Positions 1 to 64,000 of a DNA stretch of 64,000 bases are shown one piece after another; position 1 is the first letter of the stretch; every line of letters begins with the position of its first letter. A program made the position numbers and the translations under genes. Under the pieces are notes generated by a model. The model ran no database searches and was not told where the DNA came from. It saw nothing but the letters and a program-made list of their open reading frames with translations. Where the stretch lies: contig PNNH01000005.1 of NCBI GenBank assembly GCA_013824165.1, positions 1 through 64,000 on the forward strand. The letters run 5' to 3'. This DNA comes from Methylibium sp. (GTDB lineage: Bacteria > Pseudomonadota > Gammaproteobacteria > Burkholderiales > Burkholderiaceae_C).

Positions 1-1
1 C

Positions 2-1315
2 GAGGTGCATGACGCCGACCGCCTGCCCGAATATGTCGCGCGCGCCTTCCACACCGCGCTGCAGGGCCGCCCCGGGCCGGTGGTCGTGGTGCTGCCGGAG
101 GACATGCTGACCCGCAGCACCACGGCGCCGGTGCTGCCGCAGGTGCGGCCGGCCCAGGCCTGGCCAACGCCGGCAGCGCTGGCGGAATTGCGCGAGCGCC
201 TGTTGGAAGCCAAGAAGCCACTGGTCATCGCTGGCGGCGGCGGCTGGACCCGCGAGAGCTGCGCCGCGCTGCAGCGCTTTGCCGAAGCCTGGCAATTGCC
301 GGTGGGCTGCGCCTTCCGCTTCCAGGACCTGTTCGACAACCGTCACCCGCTTTATGCCGGCGATGTAGGCATCGGCATCAATCCCAAGCTGGCCGCGCGG
401 GTGAAGGAGGCCGACCTGATCCTGGCCGTCGGCCCCCGCCTGGGCGAGATGACCACCGGTGGCTACACCCTGCTGCAGGCGCCGCGCCCGACTCAAAGCC
501 TGGTGCACATCCATGCCGGCGCCGAGGAGCTGGGCCGGGTCTACGAGGCCGAGCTGATGATCAATGCCAGCATGTCCTGCGCTGCGCAGGCATTGGAGAC
601 CTTGGCCGCTCCCGACACTGTGGCCTGGTCCGCCTGGGCGGAAGCCGCGCACCAGGACTATCTGACCAATCTGGTGGCGGAAGCCGTGAGCCCGCTGGAC
701 ATGGCCGAGGTGGTGAAGACCCTGTCGGCGCAATGTCCGGAAGGCACCATTTTCACCAACGGCGCCGGCAACTACAGCGGCTGGCTGCACCGCTTCCACC
801 AGTACCCCGGCCTGCAGCACCATGGCCGCACCCAGCTGGCGCCGACCAGCGGCGCGATGGGCTACGGCCTGCCCGCCGCAGTGGCCGCCAGCCTGCTGCA
901 GCCGCAGCGCTGGGTGGTCAATATCGCCGGCGATGGCGACTTCCTGATGAACGGCCAGGAGTTGGCCACTGCCACTGGCTACGGCGCGCATCGGCTGATT
1001 TCGGTGGTGGTGGACAACGGCACCTACGGCACCATCCGCATGCACCAGGAGCGCGAATACCCCGGCCGCGTGTCTGGCAGCGATCTGTTCAATCCGGATT
1101 TCGTGCAGCTGGCCCTGGCCTATGGCTGGGCCGCACACCGGGTGGACCATACCGAGGAGTTCGGCCCGGCCCTGCAGGCGGCTCTGGCCGCTGACAAGCC
1201 CACGCTGATCCACCTGCGCCTGTCCACCGATGTCTCCACCAGCCGTAGCACGCTGAGCGCGATCCGCGAGGCGGCGCGTCAGCGTCTGGGACAATCGGCG
1301 CATGGAAAAGATTGA
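2..1315 (+). CDS. Thiamine-diphosphate-dependent enzyme, acetolactate synthase-like (5' end missing)
   Basis: The reading frame is open from the first bases of the window, so the N-terminal part, including most of the pyrimidine-binding domain, lies outside; about 437 codons are visible. The visible part begins at the end of the first domain (GRPGPVVVVLPEDML), continues through the central nucleotide-fold domain, and ends with a ThDP-binding domain carrying GDGDFLMNGQELATATGYG, the GDG...N signature of the family. The acetolactate synthase/benzoylformate decarboxylase superfamily decarboxylates 2-oxo acids, but the substrate cannot be read here. It is distinct from the second ThDP enzyme at 35260-37014. 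Its stop overlaps the start of the S4 gene by 14 nt, suggesting co-transcription. Confidence 0.85.
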   Translation, partial: EVHDADRLPEYVARAFHTALQGRPGPVVVVLPEDMLTRSTTAPVLPQVRPAQAWPTPAALAELRERLLEAKKPLVIAGGGGWTRESCAALQRFAEAWQLPVGCAFRFQDLFDNRHPLYAGDVGIGINPKLAARVKEADLILAVGPRLGEMTTGGYTLLQAPRPTQSLVHIHAGAEELGRVYEAELMINASMSCAAQALETLAAPDTVAWSAWAEAAHQDYLTNLVAEAVSPLDMAEVVKTLSAQCPEGTIFTNGAGNYSGWLHRFHQYPGLQHHGRTQLAPTSGAMGYGLPAAVAASLLQPQRWVVNIAGDGDFLMNGQELATATGYGAHRLISVVVDNGTYGTIRMHQEREYPGRVSGSDLFNPDFVQLALAYGWAAHRVDHTEEFGPALQAALAADKPTLIHLRLSTDVSTSRSTLSAIREAARQRLGQSAHGKD

Positions 1316-1532
1316 TTTCGAACTGCGCGGCGACTTCATCGAGCTGGACAAGTTGCTGAAGGCCACCGGCCTGGCCGAGAGCGGCGGTGCTGCGCGCATG
1401 ATGATCACCGAGGGCTTGGTCAAGGTCGATGGCCGCGACGAGTCCCGCAAGACCGCCAAGATTCGCGCCGGCCAGGTGGTCGGCCTGCACGGCGCCCGCA
1501 TCACGGTGCTCGCCGCCCCTTCACAGGACTGA
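1302..1532 (+). CDS. Small S4-domain RNA-binding protein (YbcJ-like)
   Basis: This 76-residue protein is almost entirely one S4 fold: residues about 8-60 contain FIELDKLLKATGLAESGGAA and ITEGLVKVDG, the usual S4 helix-turn and beta-strand pattern, with basic residues (SRKTAKIRAGQ) on the expected RNA-binding face. The family (E. coli YbcJ) is thought to bind structured RNA and associates with ribosome-related functions; no partner can be named from this context. It overlaps the preceding ThDP-enzyme gene by 14 nt and lies 7 nt before rraA, so the three genes look like one transcription unit. Confidence 0.8.
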   Translation: MEKIDFELRGDFIELDKLLKATGLAESGGAARMMITEGLVKVDGRDESRKTAKIRAGQVVGLHGARITVLAAPSQD

Positions 1533-1539
1533 GCTGCTG

Positions 1540-2043
1540 ATGAACTTCTCCACCTGCGATTTCTGCGACGCCCACAAGAGCGACGACACCGGCGCCTTCC
1601 GTGTGCTGCCCGGCGGGCTATACGCCCGCTATGGCGCCTTGCCGCGCTTTGCCGGCCCGGTGACGACGGTGCGCTGCCTGGAAGACAACAGCATGGTGAA
1701 GTCGCTGGTGGAGTCCGCCGGCCATGGCCGCGTGCTGGTGGTCGACGGGGCGGGCTCGATGCGACGCGCGCTGCTGGGCGGCAACCTGGCGGCTGCTGCC
1801 GCGAAGAACGGCTGGGCCGGCCTGCTGATTCACGGCTGCGTGCGCGACCTGGCCGAGCTGGCCGCCGCGCAGTTGGGCATTCTGGCGCTGGGCCATGTGC
1901 CGATGCCGACCGAGCGGCGCGGCCAGGGTGTCGTCGATCTGGTGCTGCAGCTGCACGGCCAGACCATCCGCCCGGGCGACTGGCTCTATGCGGACGAGGA
2001 CGGCGTGGTGATCAGCGCGCAGCCTCTGCACGACGCGAGCTGA
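1540..2043 (+). CDS. rraA: Ribonuclease E activity regulator / RraA-like protein
   Basis: The 167-residue product matches the RraA family over its full length: STCDFCDAHK at the N-terminus, GGNLAAAAAKNGWAGLLIHG and VRDLAEL in the core, and YADEDGVVIS near the C-terminus. In E. coli RraA binds RNase E and lowers mRNA decay; some homologues are instead HMG/oxaloacetate aldolases, and the G-x-x-L / R-D motif typical of that activity is present, so both readings are open. The ATG at 1540 is preferred over an upstream in-frame extension that would run through the S4 gene. The 3' end overlaps the convergent GGDEF/EAL gene by 32 nt. Confidence 0.85.
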   Translation: MNFSTCDFCDAHKSDDTGAFRVLPGGLYARYGALPRFAGPVTTVRCLEDNSMVKSLVESAGHGRVLVVDGAGSMRRALLGGNLAAAAAKNGWAGLLIHGCVRDLAELAAAQLGILALGHVPMPTERRGQGVVDLVLQLHGQTIRPGDWLYADEDGVVISAQPLHDAS

Positions 2044-4186
2044 GCCAGCTCTCGAAAGCCGCGGGCGTCATCGGGCGCGCCAGGCCGTAGCCCTGCGCAA
2101 TCGGGCAGCCGGCTTCCATCAGCACGCGGCGCTGGCCAGCGGTCTCCACGCCCTCGGCCACCACGCTCAGGCCGAGCGAGCGCCCAATGCTGATCACCGC
2201 GCTTGCCAGCGCGCGGTCGTCGGCATCGATCTCGAGGTCGTGCACAAAACTCTTGTCGAGCTTCAGTTCCGACACTGGCAGCCGCTTCAGATAGCTGAGG
2301 CTGGAGTAGCCGGTGCCGAAATCGTCCACCGAGAGCTGCACCCCCATCGCGTGCAGAGCTTCCAGCTGGTCCAGGCTCCGCTGGTTGTCGTCCAGCATCA
2401 GGCGCTCAGTCACCTCAAGCGTTAGCTGCACCGCATCCAAATGGTGGCGATGCAGCAGTTGCTGGACATGGGCTGCCACATCGTCCTGGTAGAAGCGCAG
2501 CGGCGAGATATTGACCGCCACGCCCGGCACCGCCAGGCCGGCCTGCTGCCAGGCGGCCAGCTGCGAGCAGGCGGCTTCCAGCACCCAGGAGTCCAGCGCA
2601 TTGATCAGGCCGCATTCCTCGGCCACCGGGATGAAACGGTCCGGCGGCACTGGCCCCAGGTCCGGGTCGGTCCAGCGCAGCAAGGCCTCGACACCCATCA
2701 AGGCGTCGTCGACTAGGCGCAGCTTGGGCTGGTAGTGCAGGCTCAAGCCCTGGCTGGACAGCGCGCGGCGCAGGGCGGTCTCCAGCGCCAGCCGTTCATC
2801 CAGCGCCTGGTTCATCGCCCGCAGGTAGAAGCGCGCGCAGCCTCGACCGGCCCGCTTGGCCTCGTACATGGCGATGTCGGCGTGCTTGAGCAATTGCTCC
2901 AGATCGAGCCCATCGTCTGGATAGACGCTGATGCCGATGCTGGCCGACAGTGTGGTCACCGTGTCGCTGCTAAGCGCATGGGCCGGCTTCAGCGATTCGA
3001 TCAGCTTGTCCGCCACATGCGAGGCATCGCTGGCGCCACAGCCTGGCAGCAGGGCCACGAACTCGTCGCCGCCGAGGCGCGCCAGTGTGTCGGTGTCGCG
3101 CAGGCAGGCGCCCAGGCGCTGAGCCACCTCGCGCAGTACCTCGTCGCCGGCCTGGTGGCCCAGCGAGTCGTTGATGGTCTTGAAGCGGTCGATGTCCAGC
3201 AGCAGCATCGCCACCGGCGTTTCCATGCGTGCCGCCATCTGCAGCGACTGGCGCGCGCGCTCACCGAACAGCGTGCGGTTGGCGAGGCCGGTGACGCCGT
3301 CGTAATAGGCCAGGCGCTCGATTTGGCGCTGGTTTTCCTGGTTCATCAGCGCCACGCGGCACAGCTGGGCACAGGCCTCGACCATGCGGCGGTGGAAGAT
3401 CGAGACCGCACGCGGCTCGCGGTAATACAGCGCAAAGGTGGCGCCGACACGCTCCGGCGTCAGCAGGATGGGCGTGGACCAGCAGGCCGCGAGGCCGTAG
3501 GACAGGGCCAGCGCGCTGAAATCCGCCCACAGCGGGTCGGTGGCGATGTCCTGCACTTCCACCGGGCTGCGACGCCAGGCCGCTGTGCCGCAGGAGCCCA
3601 CGCTGGGGCCGATCTGCACGCCATCCAGCGCCTGGCTGTAGCTGGCCGGCAGGCTGGGCGCAGCCAGCGGGTGCAGCTTGCCCTGCTCATCGACTTCCAG
3701 CACCGAGCACATCAACTCTGGCGCCATGGCCTCGACGCGCCGGCACAGCAGGTCCATCACCGCGGCCAGCGAGCGGCCCAGGGCGACGGCCTCCAGCACT
3801 TCACGCTGCAGCGCATCGATGGCCGCCTGGCCGCTGCGCTCCTCCAGCGGGCTGAGCAGGATCAGGGTCAGGGCTTGATCGGGCGTTGTGGCAGGCTTGA
3901 AGCGCAGCTCGAAGGTGCGCAACTCGCCGCTGAACGTGCGCAAGCTCAGGTGCAGGATCTGCTGGCGGCCGCCAGGCTGGCTCAGCAGGTTCTGCCAGCG
4001 CTCCTGGCTGAGCTCGGCAAAGCACTCATGCAGATGGCCCGCCGGGGCGCTCCAGCGCTGGAATCGGCTGTTGGCATGCCGGATCTGAGCCTGTGCATCA
4101 ACCCAGAGCAGACCCAGCTCGGTCTGGTCCAGGGAATTGCACAGCAGTTCCAGCTCCTGCGGTGCGAAAGCGGGTAAGGCAGACAT
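2012..4186 (-). CDS. PAS-GAF-GGDEF-EAL cyclic-di-GMP signalling protein
   Basis: About 724 residues with four regions: an N-terminal PAS-like domain (about 10-115), a GAF domain (about 140-285), a GGDEF domain whose active site reads RLGGDEFVALL (about 369-379), and an EAL domain with GVEALLRW and DDFGTGYSSLSYL. The cyclase site is intact and preceded five residues upstream by RDTD, the RxxD product-inhibition site. The EAL motif and DDFGTGYS loop are also conserved, so both cyclase and phosphodiesterase activity are possible. No transmembrane segment is seen; the input signal is probably sensed by PAS/GAF. Start chosen at 4186 because GGGAG precedes it; an ATG at 4225 is in frame but lacks such a site. 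Confidence 0.88.
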   Translation of the reverse strand: MSALPAFAPQELELLCNSLDQTELGLLWVDAQAQIRHANSRFQRWSAPAGHLHECFAELSQERWQNLLSQPGGRQQILHLSLRTFSGELRTFELRFKPATTPDQALTLILLSPLEERSGQAAIDALQREVLEAVALGRSLAAVMDLLCRRVEAMAPELMCSVLEVDEQGKLHPLAAPSLPASYSQALDGVQIGPSVGSCGTAAWRRSPVEVQDIATDPLWADFSALALSYGLAACWSTPILLTPERVGATFALYYREPRAVSIFHRRMVEACAQLCRVALMNQENQRQIERLAYYDGVTGLANRTLFGERARQSLQMAARMETPVAMLLLDIDRFKTINDSLGHQAGDEVLREVAQRLGACLRDTDTLARLGGDEFVALLPGCGASDASHVADKLIESLKPAHALSSDTVTTLSASIGISVYPDDGLDLEQLLKHADIAMYEAKRAGRGCARFYLRAMNQALDERLALETALRRALSSQGLSLHYQPKLRLVDDALMGVEALLRWTDPDLGPVPPDRFIPVAEECGLINALDSWVLEAACSQLAAWQQAGLAVPGVAVNISPLRFYQDDVAAHVQQLLHRHHLDAVQLTLEVTERLMLDDNQRSLDQLEALHAMGVQLSVDDFGTGYSSLSYLKRLPVSELKLDKSFVHDLEIDADDRALASAVISIGRSLGLSVVAEGVETAGQRRVLMEAGCPIAQGYGLARPMTPAAFESWLSSRRAEAAR

Positions 4187-4264
4187 CGGCGCTCCCGCTG
4201 CGGTATGCAGCTTTGGCGTCATCATCGCGCCAGATCACATGCTCCGGCAAGCCCGCAATCCGCC

Positions 4265-4831
4265 TCAAGCCGGCTTTGGGCGGCCCTGCAACAGCCCGCC
4301 GCTGGTGAAGAAATTGCCGCCGCCCAGGTGGTGCAGGGCGCGTTGCGGCTCGGGAAGGTCTTGCCAGCGGCCCTCCTTGAAGGCCCAGTCCTCGGCCCAG
4401 GCAGCCACCACCTCAGCGAGGAAGAGGTCGTAGGTCTGCTGGTTGTGCGGCTCGGGATAGATGCGGCACTCCAGCCAGGCCAGACAGCCCTGGATCAGCG
4501 GCGCCGTGACCAGAGTTGCCGGCTCGGTGCCGATTTGCCAGTGCGCGTACTTGTCGAGCTCGCGCCCCGAGCTGTTACCCACGCCGACCACCATGTCGAT
4601 CTGCGCCGCGCAGGGCACGGCCAGCACGAAGGTGCCCGAGGCCTCGACCAGCCCGCGCGTAAAGGTGTTTTTGTCGATCACCACCGCCACCTTGGGCGGG
4701 CTGAAGTCCAGCGGCATGTTCCAGGCCGCGGCCATCACATCGCGCTGCGCGCCATGCGCGCTGGCGACCAGCGCCGTGGGGCCGTGGTTGAGCAGGCGGC
4801 TGGCTTGGGGGAGGGGGACGGGATGGCGCAT
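4265..4831 (-). CDS. Flavin reductase-like domain protein
   Basis: The 188-residue protein has the split-barrel flavin-reductase organisation: VASAHGAQRDVMAAAWNMPL near the N-terminus is the FMN-binding strand-turn, KVAVVIDKNTFTRGLVEASG follows, and ECRIYPEPHNQQTYDLFLAE is the conserved later strand with a histidine. Family members reduce FMN/FAD or bind flavin as electron carriers; the substrate here is unknown. It lies between the GGDEF/EAL gene (78 nt away) and the orphan protein gene (39 nt) on the same strand, with no functional link apparent. Confidence 0.8.
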   Translation of the reverse strand: MRHPVPLPQASRLLNHGPTALVASAHGAQRDVMAAAWNMPLDFSPPKVAVVIDKNTFTRGLVEASGTFVLAVPCAAQIDMVVGVGNSSGRELDKYAHWQIGTEPATLVTAPLIQGCLAWLECRIYPEPHNQQTYDLFLAEVVAAWAEDWAFKEGRWQDLPEPQRALHHLGGGNFFTSGGLLQGRPKPA

Positions 4832-4870
4832 GCGGTGTCTATGCAGTGGACGGATGGGGTGGCTGTCGCC

Positions 4871-6184
4871 TCAAGGCTTAGCTGGCTGCGCTTCGGTGCC
4901 GGGCCGTGTCGCGTAGGTTCGCCATTCTCCCAGGCTGCTCAGCGCGCGGAGATGGTCGGCCATGCCCCGCTGAAACTCGCAGTTGCTCAGGGCCGACTCG
5001 CTTATCAAGGGGCTGTCGAACAGGACCTGCGACCGATGCCTGACGGTCTCCAGTTGCTGTTGCCGCGTCAGCCAATCGGCCTGCTGCTCCTGCAGCCGCA
5101 TGGTCTTGGCCAGCCCTACGGCCAGGGCTCGATCCAGAAAGGACTCGCCGCCGGCCCAGAGCGTTTCGGCCAGCATCTGGCAGGTGGCGCGTTCCATCGC
5201 GGCATCGGCAGCCAGCTTGCGGCAGGCCGACATGGCGCCGCTGTAGTTTGGGGTGCGCCAGGCGGCGTAGATGCCCATCAGCATCACTTGTTCGACCTCA
5301 CGGTAGAGCCCTTCGTCTGCGGCCAGGGGCAGGCTCAGCAGCGTCTGCAGCAGCTCTGTGTTGTAGTTCCGGACCTCGTTCGGCCGAGGCTGTGTCGCGC
5401 CCAGGCGCCGCAGCACATCGGGCGCGTCGCCATACGCTTCGAGGAAGGCGATGAGGTTGTTGGGATCCTTGGCCAGGCGTTCCGCGCCAGCGAATGGTTG
5501 GCAGTCAGGCAGGGCCTTGCAGGCGGGCGCGACCTGGTTGGCCAGCGCGGCCACATAGGGGTCGGCACTGTCGCGGGCCAGGCTGCTGAGTTCGGTCAGT
5601 GCGGCCGCCGCTCTACCGGACTCGCTGCGGCTCAGGAACAGCGCAGTGGCGCGCGAGCGTGCGTCGCCGCGCTGCAGCAGGCTGGCTATCCATTGTTCGG
5701 GTAGTTGCTGCTGTAGTTGCTGTATCGCGCGGTAGGTCGGCCATTGCTTCAGCTGCGCTTCGGCCTGTGGCCCGCTCTCGGGCGTCTTCCCGGACTGTTC
5801 CGGCAAGGACTTGGCGAAATGCAGAAAGGCCTGTGCGCCATGGGTGCACCATTGCCGATCCAGTTGCCGCATGGCTTCGACATCGAACTCGACAGTCTTC
5901 TTCGTCGGCGTGACAGGCAGCTTCTGGAGCGCGCTAGCCAACAGGGCCTGGCTGGCGGGGCTGGAGGCAGGTGCCGCCGAAGCCCCTGCGGCCGACGCGC
6001 TTGACGCGGTAGGTGCGGCGGCGGGGCGAGCCTCTTCGCCCTGGAGCGGCTCGTCCGAGCCAAGCCAGCCGGAAACGAGTGTCAGAAACAGGATCAGCAT
6101 CGCAGCCAGGCCAGTCGCGAGGCGCTTGCGCGTTGCCCGTGTGGCTGGCGAAGTCTTGGTCAGCTGATCAAGTGCACGTCGCAT
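4871..6184 (-). CDS. Membrane-anchored protein of unknown function
   Basis: I do not recognise this 437-residue protein. It begins with a basic stretch (MRRALDQLTKTSPATRATRK), one hydrophobic segment at about residues 23-44, then an Ala/Ser/Pro-rich linker to about residue 85. The rest is alpha-helical in character, rich in Leu, Ala, Gln and Arg, with scattered cysteines (QWCTHG, PACKALPDCQPF, SACRKLA, CQMLAE). The topology suggests a single-pass inner-membrane anchor with a periplasmic helical domain, possibly of repeat type. It sits between the flavin-reductase-like gene and serB on the same strand. Codon use is like its neighbours. Confidence 0.7.
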   Translation of the reverse strand: MRRALDQLTKTSPATRATRKRLATGLAAMLILFLTLVSGWLGSDEPLQGEEARPAAAPTASSASAAGASAAPASSPASQALLASALQKLPVTPTKKTVEFDVEAMRQLDRQWCTHGAQAFLHFAKSLPEQSGKTPESGPQAEAQLKQWPTYRAIQQLQQQLPEQWIASLLQRGDARSRATALFLSRSESGRAAAALTELSSLARDSADPYVAALANQVAPACKALPDCQPFAGAERLAKDPNNLIAFLEAYGDAPDVLRRLGATQPRPNEVRNYNTELLQTLLSLPLAADEGLYREVEQVMLMGIYAAWRTPNYSGAMSACRKLAADAAMERATCQMLAETLWAGGESFLDRALAVGLAKTMRLQEQQADWLTRQQQLETVRHRSQVLFDSPLISESALSNCEFQRGMADHLRALSSLGEWRTYATRPGTEAQPAKP

Positions 6185-6226
6185 GCTGCCATGCTAACGC
6201 GCTGGCGGCATGGTCGAATCTGGCGC

Positions 6227-6934
6227 TCAGCGCAGTACGGTCAGCAGCTGCTCCAGCCCGCCGCTGTTGATCGCCACCATGGCCTGTTCGCGCACCTTGG
6301 GCTTGGCATGGAAGGCGACCGACAGTCCGGCTTCGCCCATCATCAAGAGGTCGTTGGCGCCGTCGCCTACCGCGATGGCCTGCTTGGATGTGCAGCCGAT
6401 CGCCTCGCAGCATTCCAGCAGCATGCGGCGCTTCTCGGCGCCATCGCAGATCTCGCCCCAGGGCTGGGCGATCAGGCGGCCGGTCAGGGCGCCATCCACG
6501 ATCTCCAGCTCGTTGCTGCGCACATAGTCCATGCCCAGCTGGGCCGCGACATAGCGGGTGAAGAAAGTGAAACCGCCCGACACCAGCACCAGCTTGAGCC
6601 CGGCGGCCTTCAGCGCGACGCACAGCTCGCGCGCGCCGGGGTTGAAGCGCAGGCGGTCATTCAGCACGCCGTCCAGCGCCGTGGCCGGCACGCCTTGCAG
6701 CAGGGCCAGGCGGCGGCGCAGGCTGTCCTTGAAGTCGGTGATCTCGCCGCGCATCGCCGCCTCGGTGATCGCGGCCACCTCGGCCTTGCGGCCAGCGGCG
6801 TCGGCGATCTCGTCGATGCACTCGATGGTGATCAGCGTCGAGTCCATGTCAAAGGCGGCTAATCTGAAGTCAGCCAGCGACAGCGGCGGGGTGAAGCCTT
6901 GGATCACCAGGGCGGGCAGGGTTAGGTCTTGCAT
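6227..6934 (-). CDS. serB: Phosphoserine phosphatase
   Basis: This 235-residue HAD-family enzyme has FDMDSTLITIECIDEIAD (motif I DxDST with the catalytic aspartates, near residue 28), VLVSGGFTFFT (motif II serine) and AVGDGANDLLMMGEAG (motif IV). That combination is diagnostic of SerB, which hydrolyses O-phospho-L-serine in the last step of serine synthesis. The protein has only a short N-terminal extension ahead of the catalytic domain and lacks an ACT domain. It lies directly downstream of mfd (16 nt), a neighbour pair that may share a transcript. Confidence 0.93.
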   Translation of the reverse strand: MQDLTLPALVIQGFTPPLSLADFRLAAFDMDSTLITIECIDEIADAAGRKAEVAAITEAAMRGEITDFKDSLRRRLALLQGVPATALDGVLNDRLRFNPGARELCVALKAAGLKLVLVSGGFTFFTRYVAAQLGMDYVRSNELEIVDGALTGRLIAQPWGEICDGAEKRRMLLECCEAIGCTSKQAIAVGDGANDLLMMGEAGLSVAFHAKPKVREQAMVAINSGGLEQLLTVLR

Positions 6935-6950
6935 GGTGGAGCTTCTGTCT

Positions 6951-9900
6951 TCAGTCTTGCTTGATCGGTTGTCCCAGCAGGCGCAGCACTTCGCGGATCG
7001 CCTGCGCCCGGTCCTTGGGATCGGAGAGCTGCTTGTCGATGCGCAGCTTGTCGTTGCCGACCAGCTTGATGGTCCGGTTCTTCTGCACCAGTTCGATCAC
7101 ACGCATCGCGTCGATCGGCGGGTTGGGGCGGAAGTTGATGTTCATCACCGTGGGTGCGGCGTCGATCTTGGCGACGCCATAGGGCTTGGCCAGCACGCGC
7201 AGGCGGTGGGTGTCGAAGAGGGTCTGACCCTGCGCCGGCAGCTTGCCGAAGCGGTCGGTGATCTCTTCCAGCATTGCGTCGATTTGCTCGGGCTTCTCGG
7301 CCGTGGCCAGGCGCTTGTAGAGCGAGAGCCGTACGTGCACGTCGCCGCAGTAGGCATCGGGCAGCAGCGCAGGCGCGTGCAGATTGATCTCGGTGGTGGC
7401 GCCCAGCGGGCTCAGCAGGTCGGGTTCCTTGCCGGCCTTCAGGCAGCGCACCGCTTCCGACAGCATCTCGTTGTAGAGCTGGAAGCCCACTTCCATCATG
7501 TTGCCGCTCTGGTTCTCGCCCAGCACCTCGCCGGCGCCGCGGATCTCCAGGTCGTGCATCGCCAGATAGAAGCCCGAGCCCAGCTCTTCCATCGCCTGGA
7601 TCGCCTCCAGCCGCTGTGCCGCCTGCTTGCTCAGGCCTTCCACGTCCGGCACCATCAGGTAGGCATAGGCTTGGTGGTGCGAGCGGCCGACGCGGCCGCG
7701 TAGCTGGTGCAGCTGGGCCAGGCCGAACTTGTCGGCGCGGCTCATGATGATGGTGTTGGCGCTGGGCACGTCGATGCCGGTCTCGATGATGGTTGAGCAC
7801 AGCAGCAGGTTGTGCTTGCCCTGCACGAACTCGCGCATCACGCGCTCCAGCTCGCGCTCGGGCATCTGGCCGTGGGCGATGACGATGCGCGCCTCCGGCA
7901 CCAGCTCTTCGAGCTTCTGGCGTCGGTTCTCGATGGTCTCCACCTCGTTGTGCAGGAAGTAGACCTGGCCGCCTCGCTTCAATTCGCGCAGCACCGCCTC
8001 GCGGATGGTGCCGCTGGTCTCGCTGCGCACAAAGGTCTTGATGGCCAGGCGCCGCTGCGGCGCGGTGGCGATCACGCTCAGGTCACGCAGGCCTTCCAGC
8101 GCCATGCCAAGCGTGCGCGGAATCGGGGTGGCGGTCAGCGTCAGCACGTCCACCTCGGCGCGCATGGCCTTCATCGCCTCCTTGTGCCGTACGCCGAAAC
8201 GGTGCTCCTCGTCGATGATCAAGAGGCCAAGGCGCGCGAACTTCACGTCGGCCGAGAGCAGCTTGTGCGTGCCGATAACGATGTCGATGGTGCCGTCCGC
8301 CAGGCCTTCCATCGCGGCCTTGATTTCCTTGGCTGAGCGGAAACGGCTCATCTCGGCCACCTTGACGGGCCATTTGCCGAAGCGGTCGGCGATGTTCTGG
8401 TAATGCTGCTCGGCCAGCAGCGTGGTGGGTGCCAGAAGCGCCACCTGCTTGCCACCCATGACAGCAACAAAAGCCGCGCGCAGCGCGACTTCCGTCTTGC
8501 CGAAACCCACATCGCCGCAGACCAGGCGGTCCATCGGCTTGGGCGAAATCATGTCCTGGATCACCGCATGGATGGCGGCGCGCTGGTCGGGCGTTTCCTC
8601 GAAGCCGAAGCTGGCCGCGAAGGCCTCGTAGTCGTGGCCCGAATAGCGGAAGGCATGGCCTTCGCGGGCCGCGCGGCGGGCGTAGAGATTCAGCAGCTCG
8701 GCCGCGGTGTCGCGCACCTGCTCGGCAGCGCGGCGCTTGGCCTTTTCCCATTGGCCCGAGCCCAGCCTGTGCAGCGGTGCTTCTTCAGCTGACACGCCGG
8801 TGTAGCGGCTGATCAGGTGAAGCTGTGCCACCGGCACATAAAGCGTGGCCTTGTCGGCGTATTCGAGGTGCAGGAACTCCGAAGGGCCATCGCCCAGGTC
8901 GATGTGGATCAGGCCCTGGTAGCGGCCGATGCCGTGGTTGACATGCACCACCGGGTCGCCGACCTTCAGTTCGCTGAGATCCTTGATCAGCGCGTTGACG
9001 TCGCTGACCTGCTCCTGCTTGCGGCGCCGGCGCGTGGTCGGCGTGGTCGCGAAGAGCTCGGTCTCGGTGAACAGCTGGATCGTCCGCCCGTCTTCTGGCT
9101 CAAACCAGAAGAAACCCGATGCCAGCGGCGCTGCGGTGATGGCGAATTTCTCGTCGCCGGCCTCGAACTCGGCCAGGTCCTTCACCGAGGGAGGGTCGAT
9201 CTTGTTGTCGCGCAGCAATTCCAGCAGGCTCTCGCGCCGGCCTTCACTCTCAGCCAGCAGCAGCACGCGGTGCGGCGTGCTCTGCAGATGGGCAGCCAGG
9301 CGGGCCAGCGGCTCTTGCGCGCCGCGCTCCACGCTGACGTCGGGCAGCGGGCGCGCCCACTCCACCGGCTCGTTGCCGCGCACGGCCAGCACCGCATGCG
9401 GGTGCGTGGCCGCGAAGAATTCCTCGACCTTCAGGAAGATCTCTTCCGGCGGCAGGATGGGCCGCTCGGGGTCGTGCTGCAGGAAGCGGTGGCGCTCGCG
9501 TGTGTCGGTCCAGAAGCGGTTCAGCGCCTCATCGATCTCGCCGTGCAGGGCCAGTGCGGCCTCGCTGCCGAGGAAGTCAAAGATGCTGGCGGTCTGCTCG
9601 AAGAAGATCGGCAGAAAGTACTCGATACCGCCGGTGGCAATGCCTTGGTCGATGTCCTTGTAGATGCGCGCCTTGGTCGGGTCTCCCTCCATCTTCTCGC
9701 GCCAGCGGGCGCGGAAGGCCTTGCGCGCCGCCTCGTCCAGCGGGAACTCGCGGCCGGGCAGCAGACGCACCTCGGGCACGGGGTAGAGGCTGCGCTGGCT
9801 GTCGGGGTCGAAGGTGCGGATGGAATCCACCTCGTCGCCGAACAGGTCGACGCGGTAGGGCACCAGCGAACCCATCGGGAACAGGTCGATCAGGCCGCCG

Positions 9901-10415
9901 CGCACCGCGTATTCGCCGGGCGACACCACTTGCGAGACATGCTGGTAGCCCCCCAGCGTCAGCTGCGATTTCAGGCTGGCCTCGTCCAGGCGCTGCTTGG
10001 TCTTGAAGTTGAAGGTGGTGGCGGCCAGAAAGGCGGGTGGCGCCAGGCGCGTCAGCGCGGTGGTGGCCGGCAGCAGCACCACGTCGACATCGCGGTCCTC
10101 ATGCTTCTTTCCTTGGGCCTGCAGCAGCCGCCACAGCGTGGCCAGGCGTTCTGAAATCAGGTCCTGGTGCGGGCTGAAGCTGTCATAGGGCAGGGTTTCC
10201 CAGTCGGGAAAGACGGCAACGCGAAGTTCGGGCGCAAAGAACTTCAGCTCGTCTTCCAGGCGCTGCGTGTCGCCCGGCTCTGCGGTGATCACGGCGCACA
10301 GGCGGCCGGCTGCCGCTTGCGCTTGCGCAAAGCGCGCCAGCAGCAGCGCGTCGGCTGAGCCGGTGGGGCGCGGTTGGTTGAATTTCTTGCCGGGTAGGAT
10401 GGGAGGCAGGTGCAT
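6951..10415 (-). CDS. mfd: Transcription-repair coupling factor
   Basis: The product is 1154 residues, the usual size for Mfd. In order: a UvrB-homology region that binds UvrA, an RNA-polymerase-interacting domain (GDPVVHVNHGIGRYQGL), a RecG-like SF2 translocase with Walker A CGDVGFGKTEVALRAAF and DEEH box IIDEEHRFGVRHKE, motif VI QLRGRVGRSHHQAYAYLM, and the C-terminal TRCF domain. Mfd removes stalled RNA polymerase at lesions and recruits UvrA. The start at 10415 (MHLPPILPGKKF) is preferred to an in-frame start 37 codons upstream, because the upstream stretch is non-conserved in character and enters the region ahead of the divergent gene. Divergent from the PfpI-like gene. Confidence 0.95.
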   Translation of the reverse strand: MHLPPILPGKKFNQPRPTGSADALLLARFAQAQAAAGRLCAVITAEPGDTQRLEDELKFFAPELRVAVFPDWETLPYDSFSPHQDLISERLATLWRLLQAQGKKHEDRDVDVVLLPATTALTRLAPPAFLAATTFNFKTKQRLDEASLKSQLTLGGYQHVSQVVSPGEYAVRGGLIDLFPMGSLVPYRVDLFGDEVDSIRTFDPDSQRSLYPVPEVRLLPGREFPLDEAARKAFRARWREKMEGDPTKARIYKDIDQGIATGGIEYFLPIFFEQTASIFDFLGSEAALALHGEIDEALNRFWTDTRERHRFLQHDPERPILPPEEIFLKVEEFFAATHPHAVLAVRGNEPVEWARPLPDVSVERGAQEPLARLAAHLQSTPHRVLLLAESEGRRESLLELLRDNKIDPPSVKDLAEFEAGDEKFAITAAPLASGFFWFEPEDGRTIQLFTETELFATTPTTRRRRKQEQVSDVNALIKDLSELKVGDPVVHVNHGIGRYQGLIHIDLGDGPSEFLHLEYADKATLYVPVAQLHLISRYTGVSAEEAPLHRLGSGQWEKAKRRAAEQVRDTAAELLNLYARRAAREGHAFRYSGHDYEAFAASFGFEETPDQRAAIHAVIQDMISPKPMDRLVCGDVGFGKTEVALRAAFVAVMGGKQVALLAPTTLLAEQHYQNIADRFGKWPVKVAEMSRFRSAKEIKAAMEGLADGTIDIVIGTHKLLSADVKFARLGLLIIDEEHRFGVRHKEAMKAMRAEVDVLTLTATPIPRTLGMALEGLRDLSVIATAPQRRLAIKTFVRSETSGTIREAVLRELKRGGQVYFLHNEVETIENRRQKLEELVPEARIVIAHGQMPERELERVMREFVQGKHNLLLCSTIIETGIDVPSANTIIMSRADKFGLAQLHQLRGRVGRSHHQAYAYLMVPDVEGLSKQAAQRLEAIQAMEELGSGFYLAMHDLEIRGAGEVLGENQSGNMMEVGFQLYNEMLSEAVRCLKAGKEPDLLSPLGATTEINLHAPALLPDAYCGDVHVRLSLYKRLATAEKPEQIDAMLEEITDRFGKLPAQGQTLFDTHRLRVLAKPYGVAKIDAAPTVMNINFRPNPPIDAMRVIELVQKNRTIKLVGNDKLRIDKQLSDPKDRAQAIREVLRLLGQPIKQD

Positions 10416-10550
10416 GACTTCAGAAACGACAACAGCCCCGGCCGGGGCTGCTGCGATTGTAGAGAGGCAATCACTCCCCCAAGAAGTTGGACGGCCGCGG
10501 CGCTTGCGGCATGGCATGCTGCGCACTGTCGTGAGGCTTGGAGCCAGGAA

Positions 10551-11240
10551 ATGAAAGTCGGGATCTATCTGTTTGACGAGGTCGAGGTGCTGGACTTTGC
10601 AGGCCCCTTCGAGGTGTTTTCCACCGCATCGCGGCTGGCTGAGCGCGACGGCCTGGTGCCGCCTTTCGAGGTGCAGACCTTGGGCTCAGGGCCTGGACCG
10701 GTGCGCGCGCGCGGTGGCCTGCTGGTTACGCCGTCTGTGGCGCGCGAGCAGGCCAAGGATCTGGACATGCTGATCATTCCAGGCGGTGACGTGAGCGCCG
10801 AGCTGAACCGGCCGGGCCTGGACAATTGGCTGACCGCGCAGAGCCTGCAGCTCAAGGTGCTGGCCTCGATCTGCACCGGCGCCTTTCTGCTGGAGCAGGC
10901 CGGCTTGCTGAACGAACGCCAGGCCATCACGCATTGGGAAGACCTGGATGATCTGCGCGCCGCCTCGCTGGCCTCGGGCTCGTTGCTGACGGTACTGCCC
11001 AGCCCGCAGCGCTGGGTCGAGGCACGGCCCTGGGTGCACAAGGGCGGGCGCTGCCGCATGTTCACATCGGCGGGCATTTCCGCCGGCATCGATCTGAGCC
11101 TGCATCTGGTGGCCGAGCTGGCCTCGATGGAGCTGGCCCTGCGCACCGCGCGGCAGATGGACTACGACTGGCGCGATGTGGGCAGCGCCTTCGTGGCCTC
11201 GGGCTTCGGCAACTCCGGCTTCGGCCCGGCAGGCTTGTAG
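10551..11240 (+). CDS. DJ-1/PfpI family (class I amidotransferase-like) protein
   Basis: The 229-residue protein is a stand-alone DJ-1/PfpI fold of the type usually found at the N-terminus of GlxA-like AraC regulators: VGIYLFDEVEVLDFAGPFEVF at the start, IIPGGDVS, and the nucleophile elbow SICTGAFLLEQAGLL with cysteine near residue 108. There is no C-terminal AraC HTH. The nucleophilic cysteine is retained, followed by HW (ITHWEDLDDL), as in isonitrile-hydratase and glyoxalase-III-like members; the substrate is unknown. Start at 10551 follows a GAGCCAGGAA element. Upstream 10416-10550 is the divergent promoter region shared with mfd. Confidence 0.85.
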   Translation: MKVGIYLFDEVEVLDFAGPFEVFSTASRLAERDGLVPPFEVQTLGSGPGPVRARGGLLVTPSVAREQAKDLDMLIIPGGDVSAELNRPGLDNWLTAQSLQLKVLASICTGAFLLEQAGLLNERQAITHWEDLDDLRAASLASGSLLTVLPSPQRWVEARPWVHKGGRCRMFTSAGISAGIDLSLHLVAELASMELALRTARQMDYDWRDVGSAFVASGFGNSGFGPAGL

Positions 11241-11248
11241 GTCCGGCC

Positions 11249-12019
11249 TTACTTCAGCCCGCCGCTGAGGAACTGCTGCAGGCGCTGGCTCTGCGGCCGG
11301 GCCAGCACCTCGCGTGGATGGCCTTCTTCCTCGACACGGCCCTGGTGCAGGAACATCGTGTGCGTGGATACCTCGCGGGCAAAGCCCATCTCGTGCGTGA
11401 CCACGATCATCGTGCGGCCCTCGGCGGCCAGGTCGCGCATTACCTTCAGCACCTCGCCCACCAGCTCGGGGTCCAGCGCCGAGGTTGGTTCGTCGAACAG
11501 CATCACCTCGGGCTCGACGGCCAGCGCACGGGCGATCGCCACGCGCTGCTGCTCGCCGCCACTGAGCTGGGCCGGATAGACGTCCTTGCGGTGTGCCACG
11601 CCCACGCGGGCCAGCAGCGCCTCGGCCTTTTCCAAGGCTTCGGCCTTGGGCACGCCGAGCACATGGACCGGCGCTTCGATGACGTTTTCCAGCACCGTGC
11701 GGTGGCCCCAGAGATTGAAGTTTTGAAACACCATGGCCAGGCGGGCGCGCCAGCGCTGCAGCTGTTTGGCATCGGCGGCCTTGAGGCTGCCGTCGCGGTC
11801 GCGCACCAGCTGCAGTTCCTCGCCGGTCAGCGTGAGCCGGCCTTCCCAGGGCTGCTCCAGCAGGTTCAGGCAGCGCAGAAAGGTGCTCTTGCCGGAACCG
11901 GAGGAACCGATCAGCGTGATCACGTCGCCCTTGTTTGCTGACAGCGAGACGCCCTTGAGCACCTCGCGCTCGCCATAGCGCTTGTGCAGGTTGTCGACGG
12001 TCAGACTGCTGGTGCTCAT
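11249..12019 (-). CDS. Polar amino-acid ABC transporter, ATP-binding subunit (HisP/GlnQ type)
   Basis: The 256-residue ATPase has Walker A GSSGSGKSTFLRCL, signature LSGGEQQRVAIARAL, Walker B VMLFDEPTSALDPE and switch histidine VVTHEMG. The insert between Walker A and the Q-loop (LQLVRDRDGSLKAADAKQL) is the one seen in HisP/OccP-type ATPases, pointing to basic or opine-like amino acids. It is the last gene of a five-gene importer operon. The ATG at 12019 has GGGGA upstream; a TTG at 12031 would overlap the preceding gene by 11 nt and is less likely. Confidence 0.92.
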   Translation of the reverse strand: MSTSSLTVDNLHKRYGEREVLKGVSLSANKGDVITLIGSSGSGKSTFLRCLNLLEQPWEGRLTLTGEELQLVRDRDGSLKAADAKQLQRWRARLAMVFQNFNLWGHRTVLENVIEAPVHVLGVPKAEALEKAEALLARVGVAHRKDVYPAQLSGGEQQRVAIARALAVEPEVMLFDEPTSALDPELVGEVLKVMRDLAAEGRTMIVVTHEMGFAREVSTHTMFLHQGRVEEEGHPREVLARPQSQRLQQFLSGGLK

Positions 12020-12020
12020 G

Positions 12021-13148
12021 TCAGTCCCCAAGCAGCTTGCCCGTGCGCAGGGCGGTTGTTCCGGCCACCTTGCCGACCTTCATGCCGGCATGTGCATAAC
12101 GCACGCAGTCGCGGGCGAAGAAGAGGCCGTCGACGGGGCTCTTCAGCTCGGTGACGGCATTGCTGATCGGGTCGATCACATGGGCCAGCACTTCGCCGGC
12201 ACTGACCGTCTCGCCGACATGGCGCACAAAGGTCAGTACGCCGGCCACCGGCGTCTTCAGCGGCATGCAGCCGGCCAGTGGGCGGGCGTCGCCCAGCGGC
12301 GCGGGCAGTGGCGGTACCTCGCCGCTGATGAAGCCGCGCAGCGTCAGGAAATCGATCAGATGGCGCGCGTCGGCTTCGGCCTGGGCATGCTCCACATCGG
12401 CCTGGCCGCGCAATTCCACCGTCACCGACAGGCAGGCCTGGCGCAGCGGGAAGCGCTCGCCGAAGCGCTTTGCCAGCTTCCACCAGGGCTGCGAGCAGGC
12501 CTCGTCGAAGGGCTGGTCGCCGGAGTCCTGGGCCAGCAGCGTCACCTGTGCGCCCAGGTAGGCCGCCAATGGCTCGCATTCGGGCCAGCAGGGCGTCTCG
12601 GTGTAGAGGTGCATGGTAGCCTGCGCGTCGCAGTGCAGGTCCAGCACGATGTCGGCGTCGACCGACAGGCTCAGCAGCGTGCGGCGCAGCGACTGCAGCT
12701 CGGTGTCGGCCGGCGCGGCCGTGGCTGCGGCGTGCAGGGCGCGCTTGATGACGCGCACATTGTGTTCAAGATCGAGCCCGAGCTCGGGCTCGATCGCTTC
12801 GCCGACGATGGCCGCGAGATCGGGGTAGTGGCGGTTGAAGTTCTCGCCGCTGCAGCTCTCGAAACGGCCCAGATGGCCATGCAGCAGGAACTGCGACAGG
12901 CCGATCGGGTTGGCCATCGGCACCAGCACGATCTCGCCGCGGACGCGGCCCTCGGCTTCCAGTGCGTCGAGCCGTTTGCGCAGGTGGTGGGCCACCAGCA
13001 TGCCCGGCAGTTCGTCGGCGTGCAGCGAGGCCTGGATATAGCACTTGGGGCCGCGGCCGGCTGGGGCCGGCATGCCGTAGTGCAGCGAAACCAGCTCGCG
13101 CTGCGTGCCCGGTGCCGGGGAAATCAAGAGGTGTTTGCGTTCTTGCAT
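12021..13148 (-). CDS. Succinylglutamate desuccinylase/aspartoacylase-family zinc hydrolase
   Basis: The 375-residue protein belongs to the M14-like AstE/aspartoacylase family: IQASLHADELPGM supplies the HxxE zinc ligands, PMANPIGLSQ and GENFNRHYPDL follow, and IVLDLHCDAQA gives the third, histidine ligand. A C-terminal beta domain resembles a biotinyl-like barrel. Members remove acyl groups from N-acyl amino acids or related amides. It lies between the second permease (6 nt) and the ATPase (start 2 nt after its stop), so it is an integral member of the importer operon. A plausible job is deacylating the imported compound in the cytoplasm, as no signal peptide is seen; this is inference. Confidence 0.85.
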   Translation of the reverse strand: MQERKHLLISPAPGTQRELVSLHYGMPAPAGRGPKCYIQASLHADELPGMLVAHHLRKRLDALEAEGRVRGEIVLVPMANPIGLSQFLLHGHLGRFESCSGENFNRHYPDLAAIVGEAIEPELGLDLEHNVRVIKRALHAAATAAPADTELQSLRRTLLSLSVDADIVLDLHCDAQATMHLYTETPCWPECEPLAAYLGAQVTLLAQDSGDQPFDEACSQPWWKLAKRFGERFPLRQACLSVTVELRGQADVEHAQAEADARHLIDFLTLRGFISGEVPPLPAPLGDARPLAGCMPLKTPVAGVLTFVRHVGETVSAGEVLAHVIDPISNAVTELKSPVDGLFFARDCVRYAHAGMKVGKVAGTTALRTGKLLGD

Positions 13149-13154
13149 GGGTGC

Positions 13155-13841
13155 TCAGCGCGGCATCAGTGGCTTGAGCCAGCGCGCCTCGGCCTTGTGG
13201 AACAGGCCCACCAGCACCAGCGTCATCAGGAAGTAGAAGACGGCGGCGGTGATGAAGGCCTCGAAAGGGATGTAGTAGGTGGCGTTGACCTGGCGCGCTG
13301 CACCGGTCAGGTCCATCAGCGTCACGATGCTTGCCAGCGCGGTGCCGTGCAGCATGAAGATGGCTTCGTTGCTGTAGGCGGGCAGGGCGCGGCGCAGGGC
13401 GCTGGGCAGCACGATGCGACGCAGCATCACCCAGCGGCTCATGCCCAGCGACTTGGCGGCCTCGATCTCGCCATGCGGCAGGGCCCGGATCGCGCCGGCG
13501 ATGATCTCCACCGTGTAGGCGCAGGTGTTCAGCACGAAGGCCAGGCAGACGCAGAACCAGGCGGAGCTGAACCAGGGCCACAGCAGGCTCTCGCGCACCC
13601 ACTCGAACTGGGCCAGGCCGTAATAGATCAGGAACAGCTGCACCAGCATCGGCGTGCCGCGGAACACATAGGTGTAGAACCAGATCGGCCGCGAGATCCA
13701 CGGCGAGGGCAGGCTGCGCAGCACCGCCAGCGGAATCGCCAGCAGCAGGCCCAGCGACAGCGAGATCAGCAGCAGCTGCAGGGTGGTCCAGGCACCGCTC
13801 AGGTAGAGTGGCAGGTTCTCGACGATGGCTTCGAAGTTCAT
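13155..13841 (-). CDS. Polar amino-acid ABC transporter permease (HisM type)
   Basis: The 228-residue integral membrane protein shows about five hydrophobic segments and the inner-membrane permease EAA loop, here GEIEAAKSLGMSRWVMLRRI. The N-terminal LSGAWTTLQLLLISLSLG is typical of the HisM/ArtM subfamily. The start overlaps the end of the upstream permease by 4 nt (ATGA), so the two permeases are probably translated together as a heterodimer. It forms the channel for the binding protein encoded upstream. Confidence 0.9.
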   Translation of the reverse strand: MNFEAIVENLPLYLSGAWTTLQLLLISLSLGLLLAIPLAVLRSLPSPWISRPIWFYTYVFRGTPMLVQLFLIYYGLAQFEWVRESLLWPWFSSAWFCVCLAFVLNTCAYTVEIIAGAIRALPHGEIEAAKSLGMSRWVMLRRIVLPSALRRALPAYSNEAIFMLHGTALASIVTLMDLTGAARQVNATYYIPFEAFITAAVFYFLMTLVLVGLFHKAEARWLKPLMPR

Positions 13842-14530
13842 AGCGAGCCCTTGCGCACGCCGATCGAGAAGCGCCGCTGCAACTGGTCGAACAGCAGTTC
13901 AGAAAGCGTCGTGAAAGCCAGGTAGATCACTGCCACGGCCAGGTAGAAGGAGAAGGGTTCGCGCGTGGTGCCGGCGGCTTGCGAGCCGCGTGTCATCAGA
14001 TCGTGCAGGCCGATCACCGAGACGATGGCCGTGCTCTTGATCAGCACCAGCCAGTTGTTGGACAGGCCCGGCAGCACATGGCGGAACATCTGCGGGAAGG
14101 TGATGCGCCAGCTGACTTGCCAAGGGCTCATGCCGAATGCCAGACCGGCTTCGCGCTGCCCCGGCGGCACCGCCATGAAGGCGCCGCGGAAGGCCTCGGT
14201 CAGGTAGGCGCCGAAGATGAAGCCGATGGTAGCGACGCCGGCCACATAGGGGTTGATGTCGATGTAATCCTCATGGCCCAGGCGCAGTGCGATCTCGTTG
14301 ATCGCCACCTGCCCGCCATAGAAGATCAGCAGCATGAGTACCAGATCGGGCACGCCGCGGATCAGCGTGGTGTAGACATGGGCCAGACCGCGGGCGAAGG
14401 CCCAGCGCGACAGCTTGGCCATCGCACCTGCCAGACCCAGCACCATGGCCAGCGCCATAGAGGCCAGGGCCACGCTCAGCGTGACCATCGCGCCCTCCAG
14501 CAGGCTGGGAAGAAAACCGTGCAGAAACAT
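13838..14530 (-). CDS. Polar amino-acid ABC transporter permease (HisQ type)
   Basis: The 230-residue membrane protein has the amphipathic start LPSLLEGAMVTLSVALASMA, five predicted spans, and the EAA loop GQREAGLAFGMSPWQVSWRI. The LIRGVPDLVLMLLIFYGGQ segment is typical of HisQ/OccQ permeases. It is second in the operon after the binding-protein gene, from which it is separated by 127 nt containing strong hairpins. It overlaps the next permease gene by 4 nt. Confidence 0.9.
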   Translation of the reverse strand: MFLHGFLPSLLEGAMVTLSVALASMALAMVLGLAGAMAKLSRWAFARGLAHVYTTLIRGVPDLVLMLLIFYGGQVAINEIALRLGHEDYIDINPYVAGVATIGFIFGAYLTEAFRGAFMAVPPGQREAGLAFGMSPWQVSWRITFPQMFRHVLPGLSNNWLVLIKSTAIVSVIGLHDLMTRGSQAAGTTREPFSFYLAVAVIYLAFTTLSELLFDQLQRRFSIGVRKGSL

Positions 14531-14566
14531 GCGTGATCCACGTGCCGCGCTTCACCCCTGAGGGGG

Positions 14567-14633
14567 CTGTCCAGGTACCAACAGTCCAGAAGGCTGTTGA
14601 TGCTTGGACAGCGCCGGAGCCTCAGGCTCCGGC
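14567..14633 (-). other. Nested hairpins between binding-protein and permease genes
   Basis: Two structures lie in the 127-nt gap after the substrate-binding-protein gene. One pairs CTGTCCA (14567-14573) with TGGACAG (14605-14611), with CAACAG/CTGTTG nested inside. The second is GCCGGAGCC-TCA-GGCTCCGGC at 14613-14633, a 9-bp stem. No U-tract follows in the direction of transcription, so they look like a partial-termination or mRNA-stabilising element that keeps binding-protein mRNA above permease mRNA. Function is inferred from position. Confidence 0.5.
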
Positions 14634-14657
14634 CGGCGCAGCCGTTACGGGGGTGGG

Positions 14658-15443
14658 TTATTTCTTCGGCGAGATGTCGTACGCGAAGTACTTGTCGTTG
14701 AGCTTCTTGAACGTGCCGTTGGCGCGCAGCGCGTCGATGGCGTCGTTGAACTTCTTGCCCAGGGCCTTCTCGTCGGCCTTGCGCATGCCCACGCCGGAGC
14801 CGACGCCGAAGTACTTCACATCGTCATAGCTCGGGCCGGTGAAGGCGAAGCCCTTGCCGGCGTCGGTCTTCAGGAAGCCCATGTCGATGGCGACCATGTC
14901 GGCCACGGTGGCGTCGATGCGGCCGCTCTTCAGGTCCAGGAAGGCCTGGTCCTGGGTGGCGTAGCGCACGATCTCGCTTTGCTTGAAGGTGTCGGCGGCG
15001 AACTTCTCGTGGATGGTGGCGCGCTGCACGCCGATCTTCTTGCCCTTCAGGCCGGCAGGCGAAATGTCGAGCTTGGCGTCAGCCTTGGCGGCGAAGCGGG
15101 CCGGCGTGTTGTAGTAGGCCTTGGAGAAGGCGATGGCCTTCTTGCGCTCATCGGTGATGGACATCGACGCGATGATGGCGTCGACCTTGCGTGCCTGCAG
15201 GGCCGGAATCAAACCGTCGAAATCCTGCTGCACCAGCGTGCACTCTGCCTTCATCTCGGCGCACAGGGCTTGCGCGTACTCGATCTCGAAGCCCTTGAGC
15301 TTGCCGTCCTTGTCGACTTCAGAGAAGGGCGGGTAGGCGCCTTCCACACCGATGCGGATTTTCTTCCAGTCCGGAGCCTGGGCATGGGCGGTGACGGCGG
15401 CGCAGGCCAGCGCGGCCAGGGCGATCAGAGAGCGACGTTGCAT
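14658..15443 (-). CDS. Periplasmic amino-acid-binding protein of ABC importer (ArgT/HisJ type)
   Basis: From the ATG at 15443 the product is 261 residues, starting with a clear signal peptide (MQRRSLIALAALACAAVTAHA, cleavage before QAPDWKK). The mature part has IRIGVEGAYPPFSEVDKDGK and LKGFEIEYAQALC, the conserved ligand-binding opening of family-3 solute-binding proteins, and the hinge IIASMSITDERKKAIAFSKAYY. ArgT/HisJ/OccT relatives bind arginine, lysine, histidine or opines. It is the first gene of the importer operon. An in-frame start 17 codons upstream was rejected because it would put charged residues before the signal peptide. Confidence 0.92.
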   Translation of the reverse strand: MQRRSLIALAALACAAVTAHAQAPDWKKIRIGVEGAYPPFSEVDKDGKLKGFEIEYAQALCAEMKAECTLVQQDFDGLIPALQARKVDAIIASMSITDERKKAIAFSKAYYNTPARFAAKADAKLDISPAGLKGKKIGVQRATIHEKFAADTFKQSEIVRYATQDQAFLDLKSGRIDATVADMVAIDMGFLKTDAGKGFAFTGPSYDDVKYFGVGSGVGMRKADEKALGKKFNDAIDALRANGTFKKLNDKYFAYDISPKK

Positions 15444-15521
15444 GGAAAACACTCCTTGGTGGGGAACAGAGGTGAAAGACGATGAAACCGGCATGTTCCT
15501 ACGCCTGAGCTTGGGCGGGCA

Positions 15522-16493
15522 TCAGGGTTTGAGCGATTGCAAAAAAACAGTCAGCTCGGCCACGGTGGCCCGAGGATCCTCTTCGTGCGGTACATGACCG
15601 AGGCTGTCGAACATGACCAATCGGCTGCCTGCGATGGCCTTGGCGAAGACCTCGGCGTTGGCGGGCGGAATCAGGCGGTCCCGCCCGCCCCAGAGAATCA
15701 GCGTCGGCTGGCGCAGCGAGGGCAGGCGGTCTGCATAGTAGCCCGGGCGCAGTTGCTGGAAGCGCTGCACGAGCGCGGCGCGGTTGCCTTCACGCAGGGT
15801 CAGCTCGAAATAGCGATCCACCACGCCGGGCTTGATTCGCCCCGGGTTGCCGTAGACGTTGTGCACGCTGGACTCGACCAGGCGGCGTGGCAGCAGGCCC
15901 TGGGCCAGGGTCTGCACGCCAGGCAGGCGCGCGACACGGAAACCCAGCGGCACGGATTCCGGGCTGACCGCCAGGCCCGCGGCGTCCACCAGCACCAGGG
16001 CGGCCACCCGCTCGGGCCGCTCAGTCGCCAGTTGCCAGGCGATCTGGCCGCCCAGCGAATTGCCGCCCAGCACCACCTTCGGCAGCTTCATTTGGTCCAG
16101 CAGGGCCAGCACGAAGGCGACGTAAGCCTCATCGCTGTAATCGTCCTTGATGCTGGGGCCGGTGAGGCCGAAGCCCGGCAGGTCGAAGGTGATGACGCGG
16201 CGGTTCTGCGCCTTGAGCTCCTTCACCCAGGCCTCCCAGGTGTGCAGGCTGGCGGCGGTGCCATGCATCAGCACGATGGGCAGCGGGTCGCCACGCGGGC
16301 CCTCATCCCGGTAATGCACCAGCTGGCCACCCAGGTCCAGAAACTCCGAGGGCGGCGGCGCCCAGCGCGCCACCAGGCTTTCCAGCGGACGCTCGGGCGC
16401 GCGGAAGGCGGCCATCACCAGCGCTAGGGCCAGTAGGGCGACGCCAGCTGCGCGCAGCAGCCAGCCCAGCACGCCGATGCGTTCTTGGCTCAT
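15522..16493 (-). CDS. Alpha/beta hydrolase with N-terminal membrane anchor
   Basis: A 323-residue alpha/beta-hydrolase: one hydrophobic segment (LGWLLRAAGVALLALALVMAAF), then the oxyanion motif VLMHGTAASLHTW, nucleophile elbow LGGNSLGGQIAWQLA (serine), acid RDRLIPPANAEVF and histidine SLGHVPHEEDP. The triad is complete. Substrate unknown; sequence style resembles haloalkane/ester hydrolases of the MhpC/BioH group. The anchor implies it acts at the inner membrane, probably facing the periplasm. Its start overlaps the stop of the trhO-like gene by 4 nt (ATGA), so the two are co-translated. Confidence 0.87.
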   Translation of the reverse strand: MSQERIGVLGWLLRAAGVALLALALVMAAFRAPERPLESLVARWAPPPSEFLDLGGQLVHYRDEGPRGDPLPIVLMHGTAASLHTWEAWVKELKAQNRRVITFDLPGFGLTGPSIKDDYSDEAYVAFVLALLDQMKLPKVVLGGNSLGGQIAWQLATERPERVAALVLVDAAGLAVSPESVPLGFRVARLPGVQTLAQGLLPRRLVESSVHNVYGNPGRIKPGVVDRYFELTLREGNRAALVQRFQQLRPGYYADRLPSLRQPTLILWGGRDRLIPPANAEVFAKAIAGSRLVMFDSLGHVPHEEDPRATVAELTVFLQSLKP

Positions 16494-17284
16494 TTGGCGC
16501 GGTGCGCCTCGCTGGCCGGACGTTGGATGGTGCTCGAGGGCTCAAGCCCGGCGTCAAGCGCTTCGCGCTGGTCGAACACAAAGCAGCTGCCGTGGTAATG
16601 CGCGCCGCCGGCCTGCTCGAAATACTTCAGGATGCCGCCTTCGAGCTGGTAGACCGGGCCGTCCAGCCCCTGCTGTTGCAGATAGATGGCGGCCTTCTCG
16701 CAACGGATGCCGCCGGTGCAGAAGCTCACCACCGTCTTGCCCTTTAGATCCTCCAGATGCTGCTGCACAGCGTCGGGGAACTCGCTGAATTTTGTGATGC
16801 GCCAGTCGATCGCGCCATCGAACGTGCCGTAATCCACCTCGAAGGCATTGCGGGTGTCCAGCGTCACCACCGGGCGGCCGTCATCGTCGTGGCCCTGGTC
16901 CAGCCAGCGGGCCAGCGTGCTTGGCAGCACCGCGGGCGCGCGCTCGGCCTGGTCGGGCCGTATCGCCGGGAAGTTCATGCGGATGATCTCCGGCTTGACC
17001 TTGACCAGCAGTTTCTTGAAAGGCACCGCCGCCGACCAGCTCTCCTTGGGCTCCAGCGCAGCGAAACGCGCGTCCTCGCGCAATGTGGCCACCCAGGCGC
17101 GCACATCGTCCGGCGGCCCGGCCAGGAACAGATTGATCCCTTCCTCGGCGATCAGCACGGTGCCCTTGAGCTGCAGCGCGAGGGCCCGTTCGTGCAGGCG
17201 CTCGCGCAAGGCGGGGGCATCGTCCAGCCCGACAAACAGATAGGCCGAGATGTTCAGGACAGGGGCGGGGACGCTGGCTTGCAT
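16490..17284 (-). CDS. trhO: tRNA uridine(34) hydroxylase-like rhodanese-domain protein (TrhO/YceA family)
   Basis: The 264-residue protein has the TrhO layout: an N-terminal acylphosphatase-like domain (NISAYLFVGL, LIAEEGINLFLAG) followed by a rhodanese domain with active-site loop VVSFCTGGIRCEKAAIYL and ending EGGILKYFEQAGGAHYHGSC, all characteristic. TrhO makes 5-hydroxyuridine at position 34 of tRNAs. The protein is shorter than E. coli TrhO (about 350 residues) and lacks much of its C-terminal region, as many betaproteobacterial members do. It is coupled to the downstream hydrolase gene. Confidence 0.88.
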   Translation of the reverse strand: MQASVPAPVLNISAYLFVGLDDAPALRERLHERALALQLKGTVLIAEEGINLFLAGPPDDVRAWVATLREDARFAALEPKESWSAAVPFKKLLVKVKPEIIRMNFPAIRPDQAERAPAVLPSTLARWLDQGHDDDGRPVVTLDTRNAFEVDYGTFDGAIDWRITKFSEFPDAVQQHLEDLKGKTVVSFCTGGIRCEKAAIYLQQQGLDGPVYQLEGGILKYFEQAGGAHYHGSCFVFDQREALDAGLEPSSTIQRPASEAHRAK

Positions 17285-17311
17285 AAGAGGGTCGAGATTG
17301 TAGGCTGGCCC

Positions 17312-19285
17312 TCAGCTGAGCCCTGGGCGCAGCAGTCGGTTGACCGCTCTTTGCATCAGGCTGGGTTCCGCCACCGTGGTGGCCAGACCTTCCGCGCGCA
17401 GGCGCTCCAGCGCGCGCCGCGTCATCGTGTGCATGCCGCCGGCCATCTGGCTGCTGAACATGAAGAAGCTGGCGCTGTCGCTGCGCCACAGCAACTGCGC
17501 CGAGGCCCAGTGCCCCTGCAGGAACATCTTGCAGCGGACGCCGGCCCGCAGACCGTCCACCCAGGCCGTGGGGCTGCTGGCCGCGTCGGCCTCGCCATCG
17601 TCCAGGCCGATCGGCACGGTTGGCAGGTTGCCGATGCTGGTGTCGACCTGCGACGGCGGGCTCCAGCGATCGGCATCTGTTTCCGGATGCAGCAACTGAT
17701 TCAGAAGGGCCTGCTGCTCATGGATTGGCGTTGCGGCAGCTGCCGGCTGAGCCTGATCCGCCAGGCGGCGCGGCTTGGGCTTTGGCGCGGGCGGACGCAG
17801 GCGCTCGCGATGCAGCTCCATCAGCTCGTCGAGCACCGCATTGCGGCTATCGGCTGACAGCTCGATCAGGTTCATGCCTTGTTGTAGACGCTGAATCAGC
17901 GCCGGCAGCCGCTCGCGCAGCCGCAGCCGGGCTGCGTCGTCCGGCGTCGGTTCAAGCGAACTCAGCAGGTCGTCGACACAGCCCATCAGCGTCTGCACCG
18001 ACTGGGCATCGCTGCCTTCGTTTGCAATCGCATGCGCCAGCACTTCGGTCCAGGGGCCGAGCAGAAACTCAAGCAGGCGCGGTGTCAGAAGGCGCGAACC
18101 CTGGGCCTGTTGCAAGACCTGCGGCCGCAGCAAGCCCAGCAACTCGGCATGCCGCTCCTGGCGCGACAGTGCGTCGACCGCGGCTTCGGACTGCTGCAGC
18201 TGCTCGCGCTGCTCCTCGGCAATGAAGTCCTGCAGATCCGTCAAGGCGGTGTCGAAGGCTGCCCGGTCCGGCTGGGGCAGGCTGTCCAGCCTGTGCACCA
18301 GCTGCGAGACAAAGGCCAGGAAGGCGCTGCCGCGCGGATCGGTGTCAGCCGGATAGTCCGTCGCATGGGCGGCGATCTGGTTGATCAGGGTCCAGGTGGG
18401 GTGGCGCTGCGAGTCCAGCAGCGCAGGCTCGCGCTGACTCAAGGCCAGCACCGCCGAGTGAAGTTGGGCCAGGGTCTGCTTGACCGAGACATGCAGCTCG
18501 GCATCGGCCAGGAATTGCTCGAACAGGCGGCCCAGCAGCTCGGGCGTGGCCAGCTGCGTCGGGCCGAGACGGCCGCGCAGCTCCTGCAGTGCACCGGGCC
18601 GATCAAGGTCGAGGCTGGCTTCCGGCGCGCTTCCGGTCCGGCCGGGCTGGCCGGCTGATGAGTGGGATGAAGGGTGGGCTGATGGCTGAGGGCGCGCAAA
18701 AGGCATGGGCTGCACGCCCCAGGACTGCAGGTGCTCGCAGGCCAAGGCAGCGAGATCCCGCATCTGCTCGGCAAGTGCAGCAGAAAGTGCCGCCATCAGC
18801 GCCTGACGTGTCTCCGCATCAGGCGCCAGTCCTTGGCTGGCGGCGCTCAGGGCGCGGCCAAAGGCGGCGGATTGCAGCGGATGCTTGGCTTCCTCTGCGC
18901 CGAGACTGGCGTACAGGGCCGCGAAATCACGCAGCTCCCACTCGGCGCGCAGCTCAATCTGCTGGATGCTGCGCGAGATCTCGATGTCGCGTTCGGCCTG
19001 CGCTTCGTCCACCAGGGTCAGCTCGTCCAGCTTCAGCGGCCCAGTGCGGGCAGGCTGGGCCTTGGCAGGCCGCTCGGGCTCCAGCGCCGCAAGAAAGGCG
19101 CGCTCGCAGGCCAGTTGCAGCGCGGCTTGAGTCGCCTGCAGCGCCTTGGCCGCGCCCAACTGGGCCGTGGGGTTCTTGCCAGGCAGCCGCAGTTTCTGCT
19201 CTGCGCTCAGCAGCAGTTGCCGGCTCAGGTCCGGCAGCCGGGCCACCAGCAGCTGGTGCAGCTTCGCGCTGCTTGAGACGCTCAT
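17312..19285 (-). CDS. DUF1631-like protein
   Basis: A 657-residue, Ala/Leu/Gln-rich helical protein without signal peptide or membrane segment. The last hundred residues contain WVDGLRAGVRCKMFLQGHWA and LLWRSDSASFFMFSSQMAGG, then a charged helix ending QRAVNRLLRP, which resembles the PilZ-like C-terminal part of DUF1631 proteins; the family assignment is by pattern only. The function of the family is unknown. The start at 19285 forms an ATGA overlap with the stop of the upstream cyclophilin gene; a start 17 codons further up would overlap more. Translational coupling to an exported isomerase is unexplained. Confidence 0.72.
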   Translation of the reverse strand: MSVSSSAKLHQLLVARLPDLSRQLLLSAEQKLRLPGKNPTAQLGAAKALQATQAALQLACERAFLAALEPERPAKAQPARTGPLKLDELTLVDEAQAERDIEISRSIQQIELRAEWELRDFAALYASLGAEEAKHPLQSAAFGRALSAASQGLAPDAETRQALMAALSAALAEQMRDLAALACEHLQSWGVQPMPFARPQPSAHPSSHSSAGQPGRTGSAPEASLDLDRPGALQELRGRLGPTQLATPELLGRLFEQFLADAELHVSVKQTLAQLHSAVLALSQREPALLDSQRHPTWTLINQIAAHATDYPADTDPRGSAFLAFVSQLVHRLDSLPQPDRAAFDTALTDLQDFIAEEQREQLQQSEAAVDALSRQERHAELLGLLRPQVLQQAQGSRLLTPRLLEFLLGPWTEVLAHAIANEGSDAQSVQTLMGCVDDLLSSLEPTPDDAARLRLRERLPALIQRLQQGMNLIELSADSRNAVLDELMELHRERLRPPAPKPKPRRLADQAQPAAAATPIHEQQALLNQLLHPETDADRWSPPSQVDTSIGNLPTVPIGLDDGEADAASSPTAWVDGLRAGVRCKMFLQGHWASAQLLWRSDSASFFMFSSQMAGGMHTMTRRALERLRAEGLATTVAEPSLMQRAVNRLLRPGLS

Positions 19286-20262
19286 GGGCTGCGGCGCGTG
19301 GCGTCCGCCGCGCGTGTGGGAGGCAGCCCGGTGCACAACTCGATGCGGCCCGGGTTGTAGACCGACCAGCCCGTGCGGTTGCGGCGCGCATCCTGCAGCG
19401 CGGCAAAGGTGGCGCTGTCAGGGCGCAGCAGCTCAAGCGCCGGGCGCTCGGCCTCGGGCATGTCGGCCAGCATGCGCACGCGCTGGATGCCCAGGCCTTG
19501 CGCGGGTTTGTCGTAGAAGCCCATATTGGCGCCGCCGCGCGGCAGGCTGGAGAGATGTTCGATGCCCTTGAGCACGCGGCCGACCGTGGTGATGTTGAGA
19601 TCCAGCGCGCGCGGTGCATGGCCGATCACCGCATAGAGAGAGCTGCCGGTGCTGGAATCCGCCTCGTTGCCGCGGCCAGCGCCCACCATGCCGTAGCAAT
19701 GCGCCAGCCAGGCGCGGCCGGTCTTCGGATCAGCGCCGACCGGGAAGGCGTCCACATAGCCGTTGACCGGCGCCCATCCATCGGTTTCCTTCAGCGGCGT
19801 GAAGGGCAGGCCGGCCAGTGCGGCGGAGAACTCGGCCGGCAGCTTGGCGCTGGCCTCGGCGGGCAGCGGCCGAGCGCGCTCAGCCGCGCTGCCATTGGGG
19901 TCGCCCCATTGCGTGACAAAGCCATCCTGGACCCGCAAGATGGCCAGGCCGTCGAAATAGCCGCCACGCACCAGCGCGCGGATGTTGGCGGAATGGCGGG
20001 GCGCAAAACGTGTGGCCAGCGTGATCACGACCGGCCCCTGCGGCAGGTCCATCTGCAGCGTGTTTTCCAGGTCCAGCGCCTGCCAGTCGCTGGCGGGCGA
20101 CTGGGCCAGGATCTCGGCGGCGCTGCGGGGCGGTTGAGGCTTGGCGGCGGGCTCGGCTTCCTTGGCGCTGGCCGCGCCAGCCATGCCGAACAGGGCGCAG
20201 AGCAGCAGCGCTGCAGCCTGCGGGCGGGCGATGAATCTATGGCGGGATGGGCTTGCTTTCAT
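19282..20262 (-). CDS. Exported cyclophilin-type peptidyl-prolyl isomerase
   Basis: The 326-residue protein starts with a signal peptide ([25 protein letters not shown]) and contains a diverged cyclophilin domain: [45 protein letters not shown] and [20 protein letters not shown]. The catalytic arginine and Q of canonical cyclophilins correspond to [13 protein letters not shown]. Such proteins speed proline isomerisation during periplasmic folding. An insertion after [20 protein letters not shown] makes it longer than PpiA. It is divergent from dnaE (83 nt between starts) and coupled to the DUF1631-like gene. Confidence 0.85.
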
Positions 20263-20345
20263 GGGCTGTGAGCATAGCTGCGCCGGCCGCTGCTGGCGGG
20301 CAGGCCAAACCCGGGAAGGGGCCAGCGGCTCTCTACAATCTGCCC

Positions 20346-23300
20346 ATGTCTTTTGTCCATCTGCGCACCCATACCGAGTTCTCCGTCGTCGACGGCACCC
20401 TGACCATCGACGATGCCGCCAAGGCCGCGGCCAAGGACGGGCAGGTGGCCCTGGGCCTCACCGATCTGGCCAATATGTTCGGCGCGGTGAAGTTCTACAA
20501 CGCCTGCCGCGGCAAGGGCGTCAAGCCGGTGCTGGGCGCCGACTGCTGGATCGAGCCCGAGAGCGCCGACCGCCAGCCCACCCGCGTGCTGCTGCTGGTG
20601 CAGAACAGCCAGGGCTATTTGAACATCTGCGAGTTGCTGTCGCGCGCCTGGATACAGAACGTTCTGCGCAACCAAGCCTGCCTGAAGCTGGAGTGGATGC
20701 AGGAACTCAGCGAGGGACTGATCTGCCTGTCGGGCGCCCAGTTCGGCGCCATCGGCCAGGCCCTGATGAATGGCGATCGCGCGCGCGCAGCGGACTGGGC
20801 TCAGCGCCTCTCGGCCATCTATCCAAAGCGTTTCTACATCGAGCTGCAGCGCGCCGGTCTACCGGGCCAGGAGGCGCTGGTGCGCGCCTCGGTGCCGTTT
20901 GCAGCCAAGCTGGGTCTGCCGGTGGTGGCGACGCATCCGGTGCAGTTTCTCGCCGAGGAGGATTTCGAGGCGCATGAGGCGCGCGTCTGCGTGGCCGAAG
21001 GCGAGACCCTGGCCAACCCGAAGCGCATCAAGCGCTTCCTGCCGGGCCAGTACTTCAAGACCCAGGCCGAGATGGAGGCGCTGTTCGCCGACATCCCGAG
21101 CGCGCTCGCCAACACGGTGGAAATCGCCCGGCGCTGCAGCCTGAGCCTGGTGCTGGGCAAGCCTCAGCTGCCCAACTTCCCCACGCCGATACAGGCCGAC
21201 GGCACGCCGATGCCGATGGCGCAGTATTTCCGCGAGCTGTCCTTCGAAGGACTGGAGCAGCGCCTGCAGCAGCTCTATCCTGACCCGGCCAAGCGGGAGG
21301 CGGAACGGCCGCGCTATGTGGAGCGTCTGGAATTCGAGCTGGTCACCATCATCAAGATGGGCTTCCCCGGCTACTTCCTGATCGTGTCGGACTTCATCCG
21401 CTGGGCCAAGGCCAACGGCTGCCCGGTCGGGCCGGGCCGGGGCTCGGGCGCGGGTTCGCTGGTGGCTTATGCGCTGTCCATTACCGACCTGGACCCGCTG
21501 CGCTACAACCTGCTGTTCGAGCGTTTCCTGAACCCCGAGCGGGTCTCGATGCCCGACTTCGACATCGACTTCTGCCAGGGCAACCGCGACCGCGTCATCG
21601 ACTACGTCAAGGACAAGTACGGCCGCCCGGCAGTCAGCCAGATCGCCACCTTCGGCACCATGGCCGCCAAGGCGGCGCTGCGCGACATCGGCCGCGTGCT
21701 GGGCATGGGTTTCGGCCATGTGGATTCGATCGCCAAGCTGATCCCGGCGCCGCCGGGCAAGACTGTGACGCTGGCCAAGCTTCCGCCGGACTTCGACCCG
21801 GACAAGGCCAAGGTGATCTACGCCCGCCACGAGGCGCCCGAGATCGAGGAACGCGAGGCGCAGGAAGAGGAAGTGGCCGAGTTGCTGAAGCTGGCCGCGC
21901 GCGTCGAGGGCATGGTCCGCAATATCGGCATGCACGCCGGCGGCGTGCTGATCGCGCCGGGCAAGATCACCGACTTCTGCCCCATGTACCAGCAGCCGGG
22001 CTCGACCAGCGCGGTGAGCATGTATGACAAGGACGACGTCGAGGCCATCGGCCTGGTGAAGTTCGACTTTCTGGGCCTGGCCACGCTGACCATCCTGGAA
22101 CTGGCCAAGGACTTCATCGTGGCACGCCACGCCGACCGCCAGGACTTTGACTTTGCCAATGTGCCGCTGGACGACCGCAAGGTCTTCAAGCTGTTCGGCG
22201 ATGGCTACTCGGAGAGCGTGTTCCAGTTTGAATCGCCCGGCATGCAGCGACTGCTGAAGGACGCCAAGCCTTCGCGCTTTGAGGACCTGATCGCGCTGGT
22301 GTCGCTGTACCGGCCAGGTCCGATGGACCTGATTCCGTCCTTCGTGGCGCGCAAGCACGGCAAGGAAACCATCGAGTATCCGCACCCGCTGCTGGGCCAG
22401 GTGCTTGCCGAGACCTACGGTGTCTTCGTCTACCAGGAGCAGGTGATGCAGGCGGCCCAGGTGCTGGGCGGCTACAGCCTCGGTGGCGCCGACATGCTGC
22501 GCCGTGCGATGGGCAAGAAGAAGGCCGAGGAAATGGCCATGCACCGCGAGATCTTCCGCAAGGGAGCCGCGGAGAAGGGCATCGACCAGACCAAGGCCGA
22601 CGAGGTCTTCGACCTGATGGAGAAGTTCGCGGGCTACGGCTTCAACAAGTCGCACGCCGCTGCCTATGCGCTGCTGAGCTACCACACGGCCTGGCTGAAG
22701 ACGCATTACACGGCCGAGTTCTACGCCGCGAACATGACGATCGAAATGGACGACACCGACAAGCTCAAGGTGTTGCTCAATGACGCCAAGATCTTCGGCA
22801 TTGCCTTCCAGCCGCCCTGTGTCAACCGGGGCTTCTATCGGTTTGAGCCGATGGACAGCAAGCTGGTGAACTACGGCCTGGGCGCCGTAAAGGGCACCGG
22901 CCGAGGCGCGATCGAGGCCATCGTTGCCGCGCGCGAAGGCCGCGGGGAGGGCCCTCAGGGGGCGCTGGCCGGCCCCTTCAAGAGCTTCTTCGACTTCTGT
23001 GCGCGCGTGGATCGCAAGGCCGTCAACAAGCGGGCCGTAGAGGCGCTGGTCAAGGCCGGCGCCTTCGACCTGATCGAGCCCAACCGCGCCAGCCTGCTGG
23101 CCAGCGTTGCGCTGGGATATACCTTTGCCGACAAGCTGGTGCAGAACGCCGACCAGGGTGGGCTGTTCGACTTCGATGACACCCACGGCTCGTCCACCGC
23201 CGAACCCGAGCTGATGCCGGCCGCGGTCTGGACCATCAAGGAGCGCCTGTCGCTGGAGAAGACGGCGATCGGCTTCTACCTCTCCGGCCATCTGTTCGAC

Positions 23301-23882
23301 CAGCACGGTGACGAGCTGCGCCGCATGGTCAAGCGCCGCATCGTCGACCTGCAGGACAGCCGCGATCCGGTGATGGTGGCCGGCATCGTCGGCGATATGC
23401 GCATCATCAACGGGCAACGTGGCCGCGTGGCGATCTTCAAGCTCGACGACAAGAGCGATGCGATCGAGGCGGTGGCCAACGAGGAGCTGCTCAACAGCGC
23501 GCGTGAACTGCTGGCCGAGGACGAGCTGATCATCTGTTCCGGCAAGGTGCAGAACGACCGCTTCTCCGGTGGCCTGCGCATGAATGTGCAGCAGGTCTGG
23601 GATCTGGCGGCGGCGCGTGCACGCTTCGGAAAGTTCCTCAAGCTGACGGCCAACGGTGTCGCACCGCCGGTGGCCGAGGTGGTCAAGACCTGGCCCCCGC
23701 GGCGTGTCGAGTCGGAGCAGGGCCCGCTGCTGCAGGGCCTGTCTCTGCGCCTGGCGATCAAGCGCGAGGGCGCTTCGGCCGAGCTGGATCTGGGCGAGGC
23801 CGCCAAGTTCTGGCCTTGTGATGAGGCACTGGCGCGCTTCGCCAGTGGCAAGGACGGGCTGCCGCCGATCAGCTACGAGTGA
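20346..23882 (+). CDS. dnaE: DNA polymerase III alpha subunit
   Basis: The 1178-residue replicative polymerase starts with a PHP domain (FVHLRTHTEFSVVDGTLTID), continues with the C-family polymerase core (GPGRGSGAGSLVAYAL, MPDFDIDFCQGNRDRVIDYV, the catalytic aspartates), the HhH and OB regions (VMVAGIVGDMRIINGQRG), and a short tau-binding tail. Length is normal for DnaE1. Start chosen at 20346, where conservation begins; an in-frame start 33 codons upstream would enter the divergent promoter region. No neighbour shares its function. Confidence 0.96.
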   Translation: MSFVHLRTHTEFSVVDGTLTIDDAAKAAAKDGQVALGLTDLANMFGAVKFYNACRGKGVKPVLGADCWIEPESADRQPTRVLLLVQNSQGYLNICELLSRAWIQNVLRNQACLKLEWMQELSEGLICLSGAQFGAIGQALMNGDRARAADWAQRLSAIYPKRFYIELQRAGLPGQEALVRASVPFAAKLGLPVVATHPVQFLAEEDFEAHEARVCVAEGETLANPKRIKRFLPGQYFKTQAEMEALFADIPSALANTVEIARRCSLSLVLGKPQLPNFPTPIQADGTPMPMAQYFRELSFEGLEQRLQQLYPDPAKREAERPRYVERLEFELVTIIKMGFPGYFLIVSDFIRWAKANGCPVGPGRGSGAGSLVAYALSITDLDPLRYNLLFERFLNPERVSMPDFDIDFCQGNRDRVIDYVKDKYGRPAVSQIATFGTMAAKAALRDIGRVLGMGFGHVDSIAKLIPAPPGKTVTLAKLPPDFDPDKAKVIYARHEAPEIEEREAQEEEVAELLKLAARVEGMVRNIGMHAGGVLIAPGKITDFCPMYQQPGSTSAVSMYDKDDVEAIGLVKFDFLGLATLTILELAKDFIVARHADRQDFDFANVPLDDRKVFKLFGDGYSESVFQFESPGMQRLLKDAKPSRFEDLIALVSLYRPGPMDLIPSFVARKHGKETIEYPHPLLGQVLAETYGVFVYQEQVMQAAQVLGGYSLGGADMLRRAMGKKKAEEMAMHREIFRKGAAEKGIDQTKADEVFDLMEKFAGYGFNKSHAAAYALLSYHTAWLKTHYTAEFYAANMTIEMDDTDKLKVLLNDAKIFGIAFQPPCVNRGFYRFEPMDSKLVNYGLGAVKGTGRGAIEAIVAAREGRGEGPQGALAGPFKSFFDFCARVDRKAVNKRAVEALVKAGAFDLIEPNRASLLASVALGYTFADKLVQNADQGGLFDFDDTHGSSTAEPELMPAAVWTIKERLSLEKTAIGFYLSGHLFDQHGDELRRMVKRRIVDLQDSRDPVMVAGIVGDMRIINGQRGRVAIFKLDDKSDAIEAVANEELLNSARELLAEDELIICSGKVQNDRFSGGLRMNVQQVWDLAAARARFGKFLKLTANGVAPPVAEVVKTWPPRRVESEQGPLLQGLSLRLAIKREGASAELDLGEAAKFWPCDEALARFASGKDGLPPISYE

Positions 23883-23986
23883 GCGGGCCAGTCGGCAGCG
23901 GCGCCTGCCGGCTGTGGTGCAGGTGTGGCATTGCCCCCTTTTTGCGGTTTACCCCTGGCTGGCGCAGGCCTTAAGCTCTGCAACCG

Positions 23987-25267
23987 ATGCCAGCCTCGCC
24001 CAGCATGAGCCGCCCGCCTTCGACCGGTCTGATCCTGACCGGCGGCGGCGCGCGCGCTGCCTATCAGGTGGGCGTGCTGGCCGCACTGGCCCAACTGCGC
24101 CGCGATGCCGGTGTGAGTGGCGCCAGCCCGTTTCCCATCATCGCCGGCACCTCGGCCGGCGCCATCAATGCCTCGACGCTGGCGTGCCTGGCGGACGACT
24201 TTGATTCGGCGGTCGATGGCCTGGTACACATCTGGCAGAACATCCACGTCGACCAGGTCTACCGGGCTGATTCCTTCGGCGTGATCCGCACCGGGGCTCG
24301 CTGGATGACGATGATGAGCCTGGGTTGGGCGCTTGCGCGCTGGAAGCGATCGCGCCCGCGCAGCCTGCTGGACAACGAGCCGCTGGGTGAGTTGCTGCGC
24401 CGCTGGGTGCGGCTGGAGCGGCTGGACAGCATGCTGGAGCAGGGCCATCTGCAGGCGCTGGCCATCAGCGGCTCCAGCTACACATCAGGCCAACACGTCA
24501 CCTTCTATCAGACCAACAAGCCGGTCGAGCCCTGGTTGCGCTCGCAACGCGTGGCCACGCGCGCGCGCATGACGATTGAACATCTGATGGCCTCGTCGGC
24601 GATTCCCTTCATCTTCCCGGCCGAGCAGTTGGAGCTCGACGGCCAGCTGGAATGGTTCGGCGACGGCTCGATGCGCCAGAGTGCTCCGATTTCACCGGCT
24701 GTGCATCTGGGCGCCGATCGGGTGCTGGTGATCGGCGCCGGCCGCATGCACGAGCCCACCGGCTCGCGCCATGTACAGGTCAATGGCCACCCCAGCATGG
24801 CGCAGATTGCCGGCCATGCCTTGTCGAACATCTTCCTGGACGCGCTGGCGGTGGATGTCGAGCGCCTGCAACGCATCAACAACACGCTGTCCCTGCTGCC
24901 CGAGGAGGCGCGGCGCAATACCGCTTTGCGGCCCATCGACGTCCTGGTGATCGCGCCCAGCCGGCGCCTGGACGATCTGGCTGCCGAACACCAGGGCAGC
25001 CTGCCGCCGACGATGCGCGGCCTGCTGCGCAGTGTCGGTGTGCAAGGCGAGGGCAAGACGGCCAGCGGCTCGGCGCTGACCAGCTATCTGCTGTTCGAGC
25101 CCTCGTTCACCGGCGAGCTGATCATGCTGGGCATGTCGGACACGCTGGCGCGCCGCGCCGAGGTGCAGCGTTTCTTCGGCTGGCCGGCCCAGGCGCCCAC
25201 CGTCGATCCGGCCATGATGCGCCGGCGATCGGCCGGCTTTGCTGACCCACCGGCGGCGGCGGCCTGA
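23987..25267 (+). CDS. Patatin-like phospholipase
   Basis: The 426-residue protein has the patatin catalytic features: glycine-rich oxyanion motif LILTGGGARAAYQVGVL, nucleophile GTSAGAINASTL (serine) and catalytic aspartate in FGDGSMRQSAP. No signal peptide is seen, so it is probably a cytosolic or membrane-peripheral acyl hydrolase acting on phospholipids. Between the catalytic serine and aspartate is a moderately basic stretch (LARWKRSRPRSLLD) that may contact membranes. It lies between dnaE and the tetR-type gene, 85 nt before the latter's start. Confidence 0.88.
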   Translation: MPASPSMSRPPSTGLILTGGGARAAYQVGVLAALAQLRRDAGVSGASPFPIIAGTSAGAINASTLACLADDFDSAVDGLVHIWQNIHVDQVYRADSFGVIRTGARWMTMMSLGWALARWKRSRPRSLLDNEPLGELLRRWVRLERLDSMLEQGHLQALAISGSSYTSGQHVTFYQTNKPVEPWLRSQRVATRARMTIEHLMASSAIPFIFPAEQLELDGQLEWFGDGSMRQSAPISPAVHLGADRVLVIGAGRMHEPTGSRHVQVNGHPSMAQIAGHALSNIFLDALAVDVERLQRINNTLSLLPEEARRNTALRPIDVLVIAPSRRLDDLAAEHQGSLPPTMRGLLRSVGVQGEGKTASGSALTSYLLFEPSFTGELIMLGMSDTLARRAEVQRFFGWPAQAPTVDPAMMRRRSAGFADPPAAAA

Positions 25268-25326
25268 TGCTGGCGTTTCGTTGCCCGGGTCTCGGCGGTT
25301 GACCGGCGTGACGTCGGTGCTTACAT

Positions 25327-25346
25327 TACTGACCAGTCAGTCAGTA
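25327..25346. promoter_or_regulatory. Inverted repeat, probable TetR-type operator
   Basis: TACTGAC-N6-GTCAGTA, a perfect 7-bp inverted repeat, ends 6 nt before the ATG of the TetR-family gene. Inside it a second register, ACTGAC-CA-GTCAGT, overlaps. A repeat of this size directly before the regulator and its efflux genes is what an autoregulatory TetR site looks like. Binding is inferred. Confidence 0.65.
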
Positions 25347-25352
25347 CTTTTC

Positions 25353-26057
25353 ATGTCCCGACCATTGTCTCCACCGCCCGATGCTGCGCCGGTCGCCTGC
25401 GATCCGCCCGCCGGCCCGAGCGCCGGCACGCGCCGTCGCCGCAAGGAGGCGCGTCCGCAGGAGTTGCTGGCGGCGGCGCTGGCCTTGTTCGTCGAGAAGG
25501 GCTACGCGGCCACCCGTTCCGAGGAAGTGGCGGCACGCGCTGGTGTTTCCAAGGGCACGCTCTACCTGTACTACGCATCCAAGGAAGAGCTGTTCAAGGC
25601 CATGGTGCGCGAGTGCCTGGGCTCGCCGATCGCCGAGGCGCGTGCGATGGCCGAGCAGTTCGAGGGCAGCATGACCGAACTGTTGGCCCTGCTGCTCAAA
25701 GAGTGGTGGGCCCATATGGGCCAGACGGCTGCTGGCGGCATCTGCAAGATCATGATGGCCGAGGCACGCAACTTCCCAGAGCTGGCCAACTTCTTTCTCG
25801 ACGAGGTCATCAACCCCTCGCACGAGCAGCTGGTCGCGGTGATCCGGCGCGGCATCGCCGCTGGTGAGTTCCGTCCCGTGCCGCCGGATGCGGCGGTGCA
25901 GGTGCTGATCTCGCCAATGCTGCACATGGTGCTGCACCAGCATTCCTTTGGCGCCTGCCCCTTGCACGGTCCGGCCATCGATGCTGATGCGGTGCTCAGC
26001 GTGCAGCTGGACCTGATGTTGAACGGCCTGCTGGCCGCGCCGCAGTCAAAGAACTAG
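25353..26057 (+). CDS. TetR/AcrR-family transcriptional regulator
   Basis: The 234-residue protein has a Pro/Arg-rich N-terminus, then a TetR helix-turn-helix (about residues 33-82): ELLAAALALFVEKGYAATRS and VAARAGVSKGTLYLYYASKE. The C-terminal ligand domain resembles the TetR_C type found with RND pumps (FLDEVINPSHEQLVAVIRRG). The start at 25353 follows the inverted repeat described separately; an in-frame start 38 codons upstream would include the operator and the patatin 3' end. It precedes the adaptor gene by 19 nt, so it probably represses its own operon and releases DNA on binding an efflux substrate. Confidence 0.88.
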   Translation: MSRPLSPPPDAAPVACDPPAGPSAGTRRRRKEARPQELLAAALALFVEKGYAATRSEEVAARAGVSKGTLYLYYASKEELFKAMVRECLGSPIAEARAMAEQFEGSMTELLALLLKEWWAHMGQTAAGGICKIMMAEARNFPELANFFLDEVINPSHEQLVAVIRRGIAAGEFRPVPPDAAVQVLISPMLHMVLHQHSFGACPLHGPAIDADAVLSVQLDLMLNGLLAAPQSKN

Positions 26058-26076
26058 AGACAGGCAAGAACCCCCC

Positions 26077-27228
26077 ATGAAGCGCAAGACAGTCCTGATG
26101 ACCCTCGTGATCCTGCTTGTGCTCGGCGTGGGAGCAGGCTGGTGGCTCAAGCGTGGCAAGGCGCCGACCACCGTGGCGCCCACGGCCGCAGCCAGCGCGG
26201 TGCTGGAGCTGGGCACGCTGGACCTGACGCGTGCACAGAATCTGCGGCTGGAGCGGCAGATCGAGCTGTCTGGCGGCCTGCGGGCGGTCGACCAGGCGGT
26301 CGTCAAGGCCAAGGTGGCGGCTGAACTGAGGACCTTGCAGGTGCGTGAGGGCGATAGCGTGCGTGCTGGCCAGCTGCTGGGCGAACTGGACAGCACCGAG
26401 CTGGTGTGGCGCCTGCGCCAGGCCGAGCAGACGGCGGCGGCGGCCAAGGCGCAGGTGGAGATCGCCAGGCGCACCTTGGACAACAACCGCGCACTGGTCG
26501 GCCAGGGTTTCATCTCGGCCACGGCGCTGGAAGCCGCGCAGTCCAGCGATGCGGCGGCCCAGGCCAACTGGCAGGCGGCACAGGCCGCGGTGGAGCTGGC
26601 GCGCAAGGGGCTGGCGGACACGCGCCTGATCGCGCCGATCTCGGGCCAGGTCTCACAGCGGCTGGCACAGCCGGGCGAGCGCGTGGCGCTGGATGGCCGC
26701 ATCCTGGAAATCGTCGACCTGAGCCGGCTCGAACTCGAAGCCGCGGTGCCGGCCGACCAGGCCGCGGCGCTGCGCGTCGGGGCCAAGGCGCAGCTGAATG
26801 TGGAAGGGCAGAACGTCGCCGCGACGCTGCTGCGCATCAATCCTTCGGCCCAGGCCGGTTCGCGTGCGGTGCTGGTGTATCTGCGCCTGGACCAGCCGCA
26901 GGGGCTGCGGCACGGCATGTTTGCGCGCGGCACGCTGGCGGTCGAGTCCCGCGATGCGCTGGCTGTGCCGGTAAATGTGCTTCGCATCGAGAAGGCGCAT
27001 CCCTATGTGCTGCGGGTGCAGGACGGGCAGGTTAAGGCGGTGACGGTGGAGACCGGCATCAGTGGTGAGGCGCTGATCGACGGTCAGCGTCAGGGCGTGG
27101 TCGAGATCCGCAGCGGCTTGGCCGCCGGCGACTGGCTGCTGACCGGGGCGTCCGGCCAGGTGCCCGAGGGCACGCGGGTCAAGCAGGCCGCGGCGGTGGC
27201 CTCGGCAAGTTCAGCGGCTTCGCGCTGA
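26077..27228 (+). CDS. RND efflux system, periplasmic adaptor subunit
   Basis: The 383-residue membrane-fusion protein starts with one membrane segment (TVLMTLVILLVLGVGAGWWL), then the barrel-sandwich halves (VREGDSVRAGQLLGELDSTE and DTRLIAPISGQVSQRLAQPG) split by an alpha-hairpin (residues about 120-165), and a C-terminal membrane-proximal domain. This is the MexA/AcrA layout; the absence of a lipobox suggests an uncleaved anchor. It lies 18 nt before the RND permease gene and after its probable repressor. Confidence 0.91.
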   Translation: MKRKTVLMTLVILLVLGVGAGWWLKRGKAPTTVAPTAAASAVLELGTLDLTRAQNLRLERQIELSGGLRAVDQAVVKAKVAAELRTLQVREGDSVRAGQLLGELDSTELVWRLRQAEQTAAAAKAQVEIARRTLDNNRALVGQGFISATALEAAQSSDAAAQANWQAAQAAVELARKGLADTRLIAPISGQVSQRLAQPGERVALDGRILEIVDLSRLELEAAVPADQAAALRVGAKAQLNVEGQNVAATLLRINPSAQAGSRAVLVYLRLDQPQGLRHGMFARGTLAVESRDALAVPVNVLRIEKAHPYVLRVQDGQVKAVTVETGISGEALIDGQRQGVVEIRSGLAAGDWLLTGASGQVPEGTRVKQAAAVASASSAASR

Positions 27229-27246
27229 AGCCCGGAGCGCGCCGCC

Positions 27247-30200
27247 ATGTGGTTCACCCGCGTTTCGATCCAGAACCCGGTCATGGCCGTGATGGTCATG
27301 CTGGCCTTCGTGGTGCTGGGTCTGTTCAGCTACCAGCGCCTGTCGGTGGACCAGTTCCCGAACATCGACTTCCCCACCGTGGTGGTGCAGATGGACTATC
27401 CGGGCGCCTCGCCTGAGATCGTCGAGGCCGAGGTCACGAAAAAGGTGGAGCAGGCCGTCAACACGGTGGCCGGCATCAGTTCGCTCTATTCGCGCTCCTA
27501 TGAGGGCAGCTCGGTGGTGATCGTCGAGTTCAACCTCGACATCGATGGCCGCAAGGCCGCCGAGGATGTGCGCGAGAAGGTGGCGCTGATGCGCCCCACG
27601 CTGCGCGACGAGGTCAAGGAGCCGCGCATCTCGCGCTTCGACCCGGCCAGCCAGCCGATCTTCAATGTGGCCGTGCTGGCCGATACCGGTGCGCAGATCG
27701 ACACGCAGGAGCTGACGCGCTGGTCGACCCAGGTGCTGCAGAAGCGGCTGGAGAACGTGCGCGGCGTCGGCTCAGTCAGCGTGGTGGGCGGGCTGCAGCG
27801 CCAGATCCAGATCCAGCTGCGCCCGGCCGCGATGGAGGCTTTGGGCATCACGGTCGACCAGGTGCTGGCTGCCGTGAAGAGCGAGAACCAGGAGCTGCCG
27901 CTGGGCACGCTGCAGTCGGCGCAGCAGGAGCGCGTGGTGCAGATCAATGCGCGGCTGAAGCGACCGGAGGATTTTCGCGGCATCGTGGTTGCCCGCAAGG
28001 CCGGCGCATCGATCAAGCTGTGGCAGGTGGCGGATGTGGTGGACGGGCCGCAGGAAGTCGAAAGCCTGGCGCTCTACAACGGGCAGCGCACCGTGCTGCT
28101 GTCGGTGCAGAAGAGCCAAGGCGAGAACACCATCGCCGTGGTCGACGGCCTGCAGGCGGCTCTCAAGGAAGCGCAGGTGCTGCTGCCCAAGGGCGTGAAG
28201 ACAGAGGTCAACCGCGACAACTCGCGCGCCATCCGCGTCTCGGTGGCCAACGTCAAGCAGACGCTGATTGAAGGCGCGCTGCTGACGGTGCTGATCGTGT
28301 TCCTGTTCCTGAACAGCTGGCGCTCCACCGTGATCACCGGCCTGACCTTGCCGATCGCGCTGATCGGCACGTTCCTGTTCATGTATGTGTTCGGCTTCAC
28401 CATCAACATGATCACGCTGATGGCGCTGAGCCTGTGCGTGGGCCTCTTGATCGACGATGCCATCGTGGTGCGCGAGAACATCGTGCGCCATGTGCAGATG
28501 GGCGCCAGCCCGCGCCAGGCGGCGCTGGACGGCACCGAGGAGATCGGCCTGGCGGTGTTGGCCACCACCTTTTCCATCGTCGCGGTGTTCCTGCCGATCG
28601 GCTTCATGGGCGGCATCGTCGGCAAGTTTTTCCACGAGTTCGGCATCACCATCGTCGCGGCGGTGCTGATCTCGATGTTCGTGTCCTTCACGCTGGACCC
28701 GATGCTGTCCAGCATCTGGCACGACCCGCAGGCGCATGGCGCCCACCGCGGCCCGCCGGTGACGCTGTACGACAAGACCCTGGGCCGCGTGACGCTGGCC
28801 TTCGACCGGTTCAGCGAATGGTTGTCGGCGTTGTACCAGGGCGTGCTGGCCTGGTCGCTGGTGCACAAAGGGGCCACGCTGGCGATCGCACTGGCCACGC
28901 TGCTGGCCAGCTGCGGCCTGGCCGGCTCGCTGGGCAAGGAGTTCGTGCCCAAGGCCGATCTGTCCGAGACCCAGATCAACTTCTACACGCCGGTCGGCTC
29001 CTCGCTGGAAGTGACCGAGGCGCGCGCGCGCCAGATCGACGCGGTGCTGCGCGCACTGCCCGAGGTGCGCTACACGGTGACCACCATCAACAGCGGTTTC
29101 GCGGCCGGCAAGATATATGGCTCGATCTATGTGCGGCTGACGGACCGCAAGGACCGGCAGCGCAGCGTCAACGATCTGGTGCTGCCGCTGCGCGAGCAAC
29201 TGGCCACGATTCCGGGCGTCACCATCACCAATATCGGCCAGACCGATCTGGGTGGCGCCAAGAGCCTGCAGTTCTCGATCCAGGGCGCCGACCTGAAAGA
29301 GCTGGAGCGTCTGTCCAAGACGGTGATGGCCAAGCTGGAGAAGATTCCTGGCCTGGTCGACCTGGATAGCACGCTGAAGCCCGACAAGCCGACCGTGGCG
29401 ATCGAGGTCAAGCGCGAGGCGGCGGCCGACGCCGGGCTCAACGTCAATGCGCTGGCGGGCACGCTGCGCACGCTGCTGGCCGGCACCACCGTGGGCAACT
29501 GGCGAGCGCCGGACGGCGAGAACTATGACGTGCTGCTGCGCCTGGCGCCGCAGGCCCGCGACAGCCTGGCCGATCTGCAGAACCTGCCGATCAATGTGGC
29601 TCCAGCGGCGGACGGCACACCGCGCGCTGTCCGCCTGTCCCAGGTGGCCGAAGTGCATGCCGCGACCGGCGCCAACCAGATCAACCGCCGCGACTTGAAC
29701 CGTGAGGTGCAGATCGATGGCAATGCACTGGGCCGCAGTGCGGGTGAAGTCTCGGCCGACATTAAGAAGGCACTGGACGAGACGCCGTTCCCTCCGGGCT
29801 ACCGCTACAGCTTCGGCGGCTCGACCAAGAACATGACCGAGTCCTTCCAGTACGCAGTGGGCGCACTGGCCCTGGCCATCGTCTTCATCTACATGATCCT
29901 GGCCAGCCAGTTCAAGAGCTTCCTGCAGCCGCTGGCGCTGATGAGTTCGCTGCCGCTGACCTTGATCGGTGTGGTCGGCGCGCTGCTGGCGTTCCGCTCG
30001 ACGCTGAACATGTTCTCCATCATCGGCATCGTGATGCTGATGGGCCTGGTGACCAAGAACGCCATCCTGCTGATCGACTTCGCGATCCGGGCCCGCGAGG
30101 GCGAGCATGGGCATGGCGTCGACAACGAACCGATGGGCCGCGAGGCCGCGCTGCTACGTGCGGCGGCCGTGCGGCTGCGGCCCATCCTGATGACCACGCT

Positions 30201-30429
30201 GGCGATGATCTTCGGCATGGTGCCGCTGGCCTTTGCCGTGTCCGAAGGGTCCGAGCAGCGCGCGCCGATGGGTCAGGCGGTGATTGGCGGTGTGATCACC
30301 TCTTCCGTGCTGACTCTGGTGGTGGTGCCGGTGATTTATTGCTACCTGGACGATCTGTCGGCCTGGCTGAAGCGCAAGTTCGCGCCGGCTGTGCCTGCCG
30401 AGGCGCCCGCAGGCCCTGGCGCGAAATAG
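27247..30429 (+). CDS. RND-family efflux transporter permease
   Basis: At 1060 residues with twelve predicted spans in the 1+5+1+5 arrangement and two large periplasmic loops, this is a full-length RND pump of the HAE family. Visible landmarks include FTRVSIQNPVMAVMVMLAFV at TM1, GLLIDDAIVVRENIVRH (the TM4 proton-relay aspartates), and RLRPILMTTLAMIFGMVPLA near TM11. The substrate cannot be read; the DD pair marks a proton-driven drug/solute exporter. It is paired with the adaptor 18 nt upstream; a tolC-like gene lies 1.1 kb downstream, after two unrelated genes. Confidence 0.94.
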   Translation: MWFTRVSIQNPVMAVMVMLAFVVLGLFSYQRLSVDQFPNIDFPTVVVQMDYPGASPEIVEAEVTKKVEQAVNTVAGISSLYSRSYEGSSVVIVEFNLDIDGRKAAEDVREKVALMRPTLRDEVKEPRISRFDPASQPIFNVAVLADTGAQIDTQELTRWSTQVLQKRLENVRGVGSVSVVGGLQRQIQIQLRPAAMEALGITVDQVLAAVKSENQELPLGTLQSAQQERVVQINARLKRPEDFRGIVVARKAGASIKLWQVADVVDGPQEVESLALYNGQRTVLLSVQKSQGENTIAVVDGLQAALKEAQVLLPKGVKTEVNRDNSRAIRVSVANVKQTLIEGALLTVLIVFLFLNSWRSTVITGLTLPIALIGTFLFMYVFGFTINMITLMALSLCVGLLIDDAIVVRENIVRHVQMGASPRQAALDGTEEIGLAVLATTFSIVAVFLPIGFMGGIVGKFFHEFGITIVAAVLISMFVSFTLDPMLSSIWHDPQAHGAHRGPPVTLYDKTLGRVTLAFDRFSEWLSALYQGVLAWSLVHKGATLAIALATLLASCGLAGSLGKEFVPKADLSETQINFYTPVGSSLEVTEARARQIDAVLRALPEVRYTVTTINSGFAAGKIYGSIYVRLTDRKDRQRSVNDLVLPLREQLATIPGVTITNIGQTDLGGAKSLQFSIQGADLKELERLSKTVMAKLEKIPGLVDLDSTLKPDKPTVAIEVKREAAADAGLNVNALAGTLRTLLAGTTVGNWRAPDGENYDVLLRLAPQARDSLADLQNLPINVAPAADGTPRAVRLSQVAEVHAATGANQINRRDLNREVQIDGNALGRSAGEVSADIKKALDETPFPPGYRYSFGGSTKNMTESFQYAVGALALAIVFIYMILASQFKSFLQPLALMSSLPLTLIGVVGALLAFRSTLNMFSIIGIVMLMGLVTKNAILLIDFAIRAREGEHGHGVDNEPMGREAALLRAAAVRLRPILMTTLAMIFGMVPLAFAVSEGSEQRAPMGQAVIGGVITSSVLTLVVVPVIYCYLDDLSAWLKRKFAPAVPAEAPAGPGAK

Positions 30430-30495
30430 AATCCCCCCAGTTTTCGGCGACCCGCAACTGGACAGCGTGCCGCCCGTACCCGAGGAAGAATCGAG

Positions 30496-31149
30496 ATGAA
30501 CGTCGAACAAGCCCGCTTCAACATGATCGAGCAGCAGATCCGCCCCTGGGATGTGCTTGATACCGAGGTGCTGGCCCTGTTGGCCGTGGTCAAGCGCGAG
30601 GACTTCGTGCCGGCGGCCTACCGCGCCATGGCCTTCACCGATTGCGAGCTGCCGCTGCCCGGCGGGCAGCAGATGCTGGCGCCGCGCGTCGAGGCGCGCC
30701 TGCTGCAGGAGTTGAAGGTGCAACGTCATGAGAAGGTGCTCGAGATCGGCGCCGGCTCCGGCTATATGGCGGCCTTGCTGGGCCATCGCGCCCAGCGTGT
30801 GATCACGCTGGAAAGCAAGGCCGAGCTGGCGCGTTTTGCCAGCGACAACCTGAAGCGCGCTGGTGCCACCAACGTGACCGTGCGCGAAGCCGATGGCGCG
30901 CAAGGCTTGGCGGCCGAAGCGCCGTTCGACGTCATACTGCTGTCGGGCTCGGTCGCCGAAGTGCCCCAGGTGCTGCTGGATCAGCTCAAGGTCGGCGGAC
31001 GCCTGGCCGCCATCGTCGGCGACGAGCCTGTGATGCGCGCGATGCTCTACACCCGCAGCGCCGAGCGCGAGTTCCGCTCGACGGTGCTGTTCGATACCGT
31101 GGCGGCGCGCCTGCAGGGCTTCGAGCAGCGCTCGGGCTTCGTCTTCTGA
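30496..31149 (+). CDS. Protein-L-isoaspartate O-methyltransferase family protein
   Basis: The 217-residue protein starts with FNMIEQQIRPWDVLD and has the SAM-binding motif I VLEIGAGSGYMAALLG, with VITLESKAELA as the acidic-loop strand and FDVILLSGSVAEVP later. This is the Pcm superfamily; the betaproteobacterial subgroup next to tolC-like genes is commonly annotated as Pcm, but it lacks some residues of the E. coli enzyme, so isoaspartyl repair is probable rather than certain. GAGGAAGAATCGAG precedes the ATG. Followed at 13 nt by the rhodanese gene. Confidence 0.8.
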   Translation: MNVEQARFNMIEQQIRPWDVLDTEVLALLAVVKREDFVPAAYRAMAFTDCELPLPGGQQMLAPRVEARLLQELKVQRHEKVLEIGAGSGYMAALLGHRAQRVITLESKAELARFASDNLKRAGATNVTVREADGAQGLAAEAPFDVILLSGSVAEVPQVLLDQLKVGGRLAAIVGDEPVMRAMLYTRSAEREFRSTVLFDTVAARLQGFEQRSGFVF

Positions 31150-31162
31150 GATAACAGCGTCG

Positions 31163-31504
31163 ATGCCGACCCAGCTGAGTTGCTCCGAGGTGTTGAGCCG
31201 CTGCACTGGTCAGGCGGGCTTGCCGCCACCGCTGCTGCTTGACGTGCGCCAGCCCTGGGAAGCCGAGCTGGCCCGCATCCGCATCGAGGGCGTGACCGAA
31301 CGCCTGATCCCGATGGGTGAGCTGGTCCAGCGCCTGGACGAGCTCGATCCGCTGCAGCCTGTCGTCTGCTATTGCCATCACGGCGTGCGAAGTCTGCAGG
31401 TCGTCGCATTTCTCGAGCGCCAGGGCTTCGAATCGGTCTATAACCTCGCCGGCGGCATCGACGCCTGGTCCAGCGAGATCGATCCGTCGCTGCCTCGATA
31501 CTGA
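31163..31504 (+). CDS. Single-domain rhodanese (GlpE-like)
   Basis: The 113-residue protein is one rhodanese domain: LLDVRQPWEAELARIRIEGV at the start, MGELVQRLDELD, and active-site loop VVCYCHHGVRSLQVVAFLE with a catalytic cysteine, ending YNLAGGIDAWS. It would transfer sulfane sulfur from thiosulfate or persulfides to cyanide or thiols. It lies between the pcm-like gene (13 nt) and the tolC-like gene (45 nt), and probably shares their transcript. A link to the sox genes 14 kb away is not evident. Confidence 0.86.
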   Translation: MPTQLSCSEVLSRCTGQAGLPPPLLLDVRQPWEAELARIRIEGVTERLIPMGELVQRLDELDPLQPVVCYCHHGVRSLQVVAFLERQGFESVYNLAGGIDAWSSEIDPSLPRY

Positions 31505-31549
31505 ATGCCAAGACCCACAACACAACAACCCCTGCTGCGAGGAATCCTC

Positions 31550-32905
31550 ATGCCTGCTGACCACAAGACGCCCAAGCGCGCGAACGCGCTGTGGCGCATG
31601 AGCCGTCTCTCCCTGGCCCTGGCGCTGACGCTGAGCGCTGGCTCTGCGGTGCACGCCCAGAGCCTGCTTGAGGTCTACGAAGCGGCCCGTGCCTATGACG
31701 CTACCTATCTGGCAGCACGCGCGCAGGCTGATTCGAGCCAGTACCGGGCGGCTCAGGCCGATGCGCTGAATCGTCCGACCCTGGGCGTGGGCGTCACCGG
31801 CACTCGGGCTGAGACCGATCTGCCCCGGCTGCCCAACCGGGTTGACACGACGACAGTGCAGGCCGGCTTGAGCGCCAAGTACGCGCTGTACAACCGCGCC
31901 AACCGCTTCAGCATCGACCAGGCACAACGCAGCCTGGGCATCGCGCTGGCCGATCTGGAAGCCGCTGAGCAGGATCTGATCGTGCGCGTGGCGCAGGCCT
32001 ATTTCGACGTGCTGGCCGCACAGGACGTGCTGGGCACCACCAAGGCGAACAAGACGGCCATCGCCGAGCAGCTGGCGTCGGCCAAGCGGAATTTCGAGGT
32101 CGGCACCGCCACGATCACCGATACGCGTGAGGCGCAGGCCAGCTTCGACCGCGCCACGGCGCGCGAGATCGCGGCCGACAACGATCTGCGCGTCAAGCGC
32201 GTGGCGCTGGACCAGATCGTGGGCCGCCTGGGCGTGGCGCCCAAGCCGCTGGCCCAGCCGGTGGCGCTGCCGGCGGTGACGCCGACGACGGTCGACCCCT
32301 GGGTCAGCCAGGCCGACGAGCAACATCCGCTGGTGCGCAAGGCCAAGCTGGGCCTGGAAGTGGCACGCTTGGAGACCGGCAAGGCCCGCGCGGCGGAAGC
32401 GCCGACGGTGGACTTGACCGGCACGCTGGCCAGCACCAATGCCCGCGGCGCTGGCGCCACGGTGCCCGGCACCACCGGCGTGGCCAGCGTGGGTGTGGCA
32501 CTTAATATGCCGCTCTACACCGGCGGTGCCACCGGCAATCGCATCAAGGAAACGGTGGCCCTGGAGGAGCGCTCGCGCAACGATCTTGAATTCGCCCGTC
32601 GCGCCGTCACCGAGAACACCAAGCGTGCTTTCTTCGGCGTGCAGTCCGGGCTGGCGCAGGTGAAGGCGCTGGAAGCCGCTGAGTCTTCAAGCCGCCTGGC
32701 CCTGGAGGCCACGCAGCTGGGCTACAAGGTCGGTGTGCGCGTCAACCTGGACGTGCTGAATGCGCAGACCCAGCTGTTCTCGACCCAGAGTGATCTGGCC
32801 AAGGCCCGCTATGACGTCGTGCTGACCGGCCTGAAGCTGCGTCAGGCCAGCGGCCAGCTCAAGCCCGAGGACGTGGCGGCGGTCAACCAGTTGCTGGCCA
32901 AGTAA
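31550..32905 (+). CDS. TolC-family outer-membrane channel protein
   Basis: From the ATG at 31550 (preceded by GAGGAATCC) the product is 451 residues with a signal peptide (MSRLSLALALTLSAGSAVHA, cleavage before QSLLEVYE). The mature protein shows the two-fold OEP repeat: LLEVYEAARAYDATYLAARA, LIVRVAQAYFDVLAAQDVLG, and later PLYTGGATGNRIKETVALEE with LGYKVGVRVNLDVLNAQTQL. TolC is the outer-membrane exit duct for RND pumps and type I secretion. It may serve the RND pair upstream. A hairpin follows its stop. Confidence 0.9.
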   Translation: MPADHKTPKRANALWRMSRLSLALALTLSAGSAVHAQSLLEVYEAARAYDATYLAARAQADSSQYRAAQADALNRPTLGVGVTGTRAETDLPRLPNRVDTTTVQAGLSAKYALYNRANRFSIDQAQRSLGIALADLEAAEQDLIVRVAQAYFDVLAAQDVLGTTKANKTAIAEQLASAKRNFEVGTATITDTREAQASFDRATAREIAADNDLRVKRVALDQIVGRLGVAPKPLAQPVALPAVTPTTVDPWVSQADEQHPLVRKAKLGLEVARLETGKARAAEAPTVDLTGTLASTNARGAGATVPGTTGVASVGVALNMPLYTGGATGNRIKETVALEERSRNDLEFARRAVTENTKRAFFGVQSGLAQVKALEAAESSSRLALEATQLGYKVGVRVNLDVLNAQTQLFSTQSDLAKARYDVVLTGLKLRQASGQLKPEDVAAVNQLLAK

Positions 32906-32932
32906 GCCGCGCAGCCCACCTGCAAGTCCCGC

Positions 32933-32973
32933 AGGGCCTGCACCGCGACGCGGTGGCCGGCCCTGGTCTTTTT
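32933..32973 (+). terminator. Rho-independent terminator-like hairpin after tolC-like gene
   Basis: CACCGC-GAC-GCGGTG, flanked by GGCC/GGCC pairing (AGGGCC...GGCCCT), forms a stem followed by TCTTTTT at 32967-32973. It lies 28 nt after the tolC-like stop and before yaaA. The T-run is about 9 nt past the outer stem, slightly loose for a canonical terminator. Confidence 0.55.
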
Positions 32974-33019
32974 GAGGCCCCGCAACAGCGGCGCGTCAGG
33001 GCGGGCAAAATCTGACCCC

Positions 33020-33802
33020 ATGCTCTATTTGCTTTCGCCTGCCAAGTCGCTGGACTACGAGACCGCGGTACCGCCCAACGTGCTCAAGCACGCCACCGAG
33101 CCGCAATTCCTGCCCCAGTCGGCCGAGCTGATCGATGTGCTCAGGCGCAAGACGCCGGCCGAGATCGCCACGCTGATGGATCTGTCCGAAGCACTGTCGG
33201 CGTTGAATGTGGGCCGCTATCAGGCCTGGGAACCGCAGTTCACCGACGCCAACAGCAAGCCAGCGGTGCTGGCATTCAACGGCGATGTCTATGCAGGTCT
33301 GGAGGCCGGCACGCTGAGCCTGGCGCAGCTGAAATGGGCGCAGCAGCATCTGGCCATTCTGTCCGGCCTGTACGGCGTGCTGCGTCCGCTGGACCGCATG
33401 CAACCCTACCGCCTGGAGATGGGCACCCGCCTGGCGACGCCGCGCGGTGGCACGCTCTACGCTTTCTGGGGCGACCTGCTGGCCGAGCACCTGAACGCGA
33501 GGGCGGCCGCTCATCAGGTGCCGGTGATCGTCAACCTAGCCTCGCAGGAATACTTCAAGGCTGCCGACCGCAAGGCCTTGCGGCCGCGCGTGATCGAGTG
33601 CCAGTTCGAGGATTGGAAGAACGGGCAGTTCAAGATCATCAGCTTCTTCGCCAAGCGCGCCCGCGGCCTGATGGCGCGGTTCTGCGTCGAGCACCAGATC
33701 GACACACCGGCCGGCCTGCAGGGCTTTGACCTGGAGGGCTACCGCTACCAGCCCGAACTGTCCACGCCCGAGCGCCTGTTGTTCCGGCGCAAGCTGGTCT
33801 GA
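33020..33802 (+). CDS. yaaA: Peroxide stress protein YaaA
   Basis: The 260-residue protein has the family start MLYLLSPAKSLDYETAVPP and conserved LNVGRYQAWEPQF, AFNGDVYAGLEAGTLS, LSGLYGVLRPLDRMQPYRLE and FFAKRARGLMARF. E. coli YaaA limits free iron and DNA damage under peroxide stress. ATG at 33020 is where homology begins; an in-frame start 16 codons upstream lies in the terminator region. Followed at 16 nt by the prolyl-4-hydroxylase-like gene. Confidence 0.93.
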   Translation: MLYLLSPAKSLDYETAVPPNVLKHATEPQFLPQSAELIDVLRRKTPAEIATLMDLSEALSALNVGRYQAWEPQFTDANSKPAVLAFNGDVYAGLEAGTLSLAQLKWAQQHLAILSGLYGVLRPLDRMQPYRLEMGTRLATPRGGTLYAFWGDLLAEHLNARAAAHQVPVIVNLASQEYFKAADRKALRPRVIECQFEDWKNGQFKIISFFAKRARGLMARFCVEHQIDTPAGLQGFDLEGYRYQPELSTPERLLFRRKLV

Positions 33803-33818
33803 AGGCAGAATATTCGGC

Positions 33819-34670
33819 ATGAACACACAAGTGATCACGCCGGAGCTGCGGCACTGGATCGTCGAGCAGAACCAGGCCGGCGTTCCGCCGGAAAGGGTCA
33901 TGGCCTCGATGCGGGCCAGCGGCTGGGACGAGACGGTGGCGCAGCGCGCGCTGGAGCAGGTGTTGGCTGGTGTCGTGCAGGAGCAGGAGCCAGGGAGCCC
34001 GGTGATTCCGGAGCAAACCCTGCCTGAGCCTGCCTTGAGTGGCCAGCCTTCGCGCATTTGGGCGGGTGATCGTGATGTCAAGATCCTGCTCACCGCGCGC
34101 AAGCCTCGCCTGGTGGTCTTTGGCGGCCTGCTGTCTGACGAGGAGTGCGAGGAGTTACGCGCGGCTGCTGCGCCGCGGCTTTCGCGTTCCGAGACGGTGG
34201 CCGAGCGTAGCGACGGCAGCGAGGTGAATGCCGCGCGCACCAGCCAAGGCATGTTCTTCGGGCGCTCCGAGAACGACATCTGTGCCCGCATCGAAGCGCG
34301 CATTGCCCATCTGCTCAATTGGCCGGCCGAGAATGGTGAAGGCCTTCAGGTTCTGCGTTATGCCCCCGGCGCCGAATATCTGCCGCACTATGACTACTTC
34401 GATCCCGCGCTGGCCAGCACCGAAGCCATCATCCAGCGTGGCGGCCAGCGTGTGGCCACCCTGGTGATGTATCTGAACACCCCGACACGTGGCGGCGGCA
34501 CCATCTTTCCGGATGTGGGCCTGGAAGTGGCGCCGATCAAGGGCAATGCGGTGTTCTTTAGCTATGCCCAGCCGCATCCCAGCAGCATGACCCTGCATGG
34601 CGGCTCGCCGGTGCTGGAGGGCGAGAAGTGGGTGGCCACCAAATGGCTGCGCTGGCGCGAGTTCGACTGA
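33819..34670 (+). CDS. 2-oxoglutarate/Fe(II) oxygenase, prolyl-4-hydroxylase-like
   Basis: The 283-residue protein has an N-terminal helical extension (about 1-85) and a C-terminal P4Hc domain: LVVFGGLLSDEECEELRAAA, iron-binding HxD in YLPHYDYFDP, LNTPTRGGGTIFPDVGLEV, and the second iron histidine plus 2-oxoglutarate lysine/arginine near MTLHGGSPVLEGEKWVATKW. Bacterial members hydroxylate prolines in targets such as EF-Tu, or free peptides. The substrate here is unknown. It lies next to yaaA on the same strand; its stop is 27 nt from the convergent lrp-type gene. Confidence 0.88.
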   Translation: MNTQVITPELRHWIVEQNQAGVPPERVMASMRASGWDETVAQRALEQVLAGVVQEQEPGSPVIPEQTLPEPALSGQPSRIWAGDRDVKILLTARKPRLVVFGGLLSDEECEELRAAAAPRLSRSETVAERSDGSEVNAARTSQGMFFGRSENDICARIEARIAHLLNWPAENGEGLQVLRYAPGAEYLPHYDYFDPALASTEAIIQRGGQRVATLVMYLNTPTRGGGTIFPDVGLEVAPIKGNAVFFSYAQPHPSSMTLHGGSPVLEGEKWVATKWLRWREFD

Positions 34671-34697
34671 AGCGTCCGCACGGCCTGCCAGCCGCCT

Positions 34698-35159
34698 TCA
34701 GCGCCTGAGCGGCAACTGGCTCTGCTTGAGCTGGCGCAGCACGAAGCTGCTCTTGCTGTGGCGTATGCCCGGGATCTTGTAGAGCCGTTCGCGCAGCAGG
34801 CGCTCGTAGTCGCGCGTGTCCGAGACGGCGATGCGCACGTAGTAGTCGTAGTCACCTGAAACCAGGAAGGCTTCGATCACTTCCGGTATCTGCTCTAGCG
34901 CGCGGCCGAACTCGAACAGCGCCTCGTCGGAGTGGTTGTCCAGCGTCACATGCACGATGACGGTGTCCGCCAGGCCCAGCTTGGCGGCGTTGACGCGCAC
35001 CGAGTAGCCCTCGATCACGCCAGCCTCTTCCATACGCTTGATGCGCGTCCAGCAAGGTGAACTGGTGAGGCCGACTTGCTGGCTGATTTCCTGCAGGCTG
35101 GTGCGGGCATCGCGCTGCAGCACTTCCAGGATGGCAAGGTCGAATTTGTCGAGCTTCAT
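34698..35159 (-). CDS. Lrp/AsnC-family transcriptional regulator
   Basis: The 153-residue protein begins with an AsnC-type HTH (KLDKFDLAILEVLQRDARTS, LQEISQQVGLTSSPCWTRIK) followed by a RAM ligand domain (VIEGYSVRVNAAKLGL, IPEVIEAFLVSGDYDYYVRI). The SPCWTRIKRMEEAGVI segment is the Lrp-type recognition helix and wing. It is divergent from the acetolactate synthase gene, and Lrp is a known regulator of branched-chain synthesis, so it probably controls that gene in response to leucine or another amino acid (inference). Start at 35159; an in-frame start 21 codons upstream lies in the AT-rich intergenic region. Confidence 0.9.
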   Translation of the reverse strand: MKLDKFDLAILEVLQRDARTSLQEISQQVGLTSSPCWTRIKRMEEAGVIEGYSVRVNAAKLGLADTVIVHVTLDNHSDEALFEFGRALEQIPEVIEAFLVSGDYDYYVRIAVSDTRDYERLLRERLYKIPGIRHSKSSFVLRQLKQSQLPLRR

Positions 35160-35259
35160 GCTGCGGATGGTTTTCTGTGAAGAAGGATTTTCTGATTCTC
35201 TGCGAGTCTGCGGCAAATTCAAAAACCTTTACTGAAGGCTGTCGGGCACAGTTCGGGGC

Positions 35260-37014
35260 ATGTCACAAGCCCCTATCGAATCTCTTCCCCGGTCCGCTGC
35301 GCGGCTGCCTCGCAACGGTGCCGAGGCGCTGGTGGCCAGTCTGCTGGCGCTCGGTGTCGATACCGTGTTCGGCTATCCCGGCGGCGCCGTGCTGCCGCTG
35401 TATGACGCGTTGCATGCCGAGCCGCGCCTGCGGCATGTACTGGTGCGCCACGAGCAGGCGGCTGTCCACGCAGCGCAGGGCTATGCGCGCAGCACCGGAA
35501 AGGTCGGCGTGGTCTTCGTGACCTCGGGGCCGGGCATGAGTAACACGACGACCGGCTTGCTCGATGCGTTGTGCGATTCGATTCCGGTGTTGTGCATCAG
35601 CGGTCAGGTGGCCACCAGCGTCATCGGCACCGATGCCTTTCAGGAATGTGATGCGCTGGGTATTTCCAAGCCGGTGACCAAGTGGAATATGCAGCTGCGA
35701 GATGTGGATGCGATTCCCGCCTGTGTCGCAGAAGCGCTGCGGCGCTCGGCCGGCGGGCGGCCTGGCCCGGTCCTGCTGGACTTCCCGAAGGATGTGCAGC
35801 TGCAGGCGCTGGGCCGCTGGTCTGCGCCATCGGCAGCGACGCCGATGCACCCGGCGCCATCGGCGGTGCAGATCGAGGCGGCGCTGGCGCTGCTGCACGC
35901 CGCGCAGCGCCCGGTGTTCTACGGCGGTGGCGGGCTGATCAACTCAGGCGTCCAGGCCTGCAGCGCCTTTGCGGCGCTGGTCCGGGCCAGTGGCGCACCC
36001 TGCACCCTGACGCTTATGGGCCTGGGCGCGTTCCCGGCTGATGATCCGCAGTGCCTGGGCATGCTGGGCATGCATGGCACCCTGGAAGCCAATCTGGCCA
36101 TGCATCAGGCGGATCTCATCATCTGCGTCGGTGCGCGCTTTGATGATCGCGTGACAGGGCGGCTGGATGCGTTCAGCCCACACGCGCAGGTGATTCATCT
36201 CGATATCGATCCGCGTTCGGTCGGCAAGGTGCGGGCTGCTCAGGTCGGACTGCTGGGTGATTGCGAGGCCAGCCTGCACGCATTGCTGGCCGGCTGGCGT
36301 GGCGGGCAGGACTTGTCGGCATGGTGGACGCGTATCGAAGGCTGGCGGCGGGAGCAGTCGCTGGCTTTCGATGACCGTCAGGATTGCATCCTGCCGCAGG
36401 CCTTGCTGAGCCGGCTTGATGCGGCACTGACGGGCCGAGACGCGATTGTGTCGACGGACGTCGGGCAGCATCAGATGTGGGCGGCGCAGCATCTGAAACA
36501 GCGGCGTCCCGGTCGTTGGTTGAGTTCGGGCGGCGCCGGCACCATGGGCTACGGCCTGCCGGCGGCGATCGGCGCGCAGATCGCGCATCCCGCGGCGCTG
36601 ACGGTTTGTGTCAGTGGCGATGCCTCGGTGCTGATGAACATCCAGGAGATGTCCACCGCGATGCAGCATCGCACGCCGGTCAAGCTGGTGCTTTGCAATA
36701 ACGGTCGCATGGGCATGGTCAGGCAATGGCAGGAACTGATCCATGGCGGCCGGCTGAGCCACAGCTATACCGAAGCCTTGCCGGATTTCGTGGCACTGGC
36801 ACGCGCCTTTGGCTGGCAGGCACGCAGGGTCGAGCTGCGGGCTGAACTAGATGCAGCCCTGGACGAATGCCTGCGCAGCGCCGGCCCGTTCTTTCTCGAT
36901 GTCGCAGTGTCGGCGCAGGAAAACTGCTTTCCGATGATGCCGGCCGGCGCAGCTCACAACGAGATCTGGCTGGGGCGTGATCGGCCGTATCTCGGCCCAT
37001 CGGCAAATGGCTGA
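35260..37014 (+). CDS. Acetolactate synthase large-subunit-like ThDP enzyme
   Basis: At 584 residues this is a full AHAS catalytic chain: [16 protein letters not shown] and [17 protein letters not shown] in the N-terminal domain (catalytic glutamate), [17 protein letters not shown], and the ThDP site [17 protein letters not shown] with [14 protein letters not shown]. These AHAS-specific segments favour pyruvate to 2-acetolactate, the first step to valine and leucine, over other ThDP reactions. No ilvH/ilvN small subunit and no ilvC is adjacent. It is divergent from the Lrp-type regulator. A bidirectional terminator follows. Confidence 0.87.
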
Positions 37015-37048
37015 TCCGGCCGCTGACGCTCAAGCTGCCCTGAAACGA

Positions 37049-37074
37049 GAAAAGGCAGCTGACGCTGCCTTTTC
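37049..37074. terminator. Bidirectional terminator between acetolactate synthase gene and efp
   Basis: GAAAAGGCAGC-TGAC-GCTGCCTTTTC is a perfect 11-bp stem with a 4-nt loop; A-runs on the left arm and T-runs on the right give U-tracts in both directions. It lies 35 nt after the synthase stop and 22 nt after the convergent efp stop. Confidence 0.85.
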
Positions 37075-37095
37075 GATCCGAGCCGAGGGCGCGGC

Positions 37096-37650
37096 TTAGA
37101 CGCGCTTGCGGTACTCGTGCGTGCGGGTGTCGATTTCGATCTTGTCGCCCTGGGCCACGAAGATGGGCACGGGAATCTCGAAACCGGTGGAGATCTTGGC
37201 GGGCTTCAGCACCTTGCCCGAGGTGTCGCCCTTGACGGCCGGCTCAGTCCAAGTGACTTCGCGCACCAGCGAGGTCGGCAGTTCGACCGAGATGGCTTTG
37301 CCGTCGTAGAACACCACTTCCACGGGCATGGCGTCTTCCAGATAGGACAGTGCGTCGCCCATGTTCTCGGCTTCGACTTCGAACTGGTTGTACTCGGTGT
37401 CCATGAACACATACATCGGGTCGGCGAAGTAGGTGTAGGTGCACTCCTTCTTCTCCAAGATGATCTGGTCCATCTTGTCGTCAGCCTTGAAGACGACTTC
37501 AGTGCCCGAGTTGTTCAGCAGGCTCTTCAGCTTCATGCGCACCGTGGCGGCATTGCGGCCACCGCGGCTGTATTCAGTCTTCAGCACGACCATCGGGTCC
37601 TTGCCGTGCATGATCACGTTGCCGGCGCGGATTTCTTGAGCGATCTTCAT
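37096..37650 (-). CDS. efp: Elongation factor P
   Basis: The 184-residue protein has the three EF-P domains: KOW-like N-terminus ([20 protein letters not shown]), OB domain with [20 protein letters not shown], and C-terminal OB domain ending [11 protein letters not shown]. The modification loop reads [11 protein letters not shown], placing arginine at residue 32, as in EF-Ps that are rhamnosylated by EarP, instead of the lysine modified by EpmA. EF-P rescues ribosomes at polyproline stretches. Start at 37650; 43 further in-frame codons upstream have no EF-P character. earP follows upstream on the same strand, 140 nt away. Confidence 0.97.
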
Positions 37651-37790
37651 AGGTGTTCCGTCAAAGGTGTCGGGAGAGGTGTCAGTTGGCGGGCGGGGAG
37701 GCTTGAACCCAAAGTCCAAGACGTAACCCTGCCGGGCACGCGCCCGAAATCCCCTGTTGACTTCCTCTCGGCGCGGCAAAGCCGGCTATT

Positions 37791-38849
37791 TTAGCCAGAT
37801 TCCCTGACAAAGCCCAGCAACTGGCTACAGAGGTCGGCCTGAAAGGCCAGCTCGTCGCACCAGCGTTCGGCATGCACCTGCTGGGCGCTAAGGTCCGGCA
37901 GGGTCAAGTTGTCCCAGCTGCCCAGCCCGTTCCAGGCTCGCCACAGGCCCCGAATCGAATTGGCAAGCCCGGGCTCGACGCCTCGAAGCCAGAGGTTCAG
38001 AAATGCTTCCAGCTTTGGCGCGTGAGCCCCGTCAGGTTGGGGATAAAGCTGCCAGATCATCGGCCGCGCCGCCCACTGGGCACGGACGAAGGAGTCCTCG
38101 CCGCGCACCAGATTCAGGTCGCAGGCCCACAGCAGGTGGTCGTAGTCGGCTTGGCTCAGGTAGGGCAGGGCCTGCCAACGAAGGCCGGCCGGCAGCGTCA
38201 GAGACCGCAGGGTTTGCTGCGCGTCGCCCGGGCAGACCAGCAGCAAGGTGGGGGTGCCGGCGAGTCGTTCGAGCAGTTGCGGCAGGCCGGGATTCGGGTA
38301 GGCGAACAAGCTCAGCAGCCGTTCGCCGGCATGGCGCTTGATGCCCTGCGAAGCCAGCCAGGCCGTCCGGTCGAACTTGGCCTGCCTCTCCATCAAGTCC
38401 GGCTCGCGCAGCAGTCCACCGGTGCGGCTTGTGAACCCGGGGTAGAAAAAGTGCTTCTCCAGACCGCGAGCCGGCCCGCTGAACTGTGGCGACGCCAGTC
38501 TGTGGCTGCGTTCGACATAGGACTCGGCGCTCAGATATTCGAGATTGATCCAGCGCGGCGGGACGGAACGCTCAGCCATCAGGGCGAGAAACGCCTCGGG
38601 TAACTCGCAGCCGAAGGTCTCGATGACGACGTCTCCGACCTCGCTGGTATGCAGGCTGTCTCGCCAGTCCAGCACTTCGATCCGCGGCGGGATGCCCGCG
38701 GGCGCCATCCATTGCAGCGCTGACGCGTCATCGATCCAAAGTCTGATTTGCTGATCGCGGGCCGCCAGATCGCGTGCCAGTCGCCAGCTGACGCCGATGT
38801 CGCCAAAGTTGTCGATCACCCGGCAAAACAGATCCCAGCGAAGTTCCAT
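37791..38849 (-). CDS. earP: EF-P arginine rhamnosyltransferase EarP
   Basis: The 352-residue GT-B glycosyltransferase begins [25 protein letters not shown], the nucleotide-sugar loop with the conserved aspartates and DNFGDIG motif of EarP, and has [17 protein letters not shown] and [19 protein letters not shown] with [10 protein letters not shown] as the dTDP-binding segment. It transfers rhamnose from dTDP-rhamnose to Arg32 of EF-P, encoded next to it, consistent with the arginine there. Divergent from uvrC (40 nt between the chosen starts). Confidence 0.95.
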
Positions 38850-38889
38850 GCGGCATTATCGGTCGGGGCTCGCGGCACAATCGCGGCCC

Positions 38890-40935
38890 ATGCAAGAGAC
38901 CGAACCGTCCAAGCCCGAGGCCGCTAGCGCAAGCGCTGAATTGGGGGCGCAGAAGGAGGCCGAGTGGGCCGACGCGCGCGCCGCTTCCGAGTCGGCAGAA
39001 AGTCTGCGCGTGGCCGAAGTCGAGCGGCTGGCCCTGCTGCGGCGCGAGGCGCTGCTGGCCGAGGTTGCGGCCTTGTCTGGCTTGCCAGGCGTGTATCGCT
39101 ACTTCGATGCGCAGGATCAGGTGCTCTATGTCGGCAAGGCGAAGAACCTGAAGAAACGTGTCTCCAGCTACTTCCAGAAGGACCATGGCGGCACGCGTAT
39201 CGGCATGATGGTGGCGCGCATTGCGCGGCTCGAAACCACGGTGGTGCGCACTGAGTCCGAAGCGCTGCTGCTCGAGAACAATCTGATCAAGGCGCTGAAT
39301 CCCAGGTTCAACATCCTGTTCCGGGACGACAAGAGCTACCCCTATCTGCGCCTGTCCGGCCATGCCTGGCCACGCGTCAGTTATTACCGGGGTGCGGTCG
39401 ACAAGCGGCATCGCTACTTCGGTCCCTTTCCTAGTGGGTGGGCCGTCAAGGAGTCGATCCAGCTGATCCAGAAAGTCTTCAGGCTGCGCACCTGCGAGGA
39501 CACGGTGTTTAACAATCGCAGCCGACCTTGCCTGCTGTATCAGATCCGGCGCTGCTCCGGCCCCTGTGTGCCTGAGGGGCAGACCGAGGAGTACCGCCGC
39601 AACGTCAGCAATGCTGAGCGCTTCCTGCTCGGCGAGACCGACGAGGTGATGGCAGGCCTGCAGGCGCAGATGATGGCGTATGCCGAGGCCTATCAGTACG
39701 AGCTGGCCGCCGAAGTGCGCAACCAGATCCAGGCCTTGTCCAAGGTGTTGCAGCAGCAGTCAGTCGACGAAAACAGTGCAACCGGCCGTGATCGGGACGT
39801 CGATGTGCTGGCGGTCAAGGTGAAAGGGGGGCGCGCCTGTGTCAACCTGGCCATGGTGCGCGGCGGGCGCCATCTGGGCGACCGGGCTTACTTTCCCAAG
39901 CATGTCGAGGATGCGGCGGCTGTGCTGCTGGCTGACGATGAGTCGGATGGCGACGGTGATGCCGTGCCGGCGTCGGTCGAGCAACAGGTGCTGGAGGCCT
40001 TCATGGCCCAGCACTACCTGGATGCACAGGTGCCGTCGCTGATCGTGGTCAGCGATGCCGTGAGCGAAGGCTTGGCTGAAGCGCTCAGCGCCCAGGCTGC
40101 CAGCAAGGTGACGGTTCAGGCGCAGCCGCGCGGACAGCGTCGGATCTGGCAGGAGATGTGCATCAAGGGGGCCGAGCTGGCGCTGGCAAGGCTCTTGTCG
40201 GAGGAGGGCTCGCAGCAGGCGCGCACGCGTGCGCTGTTGGAGGCGCTGGATCTCAGCGTGGCCGAACTCGACAAGTTTCGTATCGAGTGTTTCGACATCA
40301 GCCACACTGCGGGCGAGGCCACCATGGCATCCTGCGTGGTCTTCGAGGCGCATCAGATGCAGAGCAGCCAGTACCGTCGCTACAACATCGAGGGCATCAC
40401 CGGTGGCGACGACTACGCGGCGATGCGCCAGGTGCTGACCCGGCGCTACAGCAAGCTGGCCGAAGCGGCCACCTTGGGCACCGGGCGCTTGCCGGATCTG
40501 GTGCTGGTCGATGGCGGCAAGGGGCAGGTGTCGATGGCGCGTGCGGTATTCGAGGAACTGGGGCTGGACCTGAGCCTGATCGTCGGCGTTGAAAAAGGCG
40601 AGGGCCGCAAAGTCGGTCTGGAAGAGCTGGTGTTCGCCGATGGTCGGGAGAAGGTCTACCTGGGCCGCGACTCGGCGGCCTTGATGCTGGTGGCCCAGAT
40701 CCGCGACGAAGCCCATCGCTTTGCCATCACGGGCATGCGGGCCAAGCGGGCTGCGGTGCGCACTGGCGGTTCGAGGCTGGAAGAGGTTCCGGGCGTTGGG
40801 CCGAAGAAGCGATCACAGCTGCTGCAGCGCTTTGGCGGCGTGCGCGGCGTGGCTGCTGCGAGTGTGGACGAGCTGTGTAGCGTCAAAGGCATTTCAAGAG
40901 AATTGGCAGAGGAAATCTATCGTGTCCTGCATTGA
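38890..40935 (+). CDS. uvrC: UvrABC excinuclease subunit C
   Basis: The 681-residue product has a GIY-YIG nuclease ([35 protein letters not shown]), the cysteine cluster ([30 protein letters not shown] in pattern), a UVR motif near 225-260, the RNase H-like nuclease ([32 protein letters not shown]) and C-terminal HhH ([20 protein letters not shown]). It makes the 3' and 5' incisions in nucleotide excision repair. It carries an N-terminal extension of about 65 residues rich in Ala/Glu before the nuclease. Start at 38890 avoids overlap with earP; an ATG at 38848 would add 14 codons. Confidence 0.94.
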
Positions 40936-41497
40936 ACGACAGTGCCGTGTTGTCCGCGCTTGGCAGCCTGCCGCTGCCTTGCTGAGCCTGGGCCTGCTGG
41001 CGGGTCTGGCTGGCTGCAGCCTGCCCTCGGCAACACCACCGACGCCACCGACCCAGACGCCTGATGCTGGTGCCAGGGAGCGGTCCGCAGCGGAGCGGCC
41101 GGCTGGTCCTCCCAGACCGGCTGAGCCGGCCCGGCCAGCCGCAGAGCTTCGCCTCGGCCCGCCCAGGCCGGTTCGTACTGCGGCGGAGCTGCGCACGCAG
41201 GCGGCGCAACGTCTGGTGGCGGCCAATCCGGGGCGGGTCTATACCGGCGAGGTGCCGCAGGTGCTGCTGGCAATTCCGGTGCTGGAGGTGGAGCTGAATG
41301 CCGACGGCAGCATCAGGAAAATCGGCGTGTTGCGCAAGCCGGGGCAAGCCCTGGACACGCTGGATCTCGCGATCGCGGCTGTGCGACGCGCGGCGCCGTT
41401 TGGCGATGTCAGCGCCATGCCGAGACCGTGGAAGTTCAGTGAGACCTTCCTCTTCAACGACCAGCGCCTGTTCAAGCCCATGACGCTGGATCTGTGA
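40922..41497 (+). CDS. Putative lipoprotein, TonB-C-terminal-like domain
   Basis: The only sensible start in the frame is GTG at 40922, 14 nt inside uvrC; it gives 191 residues with a lipoprotein signal ([16 protein letters not shown], cysteine near residue 31). After the lipobox comes a Pro/Ala/Arg-rich linker ([24 protein letters not shown]) to about residue 85, then a compact domain with [20 protein letters not shown] and [20 protein letters not shown]. The strand-turn pattern [19 protein letters not shown] resembles the TonB/TolA C-terminal fold, but no partner is known. Overlap with uvrC implies translational coupling or fortuitous crowding. Confidence 0.7.
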
Positions 41498-41572
41498 GCG
41501 GTCCTCGGCAATTTGGCGACAGCGGCGAACATGTGATGGGGCCGAGGCTGCGGATTTGGGCACAATGCCCAG

Positions 41573-42139
41573 ATGTTCTTCAACCTGCCAACACTGTTCA
41601 CCTGGGCCCGCATCGTGGCGATCCCGCTGATCGTCGGAGTGTTCTACCTGGATTTGTCGCCAGCCCATCAGAACCTCTTCGCGACGGTACTCTTTGTCGT
41701 CGTCGCGCTGACCGATTGGTTGGACGGCTACCTGGCGCGCAAGCTCAATCAGACCTCATCCTTCGGCGCGTTTCTTGACCCGGTAGCGGACAAAATTCTG
41801 GTCTGCGCATCGTTGCTGGTTCTGCTGGAACTGGGGCGTGTCAATGCGCTGGTTGCGCTGGTAATCATCGGGCGGGAAATCACGATCTCGGCCCTGCGCG
41901 AGTGGATGGCACAGATCGGGGCGTCCCGTAGCGTAGCAGTCCATATGGTCGGCAAGCTCAAGACAACGGTGCAAATGGTCGCGATCCCGTTCCTGCTGTT
42001 TGACGGGCAGTTGTTCGGCGTCATTCAGACCCGCCTGTGGGGCTCTTGGTTGATCATCGCAGCGGTCATCCTGACGATCTGGTCGATGGTGTACTACCTG
42101 CAAAAGGCGATCCCTGAAATCAAGGCCCGAGCGAAGTAG
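41573..42139 (+). CDS. pgsA: CDP-diacylglycerol-glycerol-3-phosphate 3-phosphatidyltransferase
   Basis: The 188-residue membrane protein has the CDP-alcohol phosphotransferase signature with D48, D51-G52, A55-R56, G65, D69 and D73 (TDWLDGYLARKLNQTSSFGA then FLDPVADK) and about five hydrophobic spans. This is PgsA, which makes phosphatidylglycerophosphate. The start MFFNLPTLFTWARI is typical. 75 nt separate it from the lipoprotein gene. hupB follows after 206 nt. Confidence 0.93.
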   Translation: MFFNLPTLFTWARIVAIPLIVGVFYLDLSPAHQNLFATVLFVVVALTDWLDGYLARKLNQTSSFGAFLDPVADKILVCASLLVLLELGRVNALVALVIIGREITISALREWMAQIGASRSVAVHMVGKLKTTVQMVAIPFLLFDGQLFGVIQTRLWGSWLIIAAVILTIWSMVYYLQKAIPEIKARAK

Positions 42140-42345
42140 CGGACTGGGCTGACGTCGTGCTTGCTGGGTTCAGCCGGGCGTGGTCAAGGATGTATCAGGA
42201 TTTTTCCTGTCTCAGACAGGGCTGATATTGCATCTAGAATCCGATCCCCGCGGTACCGGCTTTGGCTTGCGTCACTGGCCTGCGCGGAATGAATTCCCGC
42301 ACTTCTGCCTTCGTGGCGCCTTGCATTCATGTCAGGGAGTATTTT

Positions 42346-42618
42346 GTGAACAAGTCCGAACTGATCGAGCACATTGCCAAGCAGGCAGACATCTCCAAGG
42401 CGGCGGCCGGCCGCGCGCTGGAGGCGCTTGTAGGCGGCGTGAAGACCACGCTCAAGAAGAACGGCACGGTCTCGCTGGTTGGCTTTGGCACATTCAGTGT
42501 CACCAAGCGTGCGGCGCGCAGCGGTCGCAACCCGCGCACCGGTGATGCCATCAAGATCAAGTCAGCAAAGGTTCCCAAGTTCAAGCCGGGCAAGGCATTG
42601 AAGGACGCGGTGAACTGA
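42346..42618 (+). CDS. hupB: DNA-binding protein HU
   Basis: From GTG at 42346 (AGGGAG upstream) the protein is 90 residues with the complete HU fold: [20 protein letters not shown], dimer helices, [20 protein letters not shown] and the DNA-gripping arm with [13 protein letters not shown] bends and compacts DNA. The 206-nt gap before it holds a 15-nt inverted repeat CCTGTCT-C-AGACAGG (42206-42220) and a TAGAAT -10-like box (42235-42240) that may be its promoter. The stop lies only 17 nt from the first base of tRNA-Val. hupB next to ppiD is a conserved neighbourhood. Confidence 0.94.
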
Positions 42619-42635
42619 TTTTTCCCGGTTTTACC

Positions 42636-42711
42636 GGGTGCTTAGCTCAGTTGGTAGAGCGGCTCCCTTACACGGAGTAGGTCAGCGGTTCGAGCCCGTT
42701 AGCACCCACCA
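42636..42711 (+). tRNA. tRNA-Val (anticodon TAC)
   Basis: A complete 76-nt cloverleaf: acceptor GGGTGCT pairs with AGCACCC, D-arm GCTC...GAGC, anticodon arm GCTCC-CTTACAC-GGAGT with anticodon TAC, T-arm with GGTTCGAGCCC, and genomically encoded CCA. The 5' end overlaps the right arm of a hairpin (CCCGG-TTTTA-CCGGG, 42624-42638) just after hupB. With only 17 nt after hupB, it is probably cut from a hupB-tRNA transcript. Confidence 0.96.
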
Positions 42712-42770
42712 ATTCAGGCTTGGCTTCGTCGCGAGGCGATGTCATGCATTTGGCTACAATGGGCCACAGC

Positions 42771-42797
42771 AAAGGCGAACCCCGGTTCGCCTTTGTC
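42771..42797 (+). terminator. Terminator after tRNA-Val
   Basis: AAAGGCGAAC-CCCG-GTTCGCCTTT is a perfect 10-bp stem with 4-nt loop, followed by GTCTTG. It lies 59 nt after tRNA-Val and about 95 nt before ppiD, so it should end the hupB-tRNA transcript. Just upstream, TACAAT (42755-42760) resembles a -10 box, but any transcript from it would meet the hairpin at once. Confidence 0.75.
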
Positions 42798-42888
42798 TTG
42801 TATGCACCTGCAGTCGGCGCGCATCGCTTTCGGTTGGCGTGGCAGGCTCAGAGTCGCCCGGCGGCGTTCCGCCTGTCAGAGGTCATTC

Positions 42889-44796
42889 ATGTTTGAATTC
42901 GTTCGCACGCACAACCGACTTTTCATGTTCGTCTTGTTGCTCCTTGTGCTTCCGGCCTTTGTGCTGGTCGGCGTTGAGGGCTACAGCAGTTTCATGGCTG
43001 AAGGCAACTCGAGTGTGGCCAGCGTCAATGGGCAGAAGATCACGCAGACCGAGTGGGACGCTGCGCATCGGCAGCAAGTCGAGCGTCTGCGTGCGCAGAT
43101 GCCTACTGCGGACCTCAAGCAATACGACACGCCCGAGATCAAGAAGGAGTCGCTGGACAGCTTGGTTCGCGAGCGTGTGATGCAGACTGCTGCGGTCAAG
43201 CAGCATCTGATCGTCAGCGACGAGCGTCTGCAGGCGCTGTTCCGCTCGGACCCGGAGTTCGCCTTCCTGCGTAACCCGGATGGCACGGTGAACAAGTCCT
43301 TGCTGACCGCTCAGGGCATGAGCTCGGAGATGTTTGCGAGCCGCTTGCGTCAGGACCTGACTTTGCGTCAGGTGATGGCCGGGGTGAGCGATTCGCCGCT
43401 GGCTGTTTCGGCCAACTCGGGCGTCGCCTTTGATGCGTTGCTGCAGCGTCGTGAGTTGCAACTGCAGCGTTTCGATCCGCGCGAATACCTGGCGCAGATC
43501 AATCCCAGTCAAGCCGACCTGGAAGCCTTCTACAAGGACCCGGCCAATTCGGCGCGATTCCAGCTGCCGGAATCGGCGGAAATTGAGTATGTGCTGCTGA
43601 ATCTTGATGCCTTGCAAGGCGAGATCAAGATGGGTGACGAAGAGCTGCGCAAGTACTACAGCGAGAACGAGTCGCGCTACACGGTGGCTGAAGAGCGCCG
43701 TGCCAGCCACATCCTCATCAAGGCGGAGAAGGACGCCCCCGCCGACGAGCGTGCCAAGGCGCGCGCCAAGGCGGCAGAACTGCTCACCCAGGCTCGCCAG
43801 AATCCGGCAGGCTTTGCCGATCTGGCCCGCAAGAATTCGCAGGACGAAGGTTCAGCCGCCAACGGTGGTGACCTGGACTTCTTCGCCCGCGGCGCGATGG
43901 TCAAGCCCTTCGAGGACGCAGCCTTTGCGCTGAAGTCTGGCGAGATCAGCAATGTGGTCGAGTCTGACTTCGGCTATCACTTGATCCAGGTGACTGGTGT
44001 GCGCGGCGGCGAACGCAAGAGCTTCGAGAGTGTCCGCCCGCAGATCGAGCAGGAAGTGCGTCGGCAGCTGGCTCAGAAACGCTACACGGAGCTTGCCGAG
44101 CAGTTCAGCAACACGGTCTACGAGCAGTCTGACAGCCTCAAGCCTGCCGCAGATCTGGCCAAGCTGAAGGTTCAAACGGCCAGCGTCCAGCGCCAGCCAG
44201 CTCCGGGTGTCGCAGGGCCGCTAGCTTCGCCCAAGCTGCTTGAACTTGTCTTCAGCGAAGAGTCTGTGCGCAACAAGCGCAACACGGAGGCCGTCGAGGT
44301 TGGGGCCAATCAGCTGGTGGCCGCGCGAGTCATCAAGCACATGCCTGCCCGCCTGCCGGCCTTGGCCGATGTGCAAGGCCAGGTGCGAGCGCAGCTGGTT
44401 CAGAAGCTGGCGGGCGAGATGGCGATCAAGAAGGGGCAGGAGCGTTTGGAGGCCATCAAGGCTTCGGACACTGGCGCTGGTCTTGGTGCGGCCGTCGTTG
44501 TGTCTCGCGCAGCGCTCGGTGGTTTGTCACCGTCGGTTGTGAAGGCGATCCTGAGCGCCGATGCGTCCAAGCTGCCAGCCTACGTCGGAACGAAGGACGA
44601 TGAGGGCGGCTATGTTTTGGCGCGCATCAACAAGCTGTTGCCGCGTGATCCCGTCATCATCGATCCCAAGCGTGCTGCGCAGCAGTATGCGCAAGCATGG
44701 ACGACGGCCGAGTCGCAGGCCTACTATGAGGCCTTGAAGAGCCGCTACAAGACGGTGATCAAGGCGAACATCGCCGCACCGGCCAGCTCTCAGTGA
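42889..44796 (+). CDS. ppiD: Periplasmic chaperone/peptidyl-prolyl isomerase PpiD
   Basis: The 635-residue protein has the PpiD plan: short cytosolic start ([10 protein letters not shown]), one membrane anchor ([20 protein letters not shown]), a SurA_N-like region ([20 protein letters not shown]), a parvulin domain (about 265-360: [46 protein letters not shown]) and a long C-terminal chaperone region. It assists folding of exported proteins near the Sec translocon. AGAGGTCATTC precedes the ATG at 42889. Expected position downstream of hupB. Confidence 0.92.
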
Positions 44797-44844
44797 TTTT
44801 TCGTTAGACAGTCACTTTCCGTCTCCAAACCGGAAATTTCTGTC

Positions 44845-44850
44845 TATAAT
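44845..44850 (+). promoter_or_regulatory. -10 box of tRNA-His promoter
   Basis: A perfect TATAAT lies 12 nt before the tRNA-His 5' end; the AT-rich stretch GGAAATTTCTGTCTATAATTTATGG fits a strong sigma-70 promoter, although no clear TTGACA is seen at the right distance (the -35 region reads TCTCCA). A G/C-rich discriminator (GGCTCTGCG) follows, as is usual for stable-RNA promoters. Confidence 0.6.
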
Positions 44851-44862
44851 TTATGGCTCTGC

Positions 44863-44939
44863 GGTGGTTGTAGCTCAGTTGGTAGAGTCCAGGATTGTGA
44901 TTCCTGTTGTCGTGGGTTCGAGTCCCATCAGCCACCCCA
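44863..44939 (+). tRNA. tRNA-His (anticodon GTG)
   Basis: A complete cloverleaf with the extra 5' G at position -1: acceptor GTGGTTG pairs with CAGCCAC (one G-T), discriminator C73, encoded CCA; anticodon arm CAGGA-TTGTGAT-TCCTG with anticodon GTG; T-arm GTGGG-TTCGAGT-CCCAT. It is the last core feature before the sulfur/carbon-fixation region and has its own promoter and terminator. Confidence 0.97.
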
Positions 44940-44949
44940 AAGAATGACC

Positions 44950-44981
44950 AAAGCCCAGAAGCACGCGCTTCTGGGCTTTTT
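44950..44981 (+). terminator. Terminator after tRNA-His
   Basis: AAAGCCCAGAAGC-ACGC-GCTTCTGGGCTTT is a perfect 13-bp stem with 4-nt loop and a run of five T (44977-44981). It begins 11 nt after the encoded CCA. Confidence 0.9.
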
Positions 44982-45288
44982 CATTTTCAGCCTCGAAGGC
45001 GGCCTGTTCAGGCTCAGCGTTTTTGCGACGCGGTGTGGTTGTCAGTCCGCGCGCCTCCTCCTCCTTCCTTCTCGTCCTCGCTTCCGGGCGGTACTCTGTC
45101 ATGCGTCAGGGTTTTCCCGGGCGACCACCTCTTCCGTCTGGGCGAATATTCGGGCATAGTGATATTTGGCTGACCAATGCAAGGCATGCTGTGCATTTGC
45201 ATCGATGCTTCTGGCCTGAGTGCGATGCTGCAAGTCGGTTCTGTCGATCCTGCGAGTGTTGGCTCAGCGACAAATGGAAGGAGACTCT
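44982..45288. other. Intergenic region before soxC
   Basis: 307 nt without a credible gene. It holds a perfect 10-bp palindrome CGAATATTCG at 45143-45152, followed by an AT-richer stretch (GGGCATAGTGATATTTGG) and several GCATGC/TGCAT repeats (45180-45215). Short reading frames here show composition of non-coding DNA. The palindrome lies 137 nt before the soxC start and could be a regulatory site; no clear -35/-10 pair was found. Confidence 0.5.
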
Positions 45289-46665
45289 GTGAGTTCAGAA
45301 ACAAAACCTTCGGGCCGCCTGATCAAGGCGCCCGAGTCGTTCCTTGACCAGGCCGGCATTCGGCAGGTTGTCGCGGAAGCGAAGGCAGGGCGTCGTGGCT
45401 TCATTCGAAGCGCGTTCGCTGCAGCGAGTGCGGCGGTGGCCGCGCCAGCGGTGCTGGCCACTTCGAATCCATTGCAGGCTGGCGGTGGTGACCCGAACAT
45501 CCTTGAGCTGCCCGAGCACACCAAGGGACTCGGCCAGCCGGTGGTCACCGATGGCTACGGCAAGCCTTCGAAGTACGAAGTGAATGTGCAGCGTCGGCAA
45601 AGCCCGGGCTTGACACAGACCACTCAGGCTTCGGTGTCTTTTGCTCCTCTGCAATCGCTGTTCGGCATCGTGACGCCGAGCGGTCTGCACTTCGAGCGAC
45701 ATCACCAGGGTTGGTGGGACATCGACCCGTCCAAGCATCGCCTGATGGTCAACGGGTCCGACTCGTCGATGCTGAAGAAGGCGTTGGTGCTGACGATGGA
45801 CGAGCTGATGCGCTTGCCCTCCCAGTCGCGTTTCCATTTCATCGAGTGCGGTGCCAACACCGGCATGGAATGGGGCAATGTGGCTGTGCCGACCGTGCAG
45901 TACAGCCACGGCATGCTCAGTTGCTGCGAGTTCACCGGTGTGCCGCTGCGCATCCTGCTGGACATGGCTGGCGTCGACTACAAGCGCGCGCGCTTCGTGC
46001 TGGCAGAAGGGGCTGACGGCTCGTCGATGACGCGGACCATCCCGATGGAGATGGTCGAAAGTGGCGAAGTGCTGGTGGCCTATGGCCAGAACGGAGAAAT
46101 GCTCCGCCCGGAAAATGGCTACCCCTTGCGCCTGGTCGTTCCCGGTGTGCAGGGCGTGTCTTGGGTCAAGTATCTGCGTCGCATCGAAGTGGGCGACAAG
46201 CCCTACGCCGCCAAGGACGAGGCCGTTCACTACATCGACCTGATGCCGAGCGGCCTGCATCGCCAGTACACCAATATCCAGGAATGCAAGAGCGTCGTGA
46301 CAACTCCGTCAGGCGGGCAGGTGCTGCTGGACAAGGGTTTCTACAACATCAGCGGGCTGGCCTGGTCCGGACGCGGTGCCATCAAGCGCGTCGATGTTTC
46401 CGTGGACGGCGGGCGCAACTGGCGCACAGCACGTCTGGAAGGCCGTCCGATGAGCAAGTGTCTGACGCGCTTCAATATCGATTGGGTCTGGGATGGCAAG
46501 CCGGCCCTGATCCAGAGTCGTGCGATGGATGACACGGGCTATGTGCAACCGACTTACGCACAACTGCGCAAGGTGCGTGGCACGCGTTCGATTTATCACA
46601 ACAATGCGATCCAGTCCTGGCTCGTGCAGGAAGACGGTGAGGTCAAGAATGTTCAGCTCTCTTAA
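45289..46665 (+). CDS. soxC: Sulfane dehydrogenase molybdenum subunit SoxC
   Basis: The 458-residue sulfite-oxidase-family protein starts at GTG 45289 (GGAAGGAG upstream). It carries a Tat signal near residues 38-60 (GRRGFIRSAFAAASAAVAAP), GLHFERHHQGWWDIDP, the molybdenum-cofactor cysteine in FHFIECGANTGMEWGNVAVP, and a C-terminal Mo-co dimerisation domain (GGRNWRTARLEG). SoxC with SoxD oxidises the sulfane sulfur bound to SoxY, releasing six electrons, which allows full thiosulfate oxidation to sulfate without sulfur globules. First gene of the sox cluster; overlaps soxD by 17 nt. Confidence 0.95.
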   Translation: MSSETKPSGRLIKAPESFLDQAGIRQVVAEAKAGRRGFIRSAFAAASAAVAAPAVLATSNPLQAGGGDPNILELPEHTKGLGQPVVTDGYGKPSKYEVNVQRRQSPGLTQTTQASVSFAPLQSLFGIVTPSGLHFERHHQGWWDIDPSKHRLMVNGSDSSMLKKALVLTMDELMRLPSQSRFHFIECGANTGMEWGNVAVPTVQYSHGMLSCCEFTGVPLRILLDMAGVDYKRARFVLAEGADGSSMTRTIPMEMVESGEVLVAYGQNGEMLRPENGYPLRLVVPGVQGVSWVKYLRRIEVGDKPYAAKDEAVHYIDLMPSGLHRQYTNIQECKSVVTTPSGGQVLLDKGFYNISGLAWSGRGAIKRVDVSVDGGRNWRTARLEGRPMSKCLTRFNIDWVWDGKPALIQSRAMDDTGYVQPTYAQLRKVRGTRSIYHNNAIQSWLVQEDGEVKNVQLS

Positions 46666-47731
46666 GCCCTCAAGCATGCGTGCCTTGCTGGCCCTGGTGC
46701 TGAGCTGCTCAGCAGGTGTCGCACTGGCTCAGGCCAAGGACTTCCCCGGTATTGGCCGTGCCGCGACGCCCAAGGAAATTGCGGCTTGGGACATTGATGT
46801 CCGGCCGGACTTTAAGGGCCTGCCTAAAGGCGCTGGCTCCGTGGCGCTGGGCCAGGAAGTGTGGGAAAGCAAGTGTGCTCACTGCCATGGCATCTTCGGC
46901 GAAAGCGGTGAAGTGTTTTCGCCGCTCGTCGGCGGCACGACGGCGGACGACATCAAGACCGGTCGGGTGGCGCGTCTGACCGACGCCAGCTTCCCCGGCC
47001 GTACCACCTTGATGAAGGTGCCGACGGTTTCGACTTTGTTCGACTACATCAACCGCGCCATGCCGTGGAATGCGCCGAAGTCCCTGAGCGTGGACGAGGT
47101 CTATGGCGTGACCGCGTTCCTGCTCAACCTCGGTGGCATCCTGCCCGACAACTACGTGATGTCGGACAAGAACATTGCTGAGGTCCAGCAGCGCATGCCC
47201 AACCGCAATGGCATGACGCTGGACCACACCATGTGGCCTGGCAAGGGGCTGACCACGGCCAAGGCAGCGGATACCCGCAACACGGCTTGCATGAAGAACT
47301 GCGACACAGGCGCGAAGATCAGCTCCTTCCTGCCGGACTATGCACGCAATGCGCACGGCAATCTGGCTGAGCAATCGCGCAGCGTGGGTGCTCAGCACGG
47401 TATCGACACGACCAAGCCGGTCGGCGATCCGACAAAGCGCGATGCAGCGCCTGCCAAGCCTGCCGAGCCGGCCAAGCCGTCAGCCGCCGCGCTGCTGAAC
47501 AAGTACAGTTGCACCGCATGTCACGCTGCAGATGCAAAGCTGGTCGGCCCATCGTTCAAGGAGATTGCCAAGAAGTATGCTGACCGTGCGGATGCCGTTG
47601 CTTACCTGACGGCCAAGATCCGTGCGGGCGGTGTGGGCGTCTGGGGCCCGATCCCGATGCCGGCTCAAGCGCTGGGCGAGGCGGATGCCGCGCTGCTCGC
47701 GCAATGGTTCAAGAACGGAGCCTCGCGTTAA
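46649..47731 (+). CDS. soxD: Sulfane dehydrogenase diheme cytochrome c subunit SoxD
   Basis: From ATG 46649 the product is 360 residues: signal peptide (MRALLALVLSCSAGVALAQA), a first cytochrome domain with CAHCHG (C76, C79, H80), a long middle part with FDYINRAMPWNAPKSL, a Lys/Pro/Ala linker (about 255-280), and a second cytochrome domain with CTACHA (C288, C291, H292). This is the diheme SoxD layout. It takes electrons from SoxC. The start overlaps soxC by 17 nt; ATG 46676 is an alternative directly before the hydrophobic core. 89 nt separate it from soxY. Confidence 0.95.
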   Translation: MFSSLKPSSMRALLALVLSCSAGVALAQAKDFPGIGRAATPKEIAAWDIDVRPDFKGLPKGAGSVALGQEVWESKCAHCHGIFGESGEVFSPLVGGTTADDIKTGRVARLTDASFPGRTTLMKVPTVSTLFDYINRAMPWNAPKSLSVDEVYGVTAFLLNLGGILPDNYVMSDKNIAEVQQRMPNRNGMTLDHTMWPGKGLTTAKAADTRNTACMKNCDTGAKISSFLPDYARNAHGNLAEQSRSVGAQHGIDTTKPVGDPTKRDAAPAKPAEPAKPSAAALLNKYSCTACHAADAKLVGPSFKEIAKKYADRADAVAYLTAKIRAGGVGVWGPIPMPAQALGEADAALLAQWFKNGASR

Positions 47732-47820
47732 GCCTGCGGCGCGTGGACCTCAAATACGGGATGACACGTATGGTGCGCCTGTATCCTTTTATTAGCATGG
47801 AGTGAACAAGGAGACTTCCC

Positions 47821-48291
47821 ATGATCGCAAATCGTCGACAGGTTCTGAAGCAGAGCGCCACCGTGGCCTCCCTGATGGTGGCATCTGGCGTGCTGGGCCC
47901 CCTGGCTCACGCCGCGGGTGCTGCTGCTGGCAAGGGCGCCTTTGACGCCAAGACCATGGCCGATCTGGTCAAGGCTCTGGGTTACGGTGCGCCCACCGAA
48001 AGCAAGGATGTCAGCATCACTGCGCCCGACATCGCCGAGAACGGCGCCGTGGTGCCTCTGGGTGCCACCACCACACTGGCTGGCGTCAAGCAGGTCATGC
48101 TGCTGGTTGAGAAGAACCCGTCCGTGCTGGCTGCGCTGTTCAACGTGACGCCCGAGGTTGACGCGAGTTTCTCGACGCGCGTCAAGATGGGCCAGTCGTC
48201 CAACGTCTTCGCAGTGGCGGTGACCAATGACAACAAGGTTCTGTTCGCGCAGAAGGAAGTCAAGGTCACCTTGGGTGGTTGCGGCGGCTGA
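47821..48291 (+). CDS. soxY: Thiosulfate-oxidation carrier protein SoxY
   Basis: The 156-residue protein has a Tat-like signal (NRRQVLKQSATVASLMVASG), the SoxY fold (DVSITAPDIAENGAVVPL, VTPEVDASFSTRVKMGQSSN) and ends VTLGGCGG, the flexible GGCGG tail whose cysteine carries all sulfur intermediates of the cycle. AAGGAGACTTCCC precedes the ATG. It works as SoxYZ with the next gene in the periplasm. Confidence 0.97.
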   Translation: MIANRRQVLKQSATVASLMVASGVLGPLAHAAGAAAGKGAFDAKTMADLVKALGYGAPTESKDVSITAPDIAENGAVVPLGATTTLAGVKQVMLLVEKNPSVLAALFNVTPEVDASFSTRVKMGQSSNVFAVAVTNDNKVLFAQKEVKVTLGGCGG

Positions 48292-48378
48292 TCCCGCAAA
48301 GATCCGGTGTCAACGCAAACTCAGCTAAGCATTCAATCGAGCCGGACCTCAAGCGGTTCGCTCACAAGGAGATAAAAC

Positions 48379-48690
48379 ATGGCAGATCCGATGCGCATTC
48401 GCGCTCAAGCCGCTGGCGACAAGGCAACAGTTCGTGTGCTGATGGCGCATGAGATGGAAAGTGGTCAGCGCAAGGACTCGGCAGGCAAGACCATCCCTGC
48501 CTGGTTCATCAGTGAAGTCAGCGCCTCGCTCAATGGCAAGGTGGTGATGACTGCGGAGTGGGGACCTTCGGTGTCCAAGAACCCGTTCCTGCAGTTCGCC
48601 ATCAAGGGCGCCAAGGCCGGTGACAAGGTTTCGGTCACCTGGACTGACAACAAGGGCGACAAGCGCACCGACGAGGCAGCGGTTTCCTGA
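48379..48690 (+). CDS. soxZ: Thiosulfate-oxidation chaperone subunit SoxZ
   Basis: The 103-residue protein matches SoxZ throughout: MRIRAQAAGDKATVRVLMAH, MESGQRKDSAGKTIPAWFIS, GPSVSKNPFLQFAIKG and SVTWTDNKGDKRTDEA. It has no signal peptide and no cysteine; it is co-exported with SoxY, whose Tat signal serves both. AAGGAGATAAAAC precedes the ATG. A strong palindromic hairpin follows, before soxA. Confidence 0.96.
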   Translation: MADPMRIRAQAAGDKATVRVLMAHEMESGQRKDSAGKTIPAWFISEVSASLNGKVVMTAEWGPSVSKNPFLQFAIKGAKAGDKVSVTWTDNKGDKRTDEAAVS

Positions 48691-48708
48691 TTCTGTTGTC
48701 ATTGAGCG

Positions 48709-48728
48709 CCGGCCCGCATGCGGGCCGG
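48709..48728 (+). terminator. Palindromic hairpin between soxZ and soxA
   Basis: CCGGCCCGCATGCGGGCCGG is a perfect 20-bp palindrome 18 nt after the soxZ stop, followed by TCTCTATTTG. It can form an 8-bp G/C stem in RNA. The weak T-tract suggests partial termination or 3'-end protection rather than a full stop, since soxA has no obvious promoter in the remaining 70 nt. Confidence 0.6.
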
Positions 48729-48797
48729 TCTCTATTTGTGCTTTCATTCGCGTGCCTTACCCTTTAGAACCCAGATAAGCAAAACAGGAGACGGAGC

Positions 48798-49598
48798 ATG
48801 AAGCTTCCAAAGGTCCTTCTCGCCATCAGCTGCGCGCTGCCGCTGTCGATGGCTCAGGCTCAAAAGAGTGCGGCAGATGGCATAGCTGAATACCGGGCGC
48901 TGCTGGCCGACGGCAATCCGGCCGAGCTGTTCGAAGCCAAGGGCGAGGGCATCTGGAAGACCAAGCGCGGTCCGAAGAATGCGTCTCTGGAAGCCTGTGA
49001 TCTGGGCAAAGGGCCAGGTGTCGTCAAAGGCGCTTTCGTCGAGTTGCCGCGCTGGTTCAAGGACACGCAGCGGGTGCAGGACATGGAGTCTCGCCTGCTG
49101 ACCTGCATGGAAACACTGCAGGGTCTGGACCCGGTGGCAATTGCAAAGACGCCTTTTGGCCGCGGTGAGCAGGCCAATATGGAAGCTCTGGCGGCCTGGA
49201 TCTCGGCTGAGTCACGCGGCATGAAGATGAACTTGTCTCAGGGCCATTCGGACGAGCGTCGGATGTATGAATTGGGCAAGCGGGCCTTCTTCTTCCGTGG
49301 CGGCCCGATGGATTTTTCCTGCGCCTCCTGTCATGGCGAGGAGGGCAAGCGAATCCGTTTGCAGGACTTGCCGATCCTGACGAAGAATCCGGGAGACGGC
49401 GTTGGCTTCGCGGCCTGGCCAGCATACCGGGTGTCCAGCGGTGAGATGTGGAGCATGCAGCGCCGCCTGAACGACTGCTTCCGCCAGCAACGCTTTCCTT
49501 ACCCAGGGTTTGCTTCGGATGTGACGATTGCTCTGGCCGTCTATATGGGCGTCAACGCCAAGGGTGCCGAGTCGATTGCCCCGGCCATCAAGCGCTGA
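48798..49598 (+). CDS. soxA: L-cysteine S-thiosulfotransferase subunit SoxA (monoheme type)
   Basis: The 266-residue protein has a signal peptide (LPKVLLAISCALPLSMAQA), an N-terminal domain without heme motif but with C67 and C103 (probable disulfide), and a C-terminal cytochrome domain with CASCHG (C175, C178, H179). The active-site cysteine that becomes the persulfide heme ligand is C227 in RRLNDCFRQQ. With SoxX it joins thiosulfate to the SoxY cysteine. The lost N-terminal CxxCH places it in the monoheme SoxA group. AGGAGACGGAGC precedes the ATG; soxX follows after 7 nt. Confidence 0.95.
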   Translation: MKLPKVLLAISCALPLSMAQAQKSAADGIAEYRALLADGNPAELFEAKGEGIWKTKRGPKNASLEACDLGKGPGVVKGAFVELPRWFKDTQRVQDMESRLLTCMETLQGLDPVAIAKTPFGRGEQANMEALAAWISAESRGMKMNLSQGHSDERRMYELGKRAFFFRGGPMDFSCASCHGEEGKRIRLQDLPILTKNPGDGVGFAAWPAYRVSSGEMWSMQRRLNDCFRQQRFPYPGFASDVTIALAVYMGVNAKGAESIAPAIKR

Positions 49599-49605
49599 AG
49601 GAGAC

Positions 49606-50259
49606 ATGATGCGAAAGACAACAATTGCAGTAGCCGCCAGCATCGCCGCCGTCACCCTGACGCTGGCCGGATGTGCCGTCGCGCCCAGTTCAGCCGAGCT
49701 TGATGCGCAGGCTGCAGCGATGATGAAGGCCTCGTTCCGTGACGAAGGTATCGCCACGATGAAGCGGCTGGATCAGGACCTGGGCCAGCAAGCCTGCTCG
49801 TCCGACAAGCAGCCCAGCGATGCGGTCGCCAAGAAGATCGAGGAAGAGTCGATGGCTTCGATTCGCTGGCCGGCCGGCGGCCAATACATCGGCGACTGGC
49901 GTGAGGGCGAGAGGCTGGCGCAGAACGGGCGCGGCATGACCTGGACCGACCGCTCTGCGGCGTCCAGTGCCAACGGCGGCAACTGCTACAACTGCCACCA
50001 GATCAGCAAGGCTGAGATCTCCTTCGGCACGATTGGGCCGAGCCTGTACAACTACGGCAAGATCCGTGGCGTGAAGGATGTTGCCGACCCCGCGACGGCC
50101 GCGATCGTGCAGTACACCTGGGGCAAGCTGTGGAATTCCAAGGCTTACAGCGCCTGTTCCAACATGCCGCGCTTCGGCCATGCCGGACTGCTGGATGAGA
50201 CGCAGCTCAAGCACATCATGGCCCTGCTGCTGGACCCGAAGTCACCGGTCAACCAGTAA
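49606..50259 (+). CDS. soxX: SoxX c-type cytochrome subunit of SoxAX
   Basis: The 217-residue protein starts at ATG 49606 (or the adjacent ATG 49609) after AAGGAGAC. It has a lipoprotein-like signal (VTLTLAGCAVAPSS, cysteine at 23), an N-terminal extension of about 85 residues with C64, and a cytochrome domain with CYNCHQ (C127, C130, H131) and the methionine ligand in CSNMPRFGHAG. SoxX forms the electron-accepting part of SoxAX. The extension makes it longer than the short SoxX of Paracoccus. A terminator follows. Confidence 0.95.
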   Translation: MMRKTTIAVAASIAAVTLTLAGCAVAPSSAELDAQAAAMMKASFRDEGIATMKRLDQDLGQQACSSDKQPSDAVAKKIEEESMASIRWPAGGQYIGDWREGERLAQNGRGMTWTDRSAASSANGGNCYNCHQISKAEISFGTIGPSLYNYGKIRGVKDVADPATAAIVQYTWGKLWNSKAYSACSNMPRFGHAGLLDETQLKHIMALLLDPKSPVNQ

Positions 50260-50271
50260 ACACTCGCCACC

Positions 50272-50295
50272 AGCCCGCTTCGGCGGGCTTTGTTT
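50272..50295 (+). terminator. Terminator between soxX and soxB
   Basis: AGCCCGC-TTCG-GCGGGCT is a 7-bp stem with a stable TTCG tetraloop followed by TTGTTT, 12 nt after the soxX stop. It separates soxB from the upstream sox genes in transcription, so soxB probably has its own promoter in the 27 nt to its start or depends on read-through. Confidence 0.8.
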
Positions 50296-50305
50296 GAAGT
50301 TAAAC

Positions 50306-50321
50306 ATAAGCGATTACTTAT
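50306..50321. promoter_or_regulatory. Inverted repeat directly before soxB
   Basis: ATAAG-N6-CTTAT, perfect 5-bp arms, ends 1 nt before the soxB ATG at 50323 and after the terminator. No Shine-Dalgarno sequence stands out there. The repeat may be an operator for the sox regulator or a translational control hairpin. Confidence 0.45.
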
Positions 50322-50322
50322 C

Positions 50323-52056
50323 ATGAATCTCAGCAAGCGCGAATTTTTGCAGGTCATGTCGGCCGCTTCCGTGGCGGGCATGGGGCTGGGGCGTTATGCC
50401 GATGCGGACGCGGCGACAGCCGAACAAGGGCTGTACGACTTGCCCCGCTTTGGCCAGGTGTCCTTCCTTCACATGACCGACTGCCATGCGCAGCTCAAGC
50501 CGATCTACTTCCGCGAGCCCAATGTGAACCTGGGTATCGCCGGCATGCAGGGCAACACGCCGCATGTGGTGGGCGAGAAGCTGCTCAAGAGCATTGGCGT
50601 GCGTCCGGGGACTGTGCAGGCCCATGCCTACACCTACATCGACTTCGAGCGCGCCGCGCGCCGCTACGGCAAGGTGGGTGGTTTTGCGCATCTCTCTACG
50701 CTGGTCAAGCGAATGAAGGCGAGCCGGCCGGGCGCCTTGCTGCTCGACGGTGGTGACACTTGGCAGGGTTCTGCCACTTCGCTGTGGACCAATGCCCAGG
50801 ACATGGTTGACGCCTGCAAGCTGCTCGGCGTGGACGTGATGACCGGCCACTGGGAGTTCACCTATGGCATGGAGCGCGTCAAGGAAATCCTGGAGAAGGA
50901 TTTCAAGGGCAAGCTCGACTTCGTGGCGCAGAACGTCAAGACCAACGACTTCGGTGACCAGGTGTTCAGCCCCTATGTCATCCGGGAAATCAACGGCGTG
51001 AAGTGCGCCATCATCGGCCAGGCCTTCCCGTACACACCAATCGCCAATCCGCGCCATATGGTGGCGGACTGGGCCTTCGGCATCCAGGACGAGAACATGC
51101 AGGCCATGGTCGACGAGGCGCGCGGCAAGGGCGCCAAGGTCGTCGTCGTGATCTCGCACAACGGCATGGATGTTGACCTCAAGATGGCCTCGCGCGTGCG
51201 CGGCATCGACGCCATCATGGGCGGCCACACGCATGACGGCGTGCCGGTGCCGGTGCTGGTGCAGAACGCAGGTGGCAAGACCATCGTCACGAATGCGGGC
51301 AGCAATGGGAAGTTCCTGGGGGTGCTGGACTTTGAACTCAAGGATGGCCGCGTCAGCGATTTCCGCTACAAGCTGATGCCCATCTTCTCGAACATGCTGA
51401 AGGCCGATCCTGAGATGGACGCCCTGATCAACAAGATCCGGGCGCCGTACGAAGCCAAGCTGTCAGAGAAACTGGCCATCACCGACGGTCTGCTGTATCG
51501 ACGCGGCAACTTCAACGGCAGCTGGGACCAGTTGCTGGTGGACGCACTGATGGATGTGCAGGGCGCGGACATTGCCTTCTCGCCTGGTTTCCGCTGGGGC
51601 ACGAGCCTGCTGCCTGGCGATGTGATCACGCGTGAGTTGATGATGGATCAGGTTGCCACCACCTACTCCTACGCGACCGTCACCGAGATGAGCGGTGCGA
51701 CCATCAAGACCGTGCTTGAGGACGTCTGCGACAACCTGTTCAACCCCGACCCCTACTACCAGCAAGGCGGCGACATGGTGCGCGTTGGTGGCCTGACTTA
51801 TGCCTGCGAGCCAGGTGCGGGCATGGGCCGGCGCATCCAGGACATGCGCCTGAACGGCAAGCCGATCGAGGCCGGCAAGAACTACCGTGTGGCCGGCTGG
51901 GCGCCGGTGGCCGAAGAGGCTGCCAGCATGCCCGGCACCCGCATGGTGTGGGATGTGGTCGAGCAGTGGCTCAAGTCCAAGGGCCGTGTCACGCCGCGCA
52001 AGATCAACACGCCGCGTCTGATCGGCGTCAGCGGAAATCCGGGCATCGTGCTCTGA
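50323..52056 (+). CDS. soxB: Thiosulfohydrolase SoxB
   Basis: The 577-residue protein has an export signal with SKREFLQVMSAASVAG and the 5'-nucleotidase-like dimanganese core: FLHMTDCHAQLKP, LLLDGGDTWQGSAT, MTGHWEFTYGMERVK, VVISHNGMDVDLK and GGHTHDGVPVP. The C-terminal domain with SPGFRWGTSLLPGD and YYQQGGDMVRVGGL is typical. SoxB releases sulfate from the SoxY cysteine. The signal carries KR, not RR, at the Tat twin-arginine position. No good ribosome-binding site is visible upstream. Confidence 0.96.
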   Translation: MNLSKREFLQVMSAASVAGMGLGRYADADAATAEQGLYDLPRFGQVSFLHMTDCHAQLKPIYFREPNVNLGIAGMQGNTPHVVGEKLLKSIGVRPGTVQAHAYTYIDFERAARRYGKVGGFAHLSTLVKRMKASRPGALLLDGGDTWQGSATSLWTNAQDMVDACKLLGVDVMTGHWEFTYGMERVKEILEKDFKGKLDFVAQNVKTNDFGDQVFSPYVIREINGVKCAIIGQAFPYTPIANPRHMVADWAFGIQDENMQAMVDEARGKGAKVVVVISHNGMDVDLKMASRVRGIDAIMGGHTHDGVPVPVLVQNAGGKTIVTNAGSNGKFLGVLDFELKDGRVSDFRYKLMPIFSNMLKADPEMDALINKIRAPYEAKLSEKLAITDGLLYRRGNFNGSWDQLLVDALMDVQGADIAFSPGFRWGTSLLPGDVITRELMMDQVATTYSYATVTEMSGATIKTVLEDVCDNLFNPDPYYQQGGDMVRVGGLTYACEPGAGMGRRIQDMRLNGKPIEAGKNYRVAGWAPVAEEAASMPGTRMVWDVVEQWLKSKGRVTPRKINTPRLIGVSGNPGIVL

Positions 52057-52064
52057 TCCGCTCC

Positions 52065-52096
52065 GGGACTTTCCTTTCAAAGCAAGGGAAAGTCCC
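52065..52096 (+). terminator. Hairpin after soxB
   Basis: GGGACTTTCC pairs with GGAAAGTCCC (52065-52074 with 52087-52096), a perfect 10-bp stem with a 12-nt loop, 8 nt after the soxB stop. No T-run follows. It could protect the soxB mRNA 3' end or pause RNA polymerase. Confidence 0.5.
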
Positions 52097-52111
52097 CGGC
52101 ACACAGTGCTT

Positions 52112-52135
52112 GTAGGGCCGCGGGAGCGGCCCTAC
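52112..52135. repeat. REP-like palindrome between soxB and arsR
   Basis: GTAGGGCCGC-GGGA-GCGGCCCTAC, a perfect 10-bp stem with a GGGA loop, followed by TATTG. Its G/C-rich symmetrical form resembles repetitive extragenic palindromes of beta- and gammaproteobacteria; no second copy was seen in this window. Confidence 0.5.
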
Positions 52136-52157
52136 TATTGCTCAACACTTAAGAAAG

Positions 52158-52169
52158 TTTGATATCAAA
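52158..52169. promoter_or_regulatory. 12-bp palindrome before the ArsR-type regulator
   Basis: TTTGATATCAAA is a perfect 12-bp palindrome in an AT-rich pocket of otherwise G/C-rich DNA, 14 nt before the regulator's ATG. ArsR-family repressors usually bind such AT-rich palindromes at their own promoter, so autoregulation is likely. Confidence 0.6.
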
Positions 52170-52183
52170 TTTTCGAGAACGTA

Positions 52184-52606
52184 ATGAGCGACAAACGTCC
52201 GCAAGACCCGTCCCAGGATCTCACTGAGGCCAACGCTGGCGGCGCTACGCCCAGGCCCGATGTAGCCGAGATGCGCCGGCATGCGGCAGAGGCTACCGCG
52301 CTGCTGAAGGCGATGGGCAATGAAGACCGGCTGCTGATTCTGTGCACCCTCAGCCAGGGCGAGATGACGGTGGGCGATCTTGAGGCGCGTACCCAGATCC
52401 ATCAGCCCACCTTATCGCAGCAACTCACGGTGTTGCGTGCGCAAGGCATGGTCTGCTGCCGCCGCGAAGGCCGGCACGCCTTCTACTCGGTCTGCAGCCC
52501 TGCGGCTCTGGCCACCATCGACACGCTCTACGGCCTTTTCTGCGCGCGCAGCGGGACTTGCACGCCGCCTGCACCGAGCAAGGGCCGGGGGAGGGCGCCC
52601 AAGTGA
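52184..52606 (+). CDS. ArsR-family regulator, probable persulfide-sensing sox repressor
   Basis: The 140-residue winged-helix protein has the ArsR core ATALLKAMGNEDRLLILCTL, recognition helix QIHQPTLSQQLTVLRAQGMV and wing CCRREGRHAFYSV. Cysteines C54 (helix 2, LLILCTL) and C120 (last helix, LYGLFC) are placed as in BigR/SqrR/SoxR-type sensors, which form an intramolecular polysulfide bridge and leave DNA. Metal-binding CxC motifs of arsenic/cadmium sensors are absent. C91, C92 and C104 are additional. Position after soxB supports sox control. N-terminal 28 residues are disordered in character. Confidence 0.85.
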   Translation: MSDKRPQDPSQDLTEANAGGATPRPDVAEMRRHAAEATALLKAMGNEDRLLILCTLSQGEMTVGDLEARTQIHQPTLSQQLTVLRAQGMVCCRREGRHAFYSVCSPAALATIDTLYGLFCARSGTCTPPAPSKGRGRAPK

Positions 52607-52711
52607 GCTAGACCGAGCCCCCACCCGGCCGCGAGAGCCCCTGGCGGCAGGGTCATCAACGCTAGCCGCGCATCGAACGACGGCAGCGCAATCACAACCT
52701 GGAGACAAAAC

Positions 52712-54016
52712 ATGAAACGACTGACAGCAGTCGCTGTGGCGACGCTCGCCCTGCCTTTTTCTGCGCAAGCCACCAACGGCATGCTGCTGGAGGGCTACGG
52801 GCCGATCAGCGCGGCCATGGGTGGGGCCGCGACGGCGGTCGAGAACGGCCTTGCCGCCGCCGCCAACAACCCCGCAACGCTGGGGCTGCAGACCGCGGGC
52901 GCCCGCCTGGATCTCGCCATCGGCCACCTCGGGCCTCGAGTCTCTTCAAGTGCCGGTCCCATGGTGGCGGATTCGGGTGGACGCGCCTACGTGATGCCCG
53001 CTCTGGGCTACGGCCGGCGCAATGGCGATCTCACTTACGGGGTCGCTCTGTTCGCCCAGGGCGGCATGGGCACCGACTACGCGTCTAACAGCTTCCTCGC
53101 GATGGGTTCGGGCAAGGAAGTGCGATCTGAGCTAGGCGTTGGGCGGCTCATCCTGCCGCTGGCCTGGCAGGCCAGCCCTGAGCTGGTGATCGGTGGCTCG
53201 GTGGATCTGGTGTGGTCGACCCTTGACCTGCGCATGGCGGCGTCCGGCGCCCAGCTCGGCCAGATGGTGACCGGGGCCGGCGGCAATCTCGCGATGGCCT
53301 TGCCGGCACTGGGCGGTGCACCTTGGGCGCGCATTGACTTCAGTGACGGCAGCAGCTTTTCTGGTGAGGCCTTCTCGACAGGCTTTGCTGCCAAGCTCGG
53401 GCTGATCTACAAGGCGTCGCCGACGCTCACACTGGGTGCAAGCTGGCACAGCAAGACTTCGCTGCGCGATATGAAGACGGGCAAGAACGCGGCCTCGCTG
53501 AGTGCCTTCGGTGGCTTTGCTGATGCCGGCCAACTGACGGTGCAGGATTTCCAGATGCCGCAGCAGTTTGCGCTGGGCCTGGGCTGGCAGGCAACGCCGG
53601 CGCTGCTGTTTGCGCTGGATGTCAAGCATGTTGCCTGGTCTGACGTGATGCAGTCCTTCAAGATGCGCTACGTCAGTTCGGGCATGGGCGGTGAAGTGAG
53701 CTTCGCACTGCCACAGCAATGGCGCGATCAGACCGTGATGGCGATGGGCGTGGCATGGAAGGCGTCCCCGGCGCTGACGCTACGCGCGGGCTACAACTCG
53801 GACTCGAACCCGATACCGGACAGCACGGTGAACCCGTTGTTCCCGGCCACGATTCGAAAGCACTACAGCCTGGGCTTCGGCTACGAGCTGTCGGAGCGCT
53901 CGGGCATCAGCGCCGCGGTCACCAGGGCGCCAAAGGTGAGTGTGCAAGCCGGCTCCGGAGTTTCGATCAGCCACAGCCAGTTGAATGCGCAGCTGATGTT
54001 CAGCCAGCGCTTCTGA
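52712..54016 (+). CDS. OmpP1/FadL-family outer-membrane transporter
   Basis: The 434-residue protein has a signal peptide (KRLTAVAVATLALPFSAQA), the FadL hatch-like N-terminus (TNGMLLEGYGPISAAMGGAA, ENGLAAAANNPATLG) and a beta-strand pattern of alternating residues ending MFSQRF with terminal Phe. FadL channels move hydrophobic molecules across the outer membrane by lateral diffusion. A copy inside a sox cluster suggests uptake of sulfur (S8, polysulfide) or hydrophobic organosulfur compounds; that is inference. CTGGAGACAAAAC precedes the ATG. It follows the arsR gene by 105 nt. Confidence 0.85.
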   Translation: MKRLTAVAVATLALPFSAQATNGMLLEGYGPISAAMGGAATAVENGLAAAANNPATLGLQTAGARLDLAIGHLGPRVSSSAGPMVADSGGRAYVMPALGYGRRNGDLTYGVALFAQGGMGTDYASNSFLAMGSGKEVRSELGVGRLILPLAWQASPELVIGGSVDLVWSTLDLRMAASGAQLGQMVTGAGGNLAMALPALGGAPWARIDFSDGSSFSGEAFSTGFAAKLGLIYKASPTLTLGASWHSKTSLRDMKTGKNAASLSAFGGFADAGQLTVQDFQMPQQFALGLGWQATPALLFALDVKHVAWSDVMQSFKMRYVSSGMGGEVSFALPQQWRDQTVMAMGVAWKASPALTLRAGYNSDSNPIPDSTVNPLFPATIRKHYSLGFGYELSERSGISAAVTRAPKVSVQAGSGVSISHSQLNAQLMFSQRF

Positions 54017-54058
54017 ATTCCTCAGCCACTTTTTTAGCTCAAATAGCAGGAAATTCTC

Positions 54059-54637
54059 ATGAACGGATTTAAGACATCGATCATCCGAGTTGTCTCGGTG
54101 GCGCTGCTGGGCGCAGCACTGACCGGTTGCGGCACGGTCGCGACTATGGGCAAGCTCGAGGAGGGGGCCGCCGCCGAGGCTGGCCGGATGTGGGACCGCT
54201 GGGTCGAGAGCGGTGGCGACATTGCCGTGGCCACCACCTGGGAGCGCAAGGTCAAGCCGGGCGTCACTCTGGACCAGATCGAGCAGGCGCTGGCCAGCGT
54301 CGCCACCGAGATGAATATTCGCCCGGTGGGCGAGTTGCCGCTGTCAAAGGAGTTGGAGGCGCGCAGCGGCAAGCCGGAGCGGCTGCTGAAGGTCTACAAC
54401 TACTGCAACCCGCAGACCGCGCGCAAGATGGTCGACTTCTCGCCGCACATGGCGGCCTATCTGCCTTGTCGCATCAGCATCGTTGAGCAGGCCGACGGCC
54501 TGTGGCTGTACACGCTCAACATGGACATGATGATCAAGATGGGCCGCAAGATGCCGCCTGAACTCAAGGTGGACACCATGAAGGTGCGCGAAGCGATTTG
54601 GCAGATGATGGAGAAGGGTTCGAAGGGCGACTTCTGA
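54059..54637 (+). CDS. DUF302-domain lipoprotein
   Basis: The 192-residue protein has a lipoprotein signal (VVSVALLGAALTGCGTV, lipobox cysteine C24). The central and C-terminal part resembles DUF302: LKVYNYCNPQTARKMVDFSP and AAYLPCRISIVEQADGLWLY, with the two conserved cysteines near residues 116 and 138. The DUF302 fold is of unknown function and is often found near sulfur-metabolism genes. The cysteines could carry sulfur. AGGAAATTCTC precedes the ATG; it follows the FadL gene by 42 nt and is ended by a terminator. Confidence 0.75.
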   Translation: MNGFKTSIIRVVSVALLGAALTGCGTVATMGKLEEGAAAEAGRMWDRWVESGGDIAVATTWERKVKPGVTLDQIEQALASVATEMNIRPVGELPLSKELEARSGKPERLLKVYNYCNPQTARKMVDFSPHMAAYLPCRISIVEQADGLWLYTLNMDMMIKMGRKMPPELKVDTMKVREAIWQMMEKGSKGDF

Positions 54638-54670
54638 GTCGCTGCCCTTTCAGGGCCGGTGTGAAGCAGG

Positions 54671-54693
54671 AGCGGGCCGCATGGCCCGCTTTT
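54671..54693. terminator. Terminator between DUF302 gene and dsrE-like gene
   Basis: AGCGGGCC-GCAT-GGCCCGCT forms an 8-bp stem with 4-nt loop and TTTT on its right side (54690-54693). It lies 34 nt after the DUF302 stop and 18 nt after the convergent dsrE-like stop. The T-run serves the plus-strand transcript. Confidence 0.8.
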
Positions 54694-54710
54694 CAATTGC
54701 TTCGCCAGAT

Positions 54711-55154
54711 TCAGGGCTTCAGATAGGCGTAGCTCTCGCGCGCCTGCAGTTTGCTGACTTCGGCAACGCCGGACGGCACGACCTTGGCCTCCATCACCAC
54801 GCGGTCAGCGGGGATCTTGCGGGAGACCAGGGTGTTGTTGCAGACGCGGAACTCGACACCGCGGCCAGACAACTCGCCGATGGCGCCCGCGAAAGGCTGG
54901 CCCGAGGCGTTCTCGGCACCATCGAGCAGGAAGTCGATGCCGGGGCCATGCGTCACGACGATGATCTTGGTCTTTGGCTCAGCATTCAGATGGTTGCGGA
55001 TATTGCCGATGGCTCTCGAAGCTTGCTGCACACCTTCGCTCAGGTGATAGACCACCTTGATGCCGGAATCGTCGGCACGCGCAGCGCTGGCCGCCGCGAT
55101 ACCGAAGGTGGCGGCCAGCAGGCCGCCCAAGTGAAATCGTCGTGTGTTTGACAT
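54711..55154 (-). CDS. Exported DsrE-family sulfur-carrier-like protein
   Basis: The 147-residue protein has a Tat-like signal (NTRRFHLGGLLAATFGIA, cleavage near ARA-DDSG) and a DsrE-like alpha/beta domain: IKVVYHLSEGVQQASRAIGN, KTKIIVVTHGPGIDFLLDGA, LSGRGVEFRVCNNTLVSRKI. The single cysteine C104 in EFRVCNNTL is at the position of the sulfur-binding cysteine of DsrE/TusD relatives. Periplasmic location is unusual for DsrE. The start at 55154 follows GAGGAGCGATGT; an in-frame start 14 codons upstream would prepend non-signal residues. Divergent from the YeeE/YedE gene. Confidence 0.82.
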   Translation of the reverse strand: MSNTRRFHLGGLLAATFGIAAASAARADDSGIKVVYHLSEGVQQASRAIGNIRNHLNAEPKTKIIVVTHGPGIDFLLDGAENASGQPFAGAIGELSGRGVEFRVCNNTLVSRKIPADRVVMEAKVVPSGVAEVSKLQARESYAYLKP

Positions 55155-55206
55155 ACATCGCTCCTCAACCGGGTGTCCGGGGTGTAAATTAGCCATTGCG
55201 CATACT

Positions 55207-55226
55207 AGGATTTAATGCCAAATCCT
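55207..55226. promoter_or_regulatory. Inverted repeat in the dsrE-like/yedE divergent promoter
   Basis: AGGATTT-N6-AAATCCT, perfect 7-bp arms with 6-nt centre, in the 109-nt gap between two divergent sulfur genes. Its size and symmetric position fit a dimeric regulator controlling both. No -10 or -35 is assigned. Confidence 0.5.
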
Positions 55227-55263
55227 GGCGCCTGACATACGGGCTTACGCCGACATCACCATC

Positions 55264-56397
55264 ATGCCGATCGAATCCCTCATCGACTCTCTCGGGCAGT
55301 CCAAGGCCTTGGCTTTGGGAGGGCTGTTGATCGGTTTCATGTTCGGCTTCTTCGCCCAGCGCTCGCGATTCTGCCTGCGCTCGGCCACCATCGAGTTTTC
55401 GCGCCGCGTGCATGGCGGCAAGTTGACGGTCTGGTTGTTCGCCTTCGCTGTCGCACTGCTGTCGACCCAAGGGCTGATCGCGCTGGGATGGCTGGATGTC
55501 AGCAGCGCGCGCCAGCTGGCGGCGCGTGGCAGCTTGTCGGGGGCAGCCATTGGCGGCGCGCTGTTCGGCGTCGGCATGATCCTGGCGCGTGGCTGTTCCA
55601 GCCGGTTGCTGGTGTTGGCCGCCCAGGGCAATCTGCGCTCTGTGCTGTCCGGGCTGGTGTTCGCGGTGACGGCCCAGGCCGCCTGGTCGGGCGTGCTCGC
55701 GCCCTGGCGCGAACAGATCTCTGGCTGGTGGACGGTGGATGGCGGTGCGGCCCGCGACCTGGTCGCGATCAGCGGCCTGGGGCGCACGGGCGCCCTGCTG
55801 TTCGGCGCCTTGTGGCTGATCGCCGCGGTCCGCTGGGCCCGCCATCAGCGCGTGCCCGCCTGGGGCTGGGCAGGGGCCAGCATGGTGGGCCTCAGCATCA
55901 CGGCTGCCTGGTGGTACACCGGCTCGGTCGCGGCAGCCGGGCTGGAAGCCGCGGCGGCGCCGGTGCAGAGCCTGAGCTTCACCGGCCCATCGGCCGAAGT
56001 GCTGGTGCGTGTGCTGTTCGCACCGGACAAGGCGCCGACCTTCGATCTGGGTCTGGTTCCTGGCGTCTTCCTGGGCTCCTTCGTGGCTGCGGCGCTGTTC
56101 CGTGAACTCAAGCTCGAAGGCTTTGCTGGCGGGGCCAGCATGCGCCGCTATCTGATCGGCGCCGTGCTGATGGGCTTTGGCGGCATGCTGGCCGGTGGCT
56201 GTGCGGTCGGTGCGGGCCTGTCCGGCGCGGCAGTCTTCACCATCACTTCCTGGGTCACGCTGTCGGCCATGTGGGCCGCTGCGGCGCTGACCGATTGGCT
56301 GGTGGACCAACGCGGCGAGCAGTTCGGTCGGGAAGCGGCACCGGCCGATCAAGCGATGCCCAGCCGCAGCTTTTCAAACCAGGGTCTGCGTCTATGA
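55264..56397 (+). CDS. YeeE/YedE-family sulfur (thiosulfate) transporter
   Basis: The 377-residue membrane protein has about nine to ten hydrophobic spans in two halves, each with the family's cysteine motif: QRSRFCLRSATIE (C37), ILARGCSSRLLVLAA (C111) and LAGGCAVGAGLSG (C313). In TsuA/YeeE these cysteines pass thiosulfate through the membrane. Short and long family members occur; this is the fused, long form. It begins the second half of the accessory module. The stop overlaps a tiny frame by 4 nt and the SoxH-like gene starts 82 nt later. Confidence 0.9.
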   Translation: MPIESLIDSLGQSKALALGGLLIGFMFGFFAQRSRFCLRSATIEFSRRVHGGKLTVWLFAFAVALLSTQGLIALGWLDVSSARQLAARGSLSGAAIGGALFGVGMILARGCSSRLLVLAAQGNLRSVLSGLVFAVTAQAAWSGVLAPWREQISGWWTVDGGAARDLVAISGLGRTGALLFGALWLIAAVRWARHQRVPAWGWAGASMVGLSITAAWWYTGSVAAAGLEAAAAPVQSLSFTGPSAEVLVRVLFAPDKAPTFDLGLVPGVFLGSFVAAALFRELKLEGFAGGASMRRYLIGAVLMGFGGMLAGGCAVGAGLSGAAVFTITSWVTLSAMWAAAALTDWLVDQRGEQFGREAAPADQAMPSRSFSNQGLRL

Positions 56398-56477
56398 GCC
56401 GCGCGGACAGCGCTGAAGCGGCGCAGCAGCGAGTAGCCAGCGCGACGGCAGACGCCGCCGCGCGCCAAGCGAGATAG
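56394..56477 (+). CDS. Very short Ala-rich reading frame (doubtful)
   Basis: ATG at 56394 overlaps the yedE stop (ATGA) and opens 27 codons: Ala/Arg/Gln-rich with no motif, ending 2 nt before the SoxH-like ATG. It might be a coupling leader that passes ribosomes from yedE to the next gene. Composition alone cannot separate it from chance in G/C-rich DNA. Confidence 0.2.
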   Translation: MSRADSAEAAQQRVASATADAAARQAR

Positions 56478-56479
56478 CG

Positions 56480-57451
56480 ATGACATTCCTCCTCCAACAC
56501 GCGTTGCGCCGCAAGCGCAGCTTCGTCACCGCGCTGGCGGTGGCTGCGCTGGCTGCAATGCATGCGCCGGCAGCACTGGCTCAGAAAGTCCAGGCCGTGC
56601 AGGTGGCGCCGCAGACCTGGATGGTGCAGGGCGAGTCCGCGCTGGGCTCGTCCGCGAACCGCAACTTCATCTCCAACGCCGCCTTTGTCGTTACCGATGA
56701 CGGCGTCGTGGTCGTGGATGCACTCGGCTCACCGGCGCTGGCGCTGGAGTTGATGGCCGAAATCCGGCGCATCACGCCCAAGCCGATCAAGCACCTGATC
56801 ATCACGCACTACCACGCCGACCACATCTACGGTCTGCAGGAGTTCAAGGCCGCTGGCGTGCAGTTGATCGGCCAGAAGGACGGCCAGCTGTATCTGCACT
56901 CCGAGACCGCCGAGTTGCGCCTGAAGGCCAGCCGCGAGGAGATGTTCCCTTGGATCGACGAGAAAACCCACTTGGTGCCGGCCGACCGCTGGGTGAGCGG
57001 GACCACGACCCTGCGTCTGGGTGGGCTGGACTTCGTGCTGCAAGCCGCCGGGCCTGCGCATACGCCGGAGGATCTGGTGGTCTATGTGCCGCAGCTCAAG
57101 CTGCTGGTGGCGGGTGACCTGGTGTTCCGCGGCCGCGTGCCCTTTGTCGGCCAGGCGGACAGTGGCAGCTGGATCGCGGCGCTGGATCGCCTGCTGGCCT
57201 TCGACACGGCGGTGGTCGTGCCTGGGCATGGCCCAGTGTCGATGACGGCCCGCGAAGACCTGCAGCTGACGCGCGACTACCTGGCTTATCTGCGCCAGAC
57301 CATGGGCGATGCCGCACGCGATCTTGAGCCGTTCGAGGAGGCCTACGCCAAGACCGACTGGTCGCGCTTTGCCAAGCTGCCGTTGTTTGGCGTGGCCAAC
57401 CGCATCAATGCCTACAACACCTATTTGCTGATGGAGCAATCAGCCAAATGA
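56480..57451 (+). CDS. SoxH-like exported metallo-beta-lactamase-fold hydrolase
   Basis: The 323-residue protein has a signal peptide (SFVTALAVAALAAMHAPAALA), then an MBL fold with intact metal motif ITHYHADHIYGLQEF (HxHxDH), AGPAHTPEDLVVYVPQLKLL (third His), LVAGDLVFRGRVP (Asp) and VVPGHGPVSM (last His). It resembles SoxH and the quinoprotein-relay metallohydrolases, which are non-essential for thiosulfate oxidation; a glyoxalase-II- or persulfide-dioxygenase-like role on periplasmic sulfur thiols is possible. ATGA overlap links it to the thioredoxin-like gene. Confidence 0.85.
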   Translation: MTFLLQHALRRKRSFVTALAVAALAAMHAPAALAQKVQAVQVAPQTWMVQGESALGSSANRNFISNAAFVVTDDGVVVVDALGSPALALELMAEIRRITPKPIKHLIITHYHADHIYGLQEFKAAGVQLIGQKDGQLYLHSETAELRLKASREEMFPWIDEKTHLVPADRWVSGTTTLRLGGLDFVLQAAGPAHTPEDLVVYVPQLKLLVAGDLVFRGRVPFVGQADSGSWIAALDRLLAFDTAVVVPGHGPVSMTAREDLQLTRDYLAYLRQTMGDAARDLEPFEEAYAKTDWSRFAKLPLFGVANRINAYNTYLLMEQSAK

Positions 57452-57948
57452 CGCTGCGTCGAAGAGATCTGTTGCCGGCGATGGCGCTGGCACCTTGGGC
57501 GTTTGGTGCGCAGGCCACGCCGCCCGCGCGTGGCGAGGCGGTGAATTGGCCGCAGCAGCTCAGCCTGCTGGATGGTCGCGCCTGGACGACCGAGCAGTGG
57601 CGTGATCGCGCGGCTGTGATCGTGTTCTGGTCCTTGCACTGCGGCTTTTGCGAGCGCCACAACGTGCATGTCGAAAAACTGCACCGGGCGGCGGCTGGCA
57701 AGCGCCTCAGCGTGCTGACCGTCGTGGCCGAGTTTGACGCCGACGCCGTGCGGCGGCGCATGGCACAGCGCGCCTGGACATTCCCCGTGACCTTGGGCCG
57801 CGAGCCGCTGGCTGCTGCGCTGGGCGCGCGGCGCAGCGTGCCGCTGACCGTCACGGTCGATCGAAAGGGGCGCCTCAGCGAGGTGATCCCGGGCGAGATG
57901 TTTGAGGCGGATGTGCTCGGCTTCATGCAACTCGCCGAGCGCGGCTGA
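57448..57948 (+). CDS. Exported thioredoxin-like (TlpA/SoxW-type) protein
   Basis: The 166-residue protein has a Tat-like signal (TLRRRDLLPAMALAPWAFGA) and a thioredoxin fold with VIVFWSLHCGFCERHNVHVE, active site C65-GF-C68, and RRSVPLTVTVDRKGRL with the cis-proline. It would supply or remove thiol reducing power in the periplasm, for example to SoxY (SoxW in Paracoccus has this role, driven by SoxV). No soxV/ccdA-like gene is in the window. The ATG overlaps the stop of the SoxH-like gene by 4 nt. Confidence 0.85.
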   Translation: MTLRRRDLLPAMALAPWAFGAQATPPARGEAVNWPQQLSLLDGRAWTTEQWRDRAAVIVFWSLHCGFCERHNVHVEKLHRAAAGKRLSVLTVVAEFDADAVRRRMAQRAWTFPVTLGREPLAAALGARRSVPLTVTVDRKGRLSEVIPGEMFEADVLGFMQLAERG

Positions 57949-58011
57949 AGGAAGTTTTGCGCCCCAAAGTGGTGCTTGTTTTATCGATTCGGCATATTGA
58001 TCAAAACTATC

Positions 58012-58026
58012 ATTGATTGCATCAAT
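58012..58026. promoter_or_regulatory. Inverted repeat before the chemoreceptor gene
   Basis: ATTGAT-TGC-ATCAAT, perfect 6-bp arms, in a 105-nt AT-rich gap (CATATTGATCAAAACTATC...). A further TTGATCAA palindrome lies at 57997-58004. It lies 28 nt before the mcp ATG. Possible operator or promoter element. Confidence 0.4.
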
Positions 58027-58053
58027 TCTTGTGCCGTTGACCTTGGATAGAGC

Positions 58054-59622
58054 ATGCTGAACAACTTCCGGATCTCGCAACGTTTCGTCACCATCATGGC
58101 CATGTTCTGGCTGAGCTTTGGTGTGCTGGCGAGCTTGGCCCTCTGGGGCTTGTTCGTTGGTGCCGACAGGCTTGACTATGTCGCAAAGCAGCGTCTTTCG
58201 ACCGTAGCTCAATTGCATGCGGTACTCAAGAACAACCAGGCCAACCGCACCGAAGTACTACTGGCCTTCCAGCACGCCCCGACGAGTCCGTTGGCAGCGA
58301 TTCACGAGCATCCTGTCAGCCTGCACCTGGATTTGATCGTGAAGCGCCGCGCCGAGAACGATGAAGCATGGCCGAGGCTGGGTGCTGGCTTCATCAGTCC
58401 AGAAGAAAAAGCCCTGTTTGAGGATGCCGATGCAAAACGTAAGGCTTGGACGGTCCGGGTCGATGCGACCCTGGCGGCGATGAAGGCCGGCGATTTCTCG
58501 GACACCGTCATGGCCTCTTTTTTGCAGGCTGGGCGCCGAGAAGGCATGGCCTTGTTCGATGCGCTGGAGGGGCTGAGCAAGTTTCAGCAGGAGCGCGCAG
58601 TGGCTGCTGCCGAGCAGGCCAAGCAGCGCGCTCAGGCTTTGCTCGCTGTCTTCGTGGCGCTGGCCTTGTTGGTTGGCCTGCCTGCGACCTGGATGTTCTT
58701 CGGGCTGCTGGCACGCATCCGCTCTGGCTTTGCCAAGGCGGACGCGCTGTCCACCGCGATTGCCGCCGGGGACCTTAGCCAGGCGGTGCAGGCCGATGGC
58801 CGCGACGAGATCGGTCATCTGTTGGGCCAGATGGGCCTGATGCGCGAGCGGCTGCTGAGCCTGATCCGCGAGGTGCGCAGCGCCGCCGATGGCGTGCAAA
58901 CTGCAGCCGACGAAGTGGCCTCGGGCAATATGGACCTATCAGGCCGCACCGAGCAGACCGCCAGCCAGCTGCAGCAGACGGCCAGCACGACGGACGAACT
59001 CAGCACCACGGTGCGGCAGAACGCCGATAACGCGGGTCAGGCCAATCAGCTGGCGCAGGGCGCCAGCGAGGTGGCCGGGCGCGGCGGCGCGGTGGTCGGC
59101 GAAGTGGTGGCGACGATGCGCGGCATCAACGACAGCAGCCGCAAGATTGCCGACATCATTGGCGTCATCGATGGCATTGCCTTCCAGACCAATATCCTTG
59201 CGCTGAACGCAGCCGTCGAGGCTGCGCGGGCCGGCGAGCAGGGCCGCGGCTTCGCCGTGGTGGCCTCCGAGGTGCGCAGTCTGGCGCAGCGCAGCGCAGC
59301 TGCCGCGCGCGAAATCAAGACGCTGATCTCGACCAGCGTCGAGCATGTCGAGCAGGGTACTGTGCTGGTGGACCGCGCCGGCAGCACCATGCAAGAGGTG
59401 GTGGATGCGATCCGCCGCGTCAGCGACATCGTGGCCGAGATCAGCGTCGCCAGCCGCGAGCAGAGCGAAGGTGTCAGCCTGGTCGGCAATGCGATCACGC
59501 AAATGGACCAGAGCACGCAGCAGAACGCCGCGCTGGTCGAGCAGAGCGCCGCCGCCGCTGCCAGCCTGCGCGAGCAGGCCAATCAGCTGGTAGCTGCGGT
59601 GTCAGGCTTCAAGCTGCCCTGA
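58054..59622 (+). CDS. Methyl-accepting chemotaxis protein with four-helix-bundle sensor
   Basis: The 522-residue chemoreceptor has a first membrane segment ([24 protein letters not shown] region, 10-33), a periplasmic helical sensor (about 34-190) of 4HB type with [20 protein letters not shown], a second segment ([20 protein letters not shown]), HAMP (about 220-270) and a cytoplasmic coiled coil with the hairpin tip [20 protein letters not shown] and [20 protein letters not shown]. No CheR-tethering pentapeptide is at the C-terminus. It follows the sox accessory genes after 105 nt, suggesting taxis to a sulfur compound or redox state, which is inference. Confidence 0.9.
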
Positions 59623-59624
59623 AC

Positions 59625-59646
59625 GTCGCCGGGTTGCGGCGGCGAC
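59625..59646. terminator. Hairpin between convergent mcp and metallo-hydrolase genes
   Basis: GTCGCCG pairs with CGGCGAC (59625-59631 with 59640-59646) in the 28-nt gap between the two convergent stops. No T-run follows on either side. It is placed where a bidirectional terminator is needed, but strength is uncertain. Confidence 0.4.
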
Positions 59647-59650
59647 AGCC

Positions 59651-60574
59651 TCACTCCCGCTCCAGCTCCAGATAGGTGCGGCTGGCATTGCCGGGCATCA
59701 GCTCCGCCGCATTGAGCAAGCGCATGAAGGGACGGGCGTCGAAGCTGCGCACCGCCGGGCTGACGTCCTGCCCCTCCTCGACGGCCTTCTTCATGTGCGC
59801 GCGCAGCGCGAGCAGATAGGCCTGGGTGTCGGCCTTGGCGGTAGCGACGTCGGTGGGCGCACCATGGCCGGGCACCAGCACGCTTGGCCTGAGCGCTTCG
59901 ATGACGGCGAAAGTTTGCAGCCAGCGCTTGGTGTTGCTGACCGGCAGCACGCCCAGCATGCGCTGCGTGTAGACCACGTCGCCGCTGAAGAGCACGCCCT
60001 GCTGTGGCAGCCAGACCATCATGTCGCCGGGGGTGTGCGCGCCGCCGCGGTGCTTGAGCTCAATGCGCAGGCCACCGAGTTCCAGGATCTCGTTCTCGCC
60101 ACTAATCCAGCGCGTTGGCAGCGTTGGCACCGTGCCGTCGGCCTTGGCGCCGAGCACCGCGCGCAGCGCTTGCAGATGCTCGCTGCCGCGGCTTTGCATA
60201 TCAGCCTGCCCGTTGGCATGGGCTATCAGCTCGGCGCCCTGGGCCTTGAAGAAGCCATTGCCGAGCCAGCGGTGATCCTGCCCGCCGGTGTTGACGACCC
60301 ATTTGATGCGCGTCGCGCCAACCTTGGCCGCCGCCGCGGCGATAGCCTGCGCCGACTGCCAGGTCGCGCCGCTGTCGATGAGCAGCGCGCCCTCGGGCGT
60401 GAGCACCAGGCCGATATTGGCATTCAGCCCCTCGTTCTCGGGCGTGCGTGCACCTGTCTCGCCGACGAAGGCATAGACGCCAGCGGCCACAGGCTTGAAC
60501 TGCACATCGACAGCGAGAGCCGGTGCAGTGAGTGTCAGGGTCAGGACGAGAGCACTTGCGGTGGTCTTGAACAT
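59651..60574 (-). CDS. Exported metallo-beta-lactamase-fold protein with degenerate metal site
   Basis: The 307-residue protein has a signal peptide (ALVLTLTLTAPALA) and an MBL fold, but where HxHxDH should be it reads VVNTGGQDHRWLGN: T96 and G98 replace the first two histidines, while D100 and H101 remain. Later ligands are kept: GGAHTPGDMMVW, FSGDVVYTQR and LVPGHGAPTD. Zinc binding at site 1 is likely lost or altered. It resembles the SoxH-like protein at 56480-57451 in layout. Start at 60574; a longer frame upstream overlaps cbbR. Convergent with mcp, downstream of cbbR (46 nt). Confidence 0.82.
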   Translation of the reverse strand: MFKTTASALVLTLTLTAPALAVDVQFKPVAAGVYAFVGETGARTPENEGLNANIGLVLTPEGALLIDSGATWQSAQAIAAAAAKVGATRIKWVVNTGGQDHRWLGNGFFKAQGAELIAHANGQADMQSRGSEHLQALRAVLGAKADGTVPTLPTRWISGENEILELGGLRIELKHRGGAHTPGDMMVWLPQQGVLFSGDVVYTQRMLGVLPVSNTKRWLQTFAVIEALRPSVLVPGHGAPTDVATAKADTQAYLLALRAHMKKAVEEGQDVSPAVRSFDARPFMRLLNAAELMPGNASRTYLELERE

Positions 60575-60620
60575 CGTGAACTCCGGTGCGGTGGGGTCAG
60601 GCAGGCGGCGACGCGTCCGC

Positions 60621-61577
60621 TCAAGGGGCTGGCGGATTGATGGTCCCGTGCGCCAGCAGGGGCTGGTCATGCCGCTGCAGATGCGCCTCGGCATGCTCCA
60701 GCACGAAATAACGAAAAGCTTCCGCGGCCGGTGATAGCAGCTTGCTCTGCATGCGAACCAGGTTCCAGGTGCGCATCACCGGCGTGTGCTCGACGTCCAG
60801 CAGCTTCAGCGCCCCGGCGCGCAGCTCCAGGCCTAGCGTGTGCAAGGACAGGAAGGCCACGCCCATGCCTGCGATGACGGCCTGTTTGATGGTCTCGTTG
60901 CTGGGCATCTCCATCGCGATGCGCGGCGACAGATGGTGGTCGCGGAAGAAGGCGTCCATCACATTGCGCGTGCCGGAGCCGGCCTCGCGGGCGATGAAGC
61001 GCTGATTCACCAGCGCCTCCAGCGGCACATGGTCCAGCGCGGCCAAGGGGTGCTCAGGCGCTGCAACGAAAACCTGCGGGTGTGCGGCAAAGGGCTCGGC
61101 CCGGGTGGCCAACTCCTTGGGTGGGCGACCCATCACCGCCAGATCCACCTCGCCGGACTGCAGCAGCGCCACCAGCTGTTCCCGGTTCTGGCAGACCGAG
61201 AGCTTGACCTCGATGCCCGGATGTTCGTCGTGAAAGCGCGCCAGCAACTGCGGCACGAAGTATTTGGCGGTGCTCACCAGGCCGACTGACAGCAGGCCGC
61301 TCTCGGCACCCTTGAAGCGCGCCATCGCGTCGTCCGCCTCTTTCAGCGTGGCCAGCAGGCGCCGGGCATAGACCAGGAAGTATTCGCCCGTTGTGGTCAG
61401 TGTCACCTGGCGGCCACGGCGCTCGAACAGCGGCAGACCGAGCTGCGATTCCAGCTCCTTGACCTGCATGGTGACGGCCGGCGGTGTCAGGTGCAGCGCC
61501 TCAGCGGCACGCGCGAAGCTCAGGCCCTTGGCCACTTCGGTGAAGACGCGCAGCTGGCGGAAGCTGATGTTGAGCAT
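60621..61577 (-). CDS. cbbR: LysR-type regulator CbbR
   Basis: The 318-residue LysR protein has the N-terminal HTH (FRQLRVFTEVAKGLSFARAA, LHLTPPAVTMQVKELESQLG) and an effector domain (GLVSTAKYFVPQLLARFHDE, VAAPEHPLAALDHVPLEALV). Its divergent position directly before cbbL identifies it as CbbR, which activates Calvin-cycle genes in response to metabolites such as RuBP, PEP or NADPH. The 112-nt gap to cbbL holds a 20-bp palindrome. Confidence 0.93.
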   Translation of the reverse strand: MLNISFRQLRVFTEVAKGLSFARAAEALHLTPPAVTMQVKELESQLGLPLFERRGRQVTLTTTGEYFLVYARRLLATLKEADDAMARFKGAESGLLSVGLVSTAKYFVPQLLARFHDEHPGIEVKLSVCQNREQLVALLQSGEVDLAVMGRPPKELATRAEPFAAHPQVFVAAPEHPLAALDHVPLEALVNQRFIAREAGSGTRNVMDAFFRDHHLSPRIAMEMPSNETIKQAVIAGMGVAFLSLHTLGLELRAGALKLLDVEHTPVMRTWNLVRMQSKLLSPAAEAFRYFVLEHAEAHLQRHDQPLLAHGTINPPAP

Positions 61578-61584
61578 TCAGTAA

Positions 61585-63156
<1,572 letters not shown>

Positions 63157-63483
63157 GTGGCCCGCATGCGCAGGTCGGTGCGAGGGCAGGTCGGCGCGGC
63201 GCTCCGCTGCGCTCATGTCCCCCGCCGTCGGCCTGCAGCCGCCGGCTCCTCCTTTACTTCGCTCCGCGAAGCACCGCACCGACCTGCGGCAGCACCGTGG
63301 CATGCGCATGGGCGCAGTACGCCGCTGCCGCCCGCCTCGGGTGTCGGGCGTCTGGTGAACGGACGTCAAGGAGGAGGTCTTGGCCGCAAGGCCAAGGCCG
63401 GGGGACATGAGCGGAACCAGTCACCCGGCGACCGCGGCGCGCCTGAGACCACGAAGTAACGAATCACCGAAGGAGCACACACC
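63157..63483. repeat. Inverted-repeat element between cbbL and cbbS
   Basis: This 327-nt gap holds no credible gene. It has a perfect 15-bp inverted pair, CGCTCATGTCCCCCG (63210-63224) with CGGGGGACATGAGCG (63399-63413), whose inner flanks (GGCCT, GCC, CTCCTCC) also correspond, and a second perfect 14-bp pair, CGCAGGTCGGTGCG (63169-63182) with CGCACCGACCTGCG (63275-63288), partly overlapping the first. Form I cbbL and cbbS are usually separated by much less. The element looks like a short palindromic insertion (MITE- or REP-derived) and could form extensive mRNA structure. The last 25 nt carry the cbbS ribosome-binding site. Confidence 0.7.
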
Positions 63484-63918
63484 ATGATGACCAACCCCAC
63501 CGGCCGCATCACGCAAGGCCAGTTCAGCTTCCTGCCCGACCTCAGCGATGCCGAGATCGGCCTGCAGATCGAGTACGGCCTCAAAAAGGGCTATGCCTGG
63601 AGCGTCGAGTACACCGACGACCCGCATCCGCGCAACACCTACTGGGAAATGTTCGGCATGCCCATGTTCGACCTGCAGGACGCCGCCGGCGTGCTGCTGG
63701 AGCTGAACAACTGCCGCAAGACATTCCCCAGTCACTACATCCGCCTAATGGCCTTCGACTCCACGCGCGGCGTCGAAAGCATCGTGATGAGCTTCATCGT
63801 CAACCGCCCGGCCCAGGAGCCCGGCTTCGGCCTGGTGCGCCAGGAAGTCAACGGCCGCACGATGCGCTATACGGTCCAGGGCTATGCCGCGGCACGCCCT
63901 GAAGGCGAGCGCTACTGA
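63484..63918 (+). CDS. cbbS: RuBisCO small subunit, form I
   Basis: The 144-residue protein starts at ATG 63484 (or 63487) after GAAGGAGCACACACC. It matches the red-type small subunit: ITQGQFSFLPDLSDAEIGLQ, YGLKKGYAWSVEYTDDPHPR, NTYWEMFGMPMFDLQDAAGV and the C-terminal extension RTMRYTVQGYAAARPEGERY, the hairpin that in red-type enzymes fills the central channel. It forms L8S8 with CbbL. Confidence 0.97.
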   Translation: MMTNPTGRITQGQFSFLPDLSDAEIGLQIEYGLKKGYAWSVEYTDDPHPRNTYWEMFGMPMFDLQDAAGVLLELNNCRKTFPSHYIRLMAFDSTRGVESIVMSFIVNRPAQEPGFGLVRQEVNGRTMRYTVQGYAAARPEGERY

Positions 63919-63937
63919 GCAGGCAGGGATCAAGCCC

Positions 63938-64000
63938 GTGAACGCGCCGCTCTACGCCATTCCCGGCAGCACTGCCACTGCCGCCGCGCCAGTTCCCGTC
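63938..64000 (+). CDS. Start of next cbb-operon gene (partial; cbbX expected)
   Basis: GTG at 63938, 19 nt after the cbbS stop and preceded by GCAGGGATCAAGCCC, opens a frame of 21 codons to the window end (NAPLYAIPGSTATAAAPVPV). The residues give no motif. Red-type RuBisCO operons usually continue with cbbX, the activase; other cbb genes are possible. Confidence 0.4.
   Translation, partial: MNAPLYAIPGSTATAAAPVPV

Follow-up and report, generated by a model that had tools for sequence, protein, structure and literature searches.

A FadL channel and a DUF302 lipoprotein form a conserved pair beside the sox genes of Methylibium sp. and in related bacteria

The sox neighbourhood of Methylibium sp. 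contains genes for a FadL-type channel and a DUF302 lipoprotein, a pairing that related bacteria have conserved and that is the new part of this neighbourhood. The window was the whole 64,000-nucleotide stretch of DNA analyzed (contig PNNH01000005.1). The genes following soxB, which a sequence-only reading had taken for a single sulfur-handling module, are not one module; they are two units side by side, and most of the neighbours are ordinary, already reported sox companions. We put a probability of about 0.4 on this two-unit explanation, in which FadL-DUF302 would be a regulated port for hydrophobic sulfur.

Results

Layout of the locus

Computation was the source of the findings on gene content, the palindrome, the regulator neighbours, pairing with exchange of the partner, and soxB co-occurrence. 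All the named genes were found where the sequence-only reading had placed them, and open reading frames and families agreed with its description. The features were as follows.

45220..52056, + strand: soxC-D-Y-Z-A-X-B core (profile matches plus homology and order)
50290-52056, + strand: SoxB open reading frame (TIGR04486, 872 bits, cut-off 550)
52112..52135, no strand: hairpin between soxB and soxR, possible sox transcript end
52153..52174, no strand: 22-bp palindrome, candidate SoxR operator for soxR-FadL-DUF302 (sequence pattern)
52184..52606, + strand: SoxR/SqrR/BigR-like ArsR repressor (profile and cysteine alignment)
52712..54016, + strand: FadL/TodX-type outer-membrane channel, no cysteine (PF03349 and solved-structure matches)
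54059..54637, + strand: DUF302 lipoprotein, lipobox Cys24 (PF03625)
54711..55154, - strand: exported DsrE-like protein, start at MSNTRR (PF02635)
55207..55226, no strand: palindrome with 7-bp arms in the DsrE/SoxT divergent region (sequence pattern)
55264..56397, + strand: SoxT, YeeE/TsuA-like transporter, channel cysteines 37, 111 and 313 (PF04143)
56480..57451, + strand: exported SoxH-like metallo-hydrolase (profile matches)
57448..57948, + strand: exported thioredoxin-like protein, CxxC Cys65/Cys68 (4-base overlap with the SoxH-like gene)
58054..59622, + strand: chemoreceptor (profile match)
59651..60694, - strand: second SoxH-like metallo-hydrolase, just outside the range noted earlier

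SoxB and SoxX (TIGR04485, 80.6 bits, cut-off 61) exceeded curated cut-offs and were clustered with soxCDYZA, which identifies a Sox thiosulfate-oxidation system. SoxA was matched by domain PF21342 in the profile search; the names of SoxC, D, Y and Z came from homology and gene order, curated models having been used only for SoxB and SoxX. The hairpin may be the terminator of the sox transcript. A promoter scan gave one match, compared with 2.5 in shuffled sequences.

Conservation of the FadL-DUF302 pair

FadL scored 119.5 bits against PF03349 (cut-off 29.7), and its nearest solved relatives, matched over nearly the full length, were the hydrocarbon channels TodX, TbuX and CymD, which places it in this outer-membrane family; its sox neighbourhood and lipoprotein partner set it apart from them. 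Lateral diffusion has been demonstrated for TodX and CymD (PMC7728783, in the part consulted). A single-sequence structure model of FadL was useless (pLDDT 30). Hydrocarbons and fatty acids are the substrates of those FadL relatives whose function is known, which counts against a sulfur port. Literature searches on FadL with sox or elemental sulfur turned up nothing linking FadL to a sox cluster, and the sections consulted of PMC4287430 name FadL solely for fatty acids; FadL is the member of the gene set for which no printed record in a sox setting was found.

The DUF302 protein scored 46.8 bits against PF03625 (cut-off 23), and its structure model, of modest confidence (pLDDT 64), had the fold of 1Q9U and 1J3M (E 4.9e-6 and 1.5e-4). 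By the +2 rule, the lipoprotein would sit in the outer membrane. Cys116 and Cys137 were invariant in all 37 homologues checked and are therefore family-wide; they were dropped as proof of a sulfur role.

FadL was adjacent to DUF302 in 14/14 loci with close orthologues (family and order samples, our own included) and in 12/13 loci on genome contigs, the 13th ending at a contig end; at control loci with a distant DUF302, FadL was nearby in only 1/17. The FadL partner has been swapped while DUF302 was retained: two Limnohabitans loci (L011 and L014) shared 93% identity in DUF302 and 29% in FadL, and L025 and L046 shared 94% and 32%. In a FadL tree of 41 of the 49 matches (fragments below 300 residues and identical copies were left out), a single clade of the 21 DUF302 partners was rejected (p-AU 3.5e-5). 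The pairing had exceptions: a single sox-adjacent FadL (L188/L245) was without DUF302, and among 20 class-level loci with a longer DUF302 only two had an adjacent FadL, so that DUF302 is not always in need of FadL; the stretches examined at these 20 loci held no sox gene. One genome that was 90% complete (G057) had the pair, and soxB was not found in it.

Nine of the 14 pair loci lay within ~20 kb of soxB. A regulator of the CsoR/DUF156 family diverged from the pair in 8/13 loci other than the window, and in 8/8 of these proteins two invariant cysteines stood 24 residues apart. CstR persulfide sensors, in contrast, presumably have two cysteines ~29 residues apart and lack the copper histidine; no CstR model was among the profile matches of the CsoR-type regulator, in a library that may hold none. 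L068 had soxB-FadL-DUF302 without a detected SoxR gene, and searches at L133 and L164 yielded no CsoR-type gene and no close SoxR.

DUF302 and soxB also occurred together across genomes. With one genome per family (n=157, by handle numbering), soxB was present in 36/38 genomes with the DUF302 family and 30/119 without it; in the class sample, our own genome left out, the figures were 82/88 and 66/280. Among order-level genomes picked for a distant, domain-only DUF302, soxB was present in 16/17. For this reason the association was dropped as proof for the lipoprotein DUF302 alone; not being special to the lipoprotein orthologues, it may mark the sulfur-oxidizer guild. A plasmid search with DUF302 returned three records, one with soxZB-DsrE-DsrE-DUF302, one without sox nearby and one that is a second record of the first one's Methylosinus strain; with DsrE it returned three weak matches.

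SoxR-like repressor and its palindrome

Cys54 and Cys120 of the repressor aligned with cysteines in the chains of 6o8l (SqrR) and 3pqj (BigR), giving it the two-cysteine arrangement. Its 95.8 bits were below the NCBIfam BigR cut-off of 155, and it is therefore called SoxR-like, not BigR. The 22-bp palindrome was the sole such site in its own genome at <=3 mismatches, and was kept upstream of soxR in four genomes (the window, L136, L006 and L137 (= L009)). L137 belongs to Roseateles toxinivorans DSM 16998, which likewise has soxR-FadL-DUF302. No single SoxR operator common to all sox promoters was found, the palindrome standing solely before soxR. In the window the FadL-DUF302 pair comes after soxR and this palindrome, and soxR-FadL-DUF302 would form an operon under SoxR control.

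The other sox neighbours

SoxT, the SoxH-like hydrolase, thioredoxin and the exported DsrE recur at sox clusters. In 84 soxB places (stretches of <=20 kb, several cut by contig ends), MBL was present at 30, SoxT-like matches at 29, DsrE at 26, Trx at 11, FadL at 6, DUF302 at 5 and MCP at 2. Conservation of the neighbourhood was upheld in that most genes were sox-linked beyond close strains, but the exact set was not kept: among the loci examined, the complete set occurred only in the window and one genome of the same genus (L136 = L005), which speaks against one pathway with this exact set. The chemoreceptor, found in 2/84 sox loci, was rejected as a unit member; it probably lies outside the unit, and its proposed place in a sulfur route as taxis receptor is not borne out.

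DsrE scored 45.4 bits against PF02635 (cut-off 22.7), and its single cysteine, Cys105, was present in 88/88 aligned matches from the loci compared; it differs from cytoplasmic DsrE in having a leader peptide, which was recognized by eye. A core sox gene was found in only 17/80 DsrE loci (32/80 counting SoxT; many were cut by contig ends), and DsrE was set aside as a sox marker. The palindrome with 7-bp arms was kept only in L136, with 6-bp arms. Beside it lies a recurring stretch, CATACTAGGATTTAA in the window and CATATTAGGATTTAA in L137 (= L009), L006, L068 and L131, which differs from the palindrome before soxR.

SoxT scored 181.5 bits against PF04143 (cut-off 27), and its three cysteines aligned with those of solved TsuA, making it a full-length, three-cysteine YeeE protein beside sox; against the NCBIfam TsuA cut-offs of 400 and 645 it reached 91.6 and 80.3 bits, both below. 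A second full-length YeeE relative is encoded elsewhere in the genome. The hydrolase at 56480-57451 reached neither TIGR04559 (185.5 bits, cut-off 280) nor TIGR04558 (162.8, cut-off 300), and its profile scores suggest a SoxH-like protein only. It contains no cysteine and is therefore not a thiol enzyme in the sense proposed earlier.

No dsrA exceeded the cut-off in the genome (99.26% complete). Three open frames, 420, 484 and 1363 aa long, contained the CCG-domain matches; from general models only, these frames were read as glycolate/lactate-type oxidases and not sHdr. With no dsrA over the cut-off and no sHdr-like frame recognized, bulk import of sulfur into the cytoplasm for oxidation is unlikely. 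The suggested route for sulfur from outside is supported in its outer part, which an outer-membrane unit of FadL and DUF302 beside thiol-type regulators fits, but not in delivery to cytoplasmic oxidation. Since these searches recognized no cytoplasmic sulfur-oxidation genes, SoxT is probably for sensing, and since soxCD is present it is best read as the signal importer of SoxR (following the part consulted of PMC11582611).

Discussion

Much of this neighbourhood has counterparts in print. SoxR-SoxT signalling is described for SoxT1B of Hyphomicrobium denitrificans and suggested for Pseudaminobacter (PMC11582611, sections consulted); that module shares with the window an ArsR repressor with the two SqrR/BigR cysteines and a three-cysteine YeeE transporter by sox, with soxCD present, whereas in the window FadL-DUF302 and a divergent DsrE lie between SoxR and SoxT. 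The view that no such pathway had been described needs correction, since the sox clusters of Sulfitobacter group DsrE, DUF302, YeeE and SoxH in one sox region, with the DUF302 and YeeE orfs between soxF and soxH (PMC11034169); these are Alphaproteobacteria, however, and the main text consulted does not mention FadL. Acidithiobacillia and Thiohalorhabdus also tie DUF302 to sox, placing it between soxA and soxB, but their Sox system is truncated and lacks soxCD, the text consulted contains no FadL, and trithionate oxidation is the role guessed there (PMC5037610, PMC5248467). Plasmid pOB3b1 of Methylosinus trichosporium OB3b has soxB, DsrE and DUF302 side by side (soxZ-soxB-DsrE-DsrE-DUF302; DUF302 40% identical), but the gene table, which describes itself as incomplete, lists no FadL within 8 kb.

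In the two-unit explanation, unit 1 would be the usual Sox support set, in which SoxR represses and SoxT imports a small sulfur signal that leads to derepression, and DsrE, thioredoxin and the SoxH-like protein may handle sulfane sulfur or keep periplasmic Sox proteins active. Unit 2 would be FadL and the DUF302 outer-membrane lipoprotein behind soxR, and for it we infer substrate, hand-over and direction. Hydrophobic reduced sulfur, possibly S8 or long polysulfanes and less likely an organosulfur compound, would leave FadL sideways from the surface into the outer membrane, as toluene does from TodX; the anchored DUF302 would receive it on the periplasmic side and pass it through thiol carriers to SoxYZ. 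A thiol-type regulator, SoxR in the window and the CsoR-type protein at many other loci, would turn unit 2 on. The stronger claim, that the pair is a dedicated port for S8 or hydrophobic sulfane sulfur controlled by sulfur sensors and that the DUF302 family is an unrecognized Sox companion across Gammaproteobacteria, is possible but doubtful.

Import of a hydrophobic carbon compound (an aromatic or a fatty acid) by the pair, beside sox because mixotrophs co-regulate both, is an unlikely alternative in spite of the hydrocarbon channels nearest to FadL. The 13-20 kb examined at L240-L243 showed no sox gene and had housekeeping-like neighbours, mostly as judged by eye, but these pairs also diverge from a two-cysteine regulator. 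The closeness of nine pair loci to soxB, the strong DUF302-soxB co-occurrence and the lack of a recognized aromatic-degradation gene among the window proteins searched (most of 1-44 kb being unannotated) argue against it. Envelope protection or sulfur export is a quite unlikely role for the pair, which would then clear S8 or polysulfane that accumulates in the outer membrane as thiosulfate or sulfide is oxidized: sulfur-type regulators are as compatible with stress as with uptake, and DUF302 and FadL of L282 and L283 lie 4-8 kb from efflux-type genes (the membrane-fusion member was Pfam-checked in L279 only, and the pump was named by eye), but these FadLs form a separate long-branched clade, and the FadL channels studied import (PMC7728783, in the part consulted).

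A role for DUF302 as a periplasmic enzyme acting on polythionates (trithionate), a speculation made for Thermithiobacillus, with FadL incidental, appears very unlikely. Its presence within sox operons was published with that proposal (PMC5037610 and PMC5248467, text consulted), but the adjacency throughout the lineage, with exchange of the channel, argues otherwise. Moreover, polythionates are ions, for which a FadL is not required. That the neighbourhood is just a loose set of common sox accessories, without any functional unit among them, seems equally improbable; order and content varied strongly among sox loci and the chemoreceptor was rare, but the contrast with the control loci and the exchange of the partner in place argue for a unit.

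To our knowledge, the passage of water-insoluble sulfur through the outer membrane of Gram-negative sulfur oxidizers has yet to be explained. A channel-lipoprotein pair by sox with thiol-type regulators, in culturable freshwater bacteria, is a concrete and testable candidate for sulfur entry, and the frequent company of DUF302 and soxB is a reason for sulfur biochemistry to give priority to this protein family, whose function is unknown.

The FadL-DUF302 pair at the sox locus

Every gene that the sequence-only reading had placed downstream of soxB was found to exist, at the coordinates that it gave. The same open reading frames were recovered by a purpose-written codon-usage gene finder, whose training set included most of them. 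The features were as follows:

44864-44939: tRNA-His; the sox region begins shortly beyond it
52184-52606: SoxR-like ArsR repressor, 3' of soxCDYZAXB
52712-54016: FadL outer-membrane channel
54059-54637: DUF302 lipoprotein
54711-55154: exported DsrE protein, divergent
55264-56397: YeeE/TsuA-like transporter, named SoxT here
56480-57451: SoxH-like hydrolase
57448-57948: thioredoxin-like protein
58054-59622: chemoreceptor
59651-60694, minus strand: second SoxH-like metallo-hydrolase (TIGR04559, 149.8 bits, under the cut-off of 280), adjoining the LysR regulator
60621-63918: LysR regulator (Pfam; read as CbbR), then RuBisCO genes (named by eye); downstream limit of the sox region

On visual inspection, the N-termini of the DsrE-like protein (TRRFHLGG) and the thioredoxin-like protein (LRRRDLLP) resemble twin-arginine signals, so that both may be exported already folded.

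The pairing of FadL with DUF302 was investigated in genomes of the family, order and class (loci bear L-numbers, genomes G-numbers). The DUF302 protein had 11 close orthologues in 150 family genomes, its own included (65-100% identity), well apart from ten weak places at E 2e-6 or worse, and a FadL homologue immediately adjoined DUF302 in all 11 loci. The order sample of 300 genomes added three orthologues (62-64%), all with FadL. Among 80 genome-contig loci chosen by the DsrE protein, DUF302 was present in 13, two of which (L005 and L009) are genomes already within the sample; FadL was present in 12 of the 13, and the last stops at a contig edge. The order-level control showed FadL near distant DUF302 genes in one of 17 loci, two of which (L262 and L265) stop soon beyond the DUF302 gene; the one case, L270, has FadL about 2 kb away and is itself a sox locus, and a second sox-adjacent control locus, L268, had no FadL. 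At class level, FadL adjoined the longer DUF302 genes in 2 of 20 loci and lay about 9 kb off in another, several loci being cut by contig ends. FadL precedes DUF302 in loci of the Roseateles type and follows it in the others.

Other arrangements were also seen. G094 (L245/L188) has soxB and a FadL from the same clade as the window's (61% identical) arranged tail to tail, and no DUF302 match was found in the stretch. In the class-level loci L279, L282 and L283, DUF302 lies 4-8 kb from efflux-type genes (Pfam on one L279 protein), and in L282 and L283 separate-clade FadL genes adjoin it. A dynamin-like GTPase gene was found near DUF302 in six class-level loci (L288, L290, L292, L293, L297 and L298; Pfam in L290).

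Exchange of the FadL partner

We analyzed 41 FadL proteins in a maximum likelihood tree, for which the program warned of long branches. The DUF302-partner FadLs fell in two deep groups (support 100/99 and 90/89), with unpaired FadLs within both, and a single clade of the 21 paired FadLs was rejected (p-AU 3.5e-5). Alignment, independent of the tree, showed that in two Limnohabitans loci, L011 and L014, the pair occupies the same position ahead of soxC, with 93% identity between the DUF302 proteins and 29% between the FadLs; the Limnohabitans locus L025 and the Burkholderiaceae MAG locus L046 gave 94% and 32%. These alignments indicate that FadL has been swapped while the DUF302 lipoprotein and its location were retained; no other result points as strongly to joint action of the two.

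Regulation of the pair

Two sequence features occupy the soxB-soxR gap: a strong hairpin and a palindrome of 22 bp (52153-52174). The palindrome is common to the window, L136 (= L005, same genus), L006 and L137 (= L009, Roseateles toxinivorans), and a search of the window's own genome that allowed up to 3 mismatches gave no second site. We infer that soxR, FadL and DUF302 may form an autoregulated operon. In 8 of the 13 other orthologue loci (the Limnohabitans loci compared for partner exchange lie outside that search), the pair is divergent from a regulator of the CsoR/DUF156 family that has two invariant cysteines; in L261 this regulator sits between the pair and soxCDYZAXB. As for the other five loci, L136 and L137 have SoxR, L260 starts at a contig edge, and neither regulator was found in L133 and L164. 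The CsoR/DUF156 protein scored far under the cut-offs of the copper, formaldehyde and nickel/cobalt sensor models, and its cysteine spacing is unlike that of CstR. In Thermus, sox is described as controlled by a CsoR-family protein (PMC10318464).

Association with soxB

The window proteins served as tblastn queries (E up to 1e-4) against the surroundings of soxB in a family sample of 150 genomes from 141 genera. SoxB was over the cut-off in 84 genomes, own counted; the 84 soxB places searched (at most 20 kb each, several ended by a contig edge) were those of the 83 others and of G017. The G017 soxB (L198, G017:C1:3144386-3146075) is split into two pieces that abut but lie in different reading frames (profile positions 1-329 and 330-555), from a frameshift, a split gene or a sequencing error. 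The SoxH-like hydrolase was matched in 30 places, SoxT in 29 (several at only 29-40% identity), DsrE in 26 (8 at least 60% identical), SoxR in 23 (weak for the most part), the thioredoxin-like protein in 11, CbbR in 8, FadL in 6, DUF302 in 5, CbbL (RuBisCO large subunit) in 3 (one only 29% identical), and the chemoreceptor and second hydrolase in 2 each. The proposed link of the set to sox thus held in that sulfur-handling neighbours recur at soxB, but the full set was found only in the window and L136. L137 and L006 are without the thioredoxin-like protein and L137 also without the chemoreceptor; L068, whose stretch stops at a contig end, is without SoxR. The chemoreceptor, suggested as a taxis part of the set, is with 2 of 84 places probably unrelated.

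In L006 (3317-9930) and L137, a flavocytochrome c sulfide dehydrogenase and an exported rhodanese-type protein are encoded 3' of SoxT, where the window carries different genes. L006 also has a second YeeE-like gene there (Pfam) and a small cytochrome-like gene named by eye.

Of the 369 genomes in the class sample, 89 had a member of the DUF302 family at E values of 1e-12 or below, and 149 had soxB at 1e-130 or below. Without the own genome, soxB was present in 82 of 88 DUF302 genomes versus 66 of the 280 without DUF302 (Fisher p 4e-33). A subset of 157 genomes, one for each family by handle numbering, gave 36 of 38 versus 30 of 119 (p 6e-15). SoxB accompanied the best DUF302 matches (E up to about 3e-30) in 55 of 56 genomes; among order-level genomes with domain-only DUF302, 16 of 17 had soxB. 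Within the family of the window the excess was weaker (p 0.02): soxB was over the cut-off in 9 of 10 further orthologue genomes, the exception being G057 (90% complete). The link is at the genome level more than the operon level, because no sox genes were found in the stretches examined around DUF302 at 20 class-level loci, although five class genomes (G654, G456, G498, G586 and G577, from nine same-contig pairs selected by eye) have DUF302 and soxB 2.6-21 kb apart. It perhaps reflects the sulfur-oxidiser guild.

SoxT and published precedents

Li et al. (2024, PMC11582611) describe SoxT1A as importing sulfur for oxidation and SoxT1B as signalling to SoxR, a role assumed there for Alphaproteobacteria with complete Sox. 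The sequence-only reading had proposed a sulfur route to the cytoplasm. Signalling is the better reading of SoxT, preferred over import for oxidation, since both sensor cysteines are present in the window SoxR, three SoxT cysteines align with those of TsuA, no dsrA was above the cut-off in the own genome, and its CCG-domain matches (in three open reading frames, 420, 484 and 1363 aa long) are read as not sHdr. However, this organism is not an alphaproteobacterium, and elsewhere in its genome lie a further full-length relative of YeeE and a split pair. It also holds two further DsrE-family frames.

Sulfitobacter sox clusters with DsrE, DUF302, YeeE and soxH have been published (PMC11034169), as have DUF302 genes within sox operons of Acidithiobacillia (PMC5037610, PMC5248467, which guess at a role with trithionate; also PMC10512742). 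A Methylosinus plasmid has the order soxZ-soxB-DsrE-DsrE-DUF302.

Proposed role of the pair

All 25 aligned DUF302 orthologues, some of which are near copies, have the lipobox cysteine, followed by glycine. By the +2 rule, glycine after this cysteine directs the protein to the outer membrane, where the DUF302 lipoprotein is predicted to lie. Its structural model, of modest confidence, matched the solved DUF302 structures 1Q9U and 1J3M. S8 is a small hydrophobic ring, and it is chemically plausible that sulfur could enter by a FadL channel, since TodX and CymD, which with TbuX were closest to the window FadL, pass molecules of this kind. In TodX and CymD these exit sideways into the outer membrane (PMC7728783), and hydrophobic sulfur would pass the FadL channel likewise. 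Beyond the channel we infer every step: periplasmic DsrE, thioredoxin and SoxYZ are possible recipients of the sulfur.

In the literature searched, no description of the FadL-DUF302 unit was found. As to the idea of a single sulfur-handling module, what stands is this unit; apart from the chemoreceptor, the rest are known Sox support genes. FadL-DUF302 is a conserved unit, with hydrophobic sulfur as its putative substrate.
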